Position numbers and translations under genes: made by a program | The notes under the pieces: generated by a model | Database searches by the model: none | What the model saw: the letters and a program-made list of their open reading frames with translations, nothing else | What the model was told of the DNA's origin: nothing | DNA from: Verrucomicrobiota bacterium | Lineage (GTDB): Bacteria > Verrucomicrobiota > Kiritimatiellia > SS1-B-03-39 > UBA6053 | Assembly (NCBI GenBank): GCA_020831625.1 | Contig: JAFIGD010000005.1 | Span: forward strand, 62,001-126,000 | Length of the DNA: 64,000 bases | Direction: 5' to 3' | Part shown: positions 1 to 64,000 of the stretch, in pieces | Numbering within the stretch: position 1 is the first letter of the stretch | Layout: each line of letters begins with the position of its first letter

Positions 1-260
1 AAGAGGATGGCGAGGCTGAAGCCCATGGCGATTTGGGCTCCCTGCCAGCCGGTCAGTTCCTCCAAAGGGGTTTTCCAGACGCTGTAGGCGTAGACGGAGC
101 CGATGGAGAGGTGAATACCGACGGCGGCGGCGGCGGGGGTTGTTCGGGAGGGGGCGGTTTCAGGGTTCAAGGGGGGCTCCAAAATTTCTGGGCTCTCCGT
201 TTCAGGATTTTTTGGTGAAAAGCAATGAGATTCGATTGATTTTCGATATGATTCCGACAT
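1..260 (-). CDS. OFA-family MFS transporter, N-terminal part
   Basis: This is an open minus-strand frame that runs off the left edge of the window, so only about 86 N-terminal residues are visible. After a roughly 45-residue polar, Pro-rich leader comes the stretch [19 protein letters not shown], then a [16 protein letters not shown] segment. These match the first transmembrane helix and following loop of oxalate/formate antiporter (OFA) type major facilitator proteins, which move small carboxylates across the inner membrane. The ATG at 258-260 leaves only 9 bases to the divergent galK start, and the leader is longer than usual, so the true start may lie further downstream. The family call rests on one helix. 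The substrate cannot be told. Confidence 0.6.
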
Positions 261-269
261 AGAGGGCCG

Positions 270-1406
270 ATGAACTTATCTGAAGATGTTGTTGTCGCTT
301 TTCGGGATCACTATGGGGCCGACCCGGATATTGTTGTTCGCGCCCCTGGGCGGGTGAATCTGATCGGGGAGCATGTGGATTATAACGGGGGCTTTGTGTT
401 GCCGATGGCGATTGAGCGGGCCATGTGGATCGCGGTCCGCTTTCGTCCGGACGACGAGGTGCATGTGTTGTCCTGTGATTTCGGGCAGACGGCGCGGTTC
501 ACGCTGTCGGATTTTGAATATCAGAAGCCGCATTGGTGCGAGTATATTAAAGGCGTGGCCGCGGCGTTGAAGAAGCGGGGGCACACACTGCAGGGGTGGG
601 ACGGGGCGATGTTGGGGAATGTTCCGCGCGGTTCGGGGCTCTCCAGTTCGGCCGCGCTTGAACTGGCGGCGGCGAAGGCGTTCTGCGAAGTCTCGAACAT
701 CCCCTGGGATCCGGTGGAGATGGCGGTGGTGGGTCAGGAGGCGGAAAACGACTGGGTGGGGGTGAACTGCGGGATTATGGACCAGATGATTTCGGCCTGC
801 GGAATGGCGGGGCACGCTTACCTGCTGGACTGCCGTTCGCTGGAGGGAACACATGTGCCGCTGCCCACCGGGGTGAAAATTGTGATTCTGGACACCGCGA
901 CCCGCCGGGGGCTGGTGGATTCCGCCTATAACGAGCGGCGGAGTCAGTGCGAGGAGGCGGCGGCGTTTTTCGGGGTGGATCTGCTGCGGGATGTGAGTCC
1001 GGAGATGTTTTTCGCGCGGGAGGCTGAACTGCCGGAACTGACCTGCAAGCGGGCCCGGCATGTGATCACCGAGGATGTGCGGACGCTGGCGGCGGCGGAC
1101 GCGATGCGCATGAATGATTCGGAGACGCTGGGCAAGCTGATGTGGGAGAGTCATGTGAGCCTGCGGGATGATTTTGAGGTGAGCAACGAGGCGCTGAACA
1201 CGCTGGTGGATCTGGCCATGGCGCACGAGAGCTGTCTGGGGGCGCGGATGACCGGGGCCGGTTTCGGCGGCTGCGCGGTGGCGCTGGTGCGGGAGGATTC
1301 GGCGGCGGCATTCGAGCGGGAGGTGGCGGCCGCGTATCAGCAGGCTGTGGATCTGGAGCCCGCGGTGTATGTGACCGGAGCCACGGACGGGGCGCAGCGG
1401 CTTTAA
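270..1406 (+). CDS. galK: Galactokinase
   Basis: This cytoplasmic GHMP kinase phosphorylates galactose to galactose 1-phosphate, the entry step of the Leloir pathway. At 378 residues it has normal length. The galactokinase signature [20 protein letters not shown] lies near residues 26-45. The phosphate-binding [10 protein letters not shown] motif follows, then NCGIMDQ with the probable catalytic Asp, and near the C-terminus the third GHMP motif TGAGFGGC. The next gene on the same strand is thiamine pyrophosphokinase, 15 bases downstream, so the two are probably cotranscribed. No galT, galE or mutarotase-proper gene is adjacent, though a mutarotase-like protein lies at 4.1 kb. Identification is secure; the in vivo sugar could include galactose analogues. 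Confidence 0.95.
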
Positions 1407-1421
1407 GCCGCTGCGGGGTTG

Positions 1422-2036
1422 ATGAAGGTCGCGGTGGTGCTGAACGGGGATCCGCCTTCGCCGGAGCGGTTGCGCCGGGCGGCGGCGGATGCGGCGGTCT
1501 ACGCGGCGGACGGCGGGGCGAAGGCCTGTCTGGCGGCGTCGGTGCGTCCGGTGCGGGTTGTGGGGGATTTTGACAGTCAGGAACGTTCGGCGCTGCCGGA
1601 GGATTGGGAATGCGTGGTGGATGCGGATCAGAATTTCACGGATTTTGAGAAGGTCCTGCGCCGTTTGCCGAGGGAGATGACGTCCTTGACGGTTCTGGGC
1701 GGGCTTGGGGGGCGTTTGGATCACACCTGGAGCACGCTGACCGCGGCCGCGGGGTTGCGGGACACGCTGCGGGTGTGTTTCGCCGGTGAGCGGGAAACCC
1801 TTTGGCGGGTGACGCCCGGGTGTCCGTTGACGGTGGATCTTGTCCCCGGGGCGTTGGTTTCGCTTTTGCCGGTGGGGGCGGTTTCGGGGGTGTGCTCGCG
1901 CGGATTGCGCTGGGCGTTGCGGGATGCCGACCTGGGGCCGGGCGCAGGGCTGGCGCAAAGCAATGTCGCCGACGGTCCGGTGGAGATCACCCTGCGTTCG
2001 GGCGCGCTTTATGTCTGGTCAGACCGGTTAATGTGA
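1422..2036 (+). CDS. Thiamine pyrophosphokinase
   Basis: This enzyme transfers pyrophosphate from ATP to thiamine, giving the cofactor thiamine diphosphate in the cytoplasm. The 204 residues show the family landmarks in order: AADGGA near the N-terminus, [14 protein letters not shown] (Asp and Lys in the ATP/thiamine site) and GGLGGRLDH. The C-terminal third is the beta-sandwich part that binds thiamine. I chose the ATG at 1422; a TTG one codon upstream is the alternative. The gene follows galK by 15 bases and its 3' end overlaps the 3' end of nrfA, on the opposite strand, by 9 bases. No other thiamine genes are nearby. Confidence 0.9.
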
Positions 2037-3461
2037 GGCGATGAGTTCTTTTTGGATGCGAATGGCCTCAATTTGTCCCTGCCGGGCGAGATTGGCGGCG
2101 TTGGCGAGCACCCGCGCGGTTTCCTGGGGGGCGTGGAAGCCGAGGGAGTTTTCCGAAACGATGTAATCCAGATACCAGTGCGCCTGGCGGTGCAGGCGCA
2201 GGGCGGGGGCGAGGGCCTCGTCGCTCGCGCCGGCCTCGCGGGCTTTGACGATTTCGTGAATCATGTCTTCGACGGCTTGTCCGGCGTTTTGCAGGAGTTC
2301 GACATGGCGTTCCTGAATGAGTTCCACGCGCTGGACCAGTTCGTTTTCCGGCACGGCGTGGCAGGTTTGGCAGGCGCGGTTGACGTTGAACATGGGACTG
2401 CGGACGCGGTGATCGGAAATTTTGGTGGCGCCGTCGCGCATGTAGGGCATGTGACAGTCGGAGCAGGAGACGCCGGCGCGGGCGTGGGTGCCCTGACTCC
2501 AGACTTCGAATTCGGGATGCTGGGCTTTGAAGAGGCTGGCGCCGGTGAGGGTGTGGATGTAGTCGCGGAACGGTTCGCCGTTGGGAAAGGTTTCCGCCTC
2601 CCAGTAGGCTTCCATGTCCTCCACGCGCAGGCCGTTGCCCCAGGGGAAGGTGAGGGGCATTTCGGTGGCGCAGTAGTATTCGACGTGGCACTGGCCGCAG
2701 ACGTAGGAGCGCATTTCCTGGCGGGTGCCGTTGAGGTTGGGGTCGTAGGGGGTGGCGCGGTTTCCGCGCCGCCAGGATTCGATGGAGGCGAGGTGGGGGA
2801 CGGGCGCGTCGGATTCGGCGAGTTTTTGGATGCCGAGGATAAAGCCGGGGCGGGTGACGCGCAGGCGCATATTGTCGGGGTCGTGGCAGTCCACGCAGGA
2901 AACAGGGTGGGCGTGTCCGAGGTCGTGGAGCATGGCGTTCCCCTCCTCGTAGGTGAGGGCGTAGGATTTCAGGAAGCCGGCCATGGCGTCGCCCTCGCCC
3001 AGTTCGCGGTAGAGGGGCATGACCGAGGCATGGCAGTGCAGGCAGGAGGCGGACTGCTGGGCGACTTCGAGGCGCTGGGTTTGCTCCTGATCGTGAAGCA
3101 TGTAGGCGTGGCCGCGGATCTCCCGGTAATCGGCGGCAAAGGCGTAGCCCTGAAAGAGGGTGGTCAGCCAGGGGAACTTTTCGGCTTTTTGGGGCGGCAG
3201 GGATTCGCTGCCGCCGTGGCCCCATTCGCGCGCGGACTCGGCGGTTCTGCGGTATTGATCGTACTGCCGGGGCCAGTTGAGCCCCCAGACGGAGGGATCG
3301 GTGGTGTCTTCGGTGACCTCGACCACCCGCAAATAGGGCCGGGCGGCCTCGTGTTTGCGCTGCTGGATGTTGACGAGCAGGGCGGTGATGCCGACAAAGG
3401 CGGCGGCGGATCCCAGGAAGGCAGTGAGGAGAATGATTCGGGTTTTGGTGTGAGTGGTCAC
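2028..3461 (-). CDS. nrfA: Ammonia-forming cytochrome c nitrite reductase, catalytic subunit
   Basis: NrfA reduces nitrite to ammonium by six electrons in the periplasm. The 477-residue protein starts with a signal or anchor helix (residues about 9-31) and carries five c-type haem motifs: C140-H144, C189-H193, C255-H259, C333-H337 and C364-H368. The HVEYY stretch after haem 3 and KAQHP (K312, Q314, H315) match the calcium site and catalytic Tyr/His of the family. The odd point is haem 1. In most NrfA proteins the active-site haem is bound by CxxCK with Lys as the axial ligand, whereas here it is CLHCH. Such all-CxxCH variants are known in some lineages. The gene lies 24 bases downstream of nrfH, so the two form an operon. 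Confidence 0.95.
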
Positions 3462-3485
3462 GGTCGACTCCTGTTTTATGGATGG

Positions 3486-3992
3486 TCAGCGTTCATTCGA
3501 AAGGGGGCCTCCGAGGCCGGCGCGGGGGCCGTGGCCGACGTTGCGGTGGCAATGGACGCAGGAAAGCGCATCCTCCGGGCGGTTTGACTCCGGCATCATC
3601 TGGTGCACGGTGGTTCCATGACAGTAAATACAGCTGTTCTGAAGGATCCGGGCGTTTTTTTCGTTGATGACGATGGGTTCATGAAAATTCTGAAGGGTGA
3701 AGGCCACAGAGTGGTTCCAGCCGTTTTCGGCTTTGGCGATCCATTTTCCGAAGAAGTCGTGGGGCATATGGCAGTCGGCGCAGGTGGCGACGTGCTGGTG
3801 GCCGGATTTCTGCCAGGAGTCATATTGCGGCCACATGATATGACAGTTGGCGCAGGCCCGCGGGTCGGTGCTGAGGTAGGAAAGGCCTTCGGCGTATTGA
3901 AAGGTGTAGACGCCCACACCGGCGACCGCGCCCATCAGGACGGTGATCAGCAGAATCATGCGGGTCAGAATAAAACGGGTGCGGGGGGTCAT
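3486..3992 (-). CDS. nrfH: Cytochrome c nitrite reductase small subunit (quinol dehydrogenase)
   Basis: NrfH is the membrane-anchored tetrahaem partner that passes electrons from menaquinol to NrfA. One transmembrane helix (about residues 12-31) is followed by four haem motifs: CANCH at 47-51, then CADCH, CIYCH and CVHCH. Haem 1 has the CxxCHxM form (M53) expected for the NapC/NirT/NrfH group. I chose the ATG at 3992 because GGAG sits 4 bases upstream. A TTG at 4037 would extend the protein by 15 residues with no ribosome site. The gene is first in the nrfHA operon on the minus strand and diverges from the mutarotase-like gene at 4.1 kb. The tail after haem 4 is short. Confidence 0.95.
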   Translation of the reverse strand: MTPRTRFILTRMILLITVLMGAVAGVGVYTFQYAEGLSYLSTDPRACANCHIMWPQYDSWQKSGHQHVATCADCHMPHDFFGKWIAKAENGWNHSVAFTLQNFHEPIVINEKNARILQNSCIYCHGTTVHQMMPESNRPEDALSCVHCHRNVGHGPRAGLGGPLSNER

Positions 3993-4141
3993 GGGTCTCC
4001 GCGTGTCAGTATGAGGGGTCTTCGTGATGATCCGCAAGGAAATCTTTCCGTTTTTTTTGAGCGTGTTCTTGTATCCGCACGTTTTTTGTCTATTGTAAGA
4101 TGCTCTGAATGTTTATCGCGGTTGAAACAAAAAGTCTTGCT

Positions 4142-5062
4142 ATGATCACACTGGAAAAAACAAGGTATAAGGGCTGGGAGAATTGTCTCCGGCTGGCGAA
4201 TGAATCGGTCGAACTGATTATCACCACGGATGTGGGGCCCCGGATCATTTCGTACGCGCTGAAGGGCGGAAAGAATGTGTTCAAGAATTATGAAGAGATG
4301 ATGGGGGTGACCTCCGGGGAGGAATGGATGATTTTCGGGGGGCACCGTTTGTGGCATGCGCCGGAGGACGCGGTGCGGACGTATGCGCTTGATTTTGATC
4401 CGGTGGTCTATGACTGGGACGGGAAGACGCTGATTCTGCGGCCGAAGGAGGAGGCGGATACGGGGATTCGCAAGGAAATGGAGATTCAGTTGGCGGAGAC
4501 GGGCCCGGGTGTCCGGGTGGTGCATCGGCTGTACAATCATAATGTGTGGGATGTGGAGCTGGCTCCGTGGTGTTTGAGTGTGATGGACCGCGGCGCGCGG
4601 GCGATCGCGCCCCAGGAGCCGTTCGGAACGCATCCGGAACATTTGCTGCCGGCGCGGCCGCTGGTGTTGTGGCGGTTTACGGACATGGCGGATCCGAGGT
4701 GGACGTGGGGGAGCCGGTATCTGGAACTGCGCCAGGACCCGGAGCGGGACGCGCCCCAGAAGGTCGGTTTTTTCAATTCGCTCGGCTGGGTGGCCTGCGA
4801 GGTGAACGACGCGCTGTTTGTGGTGAAGTACGCGGTGCATCCGAACGCGCCGCACGCGGACATGGGCGCGAACACGGAGCTGTTCACCAACGGGGACATG
4901 CTGGAGGTGGAGACGCTGGGGGCGTTGACGCGGATTGCGCCGGGCGGCAATGCTGAGCATACGGAGCACTGGGGACTCTTTCCGGCGGGGGTCGGATCAG
5001 GCGCGGATACCCTGGATGCGAATCTTCTTCCCCGGATCGCCGAGGTTCCCGATGTCGTTTAA
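4142..5062 (+). CDS. Galactose-mutarotase-like / DUF4380-like protein
   Basis: The protein is about 306 residues with no signal peptide, so it is probably cytoplasmic. Near the N-terminus it has a GPRIISYALKGGKNVFKN pattern followed by GGHRLWHAPED. This resembles the beta-sandwich of aldose-1-epimerase-like proteins, especially the DUF4380 group, where a G-R-I loop and an aromatic/His stretch line the sugar pocket. An exact reaction cannot be given. The ATG at 4142 fits the conserved start best; an ATG at 4109 would add 11 residues. Its last bases overlap the start of the lipoprotein gene, which suggests translational coupling. It could be a sugar epimerase or a non-catalytic sugar-binding relative. 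Confidence 0.6.
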   Translation: MITLEKTRYKGWENCLRLANESVELIITTDVGPRIISYALKGGKNVFKNYEEMMGVTSGEEWMIFGGHRLWHAPEDAVRTYALDFDPVVYDWDGKTLILRPKEEADTGIRKEMEIQLAETGPGVRVVHRLYNHNVWDVELAPWCLSVMDRGARAIAPQEPFGTHPEHLLPARPLVLWRFTDMADPRWTWGSRYLELRQDPERDAPQKVGFFNSLGWVACEVNDALFVVKYAVHPNAPHADMGANTELFTNGDMLEVETLGALTRIAPGGNAEHTEHWGLFPAGVGSGADTLDANLLPRIAEVPDVV

Positions 5063-5957
5063 GTCCGGGGCGGTGCGGTTTATTCCCTTTGCGATGATCC
5101 TGTTCGCTTCAGCCTGCGCACCTTCGGTTCGGATGGATGATGAGGCGGATGCTGTGCCGGAACCGGTTCAGGAAGGTACCCCGGCGGCATCTGAAGGCGT
5201 ACAATCTGTCGAGCCTTCCGGCGGCCGATTGGCCACTCCACGGGAGCTTGTGGATGCCGCGCCGACACCCACACCCCGGTTCGACCCGGAAAATCCCGAC
5301 TGGCCTTTGCGTTATCAGGAGCTTTATGAGGCGTATCTGGATCGTTTTGAAGCACCGGAATTGGAATCCGAGGTGACGGTTTTTCTGGAAGGCGGGCGCG
5401 AGCTGCGGGGGATCCTGTTGGAGGCCGGTGCGGAGGATGTGCTGCTGTCCACGGCGTCGGGCGAGTTGCGGTTAGGCCTGGATATGATGCAGCCTCGGAG
5501 TCAGGCCCGGTTTTTCGCGGACCGGTTCGCGCATTTTTATGCGCGCCACCGCGCCCGGCAGGAGTATGAGGCCTGGCAGGCGGCGCAGTCGGGCAACGGG
5601 CGTCCGGCGTCTTCCACACATGAGGTGACGGTTCGCCCGCGCAATACGGAGGGGGTGGATGTGGATCCGTTGCACGCGCCAAGGCGGGTGCGGCGGAACG
5701 GTCAGCCGCCGGTGAATGAGGAGCCGACAGGCCGGGTGCGTCAGGTGGAGGAGTATATTTTGCGGCACGCGGGTTCGCCGGAATCCCTTCGGGTGCATCA
5801 CTGGGGGCGGGTACAGCCGCACGGAGACGGGTTCACGGTCCGGGTCCGTTACAGCCTGGAGGGCGCGGCGGGTTTCGGCTTGTCCAATGAGGATATGATT
5901 TTCTTCATGTACGCGGACGGGACGGTGTATCAGCGGGCGGCGTACAGAGGGGACTGA
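5052..5957 (+). CDS. Predicted lipoprotein, unknown function
   Basis: The protein is about 301 residues. It starts with a short basic segment and a hydrophobic helix ending in a lipobox, FASAC, so it should be exported and lipidated by Lgt/LspA. A Pro/Glu-rich linker follows, then a small beta-rich segment (residues about 110-145, VTVFLEGGRELRGILLEAG) that reads like an SH3 or Sm-like fold, then a charged helical stretch. The C-terminal 70 residues (from about VRQVEEYIL) look like a small alpha/beta domain. The start was set at the ATG at 5052, with AGG 7 bases upstream, overlapping the previous stop by 11 bases. No family is recognised. Confidence 0.7.
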   Translation: MSFKSGAVRFIPFAMILFASACAPSVRMDDEADAVPEPVQEGTPAASEGVQSVEPSGGRLATPRELVDAAPTPTPRFDPENPDWPLRYQELYEAYLDRFEAPELESEVTVFLEGGRELRGILLEAGAEDVLLSTASGELRLGLDMMQPRSQARFFADRFAHFYARHRARQEYEAWQAAQSGNGRPASSTHEVTVRPRNTEGVDVDPLHAPRRVRRNGQPPVNEEPTGRVRQVEEYILRHAGSPESLRVHHWGRVQPHGDGFTVRVRYSLEGAAGFGLSNEDMIFFMYADGTVYQRAAYRGD

Positions 5958-5960
5958 AGC

Positions 5961-7385
5961 TCAGCGCGCTTTCGTGAACAAAGGGATCATCAGCGGGGGG
6001 AGGGTGCCGAGGAGTCCGAAGTAGAACGGCTCCACGTCGGGGAAGGGGGTGCGGGTGCGGAACAGGTGGAAAAGGGTCATGAGCGCCATGCCGGAGAGGC
6101 AGGCGGTCACAAAGACGCGGTCGGGAATTTTTCCGGGCCGGATGTAGCCGGACAGCAGGGGGACGAGGATGCAGGCGGTGGCGTAGCCGCCGAAGAATTT
6201 CCAGATGCCGACGAGGTTTTCGCCGCGGAGTTGGAAGAAGGCGGCGGCGGCGAGGGCGATGAGAGCCATGAGCACGGTGCCGAGGTGATGGAAGCGGAGA
6301 CGGCCTTTGCGGTGCTCCGGGGCGAGATCGTAGGCGACGATGGTGCCGGAGAGGAAGAGATAGGAGTCGAGGGTGCTGAGGATGGTGGCGAGAATACCGG
6401 CGAGGAAGAAGCCGCGGAGGCCGGCGGGCAGGAGCTGCAGGCTGTAGAGGAGGTAGGCGGAGCGGGGTTCGGCGGCGGGGAGGGCGGCGCGGGCGTAGAG
6501 GGCTCCGAAGGTGGTGCAGAAATCGAAGCCGATCCAGATCACCGTGGCCAGGAGGATTCCTCTGCGGGCGGTTTTGACATCTTTGGCGGCGAGGCAGCGC
6601 TGGTAGAAATTGGGATCGACCAGGGTGCCGAGCGCGAGGAAGCCCCAGACCAGGGTGAGTGAGAGGGGAATGCCGTCGCCGAGGGGTTTCCAGTGGCCGG
6701 CGGGAATTTCGGGATGGGCGCGCAGCCAGCCGATGCCCCCGAATCCGGTCATGCTGAAGACAATGACCAGCACGACGGATCCGCACATGACCGTGAACTG
6801 GACCAGATCGGAGAACACCACCGAGCGGAACCCGCCGAAGGTGCTGTAGGAAACGACGACAACCGCGCCGAGGGTCATCCACAGAATCAGCGAGCCGCCG
6901 AAGACCAGTTGCAGAAAGATGCCCAGCATGAGCAGGTAGGTGACGGGGAGCACATTGAGGAGGTTGAGCCAGGCGCCGAGTTTGGCGGAGCGGGGACCGA
7001 ACATGCCGCCGAGGAGTTCCGGCATGGTGCGGGCCTCGGAGGCGCGGATGCGGCCGACGAGGGCGAAGGCGAAAATCAGGTAGGCGGCGTACCAGAAGAC
7101 GCCCTGGGTGAGCCAGTTGTAGATGCCGACTTCGTGGGCGTATTCGGTGACGCTGAAGATGCCGCCGTACCAGGTGGCCACGAGGGTCGCGGTGAAGAGG
7201 GGGAGGGTGAGGCGGCGGCCCATGAGCAGCAGGTCGAGCAGATCGGCCTCTGCCGAATGATCGCTCATGCGGCGGCGGCGCAGGTTTCCATGGATCACGG
7301 CGGCGAGGGTGATGAGCAGGACGGCGGCAAAAACACCCCAGTCCAGGGGGGCAAGGTGTTCAAAGACATTCAGGGACTCGGTCAT
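5961..7385 (-). CDS. Sodium:solute symporter (SSS family)
   Basis: This is a 474-residue integral inner-membrane protein with about 13 hydrophobic helices. After the first helix comes the polar LLLMGRRLTLPLFTATLVATWYGG stretch typical of SSS transporters (unwound helix 1 with the Na+ and substrate sites). Further on are FGGFRSVVFSDLVQF and the LDPNFYQR-like VDPNFYQRCLAAKD segment, also family hallmarks. These proteins couple Na+ entry to uptake of sugars, organic acids, amino acids or nucleosides; the substrate cannot be read here. The gene is convergent with the lipoprotein gene, leaving only three bases between them, and stands alone as a transcription unit. Confidence 0.88.
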   Translation of the reverse strand: MTESLNVFEHLAPLDWGVFAAVLLITLAAVIHGNLRRRRMSDHSAEADLLDLLLMGRRLTLPLFTATLVATWYGGIFSVTEYAHEVGIYNWLTQGVFWYAAYLIFAFALVGRIRASEARTMPELLGGMFGPRSAKLGAWLNLLNVLPVTYLLMLGIFLQLVFGGSLILWMTLGAVVVVSYSTFGGFRSVVFSDLVQFTVMCGSVVLVIVFSMTGFGGIGWLRAHPEIPAGHWKPLGDGIPLSLTLVWGFLALGTLVDPNFYQRCLAAKDVKTARRGILLATVIWIGFDFCTTFGALYARAALPAAEPRSAYLLYSLQLLPAGLRGFFLAGILATILSTLDSYLFLSGTIVAYDLAPEHRKGRLRFHHLGTVLMALIALAAAAFFQLRGENLVGIWKFFGGYATACILVPLLSGYIRPGKIPDRVFVTACLSGMALMTLFHLFRTRTPFPDVEPFYFGLLGTLPPLMIPLFTKAR

Positions 7386-7529
7386 GCGTCTGCCATAGCG
7401 GATCTGACGGGAACCGCAATCCGGAAGGGAATGAAAGCGCGACGTGGGATAGACGTGACATGAAAATCAGGGTAAGGGAGCACACAGAAATCCGGTTTTG
7501 ACGATCAAAGCACTATTAGGACCCGTTAT

Positions 7530-8420
7530 ATGGATATAAAAACGCTGATATTTTCCAACATGATCATCTGTGCATTTTTCGCAATTGCATTTTTTATCTA
7601 CAGTTCTGAGCAAAAAACCTTCTGGGGGTTTAGGTTATGGAATTTAAGCGCCCTGATTATGACCCTGGGCCTGTTTGCTTTTATCCTGCGCGGATCAAAA
7701 TGGGTCGGATTCAATATTTTCACGGTAAACAGTTTTTTCATCCTGGCCGCCGTGATCCGCCTCGATGCCATTACCCGCTTCCTGCTGGATAAAAAACAAA
7801 AGAAATACATTTACATTATCCCTCTCTTTGTAGGATTTGCCTGCCTGTTTTTCTATCACTTCGAGGATCGGATTGTCATTCGATCGATCATTTCAAGCAC
7901 CGCCTATTGTGTTTTCTCTTTATGGCTCTCCTGGTTGCTGATCAGGCACGCCCCTGCGGAAAACACTTCACTTTACTACTCAGCCGCCGGTATTATTGCG
8001 TTTCGGTGTTTAATCGTTTTAGCCCGGGCCTGGTTCGGGCATTTTTCGGACGGGCAGGGAATATTTGATGACAATATCCGGACCAGCTTTCAGCTTGGAG
8101 TGGGTATGATTACCGAAATTTCTCAGAATGTGTTTTTTCTGATGATGAACAGTAAGCGGGCCGAGGCGAATTTCACACAAGCGCAATCAAAACTGAATGC
8201 GACGGTAACCGACTTGAAAAAAGCGCTTTCAGATGTGAAAACCCTACAAGGTATTTTGCCCATTTGCGCGCACTGCAAAAAAATCCGGGACGACCAGGGG
8301 GACTGGCAGGGTATTGAAAAATATGTTCATGACCGTTCCGATGCCGAATTCAGCCATGGGATATGCCCTGAATGCGCAAAAGAGCATTTTCCTGAGATAA
8401 ATTTTACAGAAGGAAGCTAA
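7530..8420 (+). CDS. Multi-pass membrane protein with C-terminal Cys-rich signalling-type domain
   Basis: The first 205 residues hold about seven hydrophobic helices, like a 7TM receptor module. A short predicted coiled coil follows (ANFTQAQSKLNATVTDLKKALSDVK). The last 55 residues read ILPICAHCKKIRDD, then W-x-x-I-E-x-Y, then FSHGICPEC. This Cys4 tail is well known at the C-termini of PAS, response-regulator and histidine-kinase-like proteins, mostly in Deltaproteobacteria and other environmental phyla, and its role is not established. No kinase, GGDEF or receiver domain is present. The gene is clearly more AT-rich than both neighbours, which suggests acquisition by transfer. The start is an ATG with no clear ribosome site. 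Confidence 0.75.
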   Translation: MDIKTLIFSNMIICAFFAIAFFIYSSEQKTFWGFRLWNLSALIMTLGLFAFILRGSKWVGFNIFTVNSFFILAAVIRLDAITRFLLDKKQKKYIYIIPLFVGFACLFFYHFEDRIVIRSIISSTAYCVFSLWLSWLLIRHAPAENTSLYYSAAGIIAFRCLIVLARAWFGHFSDGQGIFDDNIRTSFQLGVGMITEISQNVFFLMMNSKRAEANFTQAQSKLNATVTDLKKALSDVKTLQGILPICAHCKKIRDDQGDWQGIEKYVHDRSDAEFSHGICPECAKEHFPEINFTEGS

Positions 8421-8517
8421 GGGAACAAAGGCGGCAAGTTTTTTTTGACAGGATCGACGTGATTGACCGGATGGATGGGGGAGGGGAAGAACCACGAATG
8501 GATGCGAATAAACACGA

Positions 8518-8621
8518 ATGCTTTGGGGCAGGGAGAAAGAGAAAACCACTGATCACACTGATTGACACTGATCTTTGGGGCAGGGAATCTTCGGGGAGGG
8601 GGGGGGCATGCTGGCCGCAGA
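8518..8621. repeat. Direct repeat, copy 1, upstream of toxin-antitoxin pair
   Basis: About 100 bases match copy 2 at 9358-9467 with a few substitutions and small indels. The best-conserved part runs from ATGCTTTGGGGCAGGGAG to GATCTTTGGGGCAGGG. It contains the phased words ACCAC, GATnACAC and GATTGACAC, a pattern that recurs in the 31.4 kb gap. No open frame or tRNA-like fold was seen. The two copies bracket phd-vapC. Confidence 0.8.
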
Positions 8622-8654
8622 TCTGGATGACAATTATAGAATTTTATTGAAATA

Positions 8655-8671
8655 TAGTCATGATGTGACTA
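8655..8671. promoter_or_regulatory. Inverted repeat, candidate antitoxin operator
   Basis: TAGTCA, five bases, TGACTA is a perfect 6-bp inverted repeat. It ends 10 bases before the antitoxin ATG, in a locally AT-rich stretch. Phd/YefM-family antitoxins repress their own operon by binding such palindromes, so autoregulation is the natural reading. Binding has not been shown. Confidence 0.5.
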
Positions 8672-8681
8672 GATTGTGACC

Positions 8682-8933
8682 ATGAAGTCTGTAAACACTG
8701 TTGAGTTCAAAAGTAAACTCAGTCATTACATATCTGAAGTCCGTGAGGGTGAACCGTTGTACGTGACGTCCCACGGTCATCCGGTGGTGGAGGTTCGAGG
8801 AATCGGTTCTGATGCCCCCTTCGGCATCAGGACTCCGGATCGTCCGGTTTCGGATTTGTCGTTGATTCAGGTCAGCCCCCGACAGGGACTTCGTGCGGGA
8901 GAGATTCTAACGCTTGACCGCGGACGCCGATGA
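8682..8933 (+). CDS. Phd/YefM-family antitoxin
   Basis: This is a small 83-residue protein. The N-terminal part, KSVNTVEFKSKLSHYISEVREGEPLYVTSHGHPVVEV, is the classic Phd/YefM DNA-binding fold, in which a Val/Phe-x-x-x-Leu-x-x-x-Ile pattern leads into a beta hairpin and VVEV strand. The C-terminal half is probably the disordered toxin-binding tail. The ATG at 8682 is preferred over a GTG two codons upstream. Its stop overlaps the vapC start by four bases (ATGA), the usual arrangement for coupled toxin-antitoxin genes. An inverted repeat just upstream is a likely self-operator. Confidence 0.88.
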   Translation: MKSVNTVEFKSKLSHYISEVREGEPLYVTSHGHPVVEVRGIGSDAPFGIRTPDRPVSDLSLIQVSPRQGLRAGEILTLDRGRR

Positions 8934-9355
8934 ATGTCTTGATAGACACGTCGGTTGTTGTGCGGTATTTACTGGGGGAGGCGAACTCCTATGACGGGTG
9001 GGGCACGTGGGTGAAGGGATATGTCAGTGAGTTGGCGCGTGTGGAGTTTTTTCGAGTGATGGACCGACTCAGGCTCGAGGGCGCGTTGAACGATATCGAC
9101 CGGGTGAATCTGCGACGGGATTTTGACTTGTTTTGGAAAACCTGTCACTGCGTGCCGGTTTCGGAGAAAGTTCTTGAGCGCGCGTCCGAATCCTTCCCCA
9201 CAGTGGTTGGGACATTGGACGCAATCCACTTGTCAACACTGCTCCTGATCCGTGAACGGGTAGAGCCGGATTTAATGTTACTGACGCATGACACCCAGTT
9301 GGCGAGAGCAGCCCTGGCAAGCGGCGTGGACGTGCGGCCCGCTTTGGAGGGGTAG
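8930..9355 (+). CDS. vapC: PIN-domain toxin of VapC type
   Basis: This 141-residue PIN-domain protein is probably a Mg2+-dependent endoribonuclease that cuts RNA when freed from its antitoxin. The N-terminal LIDTSVVVRYLL carries the first acidic residue (D6). ELARVEFFRV has the conserved Glu, and TLDAIHLST and LLTHDTQLARAA supply the remaining acidic residues and the final strand, so all parts of the active site appear intact. It is translationally coupled to the Phd-like antitoxin. The second direct repeat begins three bases after its stop codon. The target RNA cannot be predicted; VapC toxins often cut initiator tRNA or 23S rRNA. Confidence 0.88.
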   Translation: MNVLIDTSVVVRYLLGEANSYDGWGTWVKGYVSELARVEFFRVMDRLRLEGALNDIDRVNLRRDFDLFWKTCHCVPVSEKVLERASESFPTVVGTLDAIHLSTLLLIRERVEPDLMLLTHDTQLARAALASGVDVRPALEG

Positions 9356-9357
9356 CG

Positions 9358-9467
9358 ATGCTTTGAGGCAGGGAGAAAGAGATAAACCACTGATGACACT
9401 GATTGACACGGATCTTTGGGGCAGGGCGGGTAGAATTCGGGGAGGGGCGGCATTCCTGCCGCACACC
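9358..9467. repeat. Direct repeat, copy 2, downstream of toxin-antitoxin pair
   Basis: This is the second copy of the repeat at 8518-8621. Over its first ~70 bases it differs by only three substitutions and one inserted base. Beyond that, a short insertion and then TTCGGGGAGGGG and GCCGCA keep it aligned. The rest of the gap to the tRNA (9468-9614) holds no gene that I can support. Confidence 0.8.
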
Positions 9468-9614
9468 AGGGTCCGTGCCTGCCCGTGGAGATCCGTGCTC
9501 TGCCGTGCTTTACAGGCTTTTGCTTCGCGGGTGGTGGGTGGGGCCGGGGCGTCAACAGCGGGCTTTCCGGCTTGATTTCCGGGGGGACCCCGTTAAGAGT
9601 TCGTTTCCAAGAGT

Positions 9615-9691
9615 GGGCCTGTAGCTCAGTTGGTCAGAGCAAGGGACTCATAATCCTTTGGTCGTGGGTTCAAGTCCCACCGGGCCCACCA
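9615..9691 (+). tRNA. tRNA with CAU anticodon (elongator Met or lysidine-type Ile2)
   Basis: A full cloverleaf can be drawn over 77 bases. The acceptor stem pairs GGGCCTG with CGGGCCC (one G-T pair). The D stem is GCTC/GAGC, the anticodon loop CTCATAA has CAT at positions 34-36, and the T arm is GTGGG-TTCAAGT-CCCAC. The discriminator is A and CCA is encoded. It is not an initiator, since the first pair G1-C72 is matched. The TTGGTCG variable region and TTCAAGTCC T loop resemble E. coli tRNA-Ile2, so it may read AUA after TilS modification rather than AUG. Confidence 0.93.
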
Positions 9692-9799
9692 CTTTTTTCG
9701 AGACGGGGGTTGTGGTGTTCACACAGCGCTTTTTGCGTCATCGCGGGGGTTCCCGGCGGGTCCGTCTTCTCTCCGAACTTTTGACAGGATATCACGCCG

Positions 9800-12700
9800 A
9801 TGCAGTGGATTTTAAAGAAAATCATGGGAAGCAAGAACGACCGGGACCTGAAACGTCTCTGGCCGGTCGTGGCACAGATTAACGCCTTTGAGGAGGAGTA
9901 TCAGGGGCTGTCGGAAGAGGATCTGAAGGCGAAGTCGGCGGAGTTCAAGGCCCGTCTGGAGGCGGGGGAAACGACGGATGACATTCTGCCGGAAGCGTTT
10001 GCGGTGGTGAAAAACGCCTGCCGCCGTCTGGTGGGCACGGAGTACAATGTGACCGGCAACATGCGGACCTGGGTGGAGATTCCCTACGATGTGCAGTTGA
10101 TCGGCGGCATCGCGATGCATCAGGGGCGGATCGCGGAAATGGCCACCGGGGAGGGCAAAACGCTGGTGGCGACCGCGCCGGCGTATCTGAACGCGCTGAC
10201 GGGCCGCGGAGTGCATATTGTGACCGTGAACGATTATCTGGCCCTGCGCGACTCGCAGTGGATGGGGCTGGTGTTCGACTATCTGGGTTTGACTGTGGGC
10301 TGCATTCAGGGGGGCATGCGTCCGCAGGAGAAGCGCGAGCGCTACAACTGCGACATTACCTACGGCACCAACGCCGAATTCGGGTTTGACTATCTGCGCG
10401 ACAACATGACCTACACGCCCGCGGACCGCGTGCAGCGGGAATATCATTTCGCGATTATCGACGAGATCGACAGTATTCTCGTGGACGAGGCGCGGACGCC
10501 GCTGATTATCAGCGGTCCGACTGAACATTCGTCCGAGGCGCTGTTTTTGAGCATGAAACCGCTGGTGCAGCGGCTGGTGGCCAAGCAAAAGGCCCTGGTC
10601 GACGATCTGCTGAAGGGCATCAAAGAGGAACTGGCCAAGCCGGACGGGGATGACGACAAAACCAAAAAACTGCTGTATCAGGTGCATCAGGGCATGCCCA
10701 AGCATCCGGGACTGTTGACGTTGATGGAGGATCCCTCTGTGCGCCGCATGCTGGAGAAGGTGAACGATCAGTTTCTCACTGAGGTGTACAAGGAAATGGC
10801 CCGCGAACTCCGGCACGAGCTGTATTTCACCATTGATGAAAAGAGCAATGACGCCGGGCTGACCGACAAGGGGACGGCTTCGATTTCGCCGAATGATCCG
10901 GATGCCTATGTGCTGCCGGATTTGGCGGAGATTATGTCGGAACTCGACGGGGCCAGCGAACTGACGGACGAGGAGCGTCTGCAGCGCCGCCGCGCCGCGC
11001 AGGAGGAATTTTCCCGCAAGAGTGAAAGCATTCACGCCATTGACCAGTTGATCCGCGCCTACTGCAACTACGTGAAGGACGTGCAGTATGTGGTGCAGGA
11101 CAATCAGGTGATCATCGTGGATGAAAACACCGGGCGACTGATGACCGGGCGGCGGTGGAGCGACGGGCTGCACCAGGCGGTGGAGGCCAAGGAGGGGGTC
11201 AAGATCGAGCGGGAGACGCAGACGCTGGCGACGATCACGATTCAGAACTATTTCCGGATGTACGAGAAGCTCTCGGGGATGACCGGCACCGCTGAAACCG
11301 AGGCGGAGGAGTTCATGCAGATTTACAAACTGGATGTGCTGGTGATTCCCACCAACCGTCCGGTGCGCCGGGTGGATTACAACGACAAGATTTACCGGAC
11401 CCGCCGCGAGAAATACAACGCGGTGGTGAATGAGATCATCGATGCCTACCGCCGCAAGCAGCCGGTGCTGGTGGGTACGGTGACGGTGGAGTCATCCGAG
11501 GAACTCAGCCGCCTGCTGTTGAAAAAGAATGTGCCGCACAACGTGCTGAACGCCAAAAACCATGCGCGCGAGGCGGAAATCGTGCAGCGGGCGGGTCAGC
11601 CGGGGTCGATCACGATCGCGACGAACATGGCCGGACGCGGAACGGACATCAAGCTGGGCGAGGGCGTGGTGAAGATGAGTCTGGACGAGGTGGCCTCGCA
11701 GATGAGTCTGGACGACAAAAAAGACGGGATGACGCTGGAGAAATGGCTGATGGAGAATCCGTGCGGTCTGTATGTGATCGGCACGGAGCGGCATGAGTCG
11801 CGGCGGATTGACCGCCAGTTGCGCGGACGCTGTTCGCGTCAGGGCGACCCGGGCATGAGCTGTTTTTATGTGTCGCTGGAAGACGATCTGATGCGTCTGT
11901 TCGGGGCGGAGCGGATTTCGAATATCATGAACAAGCTGGGGATTGAAGAGGGCGAAGTGATGGAGCACAAGTGGCTCAACAAATCGGTGGAGCGGGCCCA
12001 GCGCCGGGTGGAGCAGTATCATTTCGGCATTCGGAAACGGACGCTGGAGTATGATGATGTGATGAACCGTCAGCGCGAGGTGGTGTACGGCATGCGTATG
12101 GAGATTCTGACCTGCGAGGATCCGCGGGTGCATTTGCTGGACATGCTCGACGAGGTGGTCGAGGAGCGGGCCGCGGAGGCGGTGGGCCAGGGCGAGGAGA
12201 TCGCTCCGGTGGAATTCGCCGACTGGGCGTCGATGACGTTCCCGATTGCGCTGCGTTCAGATGATTTGAAGGGCGTGCCGCTGGAGCCGGAGGCCTATGC
12301 GGATCTGGCCAAGGAGCGGGTGCGGCAGGCGTACGATCTCAAGATGCAGTCGGAGCCGGAGGAGTCAATTGTCCACATGGAGCGTCATATTCTGCTGCAC
12401 GCGATCGATACCCACTGGCAGGAGTATCTGCGCGGGATGGACGCCTTGAAACAGGGTGTGGGACTGCGGGCCTATGGTCAGCGGGATCCGATTTTGGAAT
12501 TCAAACACGAGGCGTACTCGATGTTCGCGGATCTGATGACCAAGATCAACGAGGAAGTGGCGCACCGCGCGTTCCGGGCGACGTCGTCGCTGCAATCGCT
12601 GGAGAAATTCCTGAGCAATCTCAAGGTGATGGAGAGTCACGCGCAAAGTTCGGCGTTTGGTCAGGAGGCCCAGGCGCGGGTGACCCAGGCGAAAGCGGCG

Positions 12701-12841
12701 AATGAGCAGCGTCAGCGCACCGCCGACCAGGTGGAAAAAGCGTTGCGGGCCCCGGTGCAGCGGGAGATGCCGAAGGTGGGCCGAAACGATCCCTGCCCCT
12801 GCGGAAGCGGCAAAAAATACAAGCAGTGCTGCGGGAATTAG
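9800..12841 (+). CDS. secA: Preprotein translocase ATPase
   Basis: SecA drives export of unfolded proteins through SecYEG. The protein has 1013 residues, about 100 more than the E. coli form. The Walker A motif MATGEGKT is at residues 114-121, and the DEAD-like [15 protein letters not shown] is near residue 220. The helicase second half has [12 protein letters not shown] and [13 protein letters not shown]. The C-terminus ends in a CxC...CC zinc motif in [18 protein letters not shown], which binds SecB and phospholipid. The extra length comes mainly from a charged insert at about residues 245-355; long inserts here occur in Bacteroidetes and some other phyla. The gene starts 108 bases after the CAU tRNA and is followed by lnt. 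Confidence 0.98.
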
Positions 12842-12861
12842 GCGGAGGAGCCGGAGCTTTC

Positions 12862-14469
12862 ATGATCTCTCTGGCGCGTATTTTCCGAAGGCTGCAAGCC
12901 TCAAGGGGCGGCTGGACGGGCTTATGGCCCTACGGATTGGCGGTGTGGTCGGGAATCGCGGTGTTCGCGTCGTTTGAGCCGGTCCGCGCGGGCGGGCTGA
13001 TTTTTGTGGCGCTGATTCCCTGGTTGATTGCGTTGCGGGCGCGTCCGGAATCCGCGCGTTCCATTTCATATCTGGCGGGGTTGAGCTGCTGGATTCCCTC
13101 GGTCTGGTTTTTGCGTCCGGTGACGATGATGGGGGTTCTGGCGCTGGGCGCGTATTGCGCGGTGTACTGGGTGCCGGCGGGTTGGTTGTGGGCACGCGGT
13201 TTGAGGGTTTGGTCTTCGAAAAATACGCTGACCGGCCTGCGGCTGGTGGCGGGCGGAAGCGGGGTGTGGGTGTTGCTGGAACTTCTGCGGGGGTGGCTGT
13301 TCACGGGGTTTCCCTGGAATAATCTGGGGGTGGCGCAGGCGGACAATCCGGCGCTGGTTCAGTTGGCGGCGCTGGGGGGCGTGCCGCTGATTTCGTTCCT
13401 GATTGTGGGGATGAATTTCGGGCTGGCCCTCACCGCGTTCCGGCTGGGGGAGCGGCTGACCACGCGCGGGGCGTGGCGGGTGCATGCGGAACTGTATTTG
13501 CCGCTGTTTTTGCTGGCGCTGGCGTTCCGCTGGGGCATGGGCGAGCTGCAGCGTCAGCAGTCGGCACCGGTGGAAACGATGCGGATTGCGGTGGTGCAAC
13601 CGAATGTGGATGTGAAATGGGAGACGGACCGCGCCACGGAAATCCGCCGCATTCTTTGGGAACTGAGTGAACTCGCGGTTTCGATGCAGCCGGATTTGCT
13701 GCTGTGGCCGGAAACGGCGCTGCCGGACGAGTTGCGGTACAGCGCGGAGTCCTCGGGGCTGGTGCGCGCTTTGGCGGAAAAAGGGGTGCCGATTTTGCTG
13801 GGGACGCTGGACATGCAGGCGGAGGAGCGGCTGAACGCGGATCCGGAGATTCATTTTTACAACGCGGCCATGCTGATCGACACCGACGGGCGGCTGCTCG
13901 ATCTCTATTGGAAGCGGCATCTGGTGATGTTCGGGGAGTATATTCCCTTCGCGAATGTGTTTCCGTTTTTGCGGTCGATGACCCCCATGCCCGAGGATAT
14001 CACGCCCGGGGACGTCCCGGGGATCATGGAACTGACCACGGGGCAGCGGGCGGGCCTTCTGATTTGTTTTGAGGACTTGATGCCCTATTTGTCGCGCGAT
14101 CTTGTCCGCGGGGGGGCGGAACTGTTTGTGAATCTGACCAACGACGGGTGGTTTGATCCGTATTGGGGAAGCCGCGCGCATTTGGATCACGCGGTGTTCC
14201 GCAGTGTGGAGTTCCGGCGGCCCACGGTGCGGGCGACCAATACCGGGGTGAGTGCCTGGATTGATATCCGGGGGCAGGTGCGGGAACGGATTGCGGATGC
14301 GGAAACCGGCGATGTCCGGGTGCGCGGGTTCAAGGTGTTCACGGTTGAGATTCCGCAGATCCTGGAGGAGACCTTTTTCGCGCGGCGGCCGGAGGCGGTG
14401 GTCTGGGGCGCTTTGCTCGCGGCGCTGCTGCTGCCGTTTCGAGTGACGAATGGGAAGAGTGACGAATGA
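12862..14469 (+). CDS. lnt: Apolipoprotein N-acyltransferase
   Basis: Lnt adds the third acyl chain to lipoproteins in the inner membrane. The 535-residue protein has an N-terminal set of hydrophobic helices and a nitrilase-type domain in the second half. The catalytic triad is visible: E284 in LLLWPETALPDE, K351 in YWKRHLVMFGEYIPF and C402 in LLICFEDLMP. These spacings nearly match E. coli E267/K335/C387. The start is the ATG at 12862; a GTG at 12826 would overlap secA. The last dozen codons fall inside a short GACGAATG-type repeat, so the final residues (RVTNGKSDE) are repeat-derived. The gene lies 20 bases after secA, so cotranscription is likely. Confidence 0.95.
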   Translation: MISLARIFRRLQASRGGWTGLWPYGLAVWSGIAVFASFEPVRAGGLIFVALIPWLIALRARPESARSISYLAGLSCWIPSVWFLRPVTMMGVLALGAYCAVYWVPAGWLWARGLRVWSSKNTLTGLRLVAGGSGVWVLLELLRGWLFTGFPWNNLGVAQADNPALVQLAALGGVPLISFLIVGMNFGLALTAFRLGERLTTRGAWRVHAELYLPLFLLALAFRWGMGELQRQQSAPVETMRIAVVQPNVDVKWETDRATEIRRILWELSELAVSMQPDLLLWPETALPDELRYSAESSGLVRALAEKGVPILLGTLDMQAEERLNADPEIHFYNAAMLIDTDGRLLDLYWKRHLVMFGEYIPFANVFPFLRSMTPMPEDITPGDVPGIMELTTGQRAGLLICFEDLMPYLSRDLVRGGAELFVNLTNDGWFDPYWGSRAHLDHAVFRSVEFRRPTVRATNTGVSAWIDIRGQVRERIADAETGDVRVRGFKVFTVEIPQILEETFFARRPEAVVWGALLAALLLPFRVTNGKSDE

Positions 14470-14494
14470 CGAGTGACGAATGGGGAGAGTGAGA
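14441..14494. repeat. GTGACGAATG short tandem repeat over the lnt stop codon
   Basis: Four imperfect units built from GAGTGACGAATG and GGGAAGAG follow one another. They cover the last codons of lnt, the stop and 25 bases beyond. A second array of the same word lies at 23658-23693. The origin is unknown; it looks like slippage-prone or mobile short repeat DNA. Confidence 0.7.
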
Positions 14495-14569
14495 GTTATT
14501 TGTTTCTGATTTTTAATAGCACCCTCATAAAATCCTTACAGAGGACGGGCATAATGCGCCAAGTTTTTT

Positions 14570-14626
14570 GAACCGAAGAGCGGTTCATGCAAACATCCAA
14601 GCAACCCCCGACGGCGAAAGGCCGTC
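14570..14626 (+). promoter_or_regulatory. Two-hairpin 5' leader of the porin gene
   Basis: Two strong stem-loops sit ahead of the porin ribosome site (AGGAGAG, 14632-14638). The first is GAACCG-AAGAG-CGGTTC (14570-14586) and the second GACGGC-GAAAG-GCCGTC (14610-14626). Neither has a U tract, so they are not plain terminators. They may stabilise the mRNA or act as a control element. No known riboswitch class was recognised. Confidence 0.45.
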
Positions 14627-14648
14627 ATTTTAGGAGAGAGACATTATC

Positions 14649-15722
14649 ATGAAACAAACATGGATCAAAATGCTTGCCGGGCTTTCCGCCGTCGGCATGA
14701 TGAGTGTGACAATCGCCGAACAAACCGTCCGCCCCGCCGGCCGTTTTGTGCAGGACATCCGCGTCCGCGGCCGGGTGCAGACCCAGTTCGGGTATTCCGA
14801 CGTGAGCAACGACGAAGGCAGCAGCGACTACAGCACCTTTGAAGTGCGCCGCGCCCGGATCGGTATCCGCGGTAACTTCGAGAACAACTTCCGCGCCCAG
14901 GCTGAAGCCAACGTGGTGCCGGGTTCCAACCTGAGCATGCGTTCAGCCTATGTCGAATGGCGCGAGCATAAAGCGGCCAACGTCAAGGTCGGTTTTGACA
15001 AACCCTTCACCTCGATCGAAGAAAACACTTCCTCCGCGAGTATTCTCACCGTGGAGCGCACCTTGCTGAGCAACACTGTCGCCGCCGTGGGGCCCACGAA
15101 CGGTCTGGCCGTTCACGGGGATCTTGGCACCTTCTTTTACGGCGCCGGGGTCTACACCGGTGAAAACAACACGAACACCGCCAATGAATCGGTTAATTAC
15201 ATGACCAACCTCATGGTGGGCCTGAATCTGGACGGAATGGTCTCTGAAGGCAGCCGTCTCCGCATTCGCGGCGCTTACCTCAATCACGATGACGAAAACT
15301 CCAACTCGTCCTTCGAAGATGTTTACGCGATCGGTTTTCATTTCGCCCAGGGCGGATTTGACCTGCGTGCGGAATATATGCTTGGCGACAACGACGGCAC
15401 CGAAACCTCCGGTTTCTATATCATGCCCTCGCTGATGCTCAGTGACAAACTCCAGGGCGTCGCCCGGTACGAAATGTCCGAGTCGGACAGCGCCACCGGT
15501 CTTCGTGCCGCCAGTCGTTACGCCCGTCGTGTCGATATCCTTGAAGAAGGCGACACACAGCGCGGTGATGAACACTGGGCGCTGTACCTGGGTGTGAATT
15601 ACTACCTGAACGGCGACGGCAACAAACTGATGTTCGGTGTTGAATTCGCCGAACTGGACAACACCTCCGCCGGCACGCTGGAGTCCACCTCCGTCTATGG
15701 CGCCTGGCGCATGCTGTTCTAA
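14649..15722 (+). CDS. Outer-membrane porin, OprP/OprO-like
   Basis: This is a 357-residue beta-barrel protein with a cleavable signal peptide (residues 1-23, ending in TIAEQ). After the signal come alternating polar and hydrophobic strands. RVQTQFGYSD, FEVRRARIGIRGNFENNFRAQAEAN and SAYVEWREHKAANVKVGFDKPF are typical of the phosphate-selective porin O/P group. The last residue is Phe, as needed for BAM-dependent insertion. Base use differs from its neighbours: the coding strand is C-rich at third positions while secA and lnt are G-rich, which fits a highly expressed gene. It is a stand-alone unit with a leader of two hairpins and a strong terminator. Substrate selectivity is unknown. Confidence 0.85.
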   Translation: MKQTWIKMLAGLSAVGMMSVTIAEQTVRPAGRFVQDIRVRGRVQTQFGYSDVSNDEGSSDYSTFEVRRARIGIRGNFENNFRAQAEANVVPGSNLSMRSAYVEWREHKAANVKVGFDKPFTSIEENTSSASILTVERTLLSNTVAAVGPTNGLAVHGDLGTFFYGAGVYTGENNTNTANESVNYMTNLMVGLNLDGMVSEGSRLRIRGAYLNHDDENSNSSFEDVYAIGFHFAQGGFDLRAEYMLGDNDGTETSGFYIMPSLMLSDKLQGVARYEMSESDSATGLRAASRYARRVDILEEGDTQRGDEHWALYLGVNYYLNGDGNKLMFGVEFAELDNTSAGTLESTSVYGAWRMLF

Positions 15723-15745
15723 TCGGCCTTCCCGGTTTGAACTTG

Positions 15746-15772
15746 AAAAACCCCGCTTCGGCGGGGTTTTTT
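15746..15772 (+). terminator. Rho-independent terminator of the porin gene
   Basis: AAAACCCCGC-TTCG-GCGGGGTTTT forms a 10-bp stem with a stable UUCG tetraloop and a T tract. It lies 25 bases after the porin stop codon. Confidence 0.92.
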
Positions 15773-15858
15773 ATTGCCGTTCCTGCCGTTCACAAAGGCT
15801 GCGATTCGGGGAGGATGAAATTGACATCGCCCCGCAGGGCTGTCATTGACTCCCTTCT

Positions 15859-16635
15859 ATGAGTTTATGGCCCCATGAGCTGGTGAAACGGCGTGAATTG
15901 ATCTGGATTCTGATCCAGCGCAACCTGAAAATCCGATACAAGAGTTCGGTGCTTGGGGTGTTCTGGTCGTTGCTGGGCCCGTTGTTTCTGATTCTGATTT
16001 ACAGTGTGTTTCTGGGACTGATCCGGGTTCCGATTCATTTGCCGACTCTGGTGAGCGGGATTATTGTATGGCAGTTTCTGGCGATGTGTCTGGGCGATTC
16101 CCTGCAAAGCATTCTGGGTAACGCGAATCTGGTGACCAAAGCTTCGTTTCCCCGGGTGATTCTTCCGGTGTCCATGGTGGGGGCGAACGTGGTGAATTTC
16201 GCGTTTTCGTTTGTGGTGCTCCTGGGGTATCTGCTTTGGGCGGGGACGAGTTTCGGAGTGCTGTGGTGGCTTCCGGCGGTCGTGGTTTCGCAGATCGCGC
16301 TCTGCCTGGGGCTGACGCTGATTATCGGATCGGTGAACGTGTTTTTCCGCGATACGGAGCATGTGCTGTCGGTGGTGATGCTGGCCTGGTTTTTCATGTC
16401 GCCGGTGATTTATGAGCCTGAAATGGTGATGGGCTCGTTTCCGGAATGGGTGCACTGGCTGTTTTTTGTGAATCCCATGAGCGGGGTGCTGACGGGGTAC
16501 CGGATGGCCCTGCTGGGGAGTGACCCGGTGCCGCCGGAAATGATCGGGGTCTCGCTGGCGGTCTGCTGGCTGCTGCTGGGAATCGGGCTTTGGGTGTTCC
16601 GGGTTTCTGAACCGCGTTTTGGAGATGAGCTGTGA
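15859..16635 (+). CDS. wzm: Polysaccharide/O-antigen ABC exporter, permease
   Basis: This is a 258-residue ABC-2 type inner-membrane permease. The N-terminus LVKRRELIWILIQRNLKIRYKSSVLGVFWSLLGPL is the amphipathic interface helix and first membrane helix of Wzm/KpsM-type exporters. Five further helices follow. With its ATPase it flips undecaprenyl-linked polysaccharide to the periplasm for O-antigen, capsule or a similar glycan. The stop overlaps the GTG start of the ATPase gene (GTGA), so the two are coupled. No glycosyltransferases lie nearby, so the glycan cannot be named. Confidence 0.92.
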   Translation: MSLWPHELVKRRELIWILIQRNLKIRYKSSVLGVFWSLLGPLFLILIYSVFLGLIRVPIHLPTLVSGIIVWQFLAMCLGDSLQSILGNANLVTKASFPRVILPVSMVGANVVNFAFSFVVLLGYLLWAGTSFGVLWWLPAVVVSQIALCLGLTLIIGSVNVFFRDTEHVLSVVMLAWFFMSPVIYEPEMVMGSFPEWVHWLFFVNPMSGVLTGYRMALLGSDPVPPEMIGVSLAVCWLLLGIGLWVFRVSEPRFGDEL

Positions 16636-17831
16636 GCAAGACCCTGCCTGATGACGGTGTGATTGTGGTGGACAACATGAGCAAGGCGTTCCGGTTGCAC
16701 CGGTCGGGTACCCGGACGGTCAAGTCGGCGGTGGTGGATCTGGTGAAGCGGCGCGGGGCCGGAAAGAATATGTTCTGGGCGCTGCGGGATGTGTCGTTTT
16801 CGGTGGGGAAGGGCGAGACGCTGGGCATTGTGGGGGCGAACGGGGCGGGGAAGAGCACGCTGCTTTCGCTGCTGGCCGGAACCAAAACCCCCACCAAAGG
16901 CTCGATCCGCACGCAGGGAACCATTTCCTCCCTGCTCGAACTGGGCGCGGGCTTCCATCCGGATCTGACCGGCCGCGAAAATGTCTATTTGGCGGGCGCG
17001 ATCATGGGGCTGAGCCGCAAACAGATGCGGGAGCGGTTTGACGCAATTGTGGAATTCGCCGGGATGGGTGAGTTTATTGATCAGCCGGTGAAACATTATT
17101 CCTCGGGGATGTATGTGCGGCTGGGCTTCGCGGTTTCGGTGGAGGTGGATCCGGATATTCTGCTGATTGACGAGGTGCTGGCGGTCGGGGATGACAATTT
17201 TCAGAAGAAGTGTCTGGCGAAAATCGAGGCCTTTCGGAAGCTGGGCAAGACGATGCTGATTATTTCGCACGATCTGGGGACGATTCAGTCGATCAGTGAC
17301 CGGATTCTGTTTCTGGACGAGGGGCGCGTGGCCGGGATCGGGGATCCGCATGAGACGATCGGCGGGTACCGGGCCCTGTCGCGGGCGCGGCAGACACAGG
17401 GGCATGAACGGGAGTGGGGCACCGGCGAGGCCCGGATAGATGATGTGGTGTTTGAGAACGGGGAGGGCCGGGCGACCGACACCTTCGCCTCCGGCGGCGC
17501 GGTCCGTTGCCGGATCCGGTACACGGCCCGGAAGCGTATTGAGGATCCGGTGTTCGGGTTTTCGCTTTCTCAGGCGGACACGCGGCTGGTGTTCGGCAGC
17601 AATACCCAGGTGGAGAGTGTGAGGATCGATGCAATTGAAGGAAAAGGCGAGCTGGTGCTCACCTTGAAGGAACTGCCGGTGGCGGCGGGAAATTATCTGT
17701 TTTCCTTCTCGCTGCATTCTTCGGACCACCGTGAGAATTATCACCGGCTGGATTACGCTTTTTCGATCACGGTGCTCAGTGAGGCCCGTTTTGAGGGCGT
17801 TTGCAGGATTCCCTGCTCCTGGGAGATCTAA
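16632..17831 (+). CDS. wzt: Polysaccharide ABC exporter, ATP-binding protein with C-terminal glycan-binding-like domain
   Basis: The 399-residue protein has an ABC ATPase at residues about 10-250. Walker A is GANGAGKST, the signature is HYSSGMYVRL, Walker B is DILLIDEV, and the switch His is in IISHD. The remaining ~135 residues form a beta-rich domain (DDVVFENGEG...TFASGGAVRCRIRYTA...) like the Wzt C-terminal domain, which recognises the chain end of certain O-antigens. This suggests export of a finished, chain-capped polymer. Translation begins at a GTG inside the permease stop. The antiporter gene starts two bases after its stop, so all three may share one transcript. Confidence 0.92.
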   Translation: MSKTLPDDGVIVVDNMSKAFRLHRSGTRTVKSAVVDLVKRRGAGKNMFWALRDVSFSVGKGETLGIVGANGAGKSTLLSLLAGTKTPTKGSIRTQGTISSLLELGAGFHPDLTGRENVYLAGAIMGLSRKQMRERFDAIVEFAGMGEFIDQPVKHYSSGMYVRLGFAVSVEVDPDILLIDEVLAVGDDNFQKKCLAKIEAFRKLGKTMLIISHDLGTIQSISDRILFLDEGRVAGIGDPHETIGGYRALSRARQTQGHEREWGTGEARIDDVVFENGEGRATDTFASGGAVRCRIRYTARKRIEDPVFGFSLSQADTRLVFGSNTQVESVRIDAIEGKGELVLTLKELPVAAGNYLFSFSLHSSDHRENYHRLDYAFSITVLSEARFEGVCRIPCSWEI

Positions 17832-17833
17832 TC

Positions 17834-20020
17834 ATGAGGAAAAGCCCCGGCGTTTGGCTTGCGGTTCTCGTCGGGATGTTCAGGACGGTGGCCATGGCTT
17901 CGGGCGGCACGGCGGACGGGGGCTTCGTGATGACCGAACATATGATGATTCTGGTGCTGGAACTCGGGGTGATTCTGTTCGCGGCCAAACTCGGGGGACT
18001 TTTGTTCAACCGGCTGAATCAACCGGGGGTGCTGGGGGAATTGCTGAGCGGGGTGCTGATCGGGCCTTTCGCGCTGGGCGGTTTGGCCTTTCCCGGATTT
18101 GAGGCGGGTTTGTTTCCCTTGCCGCCCGAGGGGGGCGCGGTGTCGCCGGAACTGTACGCGTTCGGGTCGGTGGCGGCGGTGATCCTGCTGTTTGATGTGG
18201 GATTGGAAACGGACCTGAAGCTTTTGATCCGCTACTCGGCCGCCGGAAGTCTGGTGGGGGCGGGCGGGGTGCTGGTTTCGTTTTTTGCCGGGGCGGGCAT
18301 TACGGCGGGCCTGTCGGGGATGCTGCTGGGCATGCCGTTTTCAATCGTTCATCCGGTGGCGCTGTTCATGGGAGTGGTGTCCACGGCCACGTCGGTCGGG
18401 ATTACGGCGAGGGTGCTCTCGGAAAAGCGGAAACTTGATTCGCCGGAGGGCGTGACCATCCTGTCGGCGGCGGTGGTGGATGATGTGATCGGGATTATCC
18501 TGTTGGCGGTGGTTCTGGGCATGGTGGCCTCGGGCGCGGCGGGAGGCGAGGTGGACTGGGGCCGCGTGGGGATGATCGGATTGAAGGCGCTGGGGGTTTG
18601 GCTGCTGGCGACCCTTGCGGGAATCGCGGCCTCGCGGCATATCAGCGGCGCGTTGAAGCGGTTGAAGGATCCCACCGGCATGGCGGTGCTGGCGCTGGGT
18701 CTGGCGCTGTTGCTGGCGGGGATTTTTGAACATGCGGGGCTGGCCATGATTATCGGGGCGTATGTGACCGGTCTGTCGCTGTCTCAGACGGACATCAGCC
18801 ATGTTGTGCGCGAAAAACTGCAGCCGGTGTACGCGTTTTTGGTGCCGGTGTTCTTTTGCATCACGGGAATGATGATCGATGTGAACACCCTGTTTTCCGC
18901 TCCGGTATTGAGTTTCGGGCTGGTGTTCACGCTGGTGGCGTTTTTGTCGAAACTGCTGGGATGCGGTCTGCCGGCCCTGATGGCGAATTTCAACCTGCGC
19001 GGAGCCTGCCGGATTGGCGTGGGTATGATGCCCCGCGGAGAGGTGGGGTTGATTGTGGCGGGGATCGGAACCAACGCGGCGCTGATGCCCGGCGGGGCTC
19101 CGCTGCCGGACACGCTGTTCGCCTCGGTGGTGCTGATGGTGATGCTGAGCACGCTGCTGGCCCCTCCGCTGCTGGCCCGGTTGCTGGCGGAAGGAGGGGC
19201 GGGCACCCGGATAGAACCGTCTCCGGACCAGAGCCGGGTTCCGCTGGAAATGAATCTTCCTTCGGAACAGATGGCGGATTTTTTTGTGCAAAAGCTGCTG
19301 GCTGAATTTGAGGAGGAGGGCTTTTTCTGGCATCGGTTGGACCGCGAAAACCATCTGTATCAACTCCGGAAAGACGAGGTGATTATTGATTTTCAGCGGA
19401 TTGAGACGGCGCTGGTGTTTCACGGATCCTCATCGGATCTGGTTCTGGTGCGCGGGGTGCTGCTGGAGGCCGGGGCCAGTTTGGAGGATGCACTGCGGGG
19501 GATGCGTCGCCCCTTTGACACGCGGGCGCTTGGGCATGAGTTTTTATTTAACAGCGACACAACCGGCCTGCCCAAGCGGTTTCAGCTCGGACAGGTGCTT
19601 ACCCCGGACCGGATTGTGCCGGAACTGAAAGGACGGACAAAGGCCGAGGTGGTGGATGAGTTACTGCAGGTGCTGGTGGCAAAAGGAGATCTTTCGGATT
19701 TGAGTGCGGGCCGGGCCGCGATCTGGGAGCGGGAGGGCAAGATGTCCACGGCGCTGGAGGCGGGGGTTGCGATTCCGCACGGGAAAACGGACGCGGTGGG
19801 ACGTCTGGTTTGTGTGATGGGGGTGAGTCCGGACGGTATTGACGCCGCATCGCTGGACGGGGCGCTCTCTCATTATTTTGTGCTGACCCTGTCGCCAAAA
19901 TCAAAACCCGCGCCGCATATTCAGTTTATGGCGGCGGTCAGTCAGGCTTTGAACACGGAAAGGCGTTTGAAAATTCTCCAGGAGAAGACCGCCGAAGGGA
20001 TTCATGCGGTTTTGGTGTGA
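17834..20020 (+). CDS. CPA2-type cation/proton antiporter fused to a PTS EIIA domain
   Basis: At 728 residues this is much longer than a plain antiporter. Residues 1-20 could be a signal-like helix. Residues about 35-445 hold 12 or so hydrophobic helices of the Na+/H+ exchanger (CPA2/KefB-like) fold, with VVDDVIGIILLAVVLG carrying the paired Asp of the ion site. A linker of about 150 residues follows. The last ~150 residues are an EIIA domain of the fructose/Ntr class: WEREGKMSTALEAGVAIPHGKT has the phospho-acceptor His at residue 649. Phosphorylation there could tie ion transport to PEP supply. No EI or HPr gene is in the window. Similar fusions occur in other bacteria, but their physiology is poorly known. 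Confidence 0.88.
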   Translation: MRKSPGVWLAVLVGMFRTVAMASGGTADGGFVMTEHMMILVLELGVILFAAKLGGLLFNRLNQPGVLGELLSGVLIGPFALGGLAFPGFEAGLFPLPPEGGAVSPELYAFGSVAAVILLFDVGLETDLKLLIRYSAAGSLVGAGGVLVSFFAGAGITAGLSGMLLGMPFSIVHPVALFMGVVSTATSVGITARVLSEKRKLDSPEGVTILSAAVVDDVIGIILLAVVLGMVASGAAGGEVDWGRVGMIGLKALGVWLLATLAGIAASRHISGALKRLKDPTGMAVLALGLALLLAGIFEHAGLAMIIGAYVTGLSLSQTDISHVVREKLQPVYAFLVPVFFCITGMMIDVNTLFSAPVLSFGLVFTLVAFLSKLLGCGLPALMANFNLRGACRIGVGMMPRGEVGLIVAGIGTNAALMPGGAPLPDTLFASVVLMVMLSTLLAPPLLARLLAEGGAGTRIEPSPDQSRVPLEMNLPSEQMADFFVQKLLAEFEEEGFFWHRLDRENHLYQLRKDEVIIDFQRIETALVFHGSSSDLVLVRGVLLEAGASLEDALRGMRRPFDTRALGHEFLFNSDTTGLPKRFQLGQVLTPDRIVPELKGRTKAEVVDELLQVLVAKGDLSDLSAGRAAIWEREGKMSTALEAGVAIPHGKTDAVGRLVCVMGVSPDGIDAASLDGALSHYFVLTLSPKSKPAPHIQFMAAVSQALNTERRLKILQEKTAEGIHAVLV

Positions 20021-20071
20021 TTCCGGTCCCTTTTACCGCCGGGAATAAACGGTGGGAACGGGGCAAGCTCC

Positions 20072-20100
20072 TTGACAAGTGCCCCGGTCTGCTTCATAAG
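20072..20100 (+). promoter_or_regulatory. Sigma-70-type promoter of the polysaccharide export gene
   Basis: A perfect -35 box TTGACA (20072-20077) is followed after 17 bases by CATAAG (20095-20100, four of six matches to TATAAT). It lies 28 bases upstream of the ATG at 20129. The position, spacing and lack of another start site nearby support it. Confidence 0.6.
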
Positions 20101-20128
20101 CATGGAAAATCTATTCAGAGGATCCGTC

Positions 20129-20947
20129 ATGAAATCAGCGTTTTGTCGTTTTATTGCCGTAATGTTTTCCGGTGTGCTGTTTCCGCTTTTCAGCCAGGAA
20201 AACGGGGGGGAAGGGGTGGGGTTCCGCTTGGTGGAGCCTGTCCGTCCCGCCCCCGCCCCCGCCCGCGACGCGGACCCCGCGCCCGCAGCTGCACCGGCTC
20301 CGGAACGGATTCGTTTGGACGGGAGGAATCCTGCCGCCACCGCCTCTCTGACCGCCGAAGAGCGGGCCGCGCTTCAGTTGGCGCTGGAGGGAGACGGCGT
20401 GCGGGGGCGCAGCGGCAACATGATTCTGCCCGGAATGCAGGTTGTGGTGAATGTGCTGGTTCAGGGCAAAGAGGAAATTCGCACCAATCCGCAGCGGATT
20501 AACGAATCCGGCCGGATTGCGCTGCCGCTGATTTTGAATGTCCCGGTGGCCAACATGAGCCTTGAGGAGATCGAAAACCGCCTGGCGGAACTCTACAGTG
20601 AATATTTCCGGGAGCCGCATGTGATTGTTGAGTTTATCGGCTCCACCGATGATCCCTACCTGTCCCCCTGGGGCTTTGTGACCCTGATGGGCAATGTGGC
20701 CCGCCCCGGACCTGTCGCGGTCCCGCCCACACAAAACATGACCGTCAGCGGAGCAATCAAAGCCGCGGGCGGCGAATCCTCCAGCGCAAACACCACCTCC
20801 ATCACCGTGTTTCGCCCGAATTTGGAGGCCAACTCCGTGGAACGCTACTCGGTGAATTTGCGGAACGTGGGCCGCCGGGGAAATCATGAGGACGACATCA
20901 CCGTTAAAGCCGGCGATGTGATTTTTATTCCGGAACGGATTTTCTGA
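20129..20947 (+). CDS. Wza-like polysaccharide export protein
   Basis: The 272-residue secreted protein has a signal peptide (residues 1-23, ending FSQEN). A Pro/Ala-rich linker (residues about 32-60) leads to a Poly_export domain: MQVVVNVLVQGKEEIRTNPQRINESGRIALP... and LEEIENRLAELYSEYFREPHVIVEF. One SLBB-type soluble ligand-binding domain follows (FVTLMGNVARPGPVAVP... to AGDVIFIPERIF). Such proteins form the outer-membrane or periplasmic channel of capsule and exopolysaccharide export. It has no lipobox and no C-terminal amphipathic helix, so it may lack the Wza outer-membrane collar. The start at 20129 has GAGG 9 bases upstream. Wzm/Wzt lie 2.3 kb upstream and could be partners. Confidence 0.85.
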   Translation: MKSAFCRFIAVMFSGVLFPLFSQENGGEGVGFRLVEPVRPAPAPARDADPAPAAAPAPERIRLDGRNPAATASLTAEERAALQLALEGDGVRGRSGNMILPGMQVVVNVLVQGKEEIRTNPQRINESGRIALPLILNVPVANMSLEEIENRLAELYSEYFREPHVIVEFIGSTDDPYLSPWGFVTLMGNVARPGPVAVPPTQNMTVSGAIKAAGGESSSANTTSITVFRPNLEANSVERYSVNLRNVGRRGNHEDDITVKAGDVIFIPERIF

Positions 20948-20948
20948 G

Positions 20949-21025
20949 TTATCCACACGGTTTCAGGGAGTTTTTTGTGATTATTGTGGACAAGGTTTCA
21001 TTTATACACAGGGGGCTGTTGATAA
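20949..21025. other. Cluster of four DnaA-box-like 9-mers
   Basis: In the 115-base gap before aroE there are two exact matches to TTATNCACA: TTATCCACA at 20949-20957 and TTATACACA at 21002-21010. Two one-mismatch boxes lie on the other strand, TTGTCCACA at 20985-20993 and TTATCAACA at 21017-21025. The stretch is AT-rich compared with its surroundings. It could be an origin, a DnaA-titration site or a DnaA-controlled promoter for aroE-pilD. No dnaA, dnaN or rpmH lies nearby. Confidence 0.5.
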
Positions 21026-21062
21026 CCTGTGCGCGGCACACAGATCGGAAGCCGGAGAGGAA

Positions 21063-21962
21063 ATGACCGACCCGGCTCCTGAAGGTCTGTCGCTGACGGG
21101 CAAAACGCGGGTTTTCGCGGTTTTGGGGCATCCGGTGGCGCACACCATGAGCCCGCCCATGCACCAGGCGGCGTTTCGGGCTTTGGGGATGGATGCGGTG
21201 TATGCCGCCTTTGATGTGGTTCCCGAAAAGCTGATGGCGGTGCTGCCCGCGATGGCGGCGATGGGATTCGGGGGCGTGAATTTAACCATCCCGCATAAAG
21301 AGGTGGCCTACAGGGGTCTTGAGGCACTGGCTCCGAGCGCGATGCGCTCGGCCTCGGTCAACACGGTTGTTTTCCGGGAAGACGGAAGCCTGGAGGGGCA
21401 CAGCACCGACGGCCACGGGTTGCGGATGGCGGTAAAGGAGGCGTTTGACACGGACTTTGCCGGGGTGACGGTGCTGCTGCTCGGATGCGGCGGCGCGGGG
21501 CGCGCGGCGGCGCGGGAGCTTGCCGAAGGGGGCGCGGTCCGTTTGGTGCTGGCGAACCGCAGTCCGGAACGGGCCCGGGGGCTGGCGGCCGAACTTTCCC
21601 GCGAGTATCCGGCGATGTTGGTGGAGGTCGCGCCGTCCTGGCCCCCGCCTCCGGAGACGGTGCAAGGCGTCGGGTTGATCCTGAACTCCACCGCTTTGGG
21701 TATGAAAGAGGGGGATTCCGCGCTGTTGACCGCGGAGCATTTGGGTTCGCACCACAAAATGCTGGATATGACCTACGTTCTGCGGGAAACGCCGATGATG
21801 GCGGCGGTGCGGGCGGCCGGAGGGCGGGCGGTCAACGGTTTGGGCATGCTGCTGCATCAGGGCGTGCGTTCTTTCGAATTGTGGACGGGGGTGCTTCCGC
21901 CGGTTGAACCTATGCGCGCCGCGTTGCGGAACGCGGTGTACGGAAAGAACGCCCATGTTTGA
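21063..21962 (+). CDS. aroE: Shikimate dehydrogenase
   Basis: AroE reduces 3-dehydroshikimate to shikimate with NADPH in aromatic amino-acid synthesis. The 299-residue protein has the substrate-binding N-terminus (FAVLGHPVAHTMSPPMHQAAF) and the catalytic Lys in GVNLTIPHKE. The partner Asp is in GHSTDGHGL. The nucleotide-binding loop GCGGAGRAAARELAEGG is followed by ANRSPERA. The NTSALG-like segment (NSTALGMKEGDSA) and C-terminal GLGMLLHQGVRSFELWTG complete the family pattern. The last eight bases overlap the start of the prepilin peptidase gene. The upstream gap has the DnaA-box cluster. Confidence 0.96.
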   Translation: MTDPAPEGLSLTGKTRVFAVLGHPVAHTMSPPMHQAAFRALGMDAVYAAFDVVPEKLMAVLPAMAAMGFGGVNLTIPHKEVAYRGLEALAPSAMRSASVNTVVFREDGSLEGHSTDGHGLRMAVKEAFDTDFAGVTVLLLGCGGAGRAAARELAEGGAVRLVLANRSPERARGLAAELSREYPAMLVEVAPSWPPPPETVQGVGLILNSTALGMKEGDSALLTAEHLGSHHKMLDMTYVLRETPMMAAVRAAGGRAVNGLGMLLHQGVRSFELWTGVLPPVEPMRAALRNAVYGKNAHV

Positions 21963-22800
21963 TGTCTACCGCGAGATGCCTCCGGAAGTCTGGCAGTCCG
22001 CTCCGGTTTTGTTGGTGGTCTGGTGTTTCGCGGCCTGCTGGGGCAGTTTCCTGAATGTTTGCATTTACCGGATACCGATGGAACTGTCGGTGGTCGCCCC
22101 GGGTTCGCATTGCTTTTCCTGTCAAAAGCCGGTGGCCTGGTACGACAACATTCCGGTGCTGAGCTGGTTTATTCTCCGGGGGAAGTGCCGGCATTGCGGT
22201 GCGGCGTTTTCGATCCGCTACGCGCTGGTCGAGGCCCTCACCGCAACCTTGTTTCTGGCGGTTTGGATGCGGTACGGACCCTCCTGGATTACGCCGGCGT
22301 ACTGGCTGATGTGTTTCGGACTGCTGCTGGGGTCCGGGGTGGATCTTGATGAAATGTGGATTCCCGACCGGGTGACCCTGGGCGGCATGATCATCGGGAT
22401 CCCGCTCAGCGCGCTGCTGCCGGAGCTGCACAGTCAGGACCTCTGGTATCAGGGACTGATCGCCTCGTGTCTCGGGGCCGCCGCAGGCTTCGGGAGCTTA
22501 TGGGCGGTGGGCAAAATCGGCACCTGGCTCTTTAAAAAAGACGCCATGGGGTTTGGCGATGTGAAGCTCATGGGCGCGCTGGGGGCGTTTTTAGGCGCAC
22601 CGGCCATTCTGTATATCGTTTTTGTGGCCGCTTTGCTCGGATCGGTTGTGGGGGTTACCCTGATTGCCTGCGGAAAAAAAGAACTGGGTGGAAAAATCCC
22701 GTTTGGACCGTATATATCCGCGGCGGCGATCAGTTGGATCTTCGGCGGTGAGCGGCTTCTGGACTGGTATCTGGAAATTTTCCGGATGCCGGTCGGCTAA
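21955..22800 (+). CDS. pilD: Prepilin peptidase / N-methyltransferase (type IV pilus or type II secretion)
   Basis: This 281-residue inner-membrane aspartic peptidase cuts and methylates type IV prepilins or pseudopilins. The N-terminal part has GSFLNVCIYRIP and two zinc-binding CxxC pairs (CFSCQKPVAWYDNIPVLSW and CRHCG), which belong to the methyltransferase domain. The catalytic Asp residues lie in GVDLDEMWIPD and in GFGDVKLMGALG, the GxGD signature of the family. About seven membrane helices are present. The start at 21955 overlaps aroE by eight bases. No pilin or secretion genes are adjacent. Confidence 0.93.
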   Translation: MFDVYREMPPEVWQSAPVLLVVWCFAACWGSFLNVCIYRIPMELSVVAPGSHCFSCQKPVAWYDNIPVLSWFILRGKCRHCGAAFSIRYALVEALTATLFLAVWMRYGPSWITPAYWLMCFGLLLGSGVDLDEMWIPDRVTLGGMIIGIPLSALLPELHSQDLWYQGLIASCLGAAAGFGSLWAVGKIGTWLFKKDAMGFGDVKLMGALGAFLGAPAILYIVFVAALLGSVVGVTLIACGKKELGGKIPFGPYISAAAISWIFGGERLLDWYLEIFRMPVG

Positions 22801-23603
22801 CCCATTACGCCCGGGCCCGTGTACGAGGGCACCGGATCGGTTTCGGACTGATCCGTCTCGATCTTTTTGATGCGGTCCCGCAATTGGGCGGCCTCTTCAT
22901 AATTTTCCATGTGGATGGCGTACTGAAGCTTTTGCTTGAGGCGGACGACAGGGTTGTCGTCGGTGCGCCGCTCGCGGATATCCTGAATCAGTTCCTCAAG
23001 CATGCCCAGTTCCACGCAGTCTGAGGGGGCGTCCTCCTCTTCGTCGAGCGCATCCAGAAATTCATGAATATCGGCCATGCCTTTCAGGATACAGTCCACG
23101 GCCTCGTCCACCCGGCCCTGCGCGGAGAGGAGTTCGGCCTGCGCGCGGGTGTTCATCATAAAGACATAGGGCTTGAACTGGATGAATTCCCAGATGAGAT
23201 CGTCGGATTCGGCGTATTTTTCAACCAAATCAAAGATTTTGAGGCTGTGCCGGGTGTCGCGGATTACGCGCTCGAAATCTTTGAGGACCATGAGACCGAG
23301 ATAGCGGTAGTAAAACTGAACGCACTCTTGTTGAAGTTCCGCGCATGCGTCTCCGTCGAGCGTGGGCCCGGAGCGTCGGTCGGTCACCATTTTGCGCCGG
23401 TAAAAATCGAGGGCGGTGTCGTGGCTGTGGGGGCGGGAGCCGTCCGGCCGGCCGTTGAGCCGCATCTGGAGGATGCCCAGGTCCAGGCGAAGCTGCAGTT
23501 CCTGTGTACCCTCCTCCGGACAGTCCACAAAGCGGGCGGTGACGGATGTTGGATCAAAGGGCCAGGATTTTAAGAGAGGAGAAAGATCATGGGGCGAGCT
23601 CAT
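22797..23603 (-). CDS. UVR-motif protein
   Basis: This is a 268-residue cytoplasmic protein that is mostly helical. Near the C-terminus, VVRLKQKLQYAIHMENYEEAAQLRDRIKKIE (about residues 216-248) is a UvrB/UvrC (UVR) motif, a helical hairpin used for protein-protein contact in UvrBC, McsA and ClpC. The remaining 200 residues match no family I recognise; they contain TPR-like helical stretches (AQAELLSAQGRVDEAVDCILKG). It has no nuclease, helicase or zinc motifs, so a repair role is not implied. The stop overlaps that of the prepilin peptidase on the other strand by four bases. Confidence 0.75.
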   Translation of the reverse strand: MSSPHDLSPLLKSWPFDPTSVTARFVDCPEEGTQELQLRLDLGILQMRLNGRPDGSRPHSHDTALDFYRRKMVTDRRSGPTLDGDACAELQQECVQFYYRYLGLMVLKDFERVIRDTRHSLKIFDLVEKYAESDDLIWEFIQFKPYVFMMNTRAQAELLSAQGRVDEAVDCILKGMADIHEFLDALDEEEDAPSDCVELGMLEELIQDIRERRTDDNPVVRLKQKLQYAIHMENYEEAAQLRDRIKKIETDQSETDPVPSYTGPGVMG

Positions 23604-23657
23604 TCCCGGAGCATAAAGGTTGCTGGAACATTTGCAATCCCTGAGCGGGAATCTTTT

Positions 23658-23693
23658 GAGTGACGAGTGACGAGTGACGAGTGACGAATGACG
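23658..23693. repeat. GTGACGA short tandem repeat
   Basis: Five near-perfect 7-10 base units of GAGTGACGA and GTGACGAATGACG lie between two minus-strand genes. The same word forms the array at the end of lnt (14441-14494). No gene or terminator was seen here. Confidence 0.75.
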
Positions 23694-23708
23694 CTGACAA
23701 ATGCGAGG

Positions 23709-24623
23709 TTATTTGCGCCAGGCGCTTGGAGAAACGCCCGATTTTTTTGAGAACCAGGCGCTGAAGGCGGAGGGGGCGGCAAATCCGCACTTTCGACTGA
23801 TATCCCGCAGGTTCAATGTTCCGTCATTCAACAATGTTTCCGCCCGCCGCATTCGAAGGGTGTCCAGAACGCCCTGGGGACTCAGGCCGGTTTCCTGCCG
23901 ACACCACCGCTGCAAACTGCGGGGGCTGATGTCCAGCGCCAGAGCCCAGTCGCGAATGTCCACACTCATGTCCAGGCTTTTGTCCAGGAGTTCCAGCGCC
24001 TCCATGCAGTCCCCGCCGATGTCTGGAAACAAGTCCCGCAAGGTGGCTTCCCGCTGTTCCTGTTCCGGAGGAAACACATATTTCGCGATCCACAGCCCCA
24101 GTTCCGCATTGGCGAGCAGCTGTTCCTCGCCGCCTTTCCACCAGGAGGCGTTGACCCTCACCATCATGCCCGCCGTGGGCCGGATACATCGCTCGGACAG
24201 TTGAAGCGGCATGGAGCGCCCCCAGATCTCATCCGGAGGGGGTTGAACGAGACCTTTTAGATATTTTCGGGAGGCGTTGGGGGTGTCCCGGGGACACAGG
24301 GGCATCCGCACCGCACCCCATTCCAGCCAGCTGAAAAGGGTGCTGGACGGAATGAGGACCGTATGCTTCGGGAGCGGAGGGAGACAAATCACCGCCGGTC
24401 CCTCATGAACGCTTTTCCTCTTTTCAGGGTCCAGCAAGGTGAAAGGGCCCTGATCAATCATGTAGGTGGTGTACCAGGGGAAACAGCCGGAGGGTTTGTT
24501 CAGGCCCGGTGACCGCCTGCCGCTCTGGCGACGGGCCTCCGCGCCTGAGAGGACGTGGGGGAAGTAGTCTCCTTTAGGAAATTCCGGGTGTATGTCTGTT
24601 TTCATGAAAGTGTCCGGAAACAT
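23709..24623 (-). CDS. AraC-family transcriptional regulator
   Basis: The 304-residue protein ends in a double helix-turn-helix AraC domain (about residues 205-304: DIRDWALALDISPRSLQRWCRQETGLSPQGVLDTLRMRRAE... and ISRKCGFAAPSAFSAWFSKKSGVSPSAWRK). The N-terminal 190 residues are a cupin-like or unrecognised sensor (PFTLLDPEKRKSVHEGPAVICLPPLPKHTVLIPSS). It is divergent from the damaged gene at 24735, which is its most likely target. An inner ATG at 24605 is a possible alternative start. Confidence 0.85.
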   Translation of the reverse strand: MFPDTFMKTDIHPEFPKGDYFPHVLSGAEARRQSGRRSPGLNKPSGCFPWYTTYMIDQGPFTLLDPEKRKSVHEGPAVICLPPLPKHTVLIPSSTLFSWLEWGAVRMPLCPRDTPNASRKYLKGLVQPPPDEIWGRSMPLQLSERCIRPTAGMMVRVNASWWKGGEEQLLANAELGLWIAKYVFPPEQEQREATLRDLFPDIGGDCMEALELLDKSLDMSVDIRDWALALDISPRSLQRWCRQETGLSPQGVLDTLRMRRAETLLNDGTLNLRDISRKCGFAAPSAFSAWFSKKSGVSPSAWRK

Positions 24624-24734
24624 GACATAGCCATTTCCCGTTTTTTTGCTAGGATGAAATATTATGAATCTTTTAGCGCTTTTGCGGCTAGCCCTTCTTT
24701 TTTTGCGAACAAGAATGCCTTAGTAGGATTTCCC

Positions 24735-25951
24735 ATGAATCATTTGATGCCATTGACAGCCGATACTGCCTATAATCGTAAGGTGGCCGCCCAGGCGGCC
24801 GCGCTGGGGGTGGACACCGTCCACTTCTCGCATACACTTTGCCATCATGCCGATGACCTGATGGATTCACCGGAACGGGCCGCGAAGATGCGGGATCTCC
24901 TGCGGATGTACCGCGGCCACGACATCAAGGTGTGGTGCTGGACCCATGAGGTGAAACATCCGCCCGCGCATTTGGTGGAGGATGGAAAACTGCTTGCGGA
25001 TGAAGACGCACTGTACTCGCATCTGGAAAAAAAGTACGCCACTTTTTTTCAGGAGACTTTACCCGGGTTGGAGGGTTTGGTGCTGACTTTCGCGGAAACG
25101 CAGTTCCCGGTGTATCAGGAGGATCGCATTAAAAGCGCGCTGGACCGGGGGGCGCGCACGGAGCGTTTGATTCGTCACATGCACGGAATTTACCGGAAAT
25201 CTTCCGTCGGTATCGTCATGGGCACGCCTCCGGTTGCCGGACGCTTTGTCTGCGTTTGGACCGGTATGCCGGGGATGCCGGGCAAAGCGCGGTGCATACG
25301 CCCTGGGGACACATTTTACTGCAGTCGGCCCAGTCCTTTGAAGCCAATCCGAACATCACCCTGGACGAATTTTGGGCACAGGTGCCCAGGGGGGACCTGA
25401 TTCGTCCGTTGCTGGAGATGTCGACGGAGGCGGTCTGCGGCTTTTTGTTTCCGCTGCACTTTTGGTTCGGAGACCACAGCAACCTGCCTGCTTACAAATA
25501 TGCGCGCACGCATCTGGTCGGCGGCAATGCGGACCGTCTGGTGGATTGGGCGGGGGGCCTCCTTTATCAGGAACGCGAGCGGAATTTCGAGAACATGCCC
25601 CTGTCGTTTTACCGGGATCTGGAGGCGGAGGGCGGAGAATCTCTGGCGCGTGTCTCGGCCTGCGAGGCGATTCTGGAGACGTTCCCTGCGGATTTGGCGG
25701 CGGAATGGCGTCCGGGGGTGGAGAACCTTCGTCTCTGGGCGGAATTGTTTGTGCGCTGCCGGGATGTGTTTTTCTCCCGCCGTTTGATGGAGGAACACCC
25801 CGGGGACATCCCGGAGGCGCACCTGGACCAAAAACGTTCGGAATTCCAAGCGCTTTTACGGGAGGCGGTTCCCCGGGTGGCCCAACAACGGTTGGAGGGC
25901 AGAGCGCCTAACGAAAACCGCCGCCACCCCTGGCAAAAATTCTTCGCCTGA
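24735..25951 (+). pseudogene. Disrupted barrel-like protein (frameshift or internal deletion)
   Basis: Two open frames appear to be halves of one protein. The first (24735 to about 25225) reads DTVHFSHTLCHHADDLM, then KVWCWTHEV and PGLEGLVLTFAETQFP, alternating strands and helices like a TIM barrel. The second, in another frame from about 25225 to 25951, begins SGCRTLCLRLDRYAGDAG, then HTPWGHILLQSAQSFEANP, and is mainly helical. They join near 25225 after RKSSVGIVMGTP. Either one base is lost, or a longer middle part of a larger enzyme is deleted. ATG 24735 has AGGA 8 bases upstream. It diverges from an AraC gene. The family is not recognised; a glycoside hydrolase is a guess. Confidence 0.65.
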
Positions 25952-26098
25952 TTTTCATCCCGGCCGTTTGTCTGATTTCAGAAATAAGGCCGAATAGAGT
26001 AAACAGCAAGTTCTTTTGTTTTCCGCCGGAATACGTTGGGCTTGAAACCGTTCAATCGCATTAGTTCGCCTTTTAACCTTATAATTTTTAGGAGTTTT

Positions 26099-28846
26099 AT
26101 GAAATGTATCCTTAAACAAACCGGATTGTTCTTTTGTTCGATCCTCTTCATGTGCCTTCACCTCGGAGCCGGAGCGCTGCCTGAAGACTTTCAGCGCTAC
26201 ACGTTGACCCTTGAGGAGATTGACGGGCAGGATCTGACGCTGCACCTGAATTATCAGGACGGCCGTTTTCTCCAGGGTTGGGTCGAAGCGGACGGGCGGT
26301 CCGTGTCGAGCCACGTGAATTTGACAGAGCTGTCTCTGCAGGACGGGGCGATCCGCGGCAATGTGGATATTGTTTTTGTCCGCGGGCGGCGCAATAACCG
26401 CTTTTACAGCATTGAGGTCAATGCGGCCGTGGACCGGGACGGGCAAATTGCCGGCAGACATCAGACCCGCTTCGGCCTGGAGCCCGGACACACTTACGGG
26501 AGCGGGTACTATATTTTTACGGACGAAACCCTGGACCATGACACTCCGGTGGTGAGCATGGATCAGCTTCGGTTTCTTCGCTCCGGCGACGCGTGGTCCG
26601 GTCCGGCCGAAGGAACGCTGGAGGCGGCTGTCAGTGCCGCGGAGCCTGTACACTTTCAGCTTGATATGGGCCTGGCGCTGCGGGGGCCCTCCTCTACGGC
26701 GCAGCGGGTTGTTCTGCTTGATCTTGTCCTGAAGGGCGACGAGGTGATCTCGGTCGATGCGCGTCCGCGCTCCCCCGGACACTGGCGTCTGGTCGATGAC
26801 ATTAAAGTGGAAGCCTCTTTCGACGGCGAGCGCATCACCGGCGAGGTGACTCTCGACATCCGGGCCACGTATCCGTGGAGTGGCGAATACCGGCTAACCT
26901 TTGACGCCGAGGTCAGGAACAATATTGTTCGGGGCTCGACCACCGTGTTTCATGAACGCCCTCACGGGTACCACGGCACGCGGGAAACCGGGCACGCGAT
27001 CAACGGAACGGCCGCATTGGCCAATGGCGGCGCCACCGATCCGGCGAATGCCATTCACCGCATCACCTTCAAGCCGTCGCGCGGGGTGGATCTCGAGGTT
27101 TCGGCCGTTATCCTCATGAAAGACGGGCAGCTGGCCGGGGCGATGGTGGAGCCGATCTATCGCGGCGGAGGCATGAATTTCCCCACCACGATGCTGGAGG
27201 CCGGGGTGACACTCGAAGGCGACCGTCTCCACGGGTCCCTGCTGATCGATCCGAATCCCCGCAGTTACCCGGAGGAATGGGGACATAAAACGCACGGGTT
27301 CGATTTTGATCTGCGTGTCAGAGAGGATAAATTGTCGGGCACCCACCACACGCGCTTTGACCGAACCCACCACACCGAAGGAACCGTCAGCGGCCGCAAG
27401 GTGGATGTGGCGGAACTGCGCGCCGCCAATCCGGCGCCGGACGTGGACTGGCCGACCTGGCACGGGCCGAAGCACTCGATGAGCGCGGCGGACACCGACA
27501 CGCCCCTCATCGATGATTTTGCTCAGGCGCACATGCTGTGGAAGAGTGAGCGGACCCCGCCGGCCCGGTCGCAAATTCAACGCTATGGCACCAGTAATCT
27601 GGGCAGAAACATGCGGGGAGGCCCCGGCGGCGGCGCGGGATCGCCGGTGGTGTACGGCGGCAAGGTTTATCTTCACTACTATGAACCTTCCGGCGAGGCC
27701 TCTACCGCTGCAGGCGTGGCCGAGAGCTACGGACGCCAGTTCGACGAAACGTGGAAAATCCTCGCTGACGATGTGGTGGTCTGTATTGATTTGGAAACTG
27801 GGGCCACGCTCTGGAAACAGCGTTTTGAGGAAACCGGACTGAACCTCTACAACACCTGGAAGGACGCACCGGGCAGCACGGTTTCGGTGGGTGAAGGCAA
27901 GGTCTTTGCCGCAGGGTCGGGTGGCGGTTTGTGGGCGATGGACGCCAACACCGGGGATGTTATCTGGGCGTCTGAAATGCCGGGATTCACCAGCGGAAGA
28001 CAGCGTGTGCGTGAAGAATCCCTGCGTGAAAACACCCGACCGGATGGCGGTGGCTTTCATGCCGGCAGCCGTATCGTCGTGGACGGCCTGCTGGTGGGAT
28101 CCAACTTCGGCGGGGATCTGGTGGCCATCGACACCGAAACCGGCGGGAAACGCTGGCGGGTCGACGGCGTGACCGCCACCCAGAACACCCCCTCGCTGTG
28201 GCGGGGTCACAGCGAGCCGGTGGTGATTGTCCACAATGGCAACACCCTGAGTGCGGTGACCGTGGCCGGGGGCGAGGTGCTCTGGCAACAAGACGTTGCG
28301 CGCATCCCCCGGGCCTATCCGGTGCCGATCGAAGGGGATGTCATCACCGCGATTGTGGACGCCGAAAACGGGGAGGACTATCATCTCGCCGGATTCCGCC
28401 TCCGCGCGAACGGACCGGAGCGCCTGTGGACCCTGGAGAAAAAACAGGACAAAACCGGCCGCCGGCTGCTGATGATCCACAACGGGTATTCCTACTCGTT
28501 TGGCGAGGAAGGCACGGAGCATGACCACTTGTATCAGGTCAACCTGGAAACCGGTGCCTACACCTCCCTCGCCGACCTGGGGCCGATCGGCAGCATGAGC
28601 TTTGCCGTCGGCGTGGGGGACCGGGTCACATTTGACCGCAACAACTACCGATGGATAGAAACCGGCGATGATTTCCGCCGCACCAGCGACGCGTGGAATA
28701 TTCCCATCATCACCTCCCGCGGCTATCACAGCACACAGTTGAGCGATGCCTTTGTCGACGGCCGCCTCATCGTACGCGGCGGCGACGGGATCTACGCCTT
28801 CGACCTTCGCCAAAAGGAGGACAAGGCTGAAAACACTCTTGAATGA
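26099..28846 (+). CDS. Secreted PQQ-type beta-propeller protein with N-terminal repeated beta modules
   Basis: The 915-residue exported protein has a signal peptide (residues 1-26). Residues about 30-435 hold three similar beta-rich modules, each ending in a strand-turn-strand with G-x-h-x-G-T/S-H-x-T (for example KLSGTHHTRFDRTHHTEGT). From about residue 447 a PQQ-like eight-bladed propeller begins: DWPTWHGPKHSM, then LETGATLWKQRF, MDANTGDVIWASEMPG and IDTETGGKRWRVDG, all blade-end motifs. No catalytic Asp of a quinoprotein dehydrogenase is evident, so it may be a sugar-binding or scaffold propeller. The start has AGGAG 5 bases upstream. A related N-terminal module occurs in the heparinase-like protein at 40.3 kb. 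Confidence 0.75.
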   Translation: MKCILKQTGLFFCSILFMCLHLGAGALPEDFQRYTLTLEEIDGQDLTLHLNYQDGRFLQGWVEADGRSVSSHVNLTELSLQDGAIRGNVDIVFVRGRRNNRFYSIEVNAAVDRDGQIAGRHQTRFGLEPGHTYGSGYYIFTDETLDHDTPVVSMDQLRFLRSGDAWSGPAEGTLEAAVSAAEPVHFQLDMGLALRGPSSTAQRVVLLDLVLKGDEVISVDARPRSPGHWRLVDDIKVEASFDGERITGEVTLDIRATYPWSGEYRLTFDAEVRNNIVRGSTTVFHERPHGYHGTRETGHAINGTAALANGGATDPANAIHRITFKPSRGVDLEVSAVILMKDGQLAGAMVEPIYRGGGMNFPTTMLEAGVTLEGDRLHGSLLIDPNPRSYPEEWGHKTHGFDFDLRVREDKLSGTHHTRFDRTHHTEGTVSGRKVDVAELRAANPAPDVDWPTWHGPKHSMSAADTDTPLIDDFAQAHMLWKSERTPPARSQIQRYGTSNLGRNMRGGPGGGAGSPVVYGGKVYLHYYEPSGEASTAAGVAESYGRQFDETWKILADDVVVCIDLETGATLWKQRFEETGLNLYNTWKDAPGSTVSVGEGKVFAAGSGGGLWAMDANTGDVIWASEMPGFTSGRQRVREESLRENTRPDGGGFHAGSRIVVDGLLVGSNFGGDLVAIDTETGGKRWRVDGVTATQNTPSLWRGHSEPVVIVHNGNTLSAVTVAGGEVLWQQDVARIPRAYPVPIEGDVITAIVDAENGEDYHLAGFRLRANGPERLWTLEKKQDKTGRRLLMIHNGYSYSFGEEGTEHDHLYQVNLETGAYTSLADLGPIGSMSFAVGVGDRVTFDRNNYRWIETGDDFRRTSDAWNIPIITSRGYHSTQLSDAFVDGRLIVRGGDGIYAFDLRQKEDKAENTLE

Positions 28847-28870
28847 AAACATAAGACGGATATTGGGTTT

Positions 28871-29139
28871 ATGATGAAATTAACGCTGATACGCCACGCC
28901 CAGTCCATGGGGAACATCGGCAGGGATGTGCCTCTGTGCTCTTTATTAGTCACGGTGTTTTTGTACGGGAGCTTATCTGCGCGCTCCTGAATCTGCCGGG
29001 TGCCCTTTCTTTCCCAACCGAAAACTGCGCGGCCCATCAGCTGCTTTATGACGAAGAGGAAGGTTGGCGGGTGATGTATCTCAACCGTCTGACCGTGCCC
29101 GCTTCCCCGGTTGACCCGGTTGGGAGCAACAGCGAATGA
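28871..29139 (+). pseudogene. Histidine phosphatase lacking its middle
   Basis: An ATG at 28871 or 28874 opens MKLTLIRHAQSMGN, the N-terminus of the phosphoglycerate-mutase-like histidine phosphatases, in which RH holds the phospho-acceptor His. After about 20 residues the sequence jumps, in another frame from 28936, to VLFISHGVFVRELICALLNLP and ENCAAHQLLYDEEEGW. That is the C-terminal part with the second catalytic His (SHG). About 100 codons between the two are absent and the frames do not match, so no functional enzyme can be made. The join lies near 28915-28936. Confidence 0.8.
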
Positions 29140-29180
29140 AAATGAAGCCCTGTTTATTGCGTTAAGCCCTCATTTACCCG

Positions 29181-29243
29181 ATGCACAACGACTGGGAAAA
29201 AGCCTACGAGGAAGAACATACCCCCTGGGACAAAGGGGGGGGG
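29181..29243 (+). pseudogene. N-terminal fragment of a class I methyltransferase
   Basis: The ATG at 29181 starts MHNDWEKAYEEEHTPWDKGG, the opening of SAM-dependent methyltransferases of the thiopurine/tellurite-resistance type (W-x-x-x-Y...TPWD-x-G). The match ends at a run of nine G at 29235-29243. Beyond that the frame reads into the 3' end of the regulator on the other strand and stops. No SAM-binding loop is present, so this is a fragment cut off at or near the poly-G. Confidence 0.6.
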
Positions 29244-29247
29244 CGTA

Positions 29248-30387
29248 TCATGAAGCGGTGCCCGACTGCGCGCGCCACTGCCCGGGCGTCATGCCGGTTT
29301 CCCGGCGGAAGGCGGCGTTGAACGAGCGGATTTCGTCGAAGCCGACCTCCTCGGCAATGCGCGCCACGGGTTGGGCGGTGCGGAGCAGCCGTTCCCGGGC
29401 GTGGTCCACGCGCTGGCGGATAATCTCCTGATAGGGGGAACGTCCGAGCTGTTCTTTGAAGCGAAGTTCAAGCAGGCGGCGGGAAATGCCGGCATGGGCC
29501 GCGACCTGATCCACGTTCATGTTCCGGCCCCTGTGTTCCCGGATCCAGGAGAGCGCCCTGGCCAGACGCGGGTCCTCCAGCGCAGTGATGTCGGTGGAGC
29601 GGCGGCTGACGACCCCCAGGGGCGGCAGTTCGATGCGCAGCGGAGCAGGGGAGGGGTGCTCGGTCAGTTCGGTCAGCAGTTCCCCCACCCGCTGACCGAG
29701 GGCGAATCCGTTCAGATCGATGCTGGACAGGCGGGGGCGTGAAAACTGGCAGATCAGGGGGGAGTTGTCGGTGCCCAACACCGCGCAGGCTTCGGGAATG
29801 TGGAGCCCCCGCTCTTCGGCGGCCATGGCGATGCGGATGGCGGATATGTCGGTGGCACAATAGACCGCGAACGGGGGCGTGACTTCACGTTGAAGGTGTT
29901 GCACCAAGCCGTCATACCCGCCGGTATCGAAGGGATTGCAGGTTTGCAGGGTGGCGTCCGGAATCCCGGACACCTCCTCCTTCAAACCCGCGCCCCGTTC
30001 CCGCTCAAAGAAAAATTCCGGATTCAGGCTGATGTACACAAAGCGGCTGAATCCGAGACCGCCCAGATACCGTCCGGCCATGCGCCCCGCCTCCCGGTCA
30101 TCCGACACCACGCTGTGTACCCGCGTCTCCCGGGTCCGGTTGCTCACGCAGATCACCTCGCCGGGGTAACGCTCCGCCAGATTACGCTCCGCTTCCGGAA
30201 TCGCCCCGCAGACCACCGCATCCGCGCCGCAGGTCCAGACCTCCGATGAGGTCCAAAACAATTTCTCGTGCTGCCATTGCAGCCCCCATTCGGGATGATG
30301 CTGGAGAAACTCCCCCAAACCATCCACGATATTTCGATAATGGACAATGCTTCCACTAAGATAAAGGGCCAGTTTTTTGGATTTCAT
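29248..30387 (-). CDS. XylR-type regulator (LacI-like sugar sensor plus AraC HTH)
   Basis: The 379-residue protein joins a periplasmic-binding/LacI-like sensor (residues about 6-265) to a C-terminal AraC domain (about 275-375). In the sensor, FWTSSEVWTCGADAVVCG, HSVVSDDREAGRMAGRYLGGLGF, ACAVLGTDNSPLICQFSRPRLSSIDLN and GVVSRRSTD are the usual landmarks of XylR-like regulators in Verrucomicrobia and Proteobacteria. The HTH part has NVDQVAAHAGISRRLLELRFKEQLGRSP and a second helix pair to the end. It has no LacI N-terminal HTH. The gene diverges from a PEP-CTERM gene 118 bases away. The same arrangement, with a paralogue, occurs at 39 kb. A sugar or uronate is the likely ligand. Confidence 0.9.
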   Translation of the reverse strand: MKSKKLALYLSGSIVHYRNIVDGLGEFLQHHPEWGLQWQHEKLFWTSSEVWTCGADAVVCGAIPEAERNLAERYPGEVICVSNRTRETRVHSVVSDDREAGRMAGRYLGGLGFSRFVYISLNPEFFFERERGAGLKEEVSGIPDATLQTCNPFDTGGYDGLVQHLQREVTPPFAVYCATDISAIRIAMAAEERGLHIPEACAVLGTDNSPLICQFSRPRLSSIDLNGFALGQRVGELLTELTEHPSPAPLRIELPPLGVVSRRSTDITALEDPRLARALSWIREHRGRNMNVDQVAAHAGISRRLLELRFKEQLGRSPYQEIIRQRVDHARERLLRTAQPVARIAEEVGFDEIRSFNAAFRRETGMTPGQWRAQSGTAS

Positions 30388-30448
30388 GCCCTAATCATAG
30401 CAAATTTGCGGATTATTTCCACTTTTATTCGTGAAAATGCATATCTTT

Positions 30449-30477
30449 TTGAGTTCGGGTGTGGTAATTTATATTCA
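30449..30477 (+). promoter_or_regulatory. Candidate promoter of the first PEP-CTERM gene
   Basis: TTGAGT (30449-30454), 17 bases, TATTCA (30472-30477) lies 28 bases before the ATG at 30506 in the divergent gap shared with the XylR-type regulator. Both boxes deviate from consensus, which suits a gene needing an activator. Confidence 0.35.
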
Positions 30478-30505
30478 TTCAAACTCGAACTGTAGGAGAA
30501 CTCAT

Positions 30506-31261
30506 ATGAAAACGAAGACATCCAAATTTTTTGCTCTGGCCACCTTGCTGACCGCCTTGTTGACCGGCGCGTCGGCTTTCGCGCAGACATTTCAATTCCA
30601 GGAAGGCGTTTCACCGGATGGAACGTTCACCCATCAAAACACCTATATTCGGGAGGGCCAAGTTACAATAAACCAAAACAATGACGATTTGATCGTTGGG
30701 TTCGCCAGCTCAGGTTCCGCCCGCAGAATGCGAGCAATTTTTTCGTATGATTTTTCGTCTGTCATTGATCCCGGACTGACGATCGAAGAGCTTTCACTAA
30801 CTCTTACCGTGGCCAGTGGAAGCAGTAACGCCATAACAATCAACATGTTTGAGTTATTGCCGGGCGGGGATCTAAACACTCCGTTCAATCAGGCGGAGGC
30901 CACTTGGACCCAATATTCATCCGGAAACGACTGGGACACCCTCGGCGGGGACTTTGGGTCTACCCTTTTGTCATCCGTTAACACCTCGGGGAGTACCTCG
31001 ACCGGGGATACGTTTACGTTTTCAAACACGCCTGAATTAGTCTCCGCAGCCCAGGCCGCCTATGAGAATTCCCGTCCCTTTCAATTCATTTTGGTGTCAA
31101 ATGATGAAACAGTTGGGGCTCTGATGCGAATCGTCAGTAATGCCGGCAGCGCATCCGACAGACCTTTGTTGACTGTCACCGCCATCCCCGAGCCCGGCAC
31201 GCTGGTCTTGCTGGGGATCGCGCTGGGGACGCTGGCGATCTTCCGCCGCCGCAAAAGCTGA
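30506..31261 (+). CDS. PEP-CTERM sorting-domain protein
   Basis: The 251-residue exported protein has a signal peptide (residues 1-26, cut near ASAFAQ). The body (about 27-220) is beta-rich and resembles DNRLRE-type domains found on surface proteins: YDFSSVIDPGLTIEELSLTLTV and FNQAEATWTQYSSGNDWDTLGG. The tail IPEPGTLVLLGIALGTLAIFRRRKS has the PEP motif, hydrophobic helix and Arg cluster that exosortase recognises. It is probably processed and anchored or released at the cell surface together with exopolysaccharide. AGGAG lies 8 bases before the ATG, and the ATG is preferred over the in-frame one at 30431. The neighbour is a divergent XylR-type regulator. No exosortase gene is in the window. 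Confidence 0.88.
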   Translation: MKTKTSKFFALATLLTALLTGASAFAQTFQFQEGVSPDGTFTHQNTYIREGQVTINQNNDDLIVGFASSGSARRMRAIFSYDFSSVIDPGLTIEELSLTLTVASGSSNAITINMFELLPGGDLNTPFNQAEATWTQYSSGNDWDTLGGDFGSTLLSSVNTSGSTSTGDTFTFSNTPELVSAAQAAYENSRPFQFILVSNDETVGALMRIVSNAGSASDRPLLTVTAIPEPGTLVLLGIALGTLAIFRRRKS

Positions 31262-31287
31262 TTTCCGAGCTTCGGAAAATCATCCCG

Positions 31288-31319
31288 CGCCGTTTCCGAG
31301 TCTCGGAAACGGCGTTTTT
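31288..31319 (+). terminator. Rho-independent terminator of the first PEP-CTERM gene
   Basis: Perfect 12-bp arms CGCCGTTTCCGA and TCGGAAACGGCG with a three-base loop are followed by TTTTT. Two further TTTCCGAG-type half-palindromes lie at 31262-31280 and 31324-31341. Confidence 0.88.
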
Positions 31320-32248
31320 CTGTCTTCCGAGCCACGGAAAATCGTCGGAAAAGCGCCGGAGTCCCGACTTTAGGGCCTGTCGATTTATTGGGGAAAAAGA
31401 GTTTTAAACCACGGATTCACACAGATAAACACGGATAATTCATTTTTATCGGTTAATATATTTAATCCAAACAACATCCGTGTCCACCTGCCCGCAGTGC
31501 TACGCACAGCGTTGCAGGTGGGTCCGTGGTTGAATAAATCAACACACCCTTTAGTCGGATCGTCATCCAGGACCGTTCACGGTCCGGTTTTCAGGGCCCG
31601 AGGTCCCACACCCCAAGTCCATACTGCACATTGCCAGGCCCGGAGGGCCGAGACATCTTCCAGACCTCAGTTTAAGAACCCGAAATGGCCGGAAAGATCG
31701 CAGATTCAAATGCGTTGTCTGATTCGGATTCCAGAGGTTCAATGATCGAAGGGGTGACTACACTGTCAGCACAGTTCTTTTTACCGCAATGACGAGCTTG
31801 CTCGTAGTTGCGGAACATCTCATTCGAGGACGTTGCCCCACAAAAGAAAGAAGCAAGGAACGGGCTCGCCCCGTTCCGCGCAGTCATTTTATACCCATCG
31901 CAAAGGACAAGATGTCTGCGCGGAACGGGGCGAGCCCGTTCCTTACTGTTGATGTTTAGATCCCTGTTCGTAAAATGAGATGTTTGCGCTCCACGGGGCG
32001 AGCCCGTAAAGCACCTCTGTTCACTCAGGGACGCGCCTCTGTTGCGCCATTTGGATCTGCGATCCTTTTATCTGAAATGGCACCTCAAATTGAGGTCTGA
32101 TCTTCAGCCCCAGGCGCAGCCTGGGGTTTTGGTCCGAACGGCATGAAAAGGCCCGGAGGGCTGACACATCCCCCGAGGGTGCAGCCGGGGATTTCGCGGC
32201 ACGGGCACCGCAATGTGCCGGCCCTACGGGCCTGATCAGGCCATGGGT
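31320..32248. other. Gene-free gap filled with repeats and palindromes
   Basis: I see no credible gene in these 929 bases. At 31400-31530 is a stretch of ACCACGGATTCACACAG-type words, a degenerate relative of the repeats around the toxin-antitoxin pair. At 31636-31660 is one copy of the GGCCCGGAGGGCCGAGACA element. At 31855-31944 is a 29-bp perfect inverted repeat. From 32098 to 32245 a run of hairpins includes CCCCAGGCGCAGCCTGGGG, a second GGCCCGGAGGGCTGACA and GGCCCTACGGGCC. The short open frames here have no coding character. Confidence 0.7.
31855..31944. repeat. Perfect 29-bp inverted repeat
   Basis: The left arm 31855-31883 and right arm 31916-31944 are exact reverse complements, separated by 32 bases. 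Each arm is itself a hairpin, GGAACGGG-CTCGC-CCCGTTCC. A partial third copy (CACGGGGCGAGCCCGT) follows at about 31995. The structure resembles paired REP/BIME-like elements. Confidence 0.85.
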
Positions 32249-33391
32249 TTACCTTCCTCCGTCCGCCCAAAGTTCCACCGGACTCACGGCCACGTTCATG
32301 GTGCAGCCCTGGGTGGTGGTGTGGATGAGGGCCTGGCCGTCGGAGGAAAAATGCGGGTGGGGATCGGGATGCCAGGCCCGCCAGTCCTTCCATCCAAACG
32401 GCGGCTGCGGCAGGGGCCCGGCAATGCGCAGCTCGCGGCCGCTTTCCCGGTGCCAGGCCCAGACGGAACAGGGCTTGATTTCATTCCATTGGTAGGTGTT
32501 TTCGTCGCAGACCAGCCAGGTGCCCTTGGGATGGACCTGCCCGTGGATGGATGGGCGGTTCCAAAGCAATTCCCGGGTTTTGCTTTCAGGATCCACTTCC
32601 CAAATGCCGCTGCCGTATTCGCAGTATTGGATTTTGCCCTCGGGGGTCCACCACTCGTGACAGTTCCTGGCGTTTTTTCCGAACCACAAATCCGGGGTCA
32701 GCGGCTCCAGCCGGGTGCCGTGCTCATCCATCAGCCAGGTGCGGGTTTCAATGTCGATGCGGGTGCCGGTGTACACGTCGTTTCCAGGGCCCTGACTGAC
32801 CATAAACAGTTCCGGATCGTGCAGGGAGAAATGGCTGTGATGCATTTTGCGGACAAAGCGGTGCACCACCTTGTGCTCCCCGTTTTCGCGGTCGTGAAGC
32901 CACAGGATAAATTCATCCCCCACATGACTGTCGAAGAGGAAAAACCGTCCGTCCGCGGAGGGGGACATGTTGGTCACGAGGTTGAAGAGGTGCCGCGATT
33001 TCAGCAGCTCGGATGGGATGCGCAGCACCTCCTCCCACTCCCCCCGCACATCGATTTTGCAGACCCGGTCGCGCAGGGGGAGAAAGGCCGTTTCGCCGTC
33101 GGGGGTGATCCAGGGATTTCCGCTCATGCGCATGTTGGGAAAACAGCGGATTTGCGGATCTGCGGGATCGAGTTTCACCACGCAGAGCAGCCAGGATTTT
33201 TCCGGGGGAAAGGCGCAGCGGAACCACAGCCATTCGCTGTCGCCCCGCATGGAGGTGTTCATGAAGTAAAGCCCGGTCTGATACGGGGCCACCCGCTCGG
33301 TGAGCAGATAGCTGATGACCCCGCTGTCGGGGTCCGTGACCGCAGTGAAAAACGGATGCGCCGCGAGGCGCTCGTGGAGTGGGGGTGTCAT
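32249..33391 (-). CDS. Oligogalacturonate-lyase-like propeller protein (PL22-like)
   Basis: This 380-residue protein has no signal peptide, so it is probably cytoplasmic. It shows seven-bladed propeller repeats and the His-rich motifs of oligogalacturonide lyases: HHSHFSLHDPELFMVSQGPG, ARNCHEWWTPEG and WHPDPHPHFSSDG. In characterised PL22 enzymes His and Gln residues at matching places bind Mn2+ and take part in beta-elimination. It would split short uronic-acid oligomers into 4-deoxy-uronates. It is the last of three same-direction genes (dehydrogenase, GH39-like, this), which fits uronate breakdown. The true substrate, pectin or another uronate polymer, is inferred. Confidence 0.72.
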   Translation of the reverse strand: MTPPLHERLAAHPFFTAVTDPDSGVISYLLTERVAPYQTGLYFMNTSMRGDSEWLWFRCAFPPEKSWLLCVVKLDPADPQIRCFPNMRMSGNPWITPDGETAFLPLRDRVCKIDVRGEWEEVLRIPSELLKSRHLFNLVTNMSPSADGRFFLFDSHVGDEFILWLHDRENGEHKVVHRFVRKMHHSHFSLHDPELFMVSQGPGNDVYTGTRIDIETRTWLMDEHGTRLEPLTPDLWFGKNARNCHEWWTPEGKIQYCEYGSGIWEVDPESKTRELLWNRPSIHGQVHPKGTWLVCDENTYQWNEIKPCSVWAWHRESGRELRIAGPLPQPPFGWKDWRAWHPDPHPHFSSDGQALIHTTTQGCTMNVAVSPVELWADGGR

Positions 33392-33433
33392 CTTTTGGCC
33401 CCGCCGCTCAATTGATCTCGGACAGGCGGTTTT

Positions 33434-33470
33434 GGATTAGGATTACGATTAGGATTACGATTACGATTAT
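33434..33470. repeat. GATTAC/GATTAG short tandem repeat
   Basis: Six imperfect six-base units GATTAG and GATTAC run in tandem in the gap between the lyase-like and GH39-like genes. No regulatory role is evident. Confidence 0.75.
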
Positions 33471-33495
33471 GAGAAGTCATTGGGTTGGTCTCCCA

Positions 33496-35292
33496 TCAGT
33501 TTCCGTTGGGGGTAAACACACGCGCGGGCCCTTCGCGGTTCCAGGCATCCACGGGGGTGATGCGGTACTGCGGCACCGGCGAGCCGGCGGGCAGGATATG
33601 CACCCAACTGCCGTCGAGCAGGGGCGGATGGTCGGCCGTTTGCCATGCGTCGTCTTCAGTGGCCCGCCATTCGACGCGGTGATCCACCACGGATCTCGCC
33701 TCGGGCGGGTTCCAGCTCACGAGGATGCGCGTGGCGTCGTGAACACCGTGATAGGCTTCGGCCCGCAGTCCGGTGACCGCCTCCGGAGGTGCGAAGGCCT
33801 CTTTGCGCAGCAGCAGGAAGACATGCACGCCGGGCAGGGGAATGTCCCATTCGGTTTCCCATGCGCCGTCCGCATGCAGTTCAATCTCTGAAATGTCCCC
33901 GAAGCGGGTCAATTCCTGCTGCGCGCGCATGGCCCGCAGCTCGGTTTCGCCGGGGACCCAATTGGATGCCTCCATCGGGGGTAGAACCTCCTCCCAGACG
34001 CGGTAGGGATTGCCGTGGTCTTCATCGATGCGGTACTGCACCAGGGTGTATGCACCCTGGGGGAGATCTTCCAAACGAAGCGTGCCGCTCCGCTGACCGC
34101 CGGTGCGCGCACGGTTGTCGGCCACGGAGAGGAACAGGGCCACGCCCTGTTGTTCGGGCAGCAGGGTGCAGAGGCCGGTGACCGAATCCCCGCCCTCTAT
34201 GCGCCCTTTGACGCGTTCCTGACCCGCGAAGCTCAGGGCGGTCATGAGGCTGAGCGCCGGTTTTTTGATCAATTCAAAGAAGTCGGTTTCGCGGTGGGGG
34301 ACGGCAAAGCGGGTGAGCTGGGTGCGCTGCGCCCAGCCGCCGATAAAGCCGTTGTCGTTGCCGAAGATGGTGAAGTCCACGCCGTCTTCATCCACCAGGG
34401 TGTCGAAGTGGTGGAACAGTCCTTTGGCCATGATCGCGGCATAAAAGGCGGTGGCCCGCCAACTGTGTGGATCCTTCCAGCCCACCTGCGGATCGCACTC
34501 GTTGTTCATCACGGGGAGGGCCAGCAGTTTCGGATGGTGTTCAGCCAGGTAGTCGCGAAGCTCACGGGTGCGGGCCACCATGCGCTCGGGCGACACGGGC
34601 AGGTCTTCAGGGGAAAACCAGGCGCCTTTCTCATGCACGGAGAGAAAATCCATGCGCACATCCTGCCTGCCGGTGAAGGGATTGGTGCCCCCGTCCACGT
34701 GGGCGAGCAGGGTGGTGATTTCCTTTGACAGGGTCCGCGCGGTGCCGGGTCCGCCGAAGACCAACGCGGGATTGGCTTCTTTCAGGCCTTCCGAGCAGGC
34801 ATCGTAATAGACGAGGAAGTTTTCCACGCTCTGATGCCACCAGCCACAGTCGGGCTCATTCCAGGTTTCGAAATACCATTGTTCGATCTCTTCGCGGCCG
34901 TAGCGGTCCTGCAGGTGCAGGGCCAGATCACGCACCAGCCGCTTCCAGGCTTCGGCCTGCCCGCGGTCCTGAAAGTCGTTGAAATAGCGGGACGGATTCC
35001 CCATGAGTTCAAAGAAGGGAATCAGGCGGTTTTCCACCAGCGCGTCCAGGCCTTCATCCAGTTTGGACCAGTCGTACAGGGGCGTGTCGCTGCCGAGGCC
35101 TTTGGCGGTGACCAGTTCCAGCAAATTGTGGATGCGCACATAGCGCACGCCGTGCCGGGGAATGGCCGCCAGGTAGCGCAGGGTCTGCTTCATGTCGTCC
35201 TGCAGCAGCAAACTGCCGGGGGTGAAACCGGTCCAGCGCCATTCGATGGACACCGGCAGGGTTTTTTCGGAGAGGGAGTAGGTAATGTTCAT
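33496..35292 (-). CDS. GH39-like glycoside hydrolase with C-terminal Fn3 domain
   Basis: The 598-residue enzyme has a TIM barrel (residues about 5-370) and a jelly-roll-like part. The last ~100 residues look like a fibronectin type III domain (PEAVTGLRAEAYHGV...RILVSWNPPEAR). WYFETWNEPD places the acid/base at E146. MNNECDP has the probable nucleophile at E265, the spacing expected for clan A retaining hydrolases such as beta-xylosidases and alpha-L-iduronidases of GH39. There is no signal peptide, so it works inside the cell. The ATG at 35292 overlaps the dehydrogenase stop as ATGA, so the two are coupled. A sugar ending in xylose or iduronate is plausible. Confidence 0.75.
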   Translation of the reverse strand: MNITYSLSEKTLPVSIEWRWTGFTPGSLLLQDDMKQTLRYLAAIPRHGVRYVRIHNLLELVTAKGLGSDTPLYDWSKLDEGLDALVENRLIPFFELMGNPSRYFNDFQDRGQAEAWKRLVRDLALHLQDRYGREEIEQWYFETWNEPDCGWWHQSVENFLVYYDACSEGLKEANPALVFGGPGTARTLSKEITTLLAHVDGGTNPFTGRQDVRMDFLSVHEKGAWFSPEDLPVSPERMVARTRELRDYLAEHHPKLLALPVMNNECDPQVGWKDPHSWRATAFYAAIMAKGLFHHFDTLVDEDGVDFTIFGNDNGFIGGWAQRTQLTRFAVPHRETDFFELIKKPALSLMTALSFAGQERVKGRIEGGDSVTGLCTLLPEQQGVALFLSVADNRARTGGQRSGTLRLEDLPQGAYTLVQYRIDEDHGNPYRVWEEVLPPMEASNWVPGETELRAMRAQQELTRFGDISEIELHADGAWETEWDIPLPGVHVFLLLRKEAFAPPEAVTGLRAEAYHGVHDATRILVSWNPPEARSVVDHRVEWRATEDDAWQTADHPPLLDGSWVHILPAGSPVPQYRITPVDAWNREGPARVFTPNGN

Positions 35293-36320
35293 GAGCGTTC
35301 GCAATCGATGAGGACGTGAATGGCGTCGTTGTTCTGGTCGTTCCGGAGTTCAAATCCGGCTTGAATGTCGGAGAGCGGGAAGGTGTGGGTGATCATCTCG
35401 GAGGTGTTGATGAGCCCGTCGAGAACCCACTGGACACCGGTTTGAAAATACTGCCGCATGTCCACGTCCCGCTTGGGTTCGGTGGAGAGGATTTCTCCCC
35501 GCTTGCGGTGCAGCTTGAAAAAGTCGAAGGGTTCGTTGCAGGTGCCAATGCAGCCGTACATGACGATTTTGCCGCAGGTGTCCAGACAGTCCAGGGCGTC
35601 GACCATGCCGTCGCCTTCGAGCAGGCAGGGAACCACCACGTCAAAGCCGTCCGGAAAATCTCCGCCCACCACATCCATCGTCGGCGTGTCGGCGGACGGA
35701 ATCCTGTAGGTGTGGGTGGCGCCGTATTTGCGGGCCAGCTCCAGATTGCGGTCGCGCAGATCGGTGACCACCAGTGCCCTGGGGCTGTAGAGGGCGATGA
35801 CCTGGGTGATGACCAGCCCGCTGACACCCTGTCCGGTGATGAGCACGGTTTTGTTTTGATTGATCTGTCCCAGTTCTGCCGCGTGAATCACCCCGGGGAG
35901 AATTTCAATCAGACTGGTTTCCTTCAGGGGAAAGGAGGGGGGGAGCACTTTGACGTTGAAGGGCTTGCAGACAATGTATTCCGCGAAGGCGCCCCAGACA
36001 TAGCGGCAGGTCACCTGATCGCCGACTTGCAGGCCGTGCACGTTTTTGCCCACCTGGTCGATCACCCCCGCCACCTCGTGTCCGAGACGCGTGGGGGTGG
36101 TCATGAACTCCGGCTGACGGGTGCCGCGGTAGGCCTCCAGGTCGGAACCGCAGATGCCAACCCATTTGATTTTCACCCGGATGTCATCGTCGCCCGCTTC
36201 GGGAATTTCCGCATAGGCGGTTTTCAATTGGCCGAAGGTCTCCAGCACCGCGACCTGCTGTGCCTTCGGGTGGTCGGGATCGACAAGTTCCAAATCCGCC
36301 ATACTCATTTTTGTGGTCAT
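35289..36320 (-). CDS. Zinc-type alcohol/polyol dehydrogenase (MDR family)
   Basis: This 343-residue medium-chain dehydrogenase has the catalytic-zinc residues in VGICGSD and LGHEVAG. Its NAD(P) site, TVLITGQGVSGLVITQVIALYSP, is a GxGxxG variant. The four-Cys structural zinc lobe of classic enzymes is missing: the stretch after GDQVTCRYVW goes straight to GAFAEYIV, as in some polyol and threonine-type members. It probably oxidises or reduces a sugar derivative in the same route as the two downstream genes. AGGAAATT sits before the ATG at 36320. It is the first gene of the operon, with an AraC regulator upstream in the same direction. Confidence 0.85.
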   Translation of the reverse strand: MTTKMSMADLELVDPDHPKAQQVAVLETFGQLKTAYAEIPEAGDDDIRVKIKWVGICGSDLEAYRGTRQPEFMTTPTRLGHEVAGVIDQVGKNVHGLQVGDQVTCRYVWGAFAEYIVCKPFNVKVLPPSFPLKETSLIEILPGVIHAAELGQINQNKTVLITGQGVSGLVITQVIALYSPRALVVTDLRDRNLELARKYGATHTYRIPSADTPTMDVVGGDFPDGFDVVVPCLLEGDGMVDALDCLDTCGKIVMYGCIGTCNEPFDFFKLHRKRGEILSTEPKRDVDMRQYFQTGVQWVLDGLINTSEMITHTFPLSDIQAGFELRNDQNNDAIHVLIDCERS

Positions 36321-36494
36321 TGCTGTAATTTCCTGGTGGGGGGGATGGGGTATTGGGGTTGTGTGGTGATTGGAATTTCATGACAACATCACCACATGGC
36401 TCCATTACCCCGGGTTTCTGGTAAGTATTAAACCACAATCCCGAAGATTTGTCTTTGACGTGAATGGAGAATGTTTTGTCTGAAATGGAAATAT

Positions 36495-37352
36495 TTACAG
36501 GTTTTCTATTTGGAGACGGTTCTGAAACCCCGGAGCCAGCTCCACGCCGGCGGGCAGTGTGGCCCGGACCTGTTGTCTCCAGGCGGCCGGGGGGAGTCCG
36601 ACGATTTCCCGAAAACACCGGCTGAAATGGTGGACGCTTTCAAAGCCGGTGAGGTCGGCCACCTCCTTCACCGCCACATCGCCATAACAGAGCAGTTCTT
36701 TTGCTTTCCGGACGCGCACCTCCCGCAGGAGCCGCATGGGGGTGCGCCGGATTTCCGCCTGACAGCATTGACTGATCCGGCGATAGGAGAGGTGCAGGTG
36801 CGCGGCAATCTCCGCAGCGGTCCATTTGTGGGCCGGGTCGTTGTCAAAGAGCCGCTGCACGCGTTGCGTAATGCCCGCCGCGGCGGAGGGATCGCCGGAT
36901 TCGCTGCCGGTCATTCGCGGCCCCGCCTCCGGAGGATGCAGGGCCTGCAAAAGAAAGGCATGCAGCATCAGGTTGCAGCGCACTTCCCGAAAATTGCCCG
37001 GGGACCGCGCGCAGGTGTTCAAGGCCCGGAAAGGACTTTCCAGATCTGCCCGGGACGGATGCACCCCGCTTGCCATGGGCGCACACGTGAGTTCCGCCGC
37101 ATCGGAGAGCAGAAACTTCATGTCCAGGGTTTCGAGAAAGCCGTCCGCTGGAACGCACCAGCCATGGCGCACGCCGGGAGCGAACCAGAGAAAGTCGGCG
37201 GCCCCGACGGCAGCTTCCCCGCCCGCCCACTGCACCTCCGCCTCCCCGCGCAGCACCAGCAGGCATTGGTGAAAGGGGTGGTCATGCGCCACCACCCGCA
37301 GGCCCCCGCGATAATCAAAGCGGGCGATCCAAAGCAGTTGGGGGGAGGTCAT
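36495..37352 (-). CDS. AraC-family regulator with cupin sensor
   Basis: The 285-residue protein has an N-terminal cupin-type sensor (HDHPFHQCLLVLRGEAEVQWAGG and LWFAPGVRHGW). Residues about 170-270 form an AraC DNA-binding domain: KWTAAEIAAHLHLSYRRISQCCQAEIRRTPMRLL, then VKEVADLTGFESVHHFSRCFREIVGLPPAAW. It lies upstream of the dehydrogenase, GH39 and lyase-like operon on the same strand and probably controls it, perhaps in response to a uronate or sugar breakdown product. Its start codon overlaps the stop of a transposase fragment. Confidence 0.88.
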   Translation of the reverse strand: MTSPQLLWIARFDYRGGLRVVAHDHPFHQCLLVLRGEAEVQWAGGEAAVGAADFLWFAPGVRHGWCVPADGFLETLDMKFLLSDAAELTCAPMASGVHPSRADLESPFRALNTCARSPGNFREVRCNLMLHAFLLQALHPPEAGPRMTGSESGDPSAAAGITQRVQRLFDNDPAHKWTAAEIAAHLHLSYRRISQCCQAEIRRTPMRLLREVRVRKAKELLCYGDVAVKEVADLTGFESVHHFSRCFREIVGLPPAAWRQQVRATLPAGVELAPGFQNRLQIENL

Positions 37353-37435
37353 CGTGTCAAAATCGCCAGCACCCGTTCCCGATGTTTGGTCGAGAAGATC
37401 AGATGAAGATACATTTTAGCGAGGGAGTGCGGCAT
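37349..37435 (-). pseudogene. N-terminal fragment of a RAYT/IS200-like transposase
   Basis: The 28-residue frame MPHSLAKMYLHLIFSTKH matches the opening of Y1-family (REP-associated tyrosine) transposases, whose first strand reads VHLVFSTKNR in most members. It stops at the AraC start codon, and the HUH motif and catalytic Tyr are missing. It stands directly beside an array of palindromic repeats (37446-37795), the usual setting for RAYT genes. Confidence 0.65.
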
Positions 37436-37904
37436 GAGCCTCCGGGGATATCGCGCCCCTTCAGGGCGCAGGGTTTCGGTTGTGCAGACCCGGGGCATCG
37501 GCGCAAGCGCCGAAGCCCCGGGCTGTGATCTCCGCCCCCGTTGGGGGCATAAACGTGGATAATGATGGCGACAGGGACAACCCCGGCCTGAAAGGCCGAC
37601 AGACCCCAGCCCGGTTGGAGGCCGGGAATGCGGTTTGCGTGTCCAAGGTGACCGGCCCGAAGGGTCGACAGATCCCAGCCCAGGGCAGAGGCGTAACACG
37701 CCGACGCCCTGGGATATGGTTTCCCGCACATTTCCCCGGCCTGAAAGGCCGGCAGATGCCCCGTGGACACGCCGATGCCCCGGGGTGTCGTCAATGGATT
37801 CATGGTTCATGCGAATGATTTGAACGCATTGTGTGCGATATTTCAATGTCTATTGATTGATATGTCCCGTTGCCGTACATCACCGGGAGATGTCTGTATG
37901 AACA
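37436..37904. repeat. Array of imperfect palindromic repeats
   Basis: This 469-base gap holds no coding frame I trust. It contains three copies of a palindrome, GGCCYGAARGGYCGACAG, followed by A/TCCCAGCCC-type words: 37583-37612, 37652-37681 and 37736-37762. Further hairpins include CGCCCCTTCAGGGCG at the left end (near 37457) and others with CGGCGCAAGCGCCG and CGCCCCCGTTGGGGGC. Two more copies sit at 31636 and 32149. It resembles a REP/BIME-type element. Confidence 0.75.
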
Positions 37905-39101
37905 CTATACCGGAACCCGTGGGGACGAGATGCTTGACCGCCACTCGCGGGGAGATTGACCGCTCCACACGCGGAAGGCGCTTGCGAAGGCGCCCTGGTT
38001 GGTGAAGCCCGCCTCCTCGGCGATGCGCTGGACAGACCAGTCCGGCTTTTCCCTGAGCATCTGCGCCGCGCGCTCCATGCGCAGCTCCAGCAGAAAGGTG
38101 CGGGCCGTTTGCTGCAGTTCCTGCTGAAAGAGACGGTTCAGGGTGCGCGCGGACATGGTGAGGTGGGCGGCCAGCTCCTCCACGGTGGGCGGATGTCCGC
38201 GTTGCACATGCCGCCACGTCCAGCGAATGCCTTTTGCCAGAATCGGATGCCCGCAGGCGGGTCCGGCGGTCGAGACCCGGCCCCAAATGCCCTCCGGCTC
38301 AAAAAAACGGCACAAGTCGGTCGCCGCCTCGGGATCCCGCCCATGTTCCATGAACCAGGCCATGGCCGCACGGCCCTTGGCCGCGTTGGCAGTGCGCACG
38401 CAGGAGATGGACCGGCGTGCGCCCGGCAACCAGCGGAAAGCGACCGGGAGATCGCCGGACAGCAGCCCCGTGGTGTGCATCCGTTCCGGAAAGCGGGTAA
38501 ACAGACAATGCTCCACTTGTTGCGCCATCGGATGATCCACCGTGAAAATCCCTGTATCGGGAGGCAGATCCCTGAGTACTACTTCCAACTGCTCGGACAT
38601 CGCATTGAGATAAGCCTGCGGATTCCAGTGGCCCTCACTCCACAGCTTCGACACATCGGGCAACTCGGCGTGCCGCACCTCCTGACCCTTGTCACACAAA
38701 GCACTTGCAAACCCCTGCAAACGCTGCTGCGAAAATTGGAAGCGGGACATACCGATGGCCAAATAGGCTTTGTAGCCATTCTGCAGCAAATGCCTGGCGG
38801 CCTCGCGGCCGACGGCCACATCCGCATTCAGGAGATTGCCGCAATGCGGCAGCGGTCCCCGGCCATTGCTCAGGTTGATGATTGGAAACGGACTACCCGC
38901 TTCCACCCCGCCCTACCCCCAGCACAACATCCCCAGACAGGCGTCTTCATCCAGTTTCCGCCGACCCAGGTACGGCACCTCCTCAATCGGATGCCGCCAG
39001 TCCGCCGCATCCGCCGCTTCGCTCACCCCCATCCAAATCTCCACATGGCTCTGAACCTGACGATCCAACACCGCAACCAGATATGAGGATTTTCTGCTCA
39101 T
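37905..39101 (-). pseudogene. XylR-type regulator interrupted by an in-frame TAG
   Basis: The frame from 39101 reads MSRKSSYLVAVLDRQVQSHV to ...LCWG and stops at TAG (38913-38915). It then continues in the same frame with GG and VEAGSPFPIINLSNGRG to the end of a normal AraC domain. Together they give about 398 residues of a LacI-like sensor plus AraC HTH, a paralogue of the regulator at 29.2 kb. PIINLSN, DVAVGREAARHLL and the C-terminal TMSARTLNRLFQQELQQTART...FTNQGAFASAFRVWSG are all intact. One amber codon alone separates the parts, so this is a fresh nonsense mutation, a read error, or a readthrough gene. A GTG at 38906 could restart the second part. It diverges from a PEP-CTERM gene. Confidence 0.8.
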
Positions 39102-39237
39102 TCCTCCATCAAATCACATCTCCTGACCGAAAAACAGAAATATTTTGCGGAAAGTAGCATATACAGGAAAAAGAAAGTCCTCTAATATCATACTTATTCT
39201 CAACAAACCACCGCAAGTCTAGAAAAGGAATTTTGAT

Positions 39238-40080
39238 ATGAAAAATTTGAAGAATTTTATTCGAATTACTTTATATGGCCTGTCATTCCCAGCCATCGCA
39301 ACCACAATTTTTTATGATTTCAATGATCAAAACAATCTTGGATGGTCTGGCGTTACTGGGGCAGCCGATGAAGTGAGATGGTTGCAGGAAAATGGTTTAT
39401 CAAGTTCCGGTGCTATTGGACGCACCGATAATTCCAACCGGGTGGCGGCTGTCGTTAGTAATGACACCTTCACCGGGAATCAGATGTCCTTTAACGTTTA
39501 CTTCTACCTCAGTGCAAATTCTTCAACTAGCAATACTTCCACTACCAGTGATAACACTTTTACAGTAGGTTTTAAAGATAATAGCCAGGTGGGGCAGACG
39601 AACAATGTCGCCGATGTCAATCGGATTAGCCAAGCAAATAATTCAGTTTTTGCTGGAATTCAGCTCAATAATGCAAGAGAAATGCGAATACAATTAGGAA
39701 CATCCAATTCAATTAATTCCAGTGATTACGAACTTTTAGGCATTGAAGGTTGGTTCTATATGACCAATCAATTTAATTATACTGGTACTGACAACGAGTG
39801 GTCTCTTACAACCTCAATTTTCAATTCAGATGCTTCAGGTGTTTTTGACCCTGACGCGAGTGTGCTTTCCCATACACATCTTTTTTCTGATGGCCCGTTG
39901 CTCAGCAATTTTTCCAATGTACATGCAGCCATGGATTTACCTCGACATGGAGGCGATCAACGAAGAACGGTACGTCATGTAGACAATGCGACCATCACTG
40001 TCATCCCCGAGCCCGGCACGCTGGCGATGATTGGGATTGCGGCCCTGGCGGGGCTGATCGGCTTTCGCCGCCGCCGCTGA
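39238..40080 (+). CDS. PEP-CTERM sorting-domain protein, AT-rich body
   Basis: The 280-residue exported protein has an N-terminal signal (residues 1-22) and an Asn/Ser/Thr-rich beta body (FYDFNDQNNLGWSG...WSLTTSIFNSDASG). The sorting tail VIPEPGTLAMIGIAALAGLIGFRRRR carries the exosortase motif, helix and Arg cluster. The body is much more AT-rich than the tail, and the tail DNA shares a 20-base block with the first PEP-CTERM gene. A swap of sorting tail onto a transferred body would explain this. It is divergent from the amber-split XylR-type regulator. A terminator follows 26 bases after the stop. Confidence 0.88.
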   Translation: MKNLKNFIRITLYGLSFPAIATTIFYDFNDQNNLGWSGVTGAADEVRWLQENGLSSSGAIGRTDNSNRVAAVVSNDTFTGNQMSFNVYFYLSANSSTSNTSTTSDNTFTVGFKDNSQVGQTNNVADVNRISQANNSVFAGIQLNNAREMRIQLGTSNSINSSDYELLGIEGWFYMTNQFNYTGTDNEWSLTTSIFNSDASGVFDPDASVLSHTHLFSDGPLLSNFSNVHAAMDLPRHGGDQRRTVRHVDNATITVIPEPGTLAMIGIAALAGLIGFRRRR

Positions 40081-40105
40081 GGCACCCTGTGCCAACTTTC
40101 TTTGC

Positions 40106-40136
40106 GCCCGCCCCTCTATCGTGGGGCGGGCTTTTT
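40106..40136 (+). terminator. Rho-independent terminator of the second PEP-CTERM gene
   Basis: GCCCGCCCC (40106-40114) pairs with GGGGCGGGC (40123-40131) across an 8-base loop, then TTTTTC follows. Confidence 0.88.
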
Positions 40137-40266
40137 CTTGAGTCGGGAAACAGCTTGGTCTGTTTTAAATATTCTGTCCGTATTAAGCATGTGGCAATTT
40201 CTGTTTGTTTCTGCTAGGGTTCTTTTTTCTGATTAGTCTATCCTCGTTCGTTTCATGGAGTCTTGT

Positions 40267-43200
40267 ATGATGATTTTTCGCAATGTTTTTTTTCTGATGT
40301 TGTTTTCGGGTTTGTCGCTTCGCGCGGAACCGCTTCCCCTGCCGCAGGCCGGGGAGATGCTGCAGGTGACACTGGAGGGTCTTTTGTTCCAGAACCCGGA
40401 CACGCCCGGGCGGGCGCTGATGATGGAGTTCAACCGGCTGGGGGATCACTGGTTTATGGGGGGCGGCCATTCCCCGTCGTATAACCGCGGCACGCACCGC
40501 GGGGTCATCACGTTTGCGGATGCGGAAAAGTTGGACGCGTTCCGGATGCGGGTGGATGTGCAGGGAGACGCCTGGGTCAGCGGCGGGTTTGTCGATGTGA
40601 AAATCGATTGGCGTTCAGAAGACGGGGAGAATTTTGTTGGAACCTATGAGGGCGAGTCTCTTGGACAGAAGGTGTCCGGAACCGCGCGCGGCGTTTATTC
40701 CTCTCCGGCAGATCCGTTGCCGGGTTTTACGGCGGCGTCGCGCGGTCAGCATCCGCGTTTGCTGTTGACGGAGGCGGATCTGCCCGCGCTGCGCGAAAAA
40801 GCGGAAACCGAATTCGGACGGGAGGCGCTGGCCCGCTTTGAGGAGTCGTCGGTCGGGCTGGGGATGCTGTATCTGCTGCGTGAGGACCCTGCCTATGCCG
40901 AGCGTGCCAAAGTGGCGGTGCAGGTGCATATGGCCGATATGGAGAGCGGGGATAAATCGATTCGTCACCGCTTCTGGGGCTATCGTCTGGAGCAGGTCGC
41001 CATCACCTATGATCTCTGTTTCCATGCCTGGCCGGAGGATTTCCGGGCCGAGGTTCAGGATTACATTCGGGCGATTGCCCGCCGGATGCACCGCGAGAGA
41101 GGGTCGTGGACCGAATATGTGCAGTGGCATCCGGAAAACGCTTACAACGCCTCCATGATATATTCCGGGGTGATCGGGATGTTGGCCATCGCCGATGTGG
41201 AGGGCAACGCCCCCAATCCGCCCGCCGCGCCCGAGGTGGAGCGGCTGGCCCCGAAGGACTGGACCCTGGACATCGATGTGCCGCTGGTGGCGGTGGAGCC
41301 GGGGGTATTGCCCGCCAAATTCTGGTATTCCGGACCGTTGACTCAGGAACAGTTTCAGGCCTTCCGTGAGGCCGGCGGGGACCTGAGCACGCTGGAACTC
41401 GACGAGGAAAAGGTTCGGATCCTCGAACGCGATCCGGCGGAGAGGGGCATTGTCCGGAGCGGATATACCGGCGGTCATGACACGCTTTGTGTGAACCAGG
41501 CCTCCGGCACCGCCTTTGACAGTTGGAATGTTTTCGCAACCCGCTGGAATGTGACGGAGGGCGGAAATTACTATTATCAAAGCAACCACGGCGGCGTGGT
41601 GCCGTACCTGAACGGCGAGCGTGTCGGCAATTCGGTGCTGCTGAACCTGGAGCCGGGGGAGTACACGCTGGTGCTCGCCGCGCCCCTGGGGCGTCCCAAT
41701 CCCTGGGCGGGTGTCTTTGTGCGTCCGGTTCTGCGTCCGGTGAGCGACGCAGAAGTCGAGCAATTGCAGGCCGATAAAAACGAAAGCTATGCCCGGGCGA
41801 TCATCTTTCACCGTCAGGTGGCGGCCGACCGGGAGAAACTCGGAGGCGTGGACCCGGCCACCACCTCGCTGGTGCGGGACGCTCTCTTCTGGTTCCGCCG
41901 CTATGAGGAAACAAAATTCGGTGCCGCCGGGAGTCAGTTGGGGTCCACCAACAGCATGGCCCTGGAGGGGCCGGGCCTCATGTCCACCATCTATCGGAAT
42001 GTGACCGCGCAGCCGCTGGGGCATCAAAACGGCATGGCCTACTGGCTGCCGCGCAAGCTGATGGCGTTTTCATGGACCGCGGAGGGCGAGGAAGTGCATC
42101 AGGACTTTTTCGGAGAGGCGGACTTTTATGCCCGGGGCTTTCAGGATGACCGCCCCAACCGCGGCCTGGTGCTCGCGGCGCACTTCCCGACCATCGCTCC
42201 GGAATATCAGCCCATGGCGTGGTGGTTCTGGCAACAGATCGGCAGTCCGTTCGAGGTCCGCACCTTGCCGCGGGCGAACCGTCTGGTGGAGGCGGGACAC
42301 CCCGGCACCAGTTACAACAGTATCCCTGTTTATGCTTTCCTGCACGCCCCGCTGGAGATGGAGCCGGTCCATCCCGCCGAAGCGCTGCCCCGGAGCTGGC
42401 ATGATCCGGTTACCGGCGATTTTATCTTCCGCAACGCCTGGGAAAATGAAGAGGACGTGGTCTTGCAGATGACAGCGCAGCAGGTCTTTAACCGCGGGGG
42501 AAGTCAGACGTCCGGCTCCTTCGCGCTGCGGGGCCTGGGACACAATTGGACCGCAGATCAGATTGTCAGCATGACCTCCATGCCGCCACGCAACGAGCAT
42601 CCGGTGGTGCAAACCGAAAACCCCAACCAATTCCGTGAAGGCAGGGGACGCGTGCTGGACGCCCGGGTGTATGCCGACGGCTCCGGCGTGGTGCGCATGG
42701 ACCTGTCCAAAGCCTATCGCAGTCAGCCGGAAGGAAAAGCCCGCCTCCGCAACGCGCGGGACAACATCGGGTCGCTTTATCCCGGCGCGTTGATCGACGA
42801 CGGGGATGTCGTCTCCGTTACCCGCACGATTCTCACCGATTACAGCGGCGCCGCCGGCGTGCCTGCGGTGGTGATCCTTTTGGATCAGCTTGAGGGTGTT
42901 GAGCACCATTTCTGGAGTTGGCCGCTGAGCATTGAGATTCAGATGCGCGGCAACTCCCCGGGAAAAACAACCCCAATTGAGCGGATTGAAATTGAAAAAC
43001 CCGAACATGTGGACCTGTTCGACAACGGGTTCGTCCTGCGGCGCGGGGACAAGCGGCTCACCACCCGTTTCATTTCGGATGAGAAGCTCGATGTGGGCCT
43101 GATCGGGCTTCAGAATCTGCGGCATATTGTCCATTCCAGATGCCAGCTCCGGACCCGGAATCTGGTTACTGCGGAGGGGAGCGACACCTACCTCGCGGTG

Positions 43201-43341
43201 ATCACCCTCGGAGAAGGGGACGCGCCCGTGATGGAAACCGAACGAAGCGGGGACGTCCTGCACATCAGGATCGGCGGTGCCGTGTACCGTGTGGAAAACG
43301 GGCACCTCCGGTTTGAAGGCCGTAGCGATGAGGTCCCATAA
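40267..43341 (+). CDS. Heparinase II/III-like polysaccharide lyase
   Basis: The 1024-residue exported protein has a signal peptide (residues 1-18, LSLRAEP). Residues about 30-145 form a beta-rich module like those in the 26 kb PQQ protein. From about 155 (RGQHPRLLLTEADLPALREKAET) a helical alpha/alpha toroid begins; it includes WTEYVQWHPENAYNASMIYSGVIG, with the His and Asn residues expected in the catalytic cleft of heparinase II/III and alginate-lyase-like enzymes. A carbohydrate-binding-like insert lies at about 330-510, and the C-terminal half is an antiparallel beta sandwich. It would break acidic polysaccharide by beta-elimination. The ATG at 40267 has GGAG 6 bases upstream; 40255 is an alternative. 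The substrate is not determined. Confidence 0.75.
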   Translation: MMIFRNVFFLMLFSGLSLRAEPLPLPQAGEMLQVTLEGLLFQNPDTPGRALMMEFNRLGDHWFMGGGHSPSYNRGTHRGVITFADAEKLDAFRMRVDVQGDAWVSGGFVDVKIDWRSEDGENFVGTYEGESLGQKVSGTARGVYSSPADPLPGFTAASRGQHPRLLLTEADLPALREKAETEFGREALARFEESSVGLGMLYLLREDPAYAERAKVAVQVHMADMESGDKSIRHRFWGYRLEQVAITYDLCFHAWPEDFRAEVQDYIRAIARRMHRERGSWTEYVQWHPENAYNASMIYSGVIGMLAIADVEGNAPNPPAAPEVERLAPKDWTLDIDVPLVAVEPGVLPAKFWYSGPLTQEQFQAFREAGGDLSTLELDEEKVRILERDPAERGIVRSGYTGGHDTLCVNQASGTAFDSWNVFATRWNVTEGGNYYYQSNHGGVVPYLNGERVGNSVLLNLEPGEYTLVLAAPLGRPNPWAGVFVRPVLRPVSDAEVEQLQADKNESYARAIIFHRQVAADREKLGGVDPATTSLVRDALFWFRRYEETKFGAAGSQLGSTNSMALEGPGLMSTIYRNVTAQPLGHQNGMAYWLPRKLMAFSWTAEGEEVHQDFFGEADFYARGFQDDRPNRGLVLAAHFPTIAPEYQPMAWWFWQQIGSPFEVRTLPRANRLVEAGHPGTSYNSIPVYAFLHAPLEMEPVHPAEALPRSWHDPVTGDFIFRNAWENEEDVVLQMTAQQVFNRGGSQTSGSFALRGLGHNWTADQIVSMTSMPPRNEHPVVQTENPNQFREGRGRVLDARVYADGSGVVRMDLSKAYRSQPEGKARLRNARDNIGSLYPGALIDDGDVVSVTRTILTDYSGAAGVPAVVILLDQLEGVEHHFWSWPLSIEIQMRGNSPGKTTPIERIEIEKPEHVDLFDNGFVLRRGDKRLTTRFISDEKLDVGLIGLQNLRHIVHSRCQLRTRNLVTAEGSDTYLAVITLGEGDAPVMETERSGDVLHIRIGGAVYRVENGHLRFEGRSDEVP

Positions 43342-43367
43342 AAAAACGCTCCGGCGAACCGGAGCGT
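43340..43367 (-). terminator. Terminator of the rpmI-rplT operon
   Basis: ACGCTCCGG-CGAA-CCGGAGCGT gives a perfect 9-bp stem. On the minus strand it is followed by a run of T, 31 bases past the rplT stop. It may also serve the lyase gene on the other strand. Confidence 0.88.
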
Positions 43368-43397
43368 AACCACAAGAGAAAACAATGAACAAAAAAA

Positions 43398-43754
43398 TCA
43401 GGTGAGTTGCGCTTTGGCTTTTTCGACGATGCCGGCAAAGCCTTCGGGATCGTGGATGGCGATCTCGGAGAGCATTTTGCGGTTCAGATCGATGCCGGCC
43501 TTTTTCACACCGTTCATGAAGGTACTGTAGTTCAGGCCGAAGGGCTTGACGGCGGCGGAAATACGCATGATCCAGAGGGCGCGGAAGTCGCGCTTCTTGG
43601 TTTTGCGGTGGGCGAAGGCCATGCACTGGGCCCGGTCCACCGACTCGGTGGCGGTCCGGAACAGTTTGCTGCGTCCGCCGCGGAAACCGCGGGCGAGTTT
43701 CAGACGGTCATGACGGCGTTTGCGGGAAGCGGGGGCGTTGGTTGCGCGGGGCAT
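43398..43754 (-). CDS. rplT: Ribosomal protein bL20
   Basis: This 118-residue protein of the 50S subunit is needed for early assembly. The sequence MPRATNAPASRKRRHDRLKLARGFRGGRSKLFRTATESVDRAQ and the DFRALWIMRISAAVKPFGLNYSTFM segment are unmistakable for L20. The first part is the basic RNA-binding extension. It lies 30 bases downstream of rpmI on the minus strand and ends at a strong terminator. In many bacteria infC precedes rpmI, but here the gene upstream is on the other strand. Confidence 0.98.
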   Translation of the reverse strand: MPRATNAPASRKRRHDRLKLARGFRGGRSKLFRTATESVDRAQCMAFAHRKTKKRDFRALWIMRISAAVKPFGLNYSTFMNGVKKAGIDLNRKMLSEIAIHDPEGFAGIVEKAKAQLT

Positions 43755-43784
43755 GGTGTGAACTCCTATTCGGGAAAAATCAGG

Positions 43785-43973
43785 TTAAATGGATTTATAG
43801 CGGGCGGCATCCCCGGCGGTCATCACCTTGGCTTTGGCCAGACGGCGCTTCTGCTTGCGGGATTTGCAGGTCAAAAGATGCCGGGTGCCGGGCGAGTGAA
43901 AGATCAACTTGCCGGTGCCGGTTTTTTTGAACCGTTTAGAGGCGGACTTGCGGGTTTTTCCGGATTTAGCCAT
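43785..43973 (-). CDS. rpmI: Ribosomal protein bL35
   Basis: This is a 62-residue, strongly basic protein of the 50S subunit. MAKSGKTRKSASKRFKKTGTGKL and SPGTRHLLTCKSRKQKRRL match the L35 family in full. It is the first gene of a two-gene operon with rplT. A promoter must lie in the divergent ~150-base gap up to the ABC transporter start at 44128. The usual first gene, infC, is absent at this place. Confidence 0.98.
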   Translation of the reverse strand: MAKSGKTRKSASKRFKKTGTGKLIFHSPGTRHLLTCKSRKQKRRLAKAKVMTAGDAARYKSI

Positions 43974-44127
43974 GGTGAAACAAGGGGTTTATGATTGAAA
44001 ATTGGGGTGATCCGCATGATCCTGCGGGATCGACGGGCGGGAAGTGATATGTGTTTTTAGGGGCGCTGTCCAGTGTTTTTCACAGAAAAGTGTTTTTCCG
44101 TTGTGGGAATTCGTCTATGCATTCGCC

Positions 44128-46824
44128 ATGCGTCGGATTTGTGTGTTGTTTCTGTTGTCGGTTTGGGGGGGCTTTCAGGCCCCGGGCGGGGTGTTGACCT
44201 CGGAAAACGGGGCTCCGGTGGTGACGGTGGTGGTGCATAACTGGGTGTTGCCGGACGCGACCCGGAATGATCCGATGTCGCGTGCCAATCTGGCGGTGGT
44301 GCGGGCGTTTCAGCAGCGGTATCCGGAGATCGTGCGGGAGCGGTATGCGGCGCGGTACCGGGCGGATCCGGACCGGTACGGGGATCATGACTGGGACCGG
44401 GTGTCGGTGCGCACCCGCAAATTCACGGGCATTCGGGTGGAGGGGGTGGAGTCGGACCTGATGGCCATCGCGGGGGGCGTGGCTCCGGATGTGATGTATT
44501 TGAATTTCCGGCGGTCGGACACCTATATCCGGCAGGGCTTTCTGGCACCGCTGGATGATTATCTGGCGGAGATGCCGGAGGCGGAACTCGCGGAGCGGGT
44601 GCATGAGAAGGTCTGGCCGGTGATCCGCCGGCCGGGTCCGGACGGAACCGAGCACACCTGGGCGCTGCCCTACGGCGGTCTCCTGGGCAAAGGGTTGCTG
44701 TATAGAAAGGACCGCTTCGCGGAGGCGGGGCTGGCCCCCCCGGATGCAAGCTGGACCTGGGAGGATCTGCATCATGCGGTGCGGGTGTTGTCCGATCCGG
44801 GAACCGGCCGCTACGGCATCCGTTTCGCGCGGGGCACGCATGAAAGTTATCAGTTTACCTCATTTTTGTGGTCCGCCGGCGCGGAATTCATGGTGCGCAA
44901 TCCGGAAACCAATGAATGGACGATCGAGTACGACTCCCGCGAGGCGGCGGTGGCCCTGGATTTTTATACGCGTCTGGTGACGGAGCCCTGGGTGGATGCC
45001 GGCGGGGTGCGGCGGCGCGGCTTCGCGTTCCGCGACACGGCGGGGGCCTGGGCGAAATGGCAGCAGGGCGATATCGCCATCACGCAGGGCTATGTGGACG
45101 AGGAAATGTTCGATGTCATCAATCCGGAACTGACCGGACTGGCACCGATTCCGAAGGGGCCGGACGGTTTTCGGGCCAGCGAGGTGAACAGCCGCATGTT
45201 GGGCCTGTTCCGCGATATCCGGCATCCGGTGGTGCGGGACGCGGCCTGGGAATTTATCCGGTTCTTTGACTCCGAGGAGGCCCAGGAGATCCGCACCCGG
45301 ATTCTGGTGGAGTCGGGACTGGCGGGATTCCTGAATCCGCGTCAACTCGAGCGCTTCGGTTACGGGGCGCTGTTGAAACTGACCCCGCCCGGCTGGATGG
45401 ATGTGTTCGCGCTGAGCATTCAGAACGGCCGTCCGGAGCCCTACGGTCCCAACAGCAATATCGCCTACGATTTATTGTCGGTTCCGCTCCAGCGGGCACA
45501 GGAGCTGGCGCTGGCGGGAGAACTGCCCGAGGACGATGAGGCGCGGCTGGATGTGCTGCAGGGCCTGCTGCGCGAAGCGGCGGAACGGGCGCGGCGGGAT
45601 ATGCTGGGCATCACCCCGCCGGAGGAACTCCGCAAACGCAACACCGTTTCCGCGCTGGTGCTGATCGTTCTGGCGGCGGGGTACGCCTGGGTGATCCGCC
45701 GGATTGTGAAAACCTACGCCCGGGCGGCGGTCGCCGCCGGCGAGGTGGGTAAGCGCCGGAATCATCTCTGGGTGGCGGCACTCATGTTCCCGGCCCTGGC
45801 CACCGTGGCCCTGTGGCAGTACGTGCCGCTGGGCCGGGGCTCGCTGATGGCCTTTCAGGACTACCGTCTGCTCGATCCCTCGCCCTGGGTCGGCCTGCGC
45901 AATTTCGGCGAGGTGTTGTTCGATTCCCGCTGGTGGCAGGCGGTGTGGACCGCCATCCGCTACACACTTTTGGTCATGGGCCTGACCTTCCTGCCGCCGA
46001 TGCTGTTGGCGGTACTCCTGCAGGAGGTGCCGCGGGCGCGGCTGTTTTTCCGGACGGTCTATTATCTCCCGGCAGTGGTGAACGGACTGGTGATGATTCT
46101 GATGTGGAAGTCGTTTTATGAGGAAAGTGAGCGGGGGCTGCTGAACGCGGTGGTGATGCGCATTCCGGCGGGGGCGCATGTGCTTGGCGGCGCGTTTTTC
46201 GCGGCGGTGTGTGTGGGGCTGTCGCGGCGGCTGGCACGGCAGGACAACCGTCTGTGGTCCGGACTGTTGCTGGCGGCGGCGGGCGGATTCGGGTGGACGG
46301 CCTGGACCCTGATCGAACCGATCGTGGCGCAAAACGGCGGTTTCGCTTTGGGCGCGACCCTGCGGGAGCCGGTGCGCTGGCTGAGCGATCCGGCCACGGC
46401 GATGCTGGCCTGCGTGCTGCCGCTGGCCTGGGCGGGCATGGGGCCGGGATGTCTGGTGTATCTGGCCGCACTGAAGGGCATCGACGAGGAGTCCTACGAG
46501 GCGGCGGAAATCGATGGCGCGGGCTTTCTCGACAAAATCCTGTTTGTGGTCGCCCCCCGCTTGAAGCCCCTGATTCTGATCAACTTTATCGGGGTGTTTA
46601 TTGCCGCCTTCTTTCATGCCGAGGTCAATATTCTCGCCATGACCGGCGGGGGCGCGAACACCGAGGTGGCCGGGCTGCATATTTTTTATCAGGCGTTCAT
46701 TTATCTGCGCTTCGGTCCGGCCACGGCCATGGCCTGGCTGCTGGGCGCGCTGCTCATCGGCTTCACCCTCTGGCAACTGCGGATGCTGGCGAATCTGGAA
46801 TTTCGAACCTCGGAGAAGCACTGA
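44128..46824 (+). CDS. Sugar ABC transporter: solute-binding protein fused to MalF-like permease
   Basis: This 898-residue protein combines two functions that are normally separate. After a signal segment (residues 1-22) comes an extracellular solute-binding domain of the carbohydrate type (residues about 28-490: GVAPDVMYLNFRRSDTYIRQGFLAPLDDYL, WALPYGGLLGKGLLYRKDRFAEAGL and GDIAITQGYVDEEMFD). A helix near 505-528 anchors it. From about 545 a MalF-type permease follows (LMFPALATVALWQYVPLGRGSLMAFQDY), with the EAA loop EESYEAAEIDGAGFLDKILFVVAP at about 787-815. The binding protein is thus tethered to its own channel. The stop overlaps the next permease start by one base. Start codon 44128 is preferred over 44044. 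Confidence 0.88.
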   Translation: MRRICVLFLLSVWGGFQAPGGVLTSENGAPVVTVVVHNWVLPDATRNDPMSRANLAVVRAFQQRYPEIVRERYAARYRADPDRYGDHDWDRVSVRTRKFTGIRVEGVESDLMAIAGGVAPDVMYLNFRRSDTYIRQGFLAPLDDYLAEMPEAELAERVHEKVWPVIRRPGPDGTEHTWALPYGGLLGKGLLYRKDRFAEAGLAPPDASWTWEDLHHAVRVLSDPGTGRYGIRFARGTHESYQFTSFLWSAGAEFMVRNPETNEWTIEYDSREAAVALDFYTRLVTEPWVDAGGVRRRGFAFRDTAGAWAKWQQGDIAITQGYVDEEMFDVINPELTGLAPIPKGPDGFRASEVNSRMLGLFRDIRHPVVRDAAWEFIRFFDSEEAQEIRTRILVESGLAGFLNPRQLERFGYGALLKLTPPGWMDVFALSIQNGRPEPYGPNSNIAYDLLSVPLQRAQELALAGELPEDDEARLDVLQGLLREAAERARRDMLGITPPEELRKRNTVSALVLIVLAAGYAWVIRRIVKTYARAAVAAGEVGKRRNHLWVAALMFPALATVALWQYVPLGRGSLMAFQDYRLLDPSPWVGLRNFGEVLFDSRWWQAVWTAIRYTLLVMGLTFLPPMLLAVLLQEVPRARLFFRTVYYLPAVVNGLVMILMWKSFYEESERGLLNAVVMRIPAGAHVLGGAFFAAVCVGLSRRLARQDNRLWSGLLLAAAGGFGWTAWTLIEPIVAQNGGFALGATLREPVRWLSDPATAMLACVLPLAWAGMGPGCLVYLAALKGIDEESYEAAEIDGAGFLDKILFVVAPRLKPLILINFIGVFIAAFFHAEVNILAMTGGGANTEVAGLHIFYQAFIYLRFGPATAMAWLLGALLIGFTLWQLRMLANLEFRTSEKH

Positions 46825-48608
46825 TGGGCCTGATTCCCAAAACCGGACGGAAAGCCTGGAAAGTTCGCCTCCTGCACGGCGGGATTTTTGCGACCCTGAC
46901 CCTGGGGGCGCTGACCATGGTGGTGCCGTTTCTGCTCATGTTGACCGGGGCGACGCGCACAGGGGTGGATCAGCACGGCTTCCATGTGCTGCCGCAGTTT
47001 TTGCGCGATGACACGCTGCTGTTCCGCAAGCACATCGAGGCCCTGTACAACGAATCCCCCTCGGCTCTGCGCGCGGCCTGGGGCGTGGATGACGCCGACT
47101 TTTCGACGCTGGAGCGTCTTGAGTCCGTGGACCGCGAACAGGCGGAGGCCTGGCGTGTCTTTGTGGCTGCGGAAGAGGGCGCGTATTTTCCCGGATACAC
47201 CCTGACGCCGGTAAGCCGCTCGCGCGGCCGGAATGTGCGCGGGTTTATCCGCTATCTGAAAGAACAGTACGCGGGGGACATCGCGGCGGTGAACGCGGCG
47301 CTGGAGACCGATTTTGCCGGATGGAACGCGGTGGCGGTGCTGCCGCCGGATCCGCGGGCGCGGCTGGGACGGGTGGAGGACTCCCCCTGGTGGTCGGCCT
47401 GGGAGGATTACCTGGAGACCGCCGCGCCGGAGTGGTCGCTTGCAAATTTCGATTTAACCGGATTTTTTCATGAGCGGGTCTGGATTCCGCAGCGGGGCAG
47501 GGGGGCGGCGAGGCCGGAACTGACGCGCACGGCGCCGGAGGACGACGACGTGCGGACGGCCTGGACCCTTTTCGTGCGGGAGATTGTGCACCCGCAATTT
47601 GTGCGCATCGGCACGGAGGCGGAGACGGCCTGGCGGGCGTTTCTGGCCGCGCGGTACGTGGATTTGCCAACGTTCCGGCGGATTACGCATCTGGAGGCGG
47701 ACGACTGGACCGATGTGCCGCTCCCCGCCGCCTGGGAGGACAGCGGTCCCCTGCGCACCGACTGGGAGGCGTTTTTGCAGGGATGGAACGATGCCGAAGA
47801 CGTGCTGCACCGCGCTCCGGTTGATGCGCTCACACTGCACAGTCCGGATCTAAGCTGGCGGGAAACCACCGGCACCGCCCCGCCGATCCGGGAGGCGGAC
47901 GCCTTGACCTTTGAAGTCCATCGGCGCGAAATCCGACGGCTGTTTTTGTTTCAACATCTCGGGACCGTGTGGGAGATTTTGATTCTGGACGGACGCGGTC
48001 TGGGCAACACCGTGTTTTACTGCGCGATGGCGGTGCTGCTGGCCCTGATCGTGAATCCGCTCGCGGCCTACGCCCTCAGCCGGTTCCGGCCGCCGAACGC
48101 CTACGCGCTGCTGCTGTTCCTGCTGCTGACCATGGCCTTTCCGCCGATGGTCACACAAATCCCGGTTTTTTTGATGCTGCGCGATTTCGGGCTGCTGAAC
48201 ACCTTCTGGGCGCTGCTCCTGCCCGGCATGGCGCACGGGTATTCGATTTTTCTGCTCAAAGGCTTTTTCGATTCCTTGCCTCGCGACCTCTATGAAAGCG
48301 CGGCGCTGGACGGAGCGGGGGAGCTGCGGATGTTCTGGATGATCACCTTCAGTCTGTCCAAACCCATTCTGGCGGTGATCGCCCTGAGCGCGTTCGTGAA
48401 CGCCTACACGAATTTCATGTTCGCGCTGCTGATTTGTCAGGACGAAAGCATGTGGACCTTGATGGTCTGGCTGTATCAGTTGCAGCAGACCTATGGACCG
48501 GGAGTGATGAACGCCGCCTTTGTGCTCGCGGCCCTGCCGACGCTGCTGGTGTTCCTCCTCGCTCAAAACCTGATCATGCGCGGGATCGTGATCCCCGTGG
48601 AGAAATAG
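46824..48608 (+). CDS. Sugar ABC transporter permease (MalG-like) with a large periplasmic insert
   Basis: The 594-residue permease is about twice the usual MalG length. The first membrane helix is at residues 17-44. Residues about 45-370 lie outside the membrane. The normal membrane domain then follows (from FLFQHLGTVWEI; EAA loop DLYESAALDGAGELRMFWMITFSLSKP). The insert is helical and shows three similar modules near 82-116, 153-199 and 273-321. Each runs from L-x-x-x-W/A-x-T/V-D-x-D/E-F/W to a Trp-x-x-F/Y-L end. FIRYLKEQYAGDIAAVNAALETDF resembles stretches of GH42-type enzymes. The insert may recognise the glycan or pair with the fused binding domain. The ATG shares one base with the upstream stop, so the subunits are coupled. 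Confidence 0.85.
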   Translation: MGLIPKTGRKAWKVRLLHGGIFATLTLGALTMVVPFLLMLTGATRTGVDQHGFHVLPQFLRDDTLLFRKHIEALYNESPSALRAAWGVDDADFSTLERLESVDREQAEAWRVFVAAEEGAYFPGYTLTPVSRSRGRNVRGFIRYLKEQYAGDIAAVNAALETDFAGWNAVAVLPPDPRARLGRVEDSPWWSAWEDYLETAAPEWSLANFDLTGFFHERVWIPQRGRGAARPELTRTAPEDDDVRTAWTLFVREIVHPQFVRIGTEAETAWRAFLAARYVDLPTFRRITHLEADDWTDVPLPAAWEDSGPLRTDWEAFLQGWNDAEDVLHRAPVDALTLHSPDLSWRETTGTAPPIREADALTFEVHRREIRRLFLFQHLGTVWEILILDGRGLGNTVFYCAMAVLLALIVNPLAAYALSRFRPPNAYALLLFLLLTMAFPPMVTQIPVFLMLRDFGLLNTFWALLLPGMAHGYSIFLLKGFFDSLPRDLYESAALDGAGELRMFWMITFSLSKPILAVIALSAFVNAYTNFMFALLICQDESMWTLMVWLYQLQQTYGPGVMNAAFVLAALPTLLVFLLAQNLIMRGIVIPVEK

Positions 48609-48693
48609 ACAGAGACAGGCGAGGGACCCAGGGCCTGGCCGTCGACAAAAACTTTTTTAAAATAACAGGTATTTTAAAGAGAGTATGAATGCG

Positions 48694-48722
48694 CATATTG
48701 CGGTTTTTTTAGACGCAATATG
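48694..48722. promoter_or_regulatory. Inverted repeat upstream of the giant subtilase gene
   Basis: CATATTGCG (48694-48702) and CGCAATATG (48714-48722) are perfect reverse complements 11 bases apart. They lie 64 bases before the ATG at 48786 in an AT-rich gap of 177 bases. The site could be an operator or a stem around a T-rich loop. It has no clear terminator form. Confidence 0.45.
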
Positions 48723-48785
48723 AAACTATACGGCGGAACCGGATTTCGGTATGTTATGGCAATAGCCACTTCATGATGTACCAAA

Positions 48786-51700
48786 ATGAAAAAATACACC
48801 CCGCTGTTTGCTCTTGTTTTGATCGGATTTCTTTACCTCGGGCGGGCTTTATGGTCCAACGCCGCCGGGAAGCCCGTCCCCGCGCGGGGAATGCCCGATG
48901 CGCCCTCCGTTGAACCGCAAGCCCTGACGGATCCGACCGGTCTGACCGATCCCTCGGCTCAGGCAGATCAGACGGATCCGACCGATCTGTCTGATTGGAC
49001 CGATCTCACGGATCGGCCCGTTGCTCCGGAGGCGAATTACGCGGTCAATGACCCGCAGGGGGTGATTTCACCTGTTGTGCATTTGGTGGCCGGAGCGGTG
49101 GAACTGGAGCGGCGCGAACTGGAGCCGGATGCTCAAGGGCGTCCGGGTCGGTTGCGTTTGATGCGGGCTGATGCGTTCAAATACCCGCTGCTGCGGGTGG
49201 AGGAGCGTTTCGGCACCTACGCGAACGGGGAACTGAATCCGTTCCCCGAGGTGCTGGTTTCGGTAGCGGATCACGTGATGCTTCAATTCGATCCCGCCAG
49301 GGACGAAGCGGAGCTGGAGGCACTGACCCGTTCGCTGGGCGGCCGGATCCGCGAGCGGTTGTTGCGGCCGGGTCTGGTGCTGATGGAGCTGCCGGAGGCC
49401 CATCTTGACGCGCTGCCGAATGCGATCGCCTCGCTGGGCGCACAGGCGGGCGTGCGTTTCGCGGAACCGGACTGGGTGGTGGGCCATCTCGCGGGGGTGA
49501 CCCCCAATGATCCGGACTTTGCCGCGCTGTGGGGCCTGCCCAAAATTGAAGCCCCGCTGGCCTGGGAAATCACCACCGGCCGCCGCAACGTGGTGGTGGG
49601 CGTCATTGACTCCGGCGTGGACTACAACCACCCGGATTTGCAGGCAAACATTTTCTACAACACCGGGGAGTCGGTGAACGGCACCGACAGCGACGGCAAC
49701 GGCTTTGTGGATGACATCCGCGGCTGGGACTTTTACGACAACACCAACGACCCCATGGATGAAAACCGCCACGGCACCCACGTGGCCGGCACCATTGCGG
49801 CGGTGGGCAACAACAACCTCGGCATCACCGGTGTGGCCTGGGAAACGCGCATCATGCCGCTGCGGTTTCTGGGTGCGACCGGCTCCGGCACCACCTCCGG
49901 CGGCATTAATTCCATTGCGTACGCCACCCTGATGGGCGTGGACATGACCAACAACTCCTGGGGAGGCGGCGGCTTTTCACGGGCGCTCTACGACACCATC
50001 GCCGAGGCGCGGGACGCCGGGATTCTCTTTGTCGCAGCTTCCGGGAACTCCGGGGCCCCGGATCCGGGATTCCCCGCCCGCTACGGCAACACCGGCTTGC
50101 CGGAGGGTCTGCCGCCGCTCGACAACGTCATCAGTGTGGCCGCCTCCGAGAATACCGCATCCGATTCCCTCGCCTCCTTCTCGAATTTGCGAGCCCATAT
50201 CGCCGCGCCCGGCGTGGGTATTTATAGTGCCACGCTGGGGAACGGCTACGAAAGTCTCAGCGGCACCTCCATGGCCAGCCCTCATGTCGCCGGCGCCGCC
50301 GCGCTGCTGTTGGCGGTTCAGCCCGATCTGGAGTACAGCGTCGTCAAGAATATGCTCCTGACCCATGTGGACAAGCGTTTGTCCGATCCCGTATACGAGC
50401 TGTACATCCATTCGCAGGGCCGCCTGAACATCAACAGCACCCTGCGCAACCTCAACATCCCCATCATGGTCCACACCGCCACGGCGCTGACCGATCTCAA
50501 CGGCCCCCGCGCCGGCAACGGGGTGATCAACCCAGGGGAAACCATTGAACTAACCCTTTCCCTGCGCAGTGTCGGCATGATTGACACGGAAAACGTGGTG
50601 GCGACCCTTTCCGCGGACAGTTCCTATGTGACCGTGACCCAGGCGACCCGTGTCTATGGCGATTTTGAACGGTATGAGACGGTCGACAACACGCAGCCCT
50701 TTGTGTTCACTGTGGATACGTCGCCCCCCACGCCCTATGTCATTCCCTTCCAGCTCACCATCACTGCCAACGAGGGCGGACCCTGGGTGGAGGAAATTCC
50801 GCTGACGGTGTACACGTCCGTAGACGTGAGCGGCACGGTGCGCCATCTGGACGGCTCGCCTTTCGCAGGGGCCGAAGTGGTGTACAGCGGACCTTTTTCG
50901 GGGAGCGCCCCCGCCGGGGTGGACGGAACCTTTGCCTTTGAGATGGTGGACGGCACCTACAAGGTGTTCGCCGAAGCCCCCGGCTTCCGGCGCAGTCCCA
51001 CCCGACTCCACACCGCGCCGCCCGGCATCACCGAACTGAATTTCGTGCTCGGCAGCAGTGTCATCGGGAGTTCGCTGGCGGCGGTGGAGGCCGAGGCCCG
51101 TCCCGGCGGACGGGTGGAGCTGAGCATCGATCTGAGCAACAGCGGCAACCTGCCACTCAACTGGCAGCTCCGCGAAACCGAATACGGCTTCGAGTTCTTT
51201 GAAAACGGGCTGAACGATTCAGGCCGTCCCGATCTGCACTGGAAGGAAATCCGCCAGGAGCAGGGCGGACCGGGCACCCGCATCAGTTGGTGGGAGCTGA
51301 ACAGTCCGGTGCCGGTGACCTCCGGGGGTGTGCCGACCGGCTGGAGCGGCATGGAGCGCTGGTCGCACGGACCGCTTTCGTTTGATTTTGAATTTCCCTT
51401 TTATGGTCAGCGCTTCAGCAGTGCGCGGGTGAACAACGCCGGATGGCTGGGCTTCACCTCCGTGACCCGCGGCGTCTTCTACAACGCCGTCGCGCCCATG
51501 CCCGATGAATCCTTCATGGATTACAAGATCGCCTTCCAGTGGGCGCTGCGCGAAGCCGGCCGGTCTGATACGAACGGCCCCACACACCAAAAACCCAACC
51601 AAAGCTCTTGGCACAACCAAAGCGGTTTTGGCGACACCCTGCACGCCTACGCCCACAACTGGGATGACCATTCCTGGGTGTTCACCTGGCATCAATGGGG

Positions 51701-54700
51701 CAGCCCCTTCACGCGCACCCCCTCCGAATTCGACACCGGGCAGGTGGAACTGCGTTCCGACGGCAGCATCATCATGCGCTATCTGGACTATCAGAAGCTG
51801 CCGGGGGTGGATGAGTTTACCTTTGGCGGCCCCTTCTTTTTCAGCGCCGGTCTGCAGGACGGCAGTGCCTCCCGCGGCATGAACCCGATTTTCCGCAACG
51901 CCACGCCGTACAACCCGACCCCCGGCTCTGTGCTGGTGATGCGTCCCGAGGTCGCCGCCGCCTGGATTGTGCCCGACCGCACCGCCGGCACGCTGGCGTC
52001 TCTGGAAGGGCAGGGCACCCTGCGCCTCACCCTGGATGCGGGCCAGCTCCCCCCCGGTGTGTATCACAGCAGCATCGTCATCGACAGCGATGACACCGCC
52101 GGCAACGCCGCCCTGCGCATTCCTGTCACCTTCACCGTCAGCGAGACCGCCCCCAGTCTGGTGCTCACCTCCCCGGTGGCGGATCTCACCGTCGAACCCG
52201 GAAGCGATCTCAGCGTCACCGCCGTGTTTGACGGCGAGGGAACGCCTGCCGGTGATGTGGAGCTGCTCAACGGTGACCAGGTTCTCGCGACCGGGGATAC
52301 CTTCCTCTGGGAAAGCATCCCCGGCGGCTTTCACGAACTGACCGGCCGGGTGACCCTGGTCGGCAGCGGTCACACCGTCTATGCCCCGGTGCGGAACGTG
52401 CGCGCGGGCAAGGGCCTGCGGCTGCGCTGGGAAAGCGAAGACCTGCCCATGTACAGCGCCTCGCTGGTGGGCAATCCCATCCAGCTGCTGCAGCCTCCGG
52501 TGGTTTCGGCCAACCGTGTCAGCGCGGAACGTTTTGATATTACCCCTGTGACCCTCGATCCCGCGCACATCACCTGGTGGGGTTCGACCAACACCCGTGA
52601 TCCCAACGGACGCGACGGTGCCTTCAACATCGGCAACGCCGGACGCGAGCTGCGCCTCACCACCAACAACTACCGCAAGCATCCCTTCAGCTACACCGTC
52701 ACCCCCAACACCGTGCTCGAATTCGAGTTCAGGGCCTTCAATGATCCCGCCGACGCCGCCACCTTCGTCTATGGTCTCGGTTTCGCGGAAAACAACAACC
52801 TGAACGCCAACCGCGTCTTCCGTCTCCTCGGCAAACGCAACTGGGGGATCAACAGCTGTTACGGACAGTATCCCTACAGCCACTCCTTCCACTCCGGCCG
52901 CCGTCCCTGGGTGCGCTACCGCATTCCCGTGGGACAGCATTACACCGGCGACATGCAGCACCTTGTCTTCGTGGCCCATTCATTGGACAGCAACTTCAAC
53001 CTGTACTTCCGCGATGTGGACGCCGCCTTCCGCAATCTGCGTGTGTTCGAATCCACCGAGTCGGATGCCTTCTCCTTCGCCTGGAGTTTTAACGACACGG
53101 CCCGCACGGTGGACGGACCCGAGGCGATCCGCACCTATTTCAGTCCCGGCACCAAGGAAATCAACGTGACCGTCAGCGACGGTCCCTACCGCGCCAGCGC
53201 CACGCGTGTGCTGGAGCTGCCCGGTTCCGAAGTCTTCCGCGTGGCGGTGAATTTCCAACCCGAAACCGCCACCATCCCCGCCGGCTTTGTGGCCGACACC
53301 GGCAAGGCCTTCGGCGACCGCGCCAACGATTTGCGCTACGGATGGGACAGCGACCGGTCCGGCCAGACCCGCGACGACAACTGGCTGGTTTCCTACGGCT
53401 CGGAGCAGGGTGTGACCCGCATCCGCGCCGGCAACGGCGCCTCCTGGCGCATGGCCGTTCCCAACGGCATGTACGCCGTCACCGTCCACACCGGCGCCAG
53501 CGAGGAAAACAGCAACGCCCTGCTCCGCTTCAACGGGCAGACCCTGCTCGACCGCAACCTCGGCCAGCACGACTATGCCGAAGGCTCGCTCACCCTGCCC
53601 GTGAGTGACGGCGAAATCGTCATCAGCTCCCACCGCAACACCGCGTCTCTGCTCTACCTCGAAATCAACCGCGTGGACGATTTGCAGCGTCCGCCCACCG
53701 CGAGCTTCACCCTCAGCCCCCAGACCGGGAATGCGCCCCTGCCGGTGCAGTTCGACGCCGCCGACTCTTTTGACAGCGACGGCTCCATCGTGAGCTACGC
53801 CTGGGACTTCGGCGACGGTTTCACCGGCAGCGGCATGCAGACCCCGCACAGTTATCCCGTGCCCGGTGTGTATGATGTGACCCTCACCGTTACCGACAAC
53901 GACGGCCTCATTGGCCAGACCACCCTCAACGTGGTGGTGCACGGCACCGCCCAGCCCGCAGTGTGGGTGACCCCGCCGCCGCTGCCGCCCGCTGTGCCCC
54001 CGGCCTTCGGCGAACCGCAGCCGCAGCCCCGCCGCGAACTGTCCGAGGACGGCGGCAGCCTCGGCTACAGCGTGGTGCTCACCACCGCGCCCGCGCAGAA
54101 TGTGACGGTTTCCATCGGCACCGGCGACCGCGTCGAAGCCCAGCCCGCGTCGCTCACCTTCACCCCCGCGAACTGGGATCAGCCGCAGAGCGTGCAGCTT
54201 TCCGCCGTGGACAACGAAGTGGTCGATGGCGATGAATTTGTCAGTATCACGGCCACCGCCTCCAGCGGCGACAGCGGCTACGACGGTCTCGCGGGCGCGC
54301 CCTTCGACGTGTATGTTTTGGATAACGATGCCTACGGAACCGTGCAGTTCATTCAGTCCGCGGTGACCGTGAATGAAGACCACGGAACGCTTGAAGTTCA
54401 GGTCTCCCGTATTGGCGGACAGTCCGGCGAACTCACCGCGCAGTTCACCACCGTGGATGGAAGCGCATTGGCGGGAGAGGACTACACCGCCGTCAGCGGC
54501 ACCCTCACCTGGGCGCACAACGACACCGCCCACAAAAGCATCTTCATTCCCATTCTCGATGACAACGAGCCCGAGCCGCCGGAAACCTTCCTGGTGCAAC
54601 TCACCGCCGCCGCCAATGAGCTGGACGCCAGCGTGCTCGGCACGCCGGCCACGCTCACGGTGACGATTCTCGACGACGACAATGTCAACCCCGCCATCCT

Positions 54701-57700
54701 TCTGCAAAGTCCGGCGGACGGGGCCACCTTTGAAGTCGGGGATGTGGTGCCCCTCCAGGCCGAGGTCACCAGCAACACCGCGAACATCACCGAAGTGCGC
54801 TTTTTTGTGAACGGCAGCCATGTCAGCGCCCAAACCCAACCGTTTACAGGCAGCCTGTACAGCTTCAACTGGGTGGCAAGTGTCGGCGCGACAACCTGGC
54901 ACGTGCAGGCCTTCGATGACAACGCCGGAGAAAGCGTTTCCGAGACTCGGAACTTCACCCTCACTCCCGTTCCGAACATCGGAAACGGCGGATTTTTGAG
55001 GGAAATCTTCTATGATGTAACCGGGAACAATGTCTCCGATTTGGTGGGCAGTCCCGCGTACCCCGACGAGGCTGACCTTTTTGACTTCATTGACTCCGGG
55101 ACGATGGTGTATCAGAACAGCGCCACAAATTACGGCACCCGTCTCCGGGCCTACTTTGTGGCTCCGAAAACCGGAAGCTATCATTTTTATCTGAGCGCGA
55201 CTCAGCGGGCGGAACTCTGGCTGAGTTCCAATGAGCTGCCCGGGAATGCGGTGAAAATTCTCAACAATGTCGGGGCGCAAAATCCCGGGAATTGGGGGCA
55301 TGCCTCCCAGCGCTCCGCCGCAGTTCCGCTGGTCGCGGGGCAGCGGTACTACCTGGAGGCGCTCCACAAAGCGGGCACTTCCGGCACCCGCCACATTCAG
55401 GTGGGGGTGGAACTGCCGGGTGGTCAGTTGGAGCGCCCGATTCCGGTGGCGTTTTTGGAACCGTTTGACGGGGTGAAGGTTGAAACGTTGCCCCAGCTTG
55501 TGCTCGTGCCCGAGGGCGGCACCGCCCTGGTGCATGTGCGCCTGCGTCAGCAGCCTTTTGGGGAATTGACGCTGCAGAGCACGCTGATGGATCCGGTCGA
55601 CGGCGGCGAAAGTCTGGAAGTAATCGGCGGAAATACGCTCAATTTCACCCCCGCGAACTGGAATCAATGGCAGGTGATCAGCCTCTACGCGGCCCCCGAT
55701 GAAGATGCCATTGATGGCGAGGCCACCCTGCGCCTGGCTCTCAACAACGGCACCTGGTGGGACATCACCGCGCGGGAAATTGATGCCGAACTGAACCATG
55801 CCCCCACCGTGGGCATCATGAGCCCAACCACTTCTTCCGTCAACCTGCCCGCCGGGGTGGGACTGTTGCTGGAGGCGGACGCGGTGGATCTGGACAACGA
55901 TCCGCTCACGGTGCTCTGGGAACGCGTCAGCGGTCCGGGCTCCGTCACCTTTGATGACGCGTCCGCGCTGGAAACCGGGGCCCGCTTTTCCGCCGACGGA
56001 GACTACCTGCTGCGGATCACGGTGGATGACGGCGAATACAGCGCCAGCGCCTACGTGACAGTGTGGGTGAATCCGGCGGCGGTGACCGAGGCCAACCTCA
56101 CCACCACCCGCGGCGGTTCGCTGAGCATTGACGGGGGGAATTGGACGCTTTCCGGGGCGGGCCGCAGTGTTTTCACCAGTCCGGATTCGGCCCGCTTCGC
56201 CTACTCTGAACTCCGTGGTGATTTTGATGTCAGCGGGCGCATCGGATCTTTCAGTTCGGGTCCCAACTGGAGTTTCACGGGACTGCATGTTCGGAACAGT
56301 TTAAACGTCAATTCCAGTCACTTCACCGCCGGGGCGTACCGGGACGGGAATACCCGTCAAAGTTCGACCGTTCGGTATCGTATCAACGATGGAGATTCAG
56401 ACACCATTGGCGGACAAAACCTGCCGGGCACCCTCACCGACGGCTGGGTGCGTGTCACCCGAACGGGCAATACTTTCGGCGCTTTTCACTCCACGGATGG
56501 CAGCAGTTGGACTGAAAGGGTATCCGTCACGATTTCCATGGGTGCCACTGCTTTCGTTGGCCTGATTGTGGACAATCAATCGGACGGAACCACGCTTGCG
56601 ACCGCAAATTGGTCCAATGTCTCGATCCCCGCCACCGTCAATCTCGCCCCGCTCGTGGATGCCGGGCCGGACGCGACGGTGGATCTGGGCGACAGCCATA
56701 CGCTTGCCGCCAGCTTCAGCGGCGAGCACCTGCCGCAGGGGCCGCTGCAAACGCAGTGGCGGAAGATCTCCGGCCCCGGCGCGGTTTACGCCAATCCCGC
56801 GCCGCCGACGGAACCCGATGCGGCCGTCAGCTTTGAACTGCCCGGCGAGTACGTGCTGCGCTTCCTCGTCTCCAACGGCGAGGCGGTCACCTTTGACGAT
56901 GTGACGATCACCGTGGAGGGGAGTGAACCTCTCCCGCCGCCGCCAAGCGGGCTAACCGCCACCGCCATCGCGCATGACCGGATTGACTTGAGTTGGACGG
57001 ATCCGACTGATCCGTCGGATGAATTCCGTATCGAGCGCTCCGCCAGCGGCAGTACCGGCTGGTCGTTGCTGGCCACAGTCACCGGCACCAGCCACAGCGA
57101 CACGGGCCTTGCGGGCGGAAGCACCTGGTATTACCGCGTGATCACCCTGCGCGGCGGCCTGGAAAGCGTCCCATCCGGCACGGCCTCGGCCGCCACCCCG
57201 GCCGCGCCCGCCGGGCCGGTGATCACCACGCAACCGCAGTCGCAGAGCGTCTTCGAGGGCGCGAACGTCAGTTTCAGCGTCACCGCCACCGGCAATCCAG
57301 CGCCGGAGTACCAGTGGCGCAAGCACGGGGTGGACCTTTCCGGTGCGACCGACAGCACCCTGACGCTCACCAACGTTTCTTTTGGCGATACCGGCAACTA
57401 CACCGTCTTCGTTTCCAACGGGATTGGCGAGGGTGTTGAGAGCGATGTGGCGGCACTGTCGGTCAATGAGACCGGAAACCTGCTTATTTATGAAGGTTTC
57501 GACTACGACACCGCGCTCACGCATTTGCACGGCCAGGCGCCCACCGGCGAAGGGCTCGGCGGCACCTGGTCGCAGAGGCACACCGGAGCCGGCGAAAGCC
57601 ATGTGGTGGACGGGCTGACTTTCGGCCCCCTGGTGGTCAGCGGCAACGCCTTCCAACTGCTCGGGGACCGTTTGACCAGCAGCCTAGACCGCTATAACGT

Positions 57701-58535
57701 CGTATCGATTCCCGTGACGGCCTCCAGCACCGCGGACACGCTGTGGACCAGTCATCTGGTGGAATTCCGGGTGCGGGACGAGGAACTCACCAATAACAGC
57801 GCCAACCCCGATTCCCGCTGGCAGGACCGGGTGGCCCTTTTTCCCGGTCAAATGGGGCGAAGCGACATCCCGGACATTGGCTTTTCCGGGACCCGGGATC
57901 AGTCCACCAGCCAGGGCCGGGTCGGCCTGGCCGGGGGCAACACCGACGGGGGCGCGGGGCTTGCCTTCGGGGAAACCCATATAATTATCGGAAAAATCAC
58001 GGGAATGCATCAAAGCGGATCCGTCACCAAAGCCGCGACCCTGTGGGTACTGAATTTGGCGGATTTCGAGGCCTTTGTCGCCGCCGGACGGACCGAGGCG
58101 GATCTGGAGGAGCACCATCGGTTCACACTCACCCGGACCGTCACGAATGAAACGGAACTCACCCTCGGCGGGCACCTGAATCTGCACACCCTCGATTGGA
58201 ATGTCCGCAATTTCTTCCCCGTCTACGATGAAATCCGCTGGGGAGCGGATTTACAGGCGGTGACGCCGGTGGCCGGATCGCCGCTTCCGCCCCTGATTCC
58301 TCCGCAACTGAGCGGGTTGTTGATGATGGAAAACGGCCGGGGCATTCGGATCCAGACTCAAAGCGACTTTGAGTATCTGCTGGAATACAGCGACACTCTT
58401 CTGGACGATCCCGAGTGGCTGCCCATGGGTGGTTGGACCCGCGGCAACAACAGCGATCTGGATCTCATGGATGAAACACCCGACGTTCAACAACGTTTTT
58501 ATCGTCTCCGCATGCGCCGGGGTGTTGGGGAATAG
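48786..58535 (+). CDS. Giant secreted subtilisin-like protease, multidomain
   Basis: The 3249-residue protein begins with a signal or anchor helix (residues 1-28). A TDPTDLSD-type repeat stretch follows (about 47-78), then a prodomain. The S8 protease is at about 255-540: D275 in VIDSGVD, H329 in RHGTHVAG and S495 in GTSMASPH give a complete triad. Downstream, in order, are a carboxypeptidase-regulatory-like repeat (about 680), malectin-like (1480-1630), PKD (1637-1715), two Calx-beta (1755-1980), an Ig-like domain, PA14 (2065-2230), a PKD/cadherin-like region, Fn3 (2717-2805) and Ig (2810-2895). A C-terminal beta domain ends in FYRLRM. It is probably a cell-surface or released adhesin-protease. 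The base pattern shifts from G-rich to C-rich after the protease. Confidence 0.88.
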   Translation: MKKYTPLFALVLIGFLYLGRALWSNAAGKPVPARGMPDAPSVEPQALTDPTGLTDPSAQADQTDPTDLSDWTDLTDRPVAPEANYAVNDPQGVISPVVHLVAGAVELERRELEPDAQGRPGRLRLMRADAFKYPLLRVEERFGTYANGELNPFPEVLVSVADHVMLQFDPARDEAELEALTRSLGGRIRERLLRPGLVLMELPEAHLDALPNAIASLGAQAGVRFAEPDWVVGHLAGVTPNDPDFAALWGLPKIEAPLAWEITTGRRNVVVGVIDSGVDYNHPDLQANIFYNTGESVNGTDSDGNGFVDDIRGWDFYDNTNDPMDENRHGTHVAGTIAAVGNNNLGITGVAWETRIMPLRFLGATGSGTTSGGINSIAYATLMGVDMTNNSWGGGGFSRALYDTIAEARDAGILFVAASGNSGAPDPGFPARYGNTGLPEGLPPLDNVISVAASENTASDSLASFSNLRAHIAAPGVGIYSATLGNGYESLSGTSMASPHVAGAAALLLAVQPDLEYSVVKNMLLTHVDKRLSDPVYELYIHSQGRLNINSTLRNLNIPIMVHTATALTDLNGPRAGNGVINPGETIELTLSLRSVGMIDTENVVATLSADSSYVTVTQATRVYGDFERYETVDNTQPFVFTVDTSPPTPYVIPFQLTITANEGGPWVEEIPLTVYTSVDVSGTVRHLDGSPFAGAEVVYSGPFSGSAPAGVDGTFAFEMVDGTYKVFAEAPGFRRSPTRLHTAPPGITELNFVLGSSVIGSSLAAVEAEARPGGRVELSIDLSNSGNLPLNWQLRETEYGFEFFENGLNDSGRPDLHWKEIRQEQGGPGTRISWWELNSPVPVTSGGVPTGWSGMERWSHGPLSFDFEFPFYGQRFSSARVNNAGWLGFTSVTRGVFYNAVAPMPDESFMDYKIAFQWALREAGRSDTNGPTHQKPNQSSWHNQSGFGDTLHAYAHNWDDHSWVFTWHQWGSPFTRTPSEFDTGQVELRSDGSIIMRYLDYQKLPGVDEFTFGGPFFFSAGLQDGSASRGMNPIFRNATPYNPTPGSVLVMRPEVAAAWIVPDRTAGTLASLEGQGTLRLTLDAGQLPPGVYHSSIVIDSDDTAGNAALRIPVTFTVSETAPSLVLTSPVADLTVEPGSDLSVTAVFDGEGTPAGDVELLNGDQVLATGDTFLWESIPGGFHELTGRVTLVGSGHTVYAPVRNVRAGKGLRLRWESEDLPMYSASLVGNPIQLLQPPVVSANRVSAERFDITPVTLDPAHITWWGSTNTRDPNGRDGAFNIGNAGRELRLTTNNYRKHPFSYTVTPNTVLEFEFRAFNDPADAATFVYGLGFAENNNLNANRVFRLLGKRNWGINSCYGQYPYSHSFHSGRRPWVRYRIPVGQHYTGDMQHLVFVAHSLDSNFNLYFRDVDAAFRNLRVFESTESDAFSFAWSFNDTARTVDGPEAIRTYFSPGTKEINVTVSDGPYRASATRVLELPGSEVFRVAVNFQPETATIPAGFVADTGKAFGDRANDLRYGWDSDRSGQTRDDNWLVSYGSEQGVTRIRAGNGASWRMAVPNGMYAVTVHTGASEENSNALLRFNGQTLLDRNLGQHDYAEGSLTLPVSDGEIVISSHRNTASLLYLEINRVDDLQRPPTASFTLSPQTGNAPLPVQFDAADSFDSDGSIVSYAWDFGDGFTGSGMQTPHSYPVPGVYDVTLTVTDNDGLIGQTTLNVVVHGTAQPAVWVTPPPLPPAVPPAFGEPQPQPRRELSEDGGSLGYSVVLTTAPAQNVTVSIGTGDRVEAQPASLTFTPANWDQPQSVQLSAVDNEVVDGDEFVSITATASSGDSGYDGLAGAPFDVYVLDNDAYGTVQFIQSAVTVNEDHGTLEVQVSRIGGQSGELTAQFTTVDGSALAGEDYTAVSGTLTWAHNDTAHKSIFIPILDDNEPEPPETFLVQLTAAANELDASVLGTPATLTVTILDDDNVNPAILLQSPADGATFEVGDVVPLQAEVTSNTANITEVRFFVNGSHVSAQTQPFTGSLYSFNWVASVGATTWHVQAFDDNAGESVSETRNFTLTPVPNIGNGGFLREIFYDVTGNNVSDLVGSPAYPDEADLFDFIDSGTMVYQNSATNYGTRLRAYFVAPKTGSYHFYLSATQRAELWLSSNELPGNAVKILNNVGAQNPGNWGHASQRSAAVPLVAGQRYYLEALHKAGTSGTRHIQVGVELPGGQLERPIPVAFLEPFDGVKVETLPQLVLVPEGGTALVHVRLRQQPFGELTLQSTLMDPVDGGESLEVIGGNTLNFTPANWNQWQVISLYAAPDEDAIDGEATLRLALNNGTWWDITAREIDAELNHAPTVGIMSPTTSSVNLPAGVGLLLEADAVDLDNDPLTVLWERVSGPGSVTFDDASALETGARFSADGDYLLRITVDDGEYSASAYVTVWVNPAAVTEANLTTTRGGSLSIDGGNWTLSGAGRSVFTSPDSARFAYSELRGDFDVSGRIGSFSSGPNWSFTGLHVRNSLNVNSSHFTAGAYRDGNTRQSSTVRYRINDGDSDTIGGQNLPGTLTDGWVRVTRTGNTFGAFHSTDGSSWTERVSVTISMGATAFVGLIVDNQSDGTTLATANWSNVSIPATVNLAPLVDAGPDATVDLGDSHTLAASFSGEHLPQGPLQTQWRKISGPGAVYANPAPPTEPDAAVSFELPGEYVLRFLVSNGEAVTFDDVTITVEGSEPLPPPPSGLTATAIAHDRIDLSWTDPTDPSDEFRIERSASGSTGWSLLATVTGTSHSDTGLAGGSTWYYRVITLRGGLESVPSGTASAATPAAPAGPVITTQPQSQSVFEGANVSFSVTATGNPAPEYQWRKHGVDLSGATDSTLTLTNVSFGDTGNYTVFVSNGIGEGVESDVAALSVNETGNLLIYEGFDYDTALTHLHGQAPTGEGLGGTWSQRHTGAGESHVVDGLTFGPLVVSGNAFQLLGDRLTSSLDRYNVVSIPVTASSTADTLWTSHLVEFRVRDEELTNNSANPDSRWQDRVALFPGQMGRSDIPDIGFSGTRDQSTSQGRVGLAGGNTDGGAGLAFGETHIIIGKITGMHQSGSVTKAATLWVLNLADFEAFVAAGRTEADLEEHHRFTLTRTVTNETELTLGGHLNLHTLDWNVRNFFPVYDEIRWGADLQAVTPVAGSPLPPLIPPQLSGLLMMENGRGIRIQTQSDFEYLLEYSDTLLDDPEWLPMGGWTRGNNSDLDLMDETPDVQQRFYRLRMRRGVGE

Positions 58536-58565
58536 GCCTGATAATAATTGTCAAAAACATATGAA

Positions 58566-58598
58566 TACCGTCTGTTAACGGTAAACGAAGCAATCGTT
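58566..58598. promoter_or_regulatory. Two small inverted repeats between the giant genes
   Basis: TACCGT, six bases, ACGGTA (58566-58583) is followed at once by AACGA, five bases, TCGTT (58584-58598). They lie in the 102-base gap ahead of the metalloprotease gene. There is no T tract, so an operator or leader structure is more likely than a terminator. Confidence 0.35.
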
Positions 58599-58637
58599 AA
58601 ACATCTTAGCGGGCTTTGGTTACTATGAGAGAAGCGA

Positions 58638-61600
58638 ATGAAAACCAAAATCCGTTTACTCCTTGTGTTGCTCCTGCTCGTGTTGACGGGGCTTTTCCTG
58701 CGATTGAATGAAGGCGCGGAGGCTCCGTCCGAAGCCGTCGCGCCGTTGGACAAACCGGCACTCGCTGAAGCTTCCCATTCCGGGGAGACGGCGGTTCCAG
58801 CGAAGGCTTCGGAATCGGCGGAGGAACGCGGGCAAAACGGGTTTGAGTCGGTCGAGGCACCGGTACTCACCGCGGCGGACCGGGTAGACGCGGAGGGCAT
58901 GCCCGCGCCGGTGATTCCCCGCGGACTGCACAACCGCCGGGTGTTGGACACGCCCGGGCGCACGCGGCTGGAGCCGGGCACCGGGGAACCCGTGCGGGTG
59001 TTTTTGGATGTCCGCCCCGCACGGGAGAACTCGCCTTTTGCCCGGGACGCATACACCCTGGACGCGGTGGAGGCTTCGATATCCCACCGCCTGTTTCATG
59101 ACCTGGCGGGCGGAATCAGCAGTCGGCTGATCCTGCCGCTGACCGTCGGGGAGGAGGTGGAGGTCAATGTGTACGAAATCGTGCACCGCGGCGAACACAC
59201 CTTCACTTTCATGGGGAAAATTCCCGGGGACCACGACAACGATGTGATTCTGGTGTACAACGAGGGGACGGTGGGGGGCTCGATGACGTTGTTTGACCCT
59301 GAAAGCGGCGGGGCGCGGCACTTTCAGTTTCAGGGAATGGAGGAGGGGGTGATTGCGATCAGAGAACTGGACGGGGAGGCTTTTATGGAAAGTGATTGCG
59401 GCGGGGTGATTCCGGGAGAGCAGCTCTTTGACGGCGCGGAGGCTGCGGGCGGGGACCTGGAGGGTGAAGAGGGCGGTTTGTCCGCCGGTGACGGCTCCTC
59501 AAAGCATATTGTTGACATTGTGGTGGGATACAGCATCCGCGCCCGGAACAACGGCGGGGGCACCGCCGGGATCGAAGCCACGATTATCGCCTCCGTGGAC
59601 CGGATGAACCTGGCTTTCACCAACAGTCTGGTGGACAACGCGGAACTGGTGCTTCTGGGAATGATTGAAGATCCGGACTATGCGGAGCCGGGCACGGGCA
59701 GCAGTTTGCTGGATGAACTCAACGACCTGAATAATCCGAACAGTGAAACCTTTTCGGTGGTCAAGGATCTCCGCAACGCCCTGGGGGCGGACAAGCAGGC
59801 GTTTATTGTGAATGACGCGGATGGCGGGGATGCCGGCCGGGCGTTTTATCCCGGGTTCTCCTCCGTCACCGCCCGCACCTACATGACCTCCACCACAATT
59901 ACCTTCGTGCATGAGGTGGGGCACAACTGGGGTTTGGCCCACTCCTGGGGGGACAGCTCCTGGTCAGCCGACACCAGTAAAAACGCCAACAATTTTGGCT
60001 GGCGTTTCCAGAGCGGGAGTACCAAGCGGCGAACGGTTCAATCCTATGACTGGGGATGGCAGCGGGTGCCCTGGTTCGGCAATCCCGATGTGACCCACCC
60101 CAGCCTGAACGTGAAAGTCGGGGCGGCAGACGGTTATAACGCCAGTGGCGACAACACCACGGACAGCCGCTATGTGAACGGGGGCCTGGAGGGCGGATTG
60201 GGCGCGGGGTTTGACGGGAGCAACGCGACTTTGGGCGCACGCGCGGCCCACACCCTCATCGCCCGGGCGCAGGAACGCTCGAATCTTCGCGCCCGCGCGG
60301 CTCTTGGCGTTACCCGTCCCGCGCCGGGACAGGACGTGGAAATCAACCAGACCTTCTCCCTGGAGTGGGTCGGCGGGGCCTGGCTGGATGTGGTGGACGT
60401 CGAATTGTTGAAAGGCGGCGTCCCGGTGGAAGTTATTGCCCAGGGCATTCCCAACCAACACCGGGTGCTGAACTGGACACCCGCCGATCTGACGCGGGGG
60501 AGTGATTATCAGATCCGCCTCACGCTGAACAACGGTGAAGAGGCCTCCCTCTCGGAGCCCTTCAGCATTGACCCCCTTTATCCCCGGGTGGTGGACACGT
60601 TCGTGGACCCGACCGGTGTGGCTCAACCCGGATTGGAAAGCGTTTCCGTGACCTTTAACCGTCCCATGGATCCGGACGGCTTCTCGATGTCACAGGACGT
60701 GACCCGCTTTGTCGGCCCCGGCGGCGCGGATGTCACCGGCAGTCTCTCCGGCGTGAGCTGGAGCGGGAATGACACGGTGCTGACTTTTCAGTTCTCTCCG
60801 CTCACAGAGGAGGGGTACTATCGTCTGGATTTTGGGCCCGACATTCAGGATCTGCGCGGTTTCGCCATGGATCAGAACGACAATGCGGTGCCGGGCGAGG
60901 CGGAGGACGGTTTCGGGTTTTCGTTCCGGGTCTCTTCTGGCATGACGGGCGGCGTGCAGCCGCTCCTGCAAACGGATTTTGACAGCGGTCATTCTTTCAG
61001 CCTGGAGGGCGGCTGGGCCGTGGGTGAGCCGAACCAAGGCCCCAACGGACCGGTCGCCGCCTTTTCCTCACCGAATGTGCTCGGGACCTATCTGAATGGG
61101 GACTATTCTGCAAATGTGAATATCTTCGCGACGACGCCCGCTTTCTCCACCCTGAACGCGGAGAATGTCACCGTCAGTTTTCAGCGTTTTCTGGGCCTTC
61201 GATATGACAATCGGGGAGGGCCAAATCGAAAACGGGATTTCGCTCGGATTCACTATTCGGTGAATGGAGCCGCATGGCAGCCGCTTTGGGTGAATACGGA
61301 GGAAGTAAACGGTGATTTAATCGACCCAGGCTGGGTATCCCGGTCATACGATCTTCCGACTGCGGTAAACAACCAATCGAATGTCCGCCTGCGCTTTCAA
61401 TTGGAAACCGACGATGCGGAGCATTCCTTTGGCTGGAACATCGACGACCTCCTCGTCACCGGCGAGTTTGAAACCCTGATTCCCCCCGCCCCGGCCCCTT
61501 ATGTGGCCGGGCATTTTCCCGAAGGCGCGGTGATTGTGTCGCCGACCTCGTTTTGGATCGATTTTGACCAGCCCATGGACACCGGGAGTTTCTCGCTGGG

Positions 61601-64000
61601 GGATATCGATTCCTTCACCGGACCCGATGGAACGGTCAGCGCCAGTGGATTCGCCTGGGAGGCGGACAACCGGTTACGCATTGATTTTCCGCCTGTGTCT
61701 GAAGACGGGCTTTATACATTGACCCTGGGCACCGGGGTTTTGAATCCGGACAGTGTCCCGTTGTCTGCGGCGTATGACGCGACCTTCGAACTGGGAACGT
61801 TTGATCCGCCGGTGATTCTCACCGAAAGTCTGCCCGCCGCCGATGTCGGGGAGGTCTACACCGCCGGCGTGGCAGCCGTGAGTGAAGCGGGTCTGTCCCT
61901 GACTCTGACGGTGAGCGGCCGACCGGACTGGCTGGCGTTTACGGATCACGGAAACGGAGCCGGAACCCTCTCCGGCAACCCGCCGCAAGGGGCTGACGGC
62001 ACGGTGGACCTGACCTTTCACGCGTTTGACGGCGCATCCACCAGCAGCGGGGCGCTCACACTTTTGGTCCGCCCCCGCGCCTTGGTGACCCTGAGCGCGG
62101 GGACGGCCTCGGTGATGGAAAACGCCGGTGCATTGACTGTGACTGTGAACCGCGCGCTGAATGACACCGGTCCGGTTTCGGTGAACTATGTCACCCAGGA
62201 CGGCAATTCCGACACCGGCCTAAACGCGGTGGCCGGGGTGGATTACGCCGAGACCGCCGGCACCCTGCACTGGGCCGACGGGGAAACCGGGGGCAAAATG
62301 TTTTCCGTGCCGGTATTTGATGATGAACTCAGTCAGGGGGACCGGTCTTTCCGTGTGCATATCGGCGGCGTTTCGGGCATCGCGAATTTGGGCCTGGACA
62401 TGATGGAGGTGACGATTATCGACGAAGACGTGGATGTCCCCCCTCAGATTGTGCTGGAGGATCGTGGGACCGTCACCCATGTGCGGGCCACCCTCAACGC
62501 GTTTTTGCTGGCGGGATCGGAGGATACTGTGGGAACGCTTTGGTACGGAGCGGTCGACGGGGGCGGGGCTCCCGGTGCATGGGAGCATGAGGTGGATCTC
62601 GGCGGGATTGGTTACGGTCCTGTCAGTATTCTGCTGGAGGGCCTGACGGCGGAAACCAGCTATTTCTACCGATTCGAGGCCGTGAATCAATACGGCCAGG
62701 ATCAGACGGTCAGCGACAGCTTCACGACCCGGGCGGAGCCGGACGGGCAGACCTTTGAAATCACCTTCCCCGGATACGACCGCGCGGAGACGCTGACCGA
62801 TTTTCCGCTCTTGGTTCGCATCAGTGAGGCGAACATTCCCGACTTCTTCTACGCCAACATGGCGTTTCCGGAAACCGGCGGGGATTTGCGCTTTTATGAC
62901 GAGGAGGATAATGAGCTGCCCTTCAGTGTGCAGCGTTGGAATCCGGACGGGGAGTCGCTGGTGTGGGTCCGCGTGCCGGCCCTTCATGCCGCCGCCGCGA
63001 TCACCATGGTTATCGGGGATGCGGATACGGAGACGCTCCCCGCATACACCGCCGACGGCAGTGTCTGGAACGAGAATTTCCGGGCCGTGTATCATTTTCA
63101 GAGCAGCGGCACCTCCGTGCCGGATGCGACAAGTCACGGTCTGGACGGCGCGGTGCAAAACGCCTCCGCGACCACCTTTGTGCCGGGCATTGTGGGCAGC
63201 GGCTACGATTTCTCGGGGGGCAACGCCGAGCACATCAGCACAAGCGCGAGTGCCACGGCGCTGAACATCGACGGGGCCAAACCCAGAACCACCTCGGTAT
63301 GGGCCTACACCCGCACGTTTAACAACGGAGCACCCTTCCAGGCGGGGGCAAACAGCAATGGTCAGATGTGGAGCCTGCGCACCTTGAGCACCGACAACTC
63401 GTGGCGCATGCAATTCTGGTCCGGCGACAATGATATCACCTTTCAAACTCAAAACGAATGGGTGTATCTCACCATGGTGTACGACGGCGCGACCGCGCGG
63501 GTCTACCGGAACGGTGTTGAGGTTGAGAACAGCGCCTACAGCCGCGTCCTCTCCACCTCGGCCACGGCGGTGCCGCTGCAAATCGGCAACTATAACAACA
63601 CGAGCTATTTCAACGGTATCCTTGACGAACTCCGGGTTTCGGATGTGGTGCGCAGTGAAAACTGGATCTGGGCCGAATGGAAAAATATGGCGCTGACCGA
63701 TGAGTTTCTCGCGTTTGAATCCATGGGAGGGGGAGGGCCCGCCGCGGCGGAGGTCACGCTCACCAACCTCACCCAAACTGTGGACGGCACCCCGAAAGCA
63801 CCCGCCGTATCCACCGACCCGGCGGATCTGGGGGTGAGCCTGACCTACAATGGAGACACCCAGGCCCCGTCGACATCCGGCGTGTATGCGGTCGTGGCCA
63901 CCGTGATAGAACCCGGTTACGAAGGCACCGCGACCGCCACGTTCACTCTGCTCACGGAGGAGGGGATTGTGGACAGCAACGGCAGTGGCGCGGATGACGG
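58638..64000 (+). CDS. Giant secreted metzincin-type metalloprotease (cut by window end)
   Basis: The frame stays open from the ATG at 58638 to the window end, giving at least 1787 residues. A signal helix (residues 1-22, LLLVLLLLVLTGLFL) leads to a prodomain. Residues about 290-470 hold a reprolysin-like zinc protease whose motif HEVGHNWGLAH at 425-435 supplies three His ligands and the catalytic Glu. Later parts include bacterial Ig-like domains (SVTFNRPMDPDGF...), a Calx-beta (about 1150-1260), a DUF2341-like segment (YDRAETLTDFPLLVRI) with a LamG/concanavalin domain (about 1375-1695), and an MBG-like repeat at the edge. It follows the giant subtilase by 102 bases and is of the same class of large surface protein. 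Confidence 0.85.
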   Translation, partial: MKTKIRLLLVLLLLVLTGLFLRLNEGAEAPSEAVAPLDKPALAEASHSGETAVPAKASESAEERGQNGFESVEAPVLTAADRVDAEGMPAPVIPRGLHNRRVLDTPGRTRLEPGTGEPVRVFLDVRPARENSPFARDAYTLDAVEASISHRLFHDLAGGISSRLILPLTVGEEVEVNVYEIVHRGEHTFTFMGKIPGDHDNDVILVYNEGTVGGSMTLFDPESGGARHFQFQGMEEGVIAIRELDGEAFMESDCGGVIPGEQLFDGAEAAGGDLEGEEGGLSAGDGSSKHIVDIVVGYSIRARNNGGGTAGIEATIIASVDRMNLAFTNSLVDNAELVLLGMIEDPDYAEPGTGSSLLDELNDLNNPNSETFSVVKDLRNALGADKQAFIVNDADGGDAGRAFYPGFSSVTARTYMTSTTITFVHEVGHNWGLAHSWGDSSWSADTSKNANNFGWRFQSGSTKRRTVQSYDWGWQRVPWFGNPDVTHPSLNVKVGAADGYNASGDNTTDSRYVNGGLEGGLGAGFDGSNATLGARAAHTLIARAQERSNLRARAALGVTRPAPGQDVEINQTFSLEWVGGAWLDVVDVELLKGGVPVEVIAQGIPNQHRVLNWTPADLTRGSDYQIRLTLNNGEEASLSEPFSIDPLYPRVVDTFVDPTGVAQPGLESVSVTFNRPMDPDGFSMSQDVTRFVGPGGADVTGSLSGVSWSGNDTVLTFQFSPLTEEGYYRLDFGPDIQDLRGFAMDQNDNAVPGEAEDGFGFSFRVSSGMTGGVQPLLQTDFDSGHSFSLEGGWAVGEPNQGPNGPVAAFSSPNVLGTYLNGDYSANVNIFATTPAFSTLNAENVTVSFQRFLGLRYDNRGGPNRKRDFARIHYSVNGAAWQPLWVNTEEVNGDLIDPGWVSRSYDLPTAVNNQSNVRLRFQLETDDAEHSFGWNIDDLLVTGEFETLIPPAPAPYVAGHFPEGAVIVSPTSFWIDFDQPMDTGSFSLGDIDSFTGPDGTVSASGFAWEADNRLRIDFPPVSEDGLYTLTLGTGVLNPDSVPLSAAYDATFELGTFDPPVILTESLPAADVGEVYTAGVAAVSEAGLSLTLTVSGRPDWLAFTDHGNGAGTLSGNPPQGADGTVDLTFHAFDGASTSSGALTLLVRPRALVTLSAGTASVMENAGALTVTVNRALNDTGPVSVNYVTQDGNSDTGLNAVAGVDYAETAGTLHWADGETGGKMFSVPVFDDELSQGDRSFRVHIGGVSGIANLGLDMMEVTIIDEDVDVPPQIVLEDRGTVTHVRATLNAFLLAGSEDTVGTLWYGAVDGGGAPGAWEHEVDLGGIGYGPVSILLEGLTAETSYFYRFEAVNQYGQDQTVSDSFTTRAEPDGQTFEITFPGYDRAETLTDFPLLVRISEANIPDFFYANMAFPETGGDLRFYDEEDNELPFSVQRWNPDGESLVWVRVPALHAAAAITMVIGDADTETLPAYTADGSVWNENFRAVYHFQSSGTSVPDATSHGLDGAVQNASATTFVPGIVGSGYDFSGGNAEHISTSASATALNIDGAKPRTTSVWAYTRTFNNGAPFQAGANSNGQMWSLRTLSTDNSWRMQFWSGDNDITFQTQNEWVYLTMVYDGATARVYRNGVEVENSAYSRVLSTSATAVPLQIGNYNNTSYFNGILDELRVSDVVRSENWIWAEWKNMALTDEFLAFESMGGGGPAAAEVTLTNLTQTVDGTPKAPAVSTDPADLGVSLTYNGDTQAPSTSGVYAVVATVIEPGYEGTATATFTLLTEEGIVDSNGSGADD

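Follow-up and report, generated by a model that had tools for sequence, protein, structure and literature searches.

A conserved cluster of DnaA-box-like sites upstream of aroE, very probably distinct from the replication origin, in a Kiritimatiellota family

The window analysed here is the whole stretch of 64,000 nucleotides from contig C59 (JAFIGD010000005.1, positions 62,001 to 126,000) of a 111-contig draft genome of 4.886 Mb (4,885,981 bases; G000). Four DnaA-box-like 9-mers in the order + - + - occupy window positions 20949-21025 (G000:C59:82949-83025), in the gap between a polysaccharide export gene and aroE. The features of the locus are as follows, with counterparts in the nearest relative (G002) and in a further family member (G008).

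20129..20947, + strand: polysaccharide export protein (Poly_export + SLBB); G002 has an orthologue upstream too
20948..21062, no strand: intergenic gap from the polysaccharide export stop to the aroE ATG, containing the cluster
20949..20957, + strand: Box 1, TTATCCACA, exact; G002 counterpart TTGTTCACA
20985..20993, - strand: Box 2, TTGTCCACA, one mismatch; G002 counterpart TTATTCACA
21002..21010, + strand: Box 3, TTATACACA, exact; G002 counterpart TTATGAACA
21017..21025, - strand: Box 4, TTATCAACA, one mismatch; G002 counterpart TTATCCACA
20985..21025, no strand: three-box module (-, N8, +, N6, -), common to G002 and, with N9, to G008 near the terminus
21063..21962, + strand: aroE, shikimate dehydrogenase (TIGR00507 above cut-off)
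21904..22800, + strand: prepilin peptidase (A24), after aroE also in G001, G002 and G005; its actual start is probably inside this ORF

The sequence-only reading had described two exact and two one-mismatch boxes of mixed orientation in a short AT-rich gap, and all four are present where it placed them. The gap is 115 bp long and 52% AT, its 77-bp core is 61% AT, and the window is ~60% GC. Both exact DnaA boxes of the whole window (n = 2) lie inside this cluster, and the 9-mer of Box 4 is also the lead box of the oriC element on contig C101. No Rfam match up to E = 1 was found in 20700-21300. Further upstream, a Na+/H+ exchanger with a PTS EIIA domain (17801-20020) sits between Wzt and the SLBB gene, with no match between the same neighbours on the G002 contig.

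Among the stretches round all 63 exact boxes (641,716 of 4,885,981 bases), the aroE site is the densest, a ranking that presupposes one or more exact TTATNCACA boxes in each cluster; the second-densest cluster is at G000:C101:6561-6745. The earlier claim that chance clustering is unlikely fared unevenly. Shuffles preserving the dinucleotides of the gap reached at least four boxes in only 1 of 20,000 cases, which supports it; permuted motifs do not, as 51 of 559 gave at least four hits within 77 bp somewhere in the same 641,716 bases (27 of 300 in a separate run), 23 of the 51 clustering outside repeat arrays. Because permuted motifs cluster as well, density by itself is weak evidence and not decisive. 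Comparison between genomes is more discriminating: in 33 kb of G000 and 18 kb of the matching G002 contig, the DnaA box clusters in the two genomes, at the orthologous gap, and not one of the 559 permuted motifs does so. A chance cluster with no function would account for the permuted-motif counts, but given the layout conserved in G002 and the module found also in G008, we consider it highly improbable. Elsewhere in the genome, a divergent pair of exact boxes lies within a gene whose product end looks PEP-CTERM-like by eye (G000:C73:132642-132666; L017); this pair is probably due to chance.

The four-box layout is strongly conserved in the nearest relative, G002 ("PVC group bacterium" T3Sed10_339R1, contig PXDP01000009.1; AroE match of 85%). 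Conservation in related genomes had been named as a point on which the earlier interpretation could fail, and it held for this relative: the orthologous gap of G002 (114 bp) carries TTGTTCACA(+), TTATTCACA(-), TTATGAACA(+) and TTATCCACA(-), so that all four boxes are kept in order, orientation and spacing, with start spacings of 35/17/15 in G002 vs 36/17/15 in G000. The two genomes agree at 29 of 36 box bases and at 43 of 75 aligned bases outside the boxes. The seven box substitutions are confined to box positions 3, 5 and 6, with none at the other 24 places, and in a substitution-only simulation at 55% identity all four boxes survived at a rate of 3e-6.

The aroE-adjacent form is restricted in distribution. 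AroE loci were returned for 56 of the 58 genomes, and among the 30 loci whose upstream DNA was read (up to 1,500 bp; 41 bp for L023), only those of G000 and G002 have the cluster. The aroE gaps of G001, G004 and G007-G010 contain no such cluster, and that of G005 contains a weak version, with two boxes within 250 bp and four mismatches to the module. A search with AroE gave 80 loci from named genomes, of which one, the G002 contig PXDP01000009.1 itself, has the cluster; the aroE-adjacent form is therefore narrow. A separate kind of array, with as many as seven TTTTCCACA boxes whose orientation alternates, was seen on Opitutia/Verrucomicrobia contigs (L242:10650-10773, L245:9761-9791), 3.8-4.7 kb from aroE.

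DnaA probably binds the boxes of the aroE gap, judging from their sequence. A full DnaA is encoded in G000 (TIGR00362, 516.8 bits), and the aroE cluster and the oriC boxes of the family use the same TTATSAACA variants (TTATCAACA, TTATGAACA). Tandem boxes 11 bp apart lie directly upstream of dnaA in G000 (C76:106187-106206, L262), G002 and G005 (L275, L264), as expected if dnaA is autoregulated. The full DnaA together with these tandem boxes therefore suggests that DnaA sites outside oriC are used in this clade. In the oriC of G001, an exact box and a box with one mismatch make a convergent pair whose starts are 15 bp apart, and other origins of the family show weaker versions of such pairs by eye. 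Another regulator with TTATNNACA half-sites, whose likeness to DnaA boxes would be coincidental, could explain the near-palindrome made up of boxes 3 and 4, with its fixed 6-bp spacer, in both G000 and G002. It is improbable, however, in view of the single locus per genome, the mixed orientation together with a further box at a distance of 27 bp, and a tolerance of letters equal to that of the family's own oriC boxes. The convergent pair with the 6-bp spacer is found at this site in G000 and G002, a single time in each, and in none of eight other family genomes; a multi-target regulator of the palindrome was disfavoured because of this single occurrence in each of the two genomes.

The replication origin very probably lies elsewhere. 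The closed genome G008 (CP120722.1, "Kiritimatiellota bacterium B12222"), from the same family as G000, shows two sign changes of its GC skew, one near 0.53 Mb, with the minimum at 528.0-528.5 kb, and one near 2.80 Mb. The minimum adjoins mnmE and mnmG, and 3 kb from it is a 380-bp gap with boxes and TTATCAACATATGAACACCCCATAAGAATAATAAGATTT, in which two boxes are followed by CCCC as the spacer and then by consecutive A-centred triplets. This layout is that of the bacterial origin unwinding system (BUS), described as DnaA boxes, a GC spacer and DnaA-trios (PMC8287927). Its core, ACATATNNACACCCCATAAGAA, was found a single time in each of 8 of the 58 genomes, every one a member of the family (8 of 11 members), with no match for a reversed control; the three family genomes without it are 85-88% complete. 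In G000 the core is at C101:6735-6756, between a GAPDH gene and a 227-aa gene that adjoins the mnmE/mnmG group. An oriC with boxes, CCCC and DnaA-trios is a family-wide observation in its own right (G000:C101:6540-6815, L114; L248-L255).

The aroE gap had been proposed as oriC, a datA-like titration site or a DnaA-controlled promoter; the first of these fails and the other two survive. We conclude with high confidence that the cluster is not oriC, because the BUS element is elsewhere and the skew does not flip at the site. G000 and G002 each have a single BUS element, in both cases away from the aroE gap, and G002 thus contains both this origin element and the aroE cluster. In G000 and G002 alike, the run of DnaA-trios next to a box at the aroE site is at most two trios long, vs six at C101 and five in G008, by a counting rule wider than the published 3'-GAT-5' consensus. 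The cumulative-skew check went against an origin here as well: the skew of C59 stays positive across the site (C59:83-84 kb; +0.18 before, +0.09 after), with the G008 minimum at the BUS locus. The neighbourhood of the origin is also on other contigs, with mnmE, mnmG and BUS on C101 and dnaA on C76, and aroE of G008 is ~1.6 Mb from the G008 origin. The GC skew of C101 is weak and marks no origin by itself. A denser cluster beside dnaA with the skew minimum there had been named as a refutation; a rival box cluster does exist, with the minimum there in G008, but beside mnmE/mnmG and not dnaA. The densest packing round any exact box of the genome and a gap AT-richer than its surroundings speak for a replication origin (oriC or a second origin) at this site; against the BUS and skew evidence, such an origin is scarcely credible.

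Two other origin markers were set aside. The DNA adjacent to dnaA was rejected as an origin, as no cluster of at least three boxes within 150 bp was found in C76:1-120000. ParB was not useful, its best hits being on C32 in G000 and at 2.995 Mb in G008, away from the origin. The skew of G000:C59:40000-88000 jumps from ~-0.06 to ~+0.36 at 40-44 kb and decays to ~+0.06 by 88 kb, and a similar +0.3 block is present in G008 at ~606-640 kb.

The three-box module recurs in a second genus, away from aroE. Pair searches in 10 family genomes identified TTATCCACA(-), TTACGCACA(+) and TTATTAACA(-) at G008:2,868,095, with start spacings of 18 and 15 bp vs 17 and 15 in G000 and G002. Among the 22 distinct three-box sets within 60 bp in the 3.04 Mb of DNA examined (redundancy included), only those of G000, G002 and G008 have the order and spacing of the module. 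A module pattern, written after these three members had been seen, matches them with zero mismatches, and the closest further matches, each with four mismatches, are in the G001 origin and the aroE gap of G005, when overlapping re-readings of the G000, G002 and G008 sites are disregarded. In G008 the cluster lies between a small zinc-ribbon/coiled-coil gene (X), which comes first, and rpsT; both genes were named by eye. Five box-like sites were observed in ~130 bp downstream of the zinc-ribbon gene (L277:1501-1629; G008:C1:2868095-2868223).

The G005 genome offers a connection between the two settings. There, gene X (68% identity to X of G008) comes first, next TCATCAACA-N6-TGTTGATAA and one more box, and finally aroE. 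As far as X, G005:C9:48.9-63.1 kb and G008:2,854-2,868 kb are collinear. The order X, cluster, aroE therefore joins the arrangements of G008 and G000. The simplest reading of these sequences would be that an ancestral cluster outlived the loss of either neighbour; four genomes bear on this reading, and the G005 link in it is weak. Placement of C59 onto G008 failed, with only 6 of 107 C59 ORFs matching the G008 DNA examined (E<=1e-20, >=38% identity). The six include the direct upstream neighbour of the cluster, whose match in G008 (45%) lies ~18 kb away from the cluster there; as a positional link this match is suggestive only.

On the G008 chromosome the module sits near the skew maximum, on the terminus side: its distance to the origin is 2.34 Mb in one direction and 2.10 Mb in the opposite one, which puts it ~53% of the way round from oriC. 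No dif-like site was found in the window, and no good one in C59 or in the G008 terminus stretch. In two other family members, G001:C277 (L271:1501-1590) and G009:C168 (L265:1501-1590), a tandem box pair is ~50 bp from a site that we take to be dif-like from its likeness to E. coli dif. This site has the same 27 bases in both, ACGTCGCATAATATATATTATGTATAA, and the GC skew nearby turns from + to -. Tandem boxes beside such sites would be in keeping with a broader connection of DnaA to the terminus in the family. A speculative extension, which we think unlikely to hold, is an ancestral stand-alone DnaA-control element (gene X, three-box module, aroE) common to two or more genera of the family. 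Located on the terminus side, it would act on DnaA towards the end of the replication cycle and would differ in this from clusters near the origin.

For the aroE cluster itself, we lean towards a conserved DnaA-box cluster outside the origin that would hold or modify DnaA as a stand-alone element; the stand-alone role, taken separately, is put forward tentatively, as a little short of an even call. A stand-alone function is preferred because the same module occurs in a second genus (G008) away from aroE. DnaA would bind the four boxes, whose spacing and conservation are described above, and the -,+,- module would probably seed a small cooperative DnaA complex. Such a complex could hold DnaA (titration) or shift its nucleotide state in the manner of datA or DARS, with no start of replication, and any aroE promoter in the gap would be occluded incidentally. 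Control of transcription may instead be the function, with bound DnaA repressing or activating the aroE-prepilin peptidase operon in step with the replication cycle. The boxes occupy 77 of the 115 bp directly before aroE, leaving little space for an unblocked promoter; dnaA here has upstream tandem boxes, and B. subtilis DnaA regulates several operons via DnaA boxes (PMC4447404). A scan of 20800-21200 for promoters and terminators, covering one promoter type, returned no sigma-70-like sites and nothing else, and the G008 module without aroE and the box-free aroE of most family members also tell against promoter control, which we give a modest chance of being right.

The analysis provides a concrete, testable set of candidate DnaA sites, comprising an origin, the dnaA upstream region and a non-origin cluster, for a phylum little studied in replication control. 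Among the papers searched, none joins Kiritimatiell*, DnaA and "origin of replication", and the origin element and the second conserved site therefore appear to be undescribed in that literature. The results also raise the question of whether non-origin DnaA clusters persist through gene rearrangement.

Several known systems resemble the aroE cluster in part. The family oriC with BUS uses the same box variants, and that of G001 shares the convergent pair with starts 15 bp apart, but this oriC has a DnaA-trio run, which is absent at the aroE site. The DnaA-box clusters (DBCs) of B. subtilis likewise have several boxes packed in short non-oriC stretches, and deleting six of them together leads to early initiation (PMC5295017); DnaA in that organism also regulates operons from non-origin sites (PMC4447404). 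The aroE cluster has the at least three DnaA boxes in a short non-origin stretch that define a DBC, in another phylum and another gene context and with DnaA binding predicted. E. coli datA is likewise a compact non-coding box cluster outside oriC with conserved spacing (PMC4585315); it has five boxes vs four here and a required IHF-binding site between boxes that is needed for ATP hydrolysis by DnaA. E. coli DARS1 and DARS2, described as stimulating ADP release from DnaA, have a three-box core with conserved spacing (PMC4585315), and the aroE module too has three boxes at conserved spacing, a resemblance in box number and in the keeping of the spacing; DARS2 is described as needing IHF and Fis sites, and DARS1 a flank. 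Taken together, we read the cluster as a real, conserved, non-origin DnaA-box cluster of the datA, DARS and B. subtilis DBC kind.

Follow-up and report, generated by a model that had tools for sequence, protein, structure and literature searches.

The window considered here is a 64,000-nucleotide stretch of contig JAFIGD010000005.1 from a Verrucomicrobiota bacterium (assembly GCA_020831625.1). It contains two overlapping forward-strand genes, a binding protein-MalF fusion (positions 44128..46824) and a MalG-like permease that carries a large insert (46824..48608; an open reading frame of 594 residues). The TGA of the first gene (46822-46824) and the ATG of the second (46824-46826) share a nucleotide (..CTGATGGG..). 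Three large reading frames lie nearby. Positions 40255-43341 encode a 1028-residue secreted protein that lacks a Pfam match and by eye resembles proteins of the heparinase/alginate-lyase type. Directly downstream of the pair, positions 48786-58532 encode a secreted protein of 3249 residues that is subtilisin-like (S8) and also contains PKD, Calx-beta, PA14, Ig and fn3 domains. A second giant frame, which runs from 58638 to 64000 and past the end of the window, has reprolysin-like metalloprotease, laminin-G and Calx-beta domains.

The first gene encodes a protein with a signal-like N terminus, a CUT1 solute-binding protein domain (matched over residues ~112-388; Pfam SBP_bac_1, 2.6e-21), a linking transmembrane helix at residues ~509-527 (from hydropathy) and, in its C-terminal third, a MalF/UgpA-like permease (residues ~570-895; UgpA/MalF matches). 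A binding domain fused to the partner subunit had been proposed in a sequence-only reading of this DNA, and the SBP_bac_1 match (112-387) and the permease match (639-887) do fall within one open reading frame, as they do in relatives. At the place of the MalF-P2 domain, sequence and hydropathy leave a loop of only ~45 amino acids. The protein also contains an extra hydrophobic hairpin of ~60-70 residues (residues ~675-745; window positions 46150-46360), where the alignments of its relatives break.

The second gene encodes a permease whose homology to MalG covers residues ~393-589 and, in the structural alignment, also the first transmembrane helix (TM1, residues ~12-42). Residues ~393-589 align with MalG, UgpE, AlgM2 and SugB and include a BPD_transp_1 match (PF00528, 9e-14), with the MalG alignment running through the EAA region. 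The corresponding TM2-TM6 core (47997..48593) contains an EAA-type motif (ESAALDGAGELRMFWMITFSLSKP) and aligns to MalG (2r6g_G) and AlgM2 (4tqu_N); D496-G497-A498 is invariant in A2. TM1 (residues 12-42; 46857..46949) is placed by AlphaFold2 secondary structure, hydropathy and flanking charge, and since the N terminus before it is positively charged, and thus inside, the loop that follows (P1) is periplasmic. An AlphaFold2 model of the whole permease (pLDDT 87, pTM 0.82) superposes on MalG (3puv_G) with a Z score of 19.8 over 261 residues at 3.1 Å, covering model residues 14-594. The score against the NCBIfam MalG equivalog (79.5 bits) falls below its cut-off of 261, which marks the protein as a CUT1-type permease rather than MalG proper.

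Between TM1 and the core, the P1 loop accommodates an insert of ~340 residues (residues 45-388; 46956..47987) that AlphaFold2 predicts to be a periplasmic helical repeat domain, with a pLDDT of ~92 in the window protein. The sequence-only reading had likewise placed a repeat-bearing insert after the first membrane helix, where it indeed lies in the first periplasmic loop. Single-sequence searches with residues ~45-388 returned no Pfam or NCBIfam match, and profiles from relatives were needed. A module profile built solely from relatives outside the window protein's family scored 108.5 bits against the window protein, where the maximum in 2000 shuffles was 7.3. This profile identifies module 1 (residues 59-116; 46998..47171; iE 8e-12), module 2 (139-199; 47238..47420; iE 3e-15) and module 4 (266-322; 47619..47789; iE 4e-13), the last of which holds the GH42-like stretch discussed below. 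The earlier count of three similar modules is therefore right for the window protein, as far as complete modules are concerned. Two further modules are degenerate: module 3 (residues ~209-255; 47448..47588), which has lost its second helix and matches as a half-module at 235-255 (iE 0.019), and module 5 (residues ~335-382; 47826..47969). Relatives have complete modules at both places, which makes five the usual number; most of the 69 aligned homologues have five and others have seven or eight (L136, L138, L144).

Profile comparison indicates that the modules are homologous to one another. All ten module pairs match, with scores of 19-78 (E values from 1e-3 to 2e-14), and 100 column-shuffled profiles scored 10.3 at most; the HHalign probability is low for M1-M2 and M1-M5 alone. 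The predicted insert is thus ordered and helical and its parts are related, rather than disordered or dissimilar, and we found no homologue in which it forms a separate gene of known function. In Foldseek and VIA-align searches with the full model, permeases filled the lists, and for this reason the five-module insert of Victivallis vadensis DSM 14823 was folded and searched alone. Its AlphaFold2 model (pLDDT 94.3, pTM 0.91) has a repeating pattern of helix, helix, 3/10-helix and strand.

Searches with the isolated Victivallis insert mainly returned clan GH-A enzymes, each over one module. In the closest cases, one module superposes on these enzymes at 1.8-2.2 Å over 61-68 residues, and the Victivallis counterpart of module 4 superposes on GH42 enzymes at ~2 Å. 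Sequence comparisons point to the same relationship. Of 69 relatives, 61 have a Pfam GH42 match (2.9e-14 at best), which covers only profile positions ~142-208 of 376 and comes in several tandem stretches. Seven homologues inspected singly each have one to four such stretches, and in every one of them the best stretch falls within profile positions 148-208. A PDB profile search matched GH42, GH14, GH50, GH167 and beta-1,2-glucosyltransferase enzymes, with 1kwg aligned at its residues 155-213. The GH42-like stretch that had been noticed in the bare sequence is therefore real; its statistical support comes from the relatives, and in the window protein itself the match is not significant. The Z values of the superpositions (5-8) are modest taken alone and carry weight because sequence and structure agree on both the segment and the clan.

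Each module thus matches one helical excursion of the GH-A barrels (1kwg ~155-213), here repeated in tandem inside a membrane protein. We infer that descent ran from enzyme to permease. In contrast to the GH-A enzymes, the insert lacks the TIM barrel, and both catalytic glutamates (E141/E312 in 1kwg) lie outside the matched segment. For the whole insert, no solved chain was matched in the structure searches, an absence from those searches rather than proof of a new fold, and a search of a viral library gave no match.

We next considered how the insert is distributed. With the insert alone as the query, 53 of 97 related genomes gave a match, nearly always inside a permease-size open reading frame. 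A scan of species genomes identified at least 525 stretches that encode proteins related to the permease as a whole. The 80 best belong to Kiritimatiellota, Lentisphaerota and Planctomycetota, apart from a few in metagenome-assembled genomes with other labels. The fusion gene is present in all 53 insert-positive genomes, whereas 7 of the remaining 44 have it, five of them with divergent fusion proteins (Fisher p 5e-20, a value that is overstated because related genomes were treated as independent). In nearly all loci whose contig reaches far enough, the fusion lies directly upstream of the insert-bearing gene, and distant fused paralogues carry modules too.

A second importer provides a comparison. 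In 13 genomes of the same class, another binding protein-MalF fusion is followed directly by a MalG gene (adjacent in 13 of 13; L145:1906-6451 on the minus strand, L146, L147 and ten more genomes). This MalG (in L145 at 1906-3654, minus strand) has an insert of ~300 residues in the same P1 loop, which contains no module and has no Pfam match; by eye, it looks beta-rich. The number of residues that precede the TM2 match is 73-210 in MalG proteins encoded beside an unfused MalF, figures that are upper bounds because they were taken from stop-to-stop frames, versus roughly 380 and above in the fused systems. The unfused set includes the separate-gene MalG proteins of the window's own genome, and two longer frames (L154 and L155) that overlap the MalF gene come within the same range once the overlap is removed. 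The co-occurrence, the insert of the second importer and the short unfused loops together indicate that the insert belongs to importers with a fused binding protein.

Two other arrangements were observed. The window's own genome encodes another importer whose MalF and MalG form a single fusion protein of 630 residues, in which the loops are ordinary (L003:1480-3372, minus strand). Elsewhere, a MalF relative in a 680-residue frame (L159:2316-4355, minus strand) has several hundred residues before the MalF core and adjoins a MalG that lacks a large insert; this may be a further fusion or an artefact of the frame.

The genes that neighbour the pair are not conserved. Apart from the pair, a MalK-type ATPase is the only recurring neighbour whose role in transport is evident; it occurs at 11 of 80 loci and adjoins the pair in some relatives. 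Glycosidases are found among the neighbours (GH38, GH2, DUF4838), and the neighbourhoods of the 80 loci yielded no guess at the substrate. The window's genome contains, away from the pair, a MalK-like gene that shares 65% identity with the MalK adjoining the pair in L084.

Comparison with characterized importers places the pair within a familiar family. The maltose-type importer is a textbook ABC importer, and E. coli MalFGK2-MalE (CUT1) shares with the system described here the MalG fold, the EAA motif, a CUT1 binding protein, a MalF-like partner and a MalK-type ATPase in the genome. It differs in that its binding protein is separate and its MalF has a P2 domain, whereas here the binding protein is fused to a MalF that lacks P2 and the MalG P1 loop has grown from about 50 residues in E. 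coli to about 340-390, with a helical repeat domain. The periplasmic permease loops of the E. coli system are known to hold the binding protein: according to the title of Daus et al. 2007 (reference 89 in PMC3150292), MalE contacts both MalF-P2 and MalG-P1. PMC3150292 describes MalF-P2 as mainly beta-sheet, whereas the insert is helical and sits in MalG. The AlgM1M2SS alginate importer, which takes up large oligosaccharides, includes the solved permease nearest in sequence (AlgM2, E 4e-19); unlike the present system, it has a separate binding protein and no insert. OpuA and GlnPQ likewise have a substrate-binding domain covalently linked to a transmembrane subunit and belong to other ABC families (glycine betaine, glutamine); to our knowledge, neither has been described as carrying a large insert in a second subunit of the permease.

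Together, the two genes specify the membrane portion of a CUT1-type importer, probably for oligosaccharides, with its solute-binding protein anchored to the MalF-like subunit. The partner lacks a P2-size loop and the P1 of MalG is greatly enlarged, which is most simply read as docking of the binding protein by the solenoid. The P1 loop carries a rigid solenoid of three-helix modules that we propose stands in the periplasm over the translocation pore, where it would dock and orient the tethered binding protein, replacing both MalF-P2 and MalG-P1 of E. coli and holding ligand delivery beside the pore. A MalK-type ATPase encoded elsewhere would power the importer. We give this docking role a probability of roughly 0.5. 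That a second fused system has another kind of insert in this position fits a role connected with a tethered binding protein better than one connected with glycosidase ancestry. Evolutionary distances of the insert and the binding domain are correlated once both permease cores are controlled for (partial r 0.35, permutation p 0.001), which is compatible with docking and weak, since other domain pairs correlate too: the MalF core gives 0.32 with the insert and 0.48 with the MalG core. At 37% mean identity, compared with 54% for the binding domain, the insert is the faster-evolving of the two, a difference that a conserved docking face does not obviously predict. The good conservation of the binding domain suggests a shared substrate within the clade.

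The main rival to docking is that the solenoid itself binds glycan, an idea already raised in the sequence-only reading; it would act as an arch similar to a carbohydrate-binding module that catches long oligosaccharides and feeds them to the fused binding protein. The ancestry that the modules share with glycosidase barrel excursions, the glycosidases among the neighbouring genes and the variable number of modules (five to eight) would all suit such a function, which is possible and to our minds rather unlikely. The signature common to all modules and the GH-A enzymes (F/L..L...Y..i..lN...T.y..f..i..P...W..F) looks structural, its presence in every module and in the enzymes suggesting packing rather than sugar contacts, and we identified no conserved aromatic patch outside the repeat signature. 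In the alignment, the modules lack the FWSQ piece of GH42, which the best-matching GH42 enzyme has inside its matched segment, and an insert with no detectable similarity fills the same loop in the other fused system.

The similarity to GH42 also raises the idea that the insert acts as an enzyme, trimming sugars at the pore. This we consider extremely improbable and reject, because the barrel and the catalytic residues are missing and the GH42 match repeatedly returns to one short segment of the profile. A large, rigid periplasmic domain in diderm bacteria could instead be a spacer or envelope adaptor that sets the importer relative to peptidoglycan or to an outer-membrane porin or TonB receptor, and a TonB receptor gene does occur near the pair in B12222 (L041). 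The strict link of the insert is with the binding-protein fusion, however, and no conserved outer-membrane gene adjoins the pair, so that we regard a spacer function as improbable. More tentatively than the docking role itself, and against somewhat longer odds, we suggest that a glycosidase-barrel fragment was repeated into a new solenoid fold that serves as a dedicated docking tower, that a different domain was recruited in a parallel lineage, and that a general design rule applies by which a binding protein welded to one permease needs a scaffold on the opposite one.

Searches of open-licence papers returned no description of an importer that combines a fused binding protein with a repeat insert, and the system is thus a variant of the CUT1/MalFG importer not described before in that literature. 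Kiritimatiellota, Lentisphaerota and Planctomycetota are major degraders of complex polysaccharides, and little is known of their transport biology. Across these phyla, ligand capture and, if the docking role is correct, docking as well are built into the membrane subunits, with part of a glycosidase put to new use as a structural repeat. If so, these bacteria would offer a natural, permanently coupled importer in which ligand delivery could be studied free of binding-protein diffusion.
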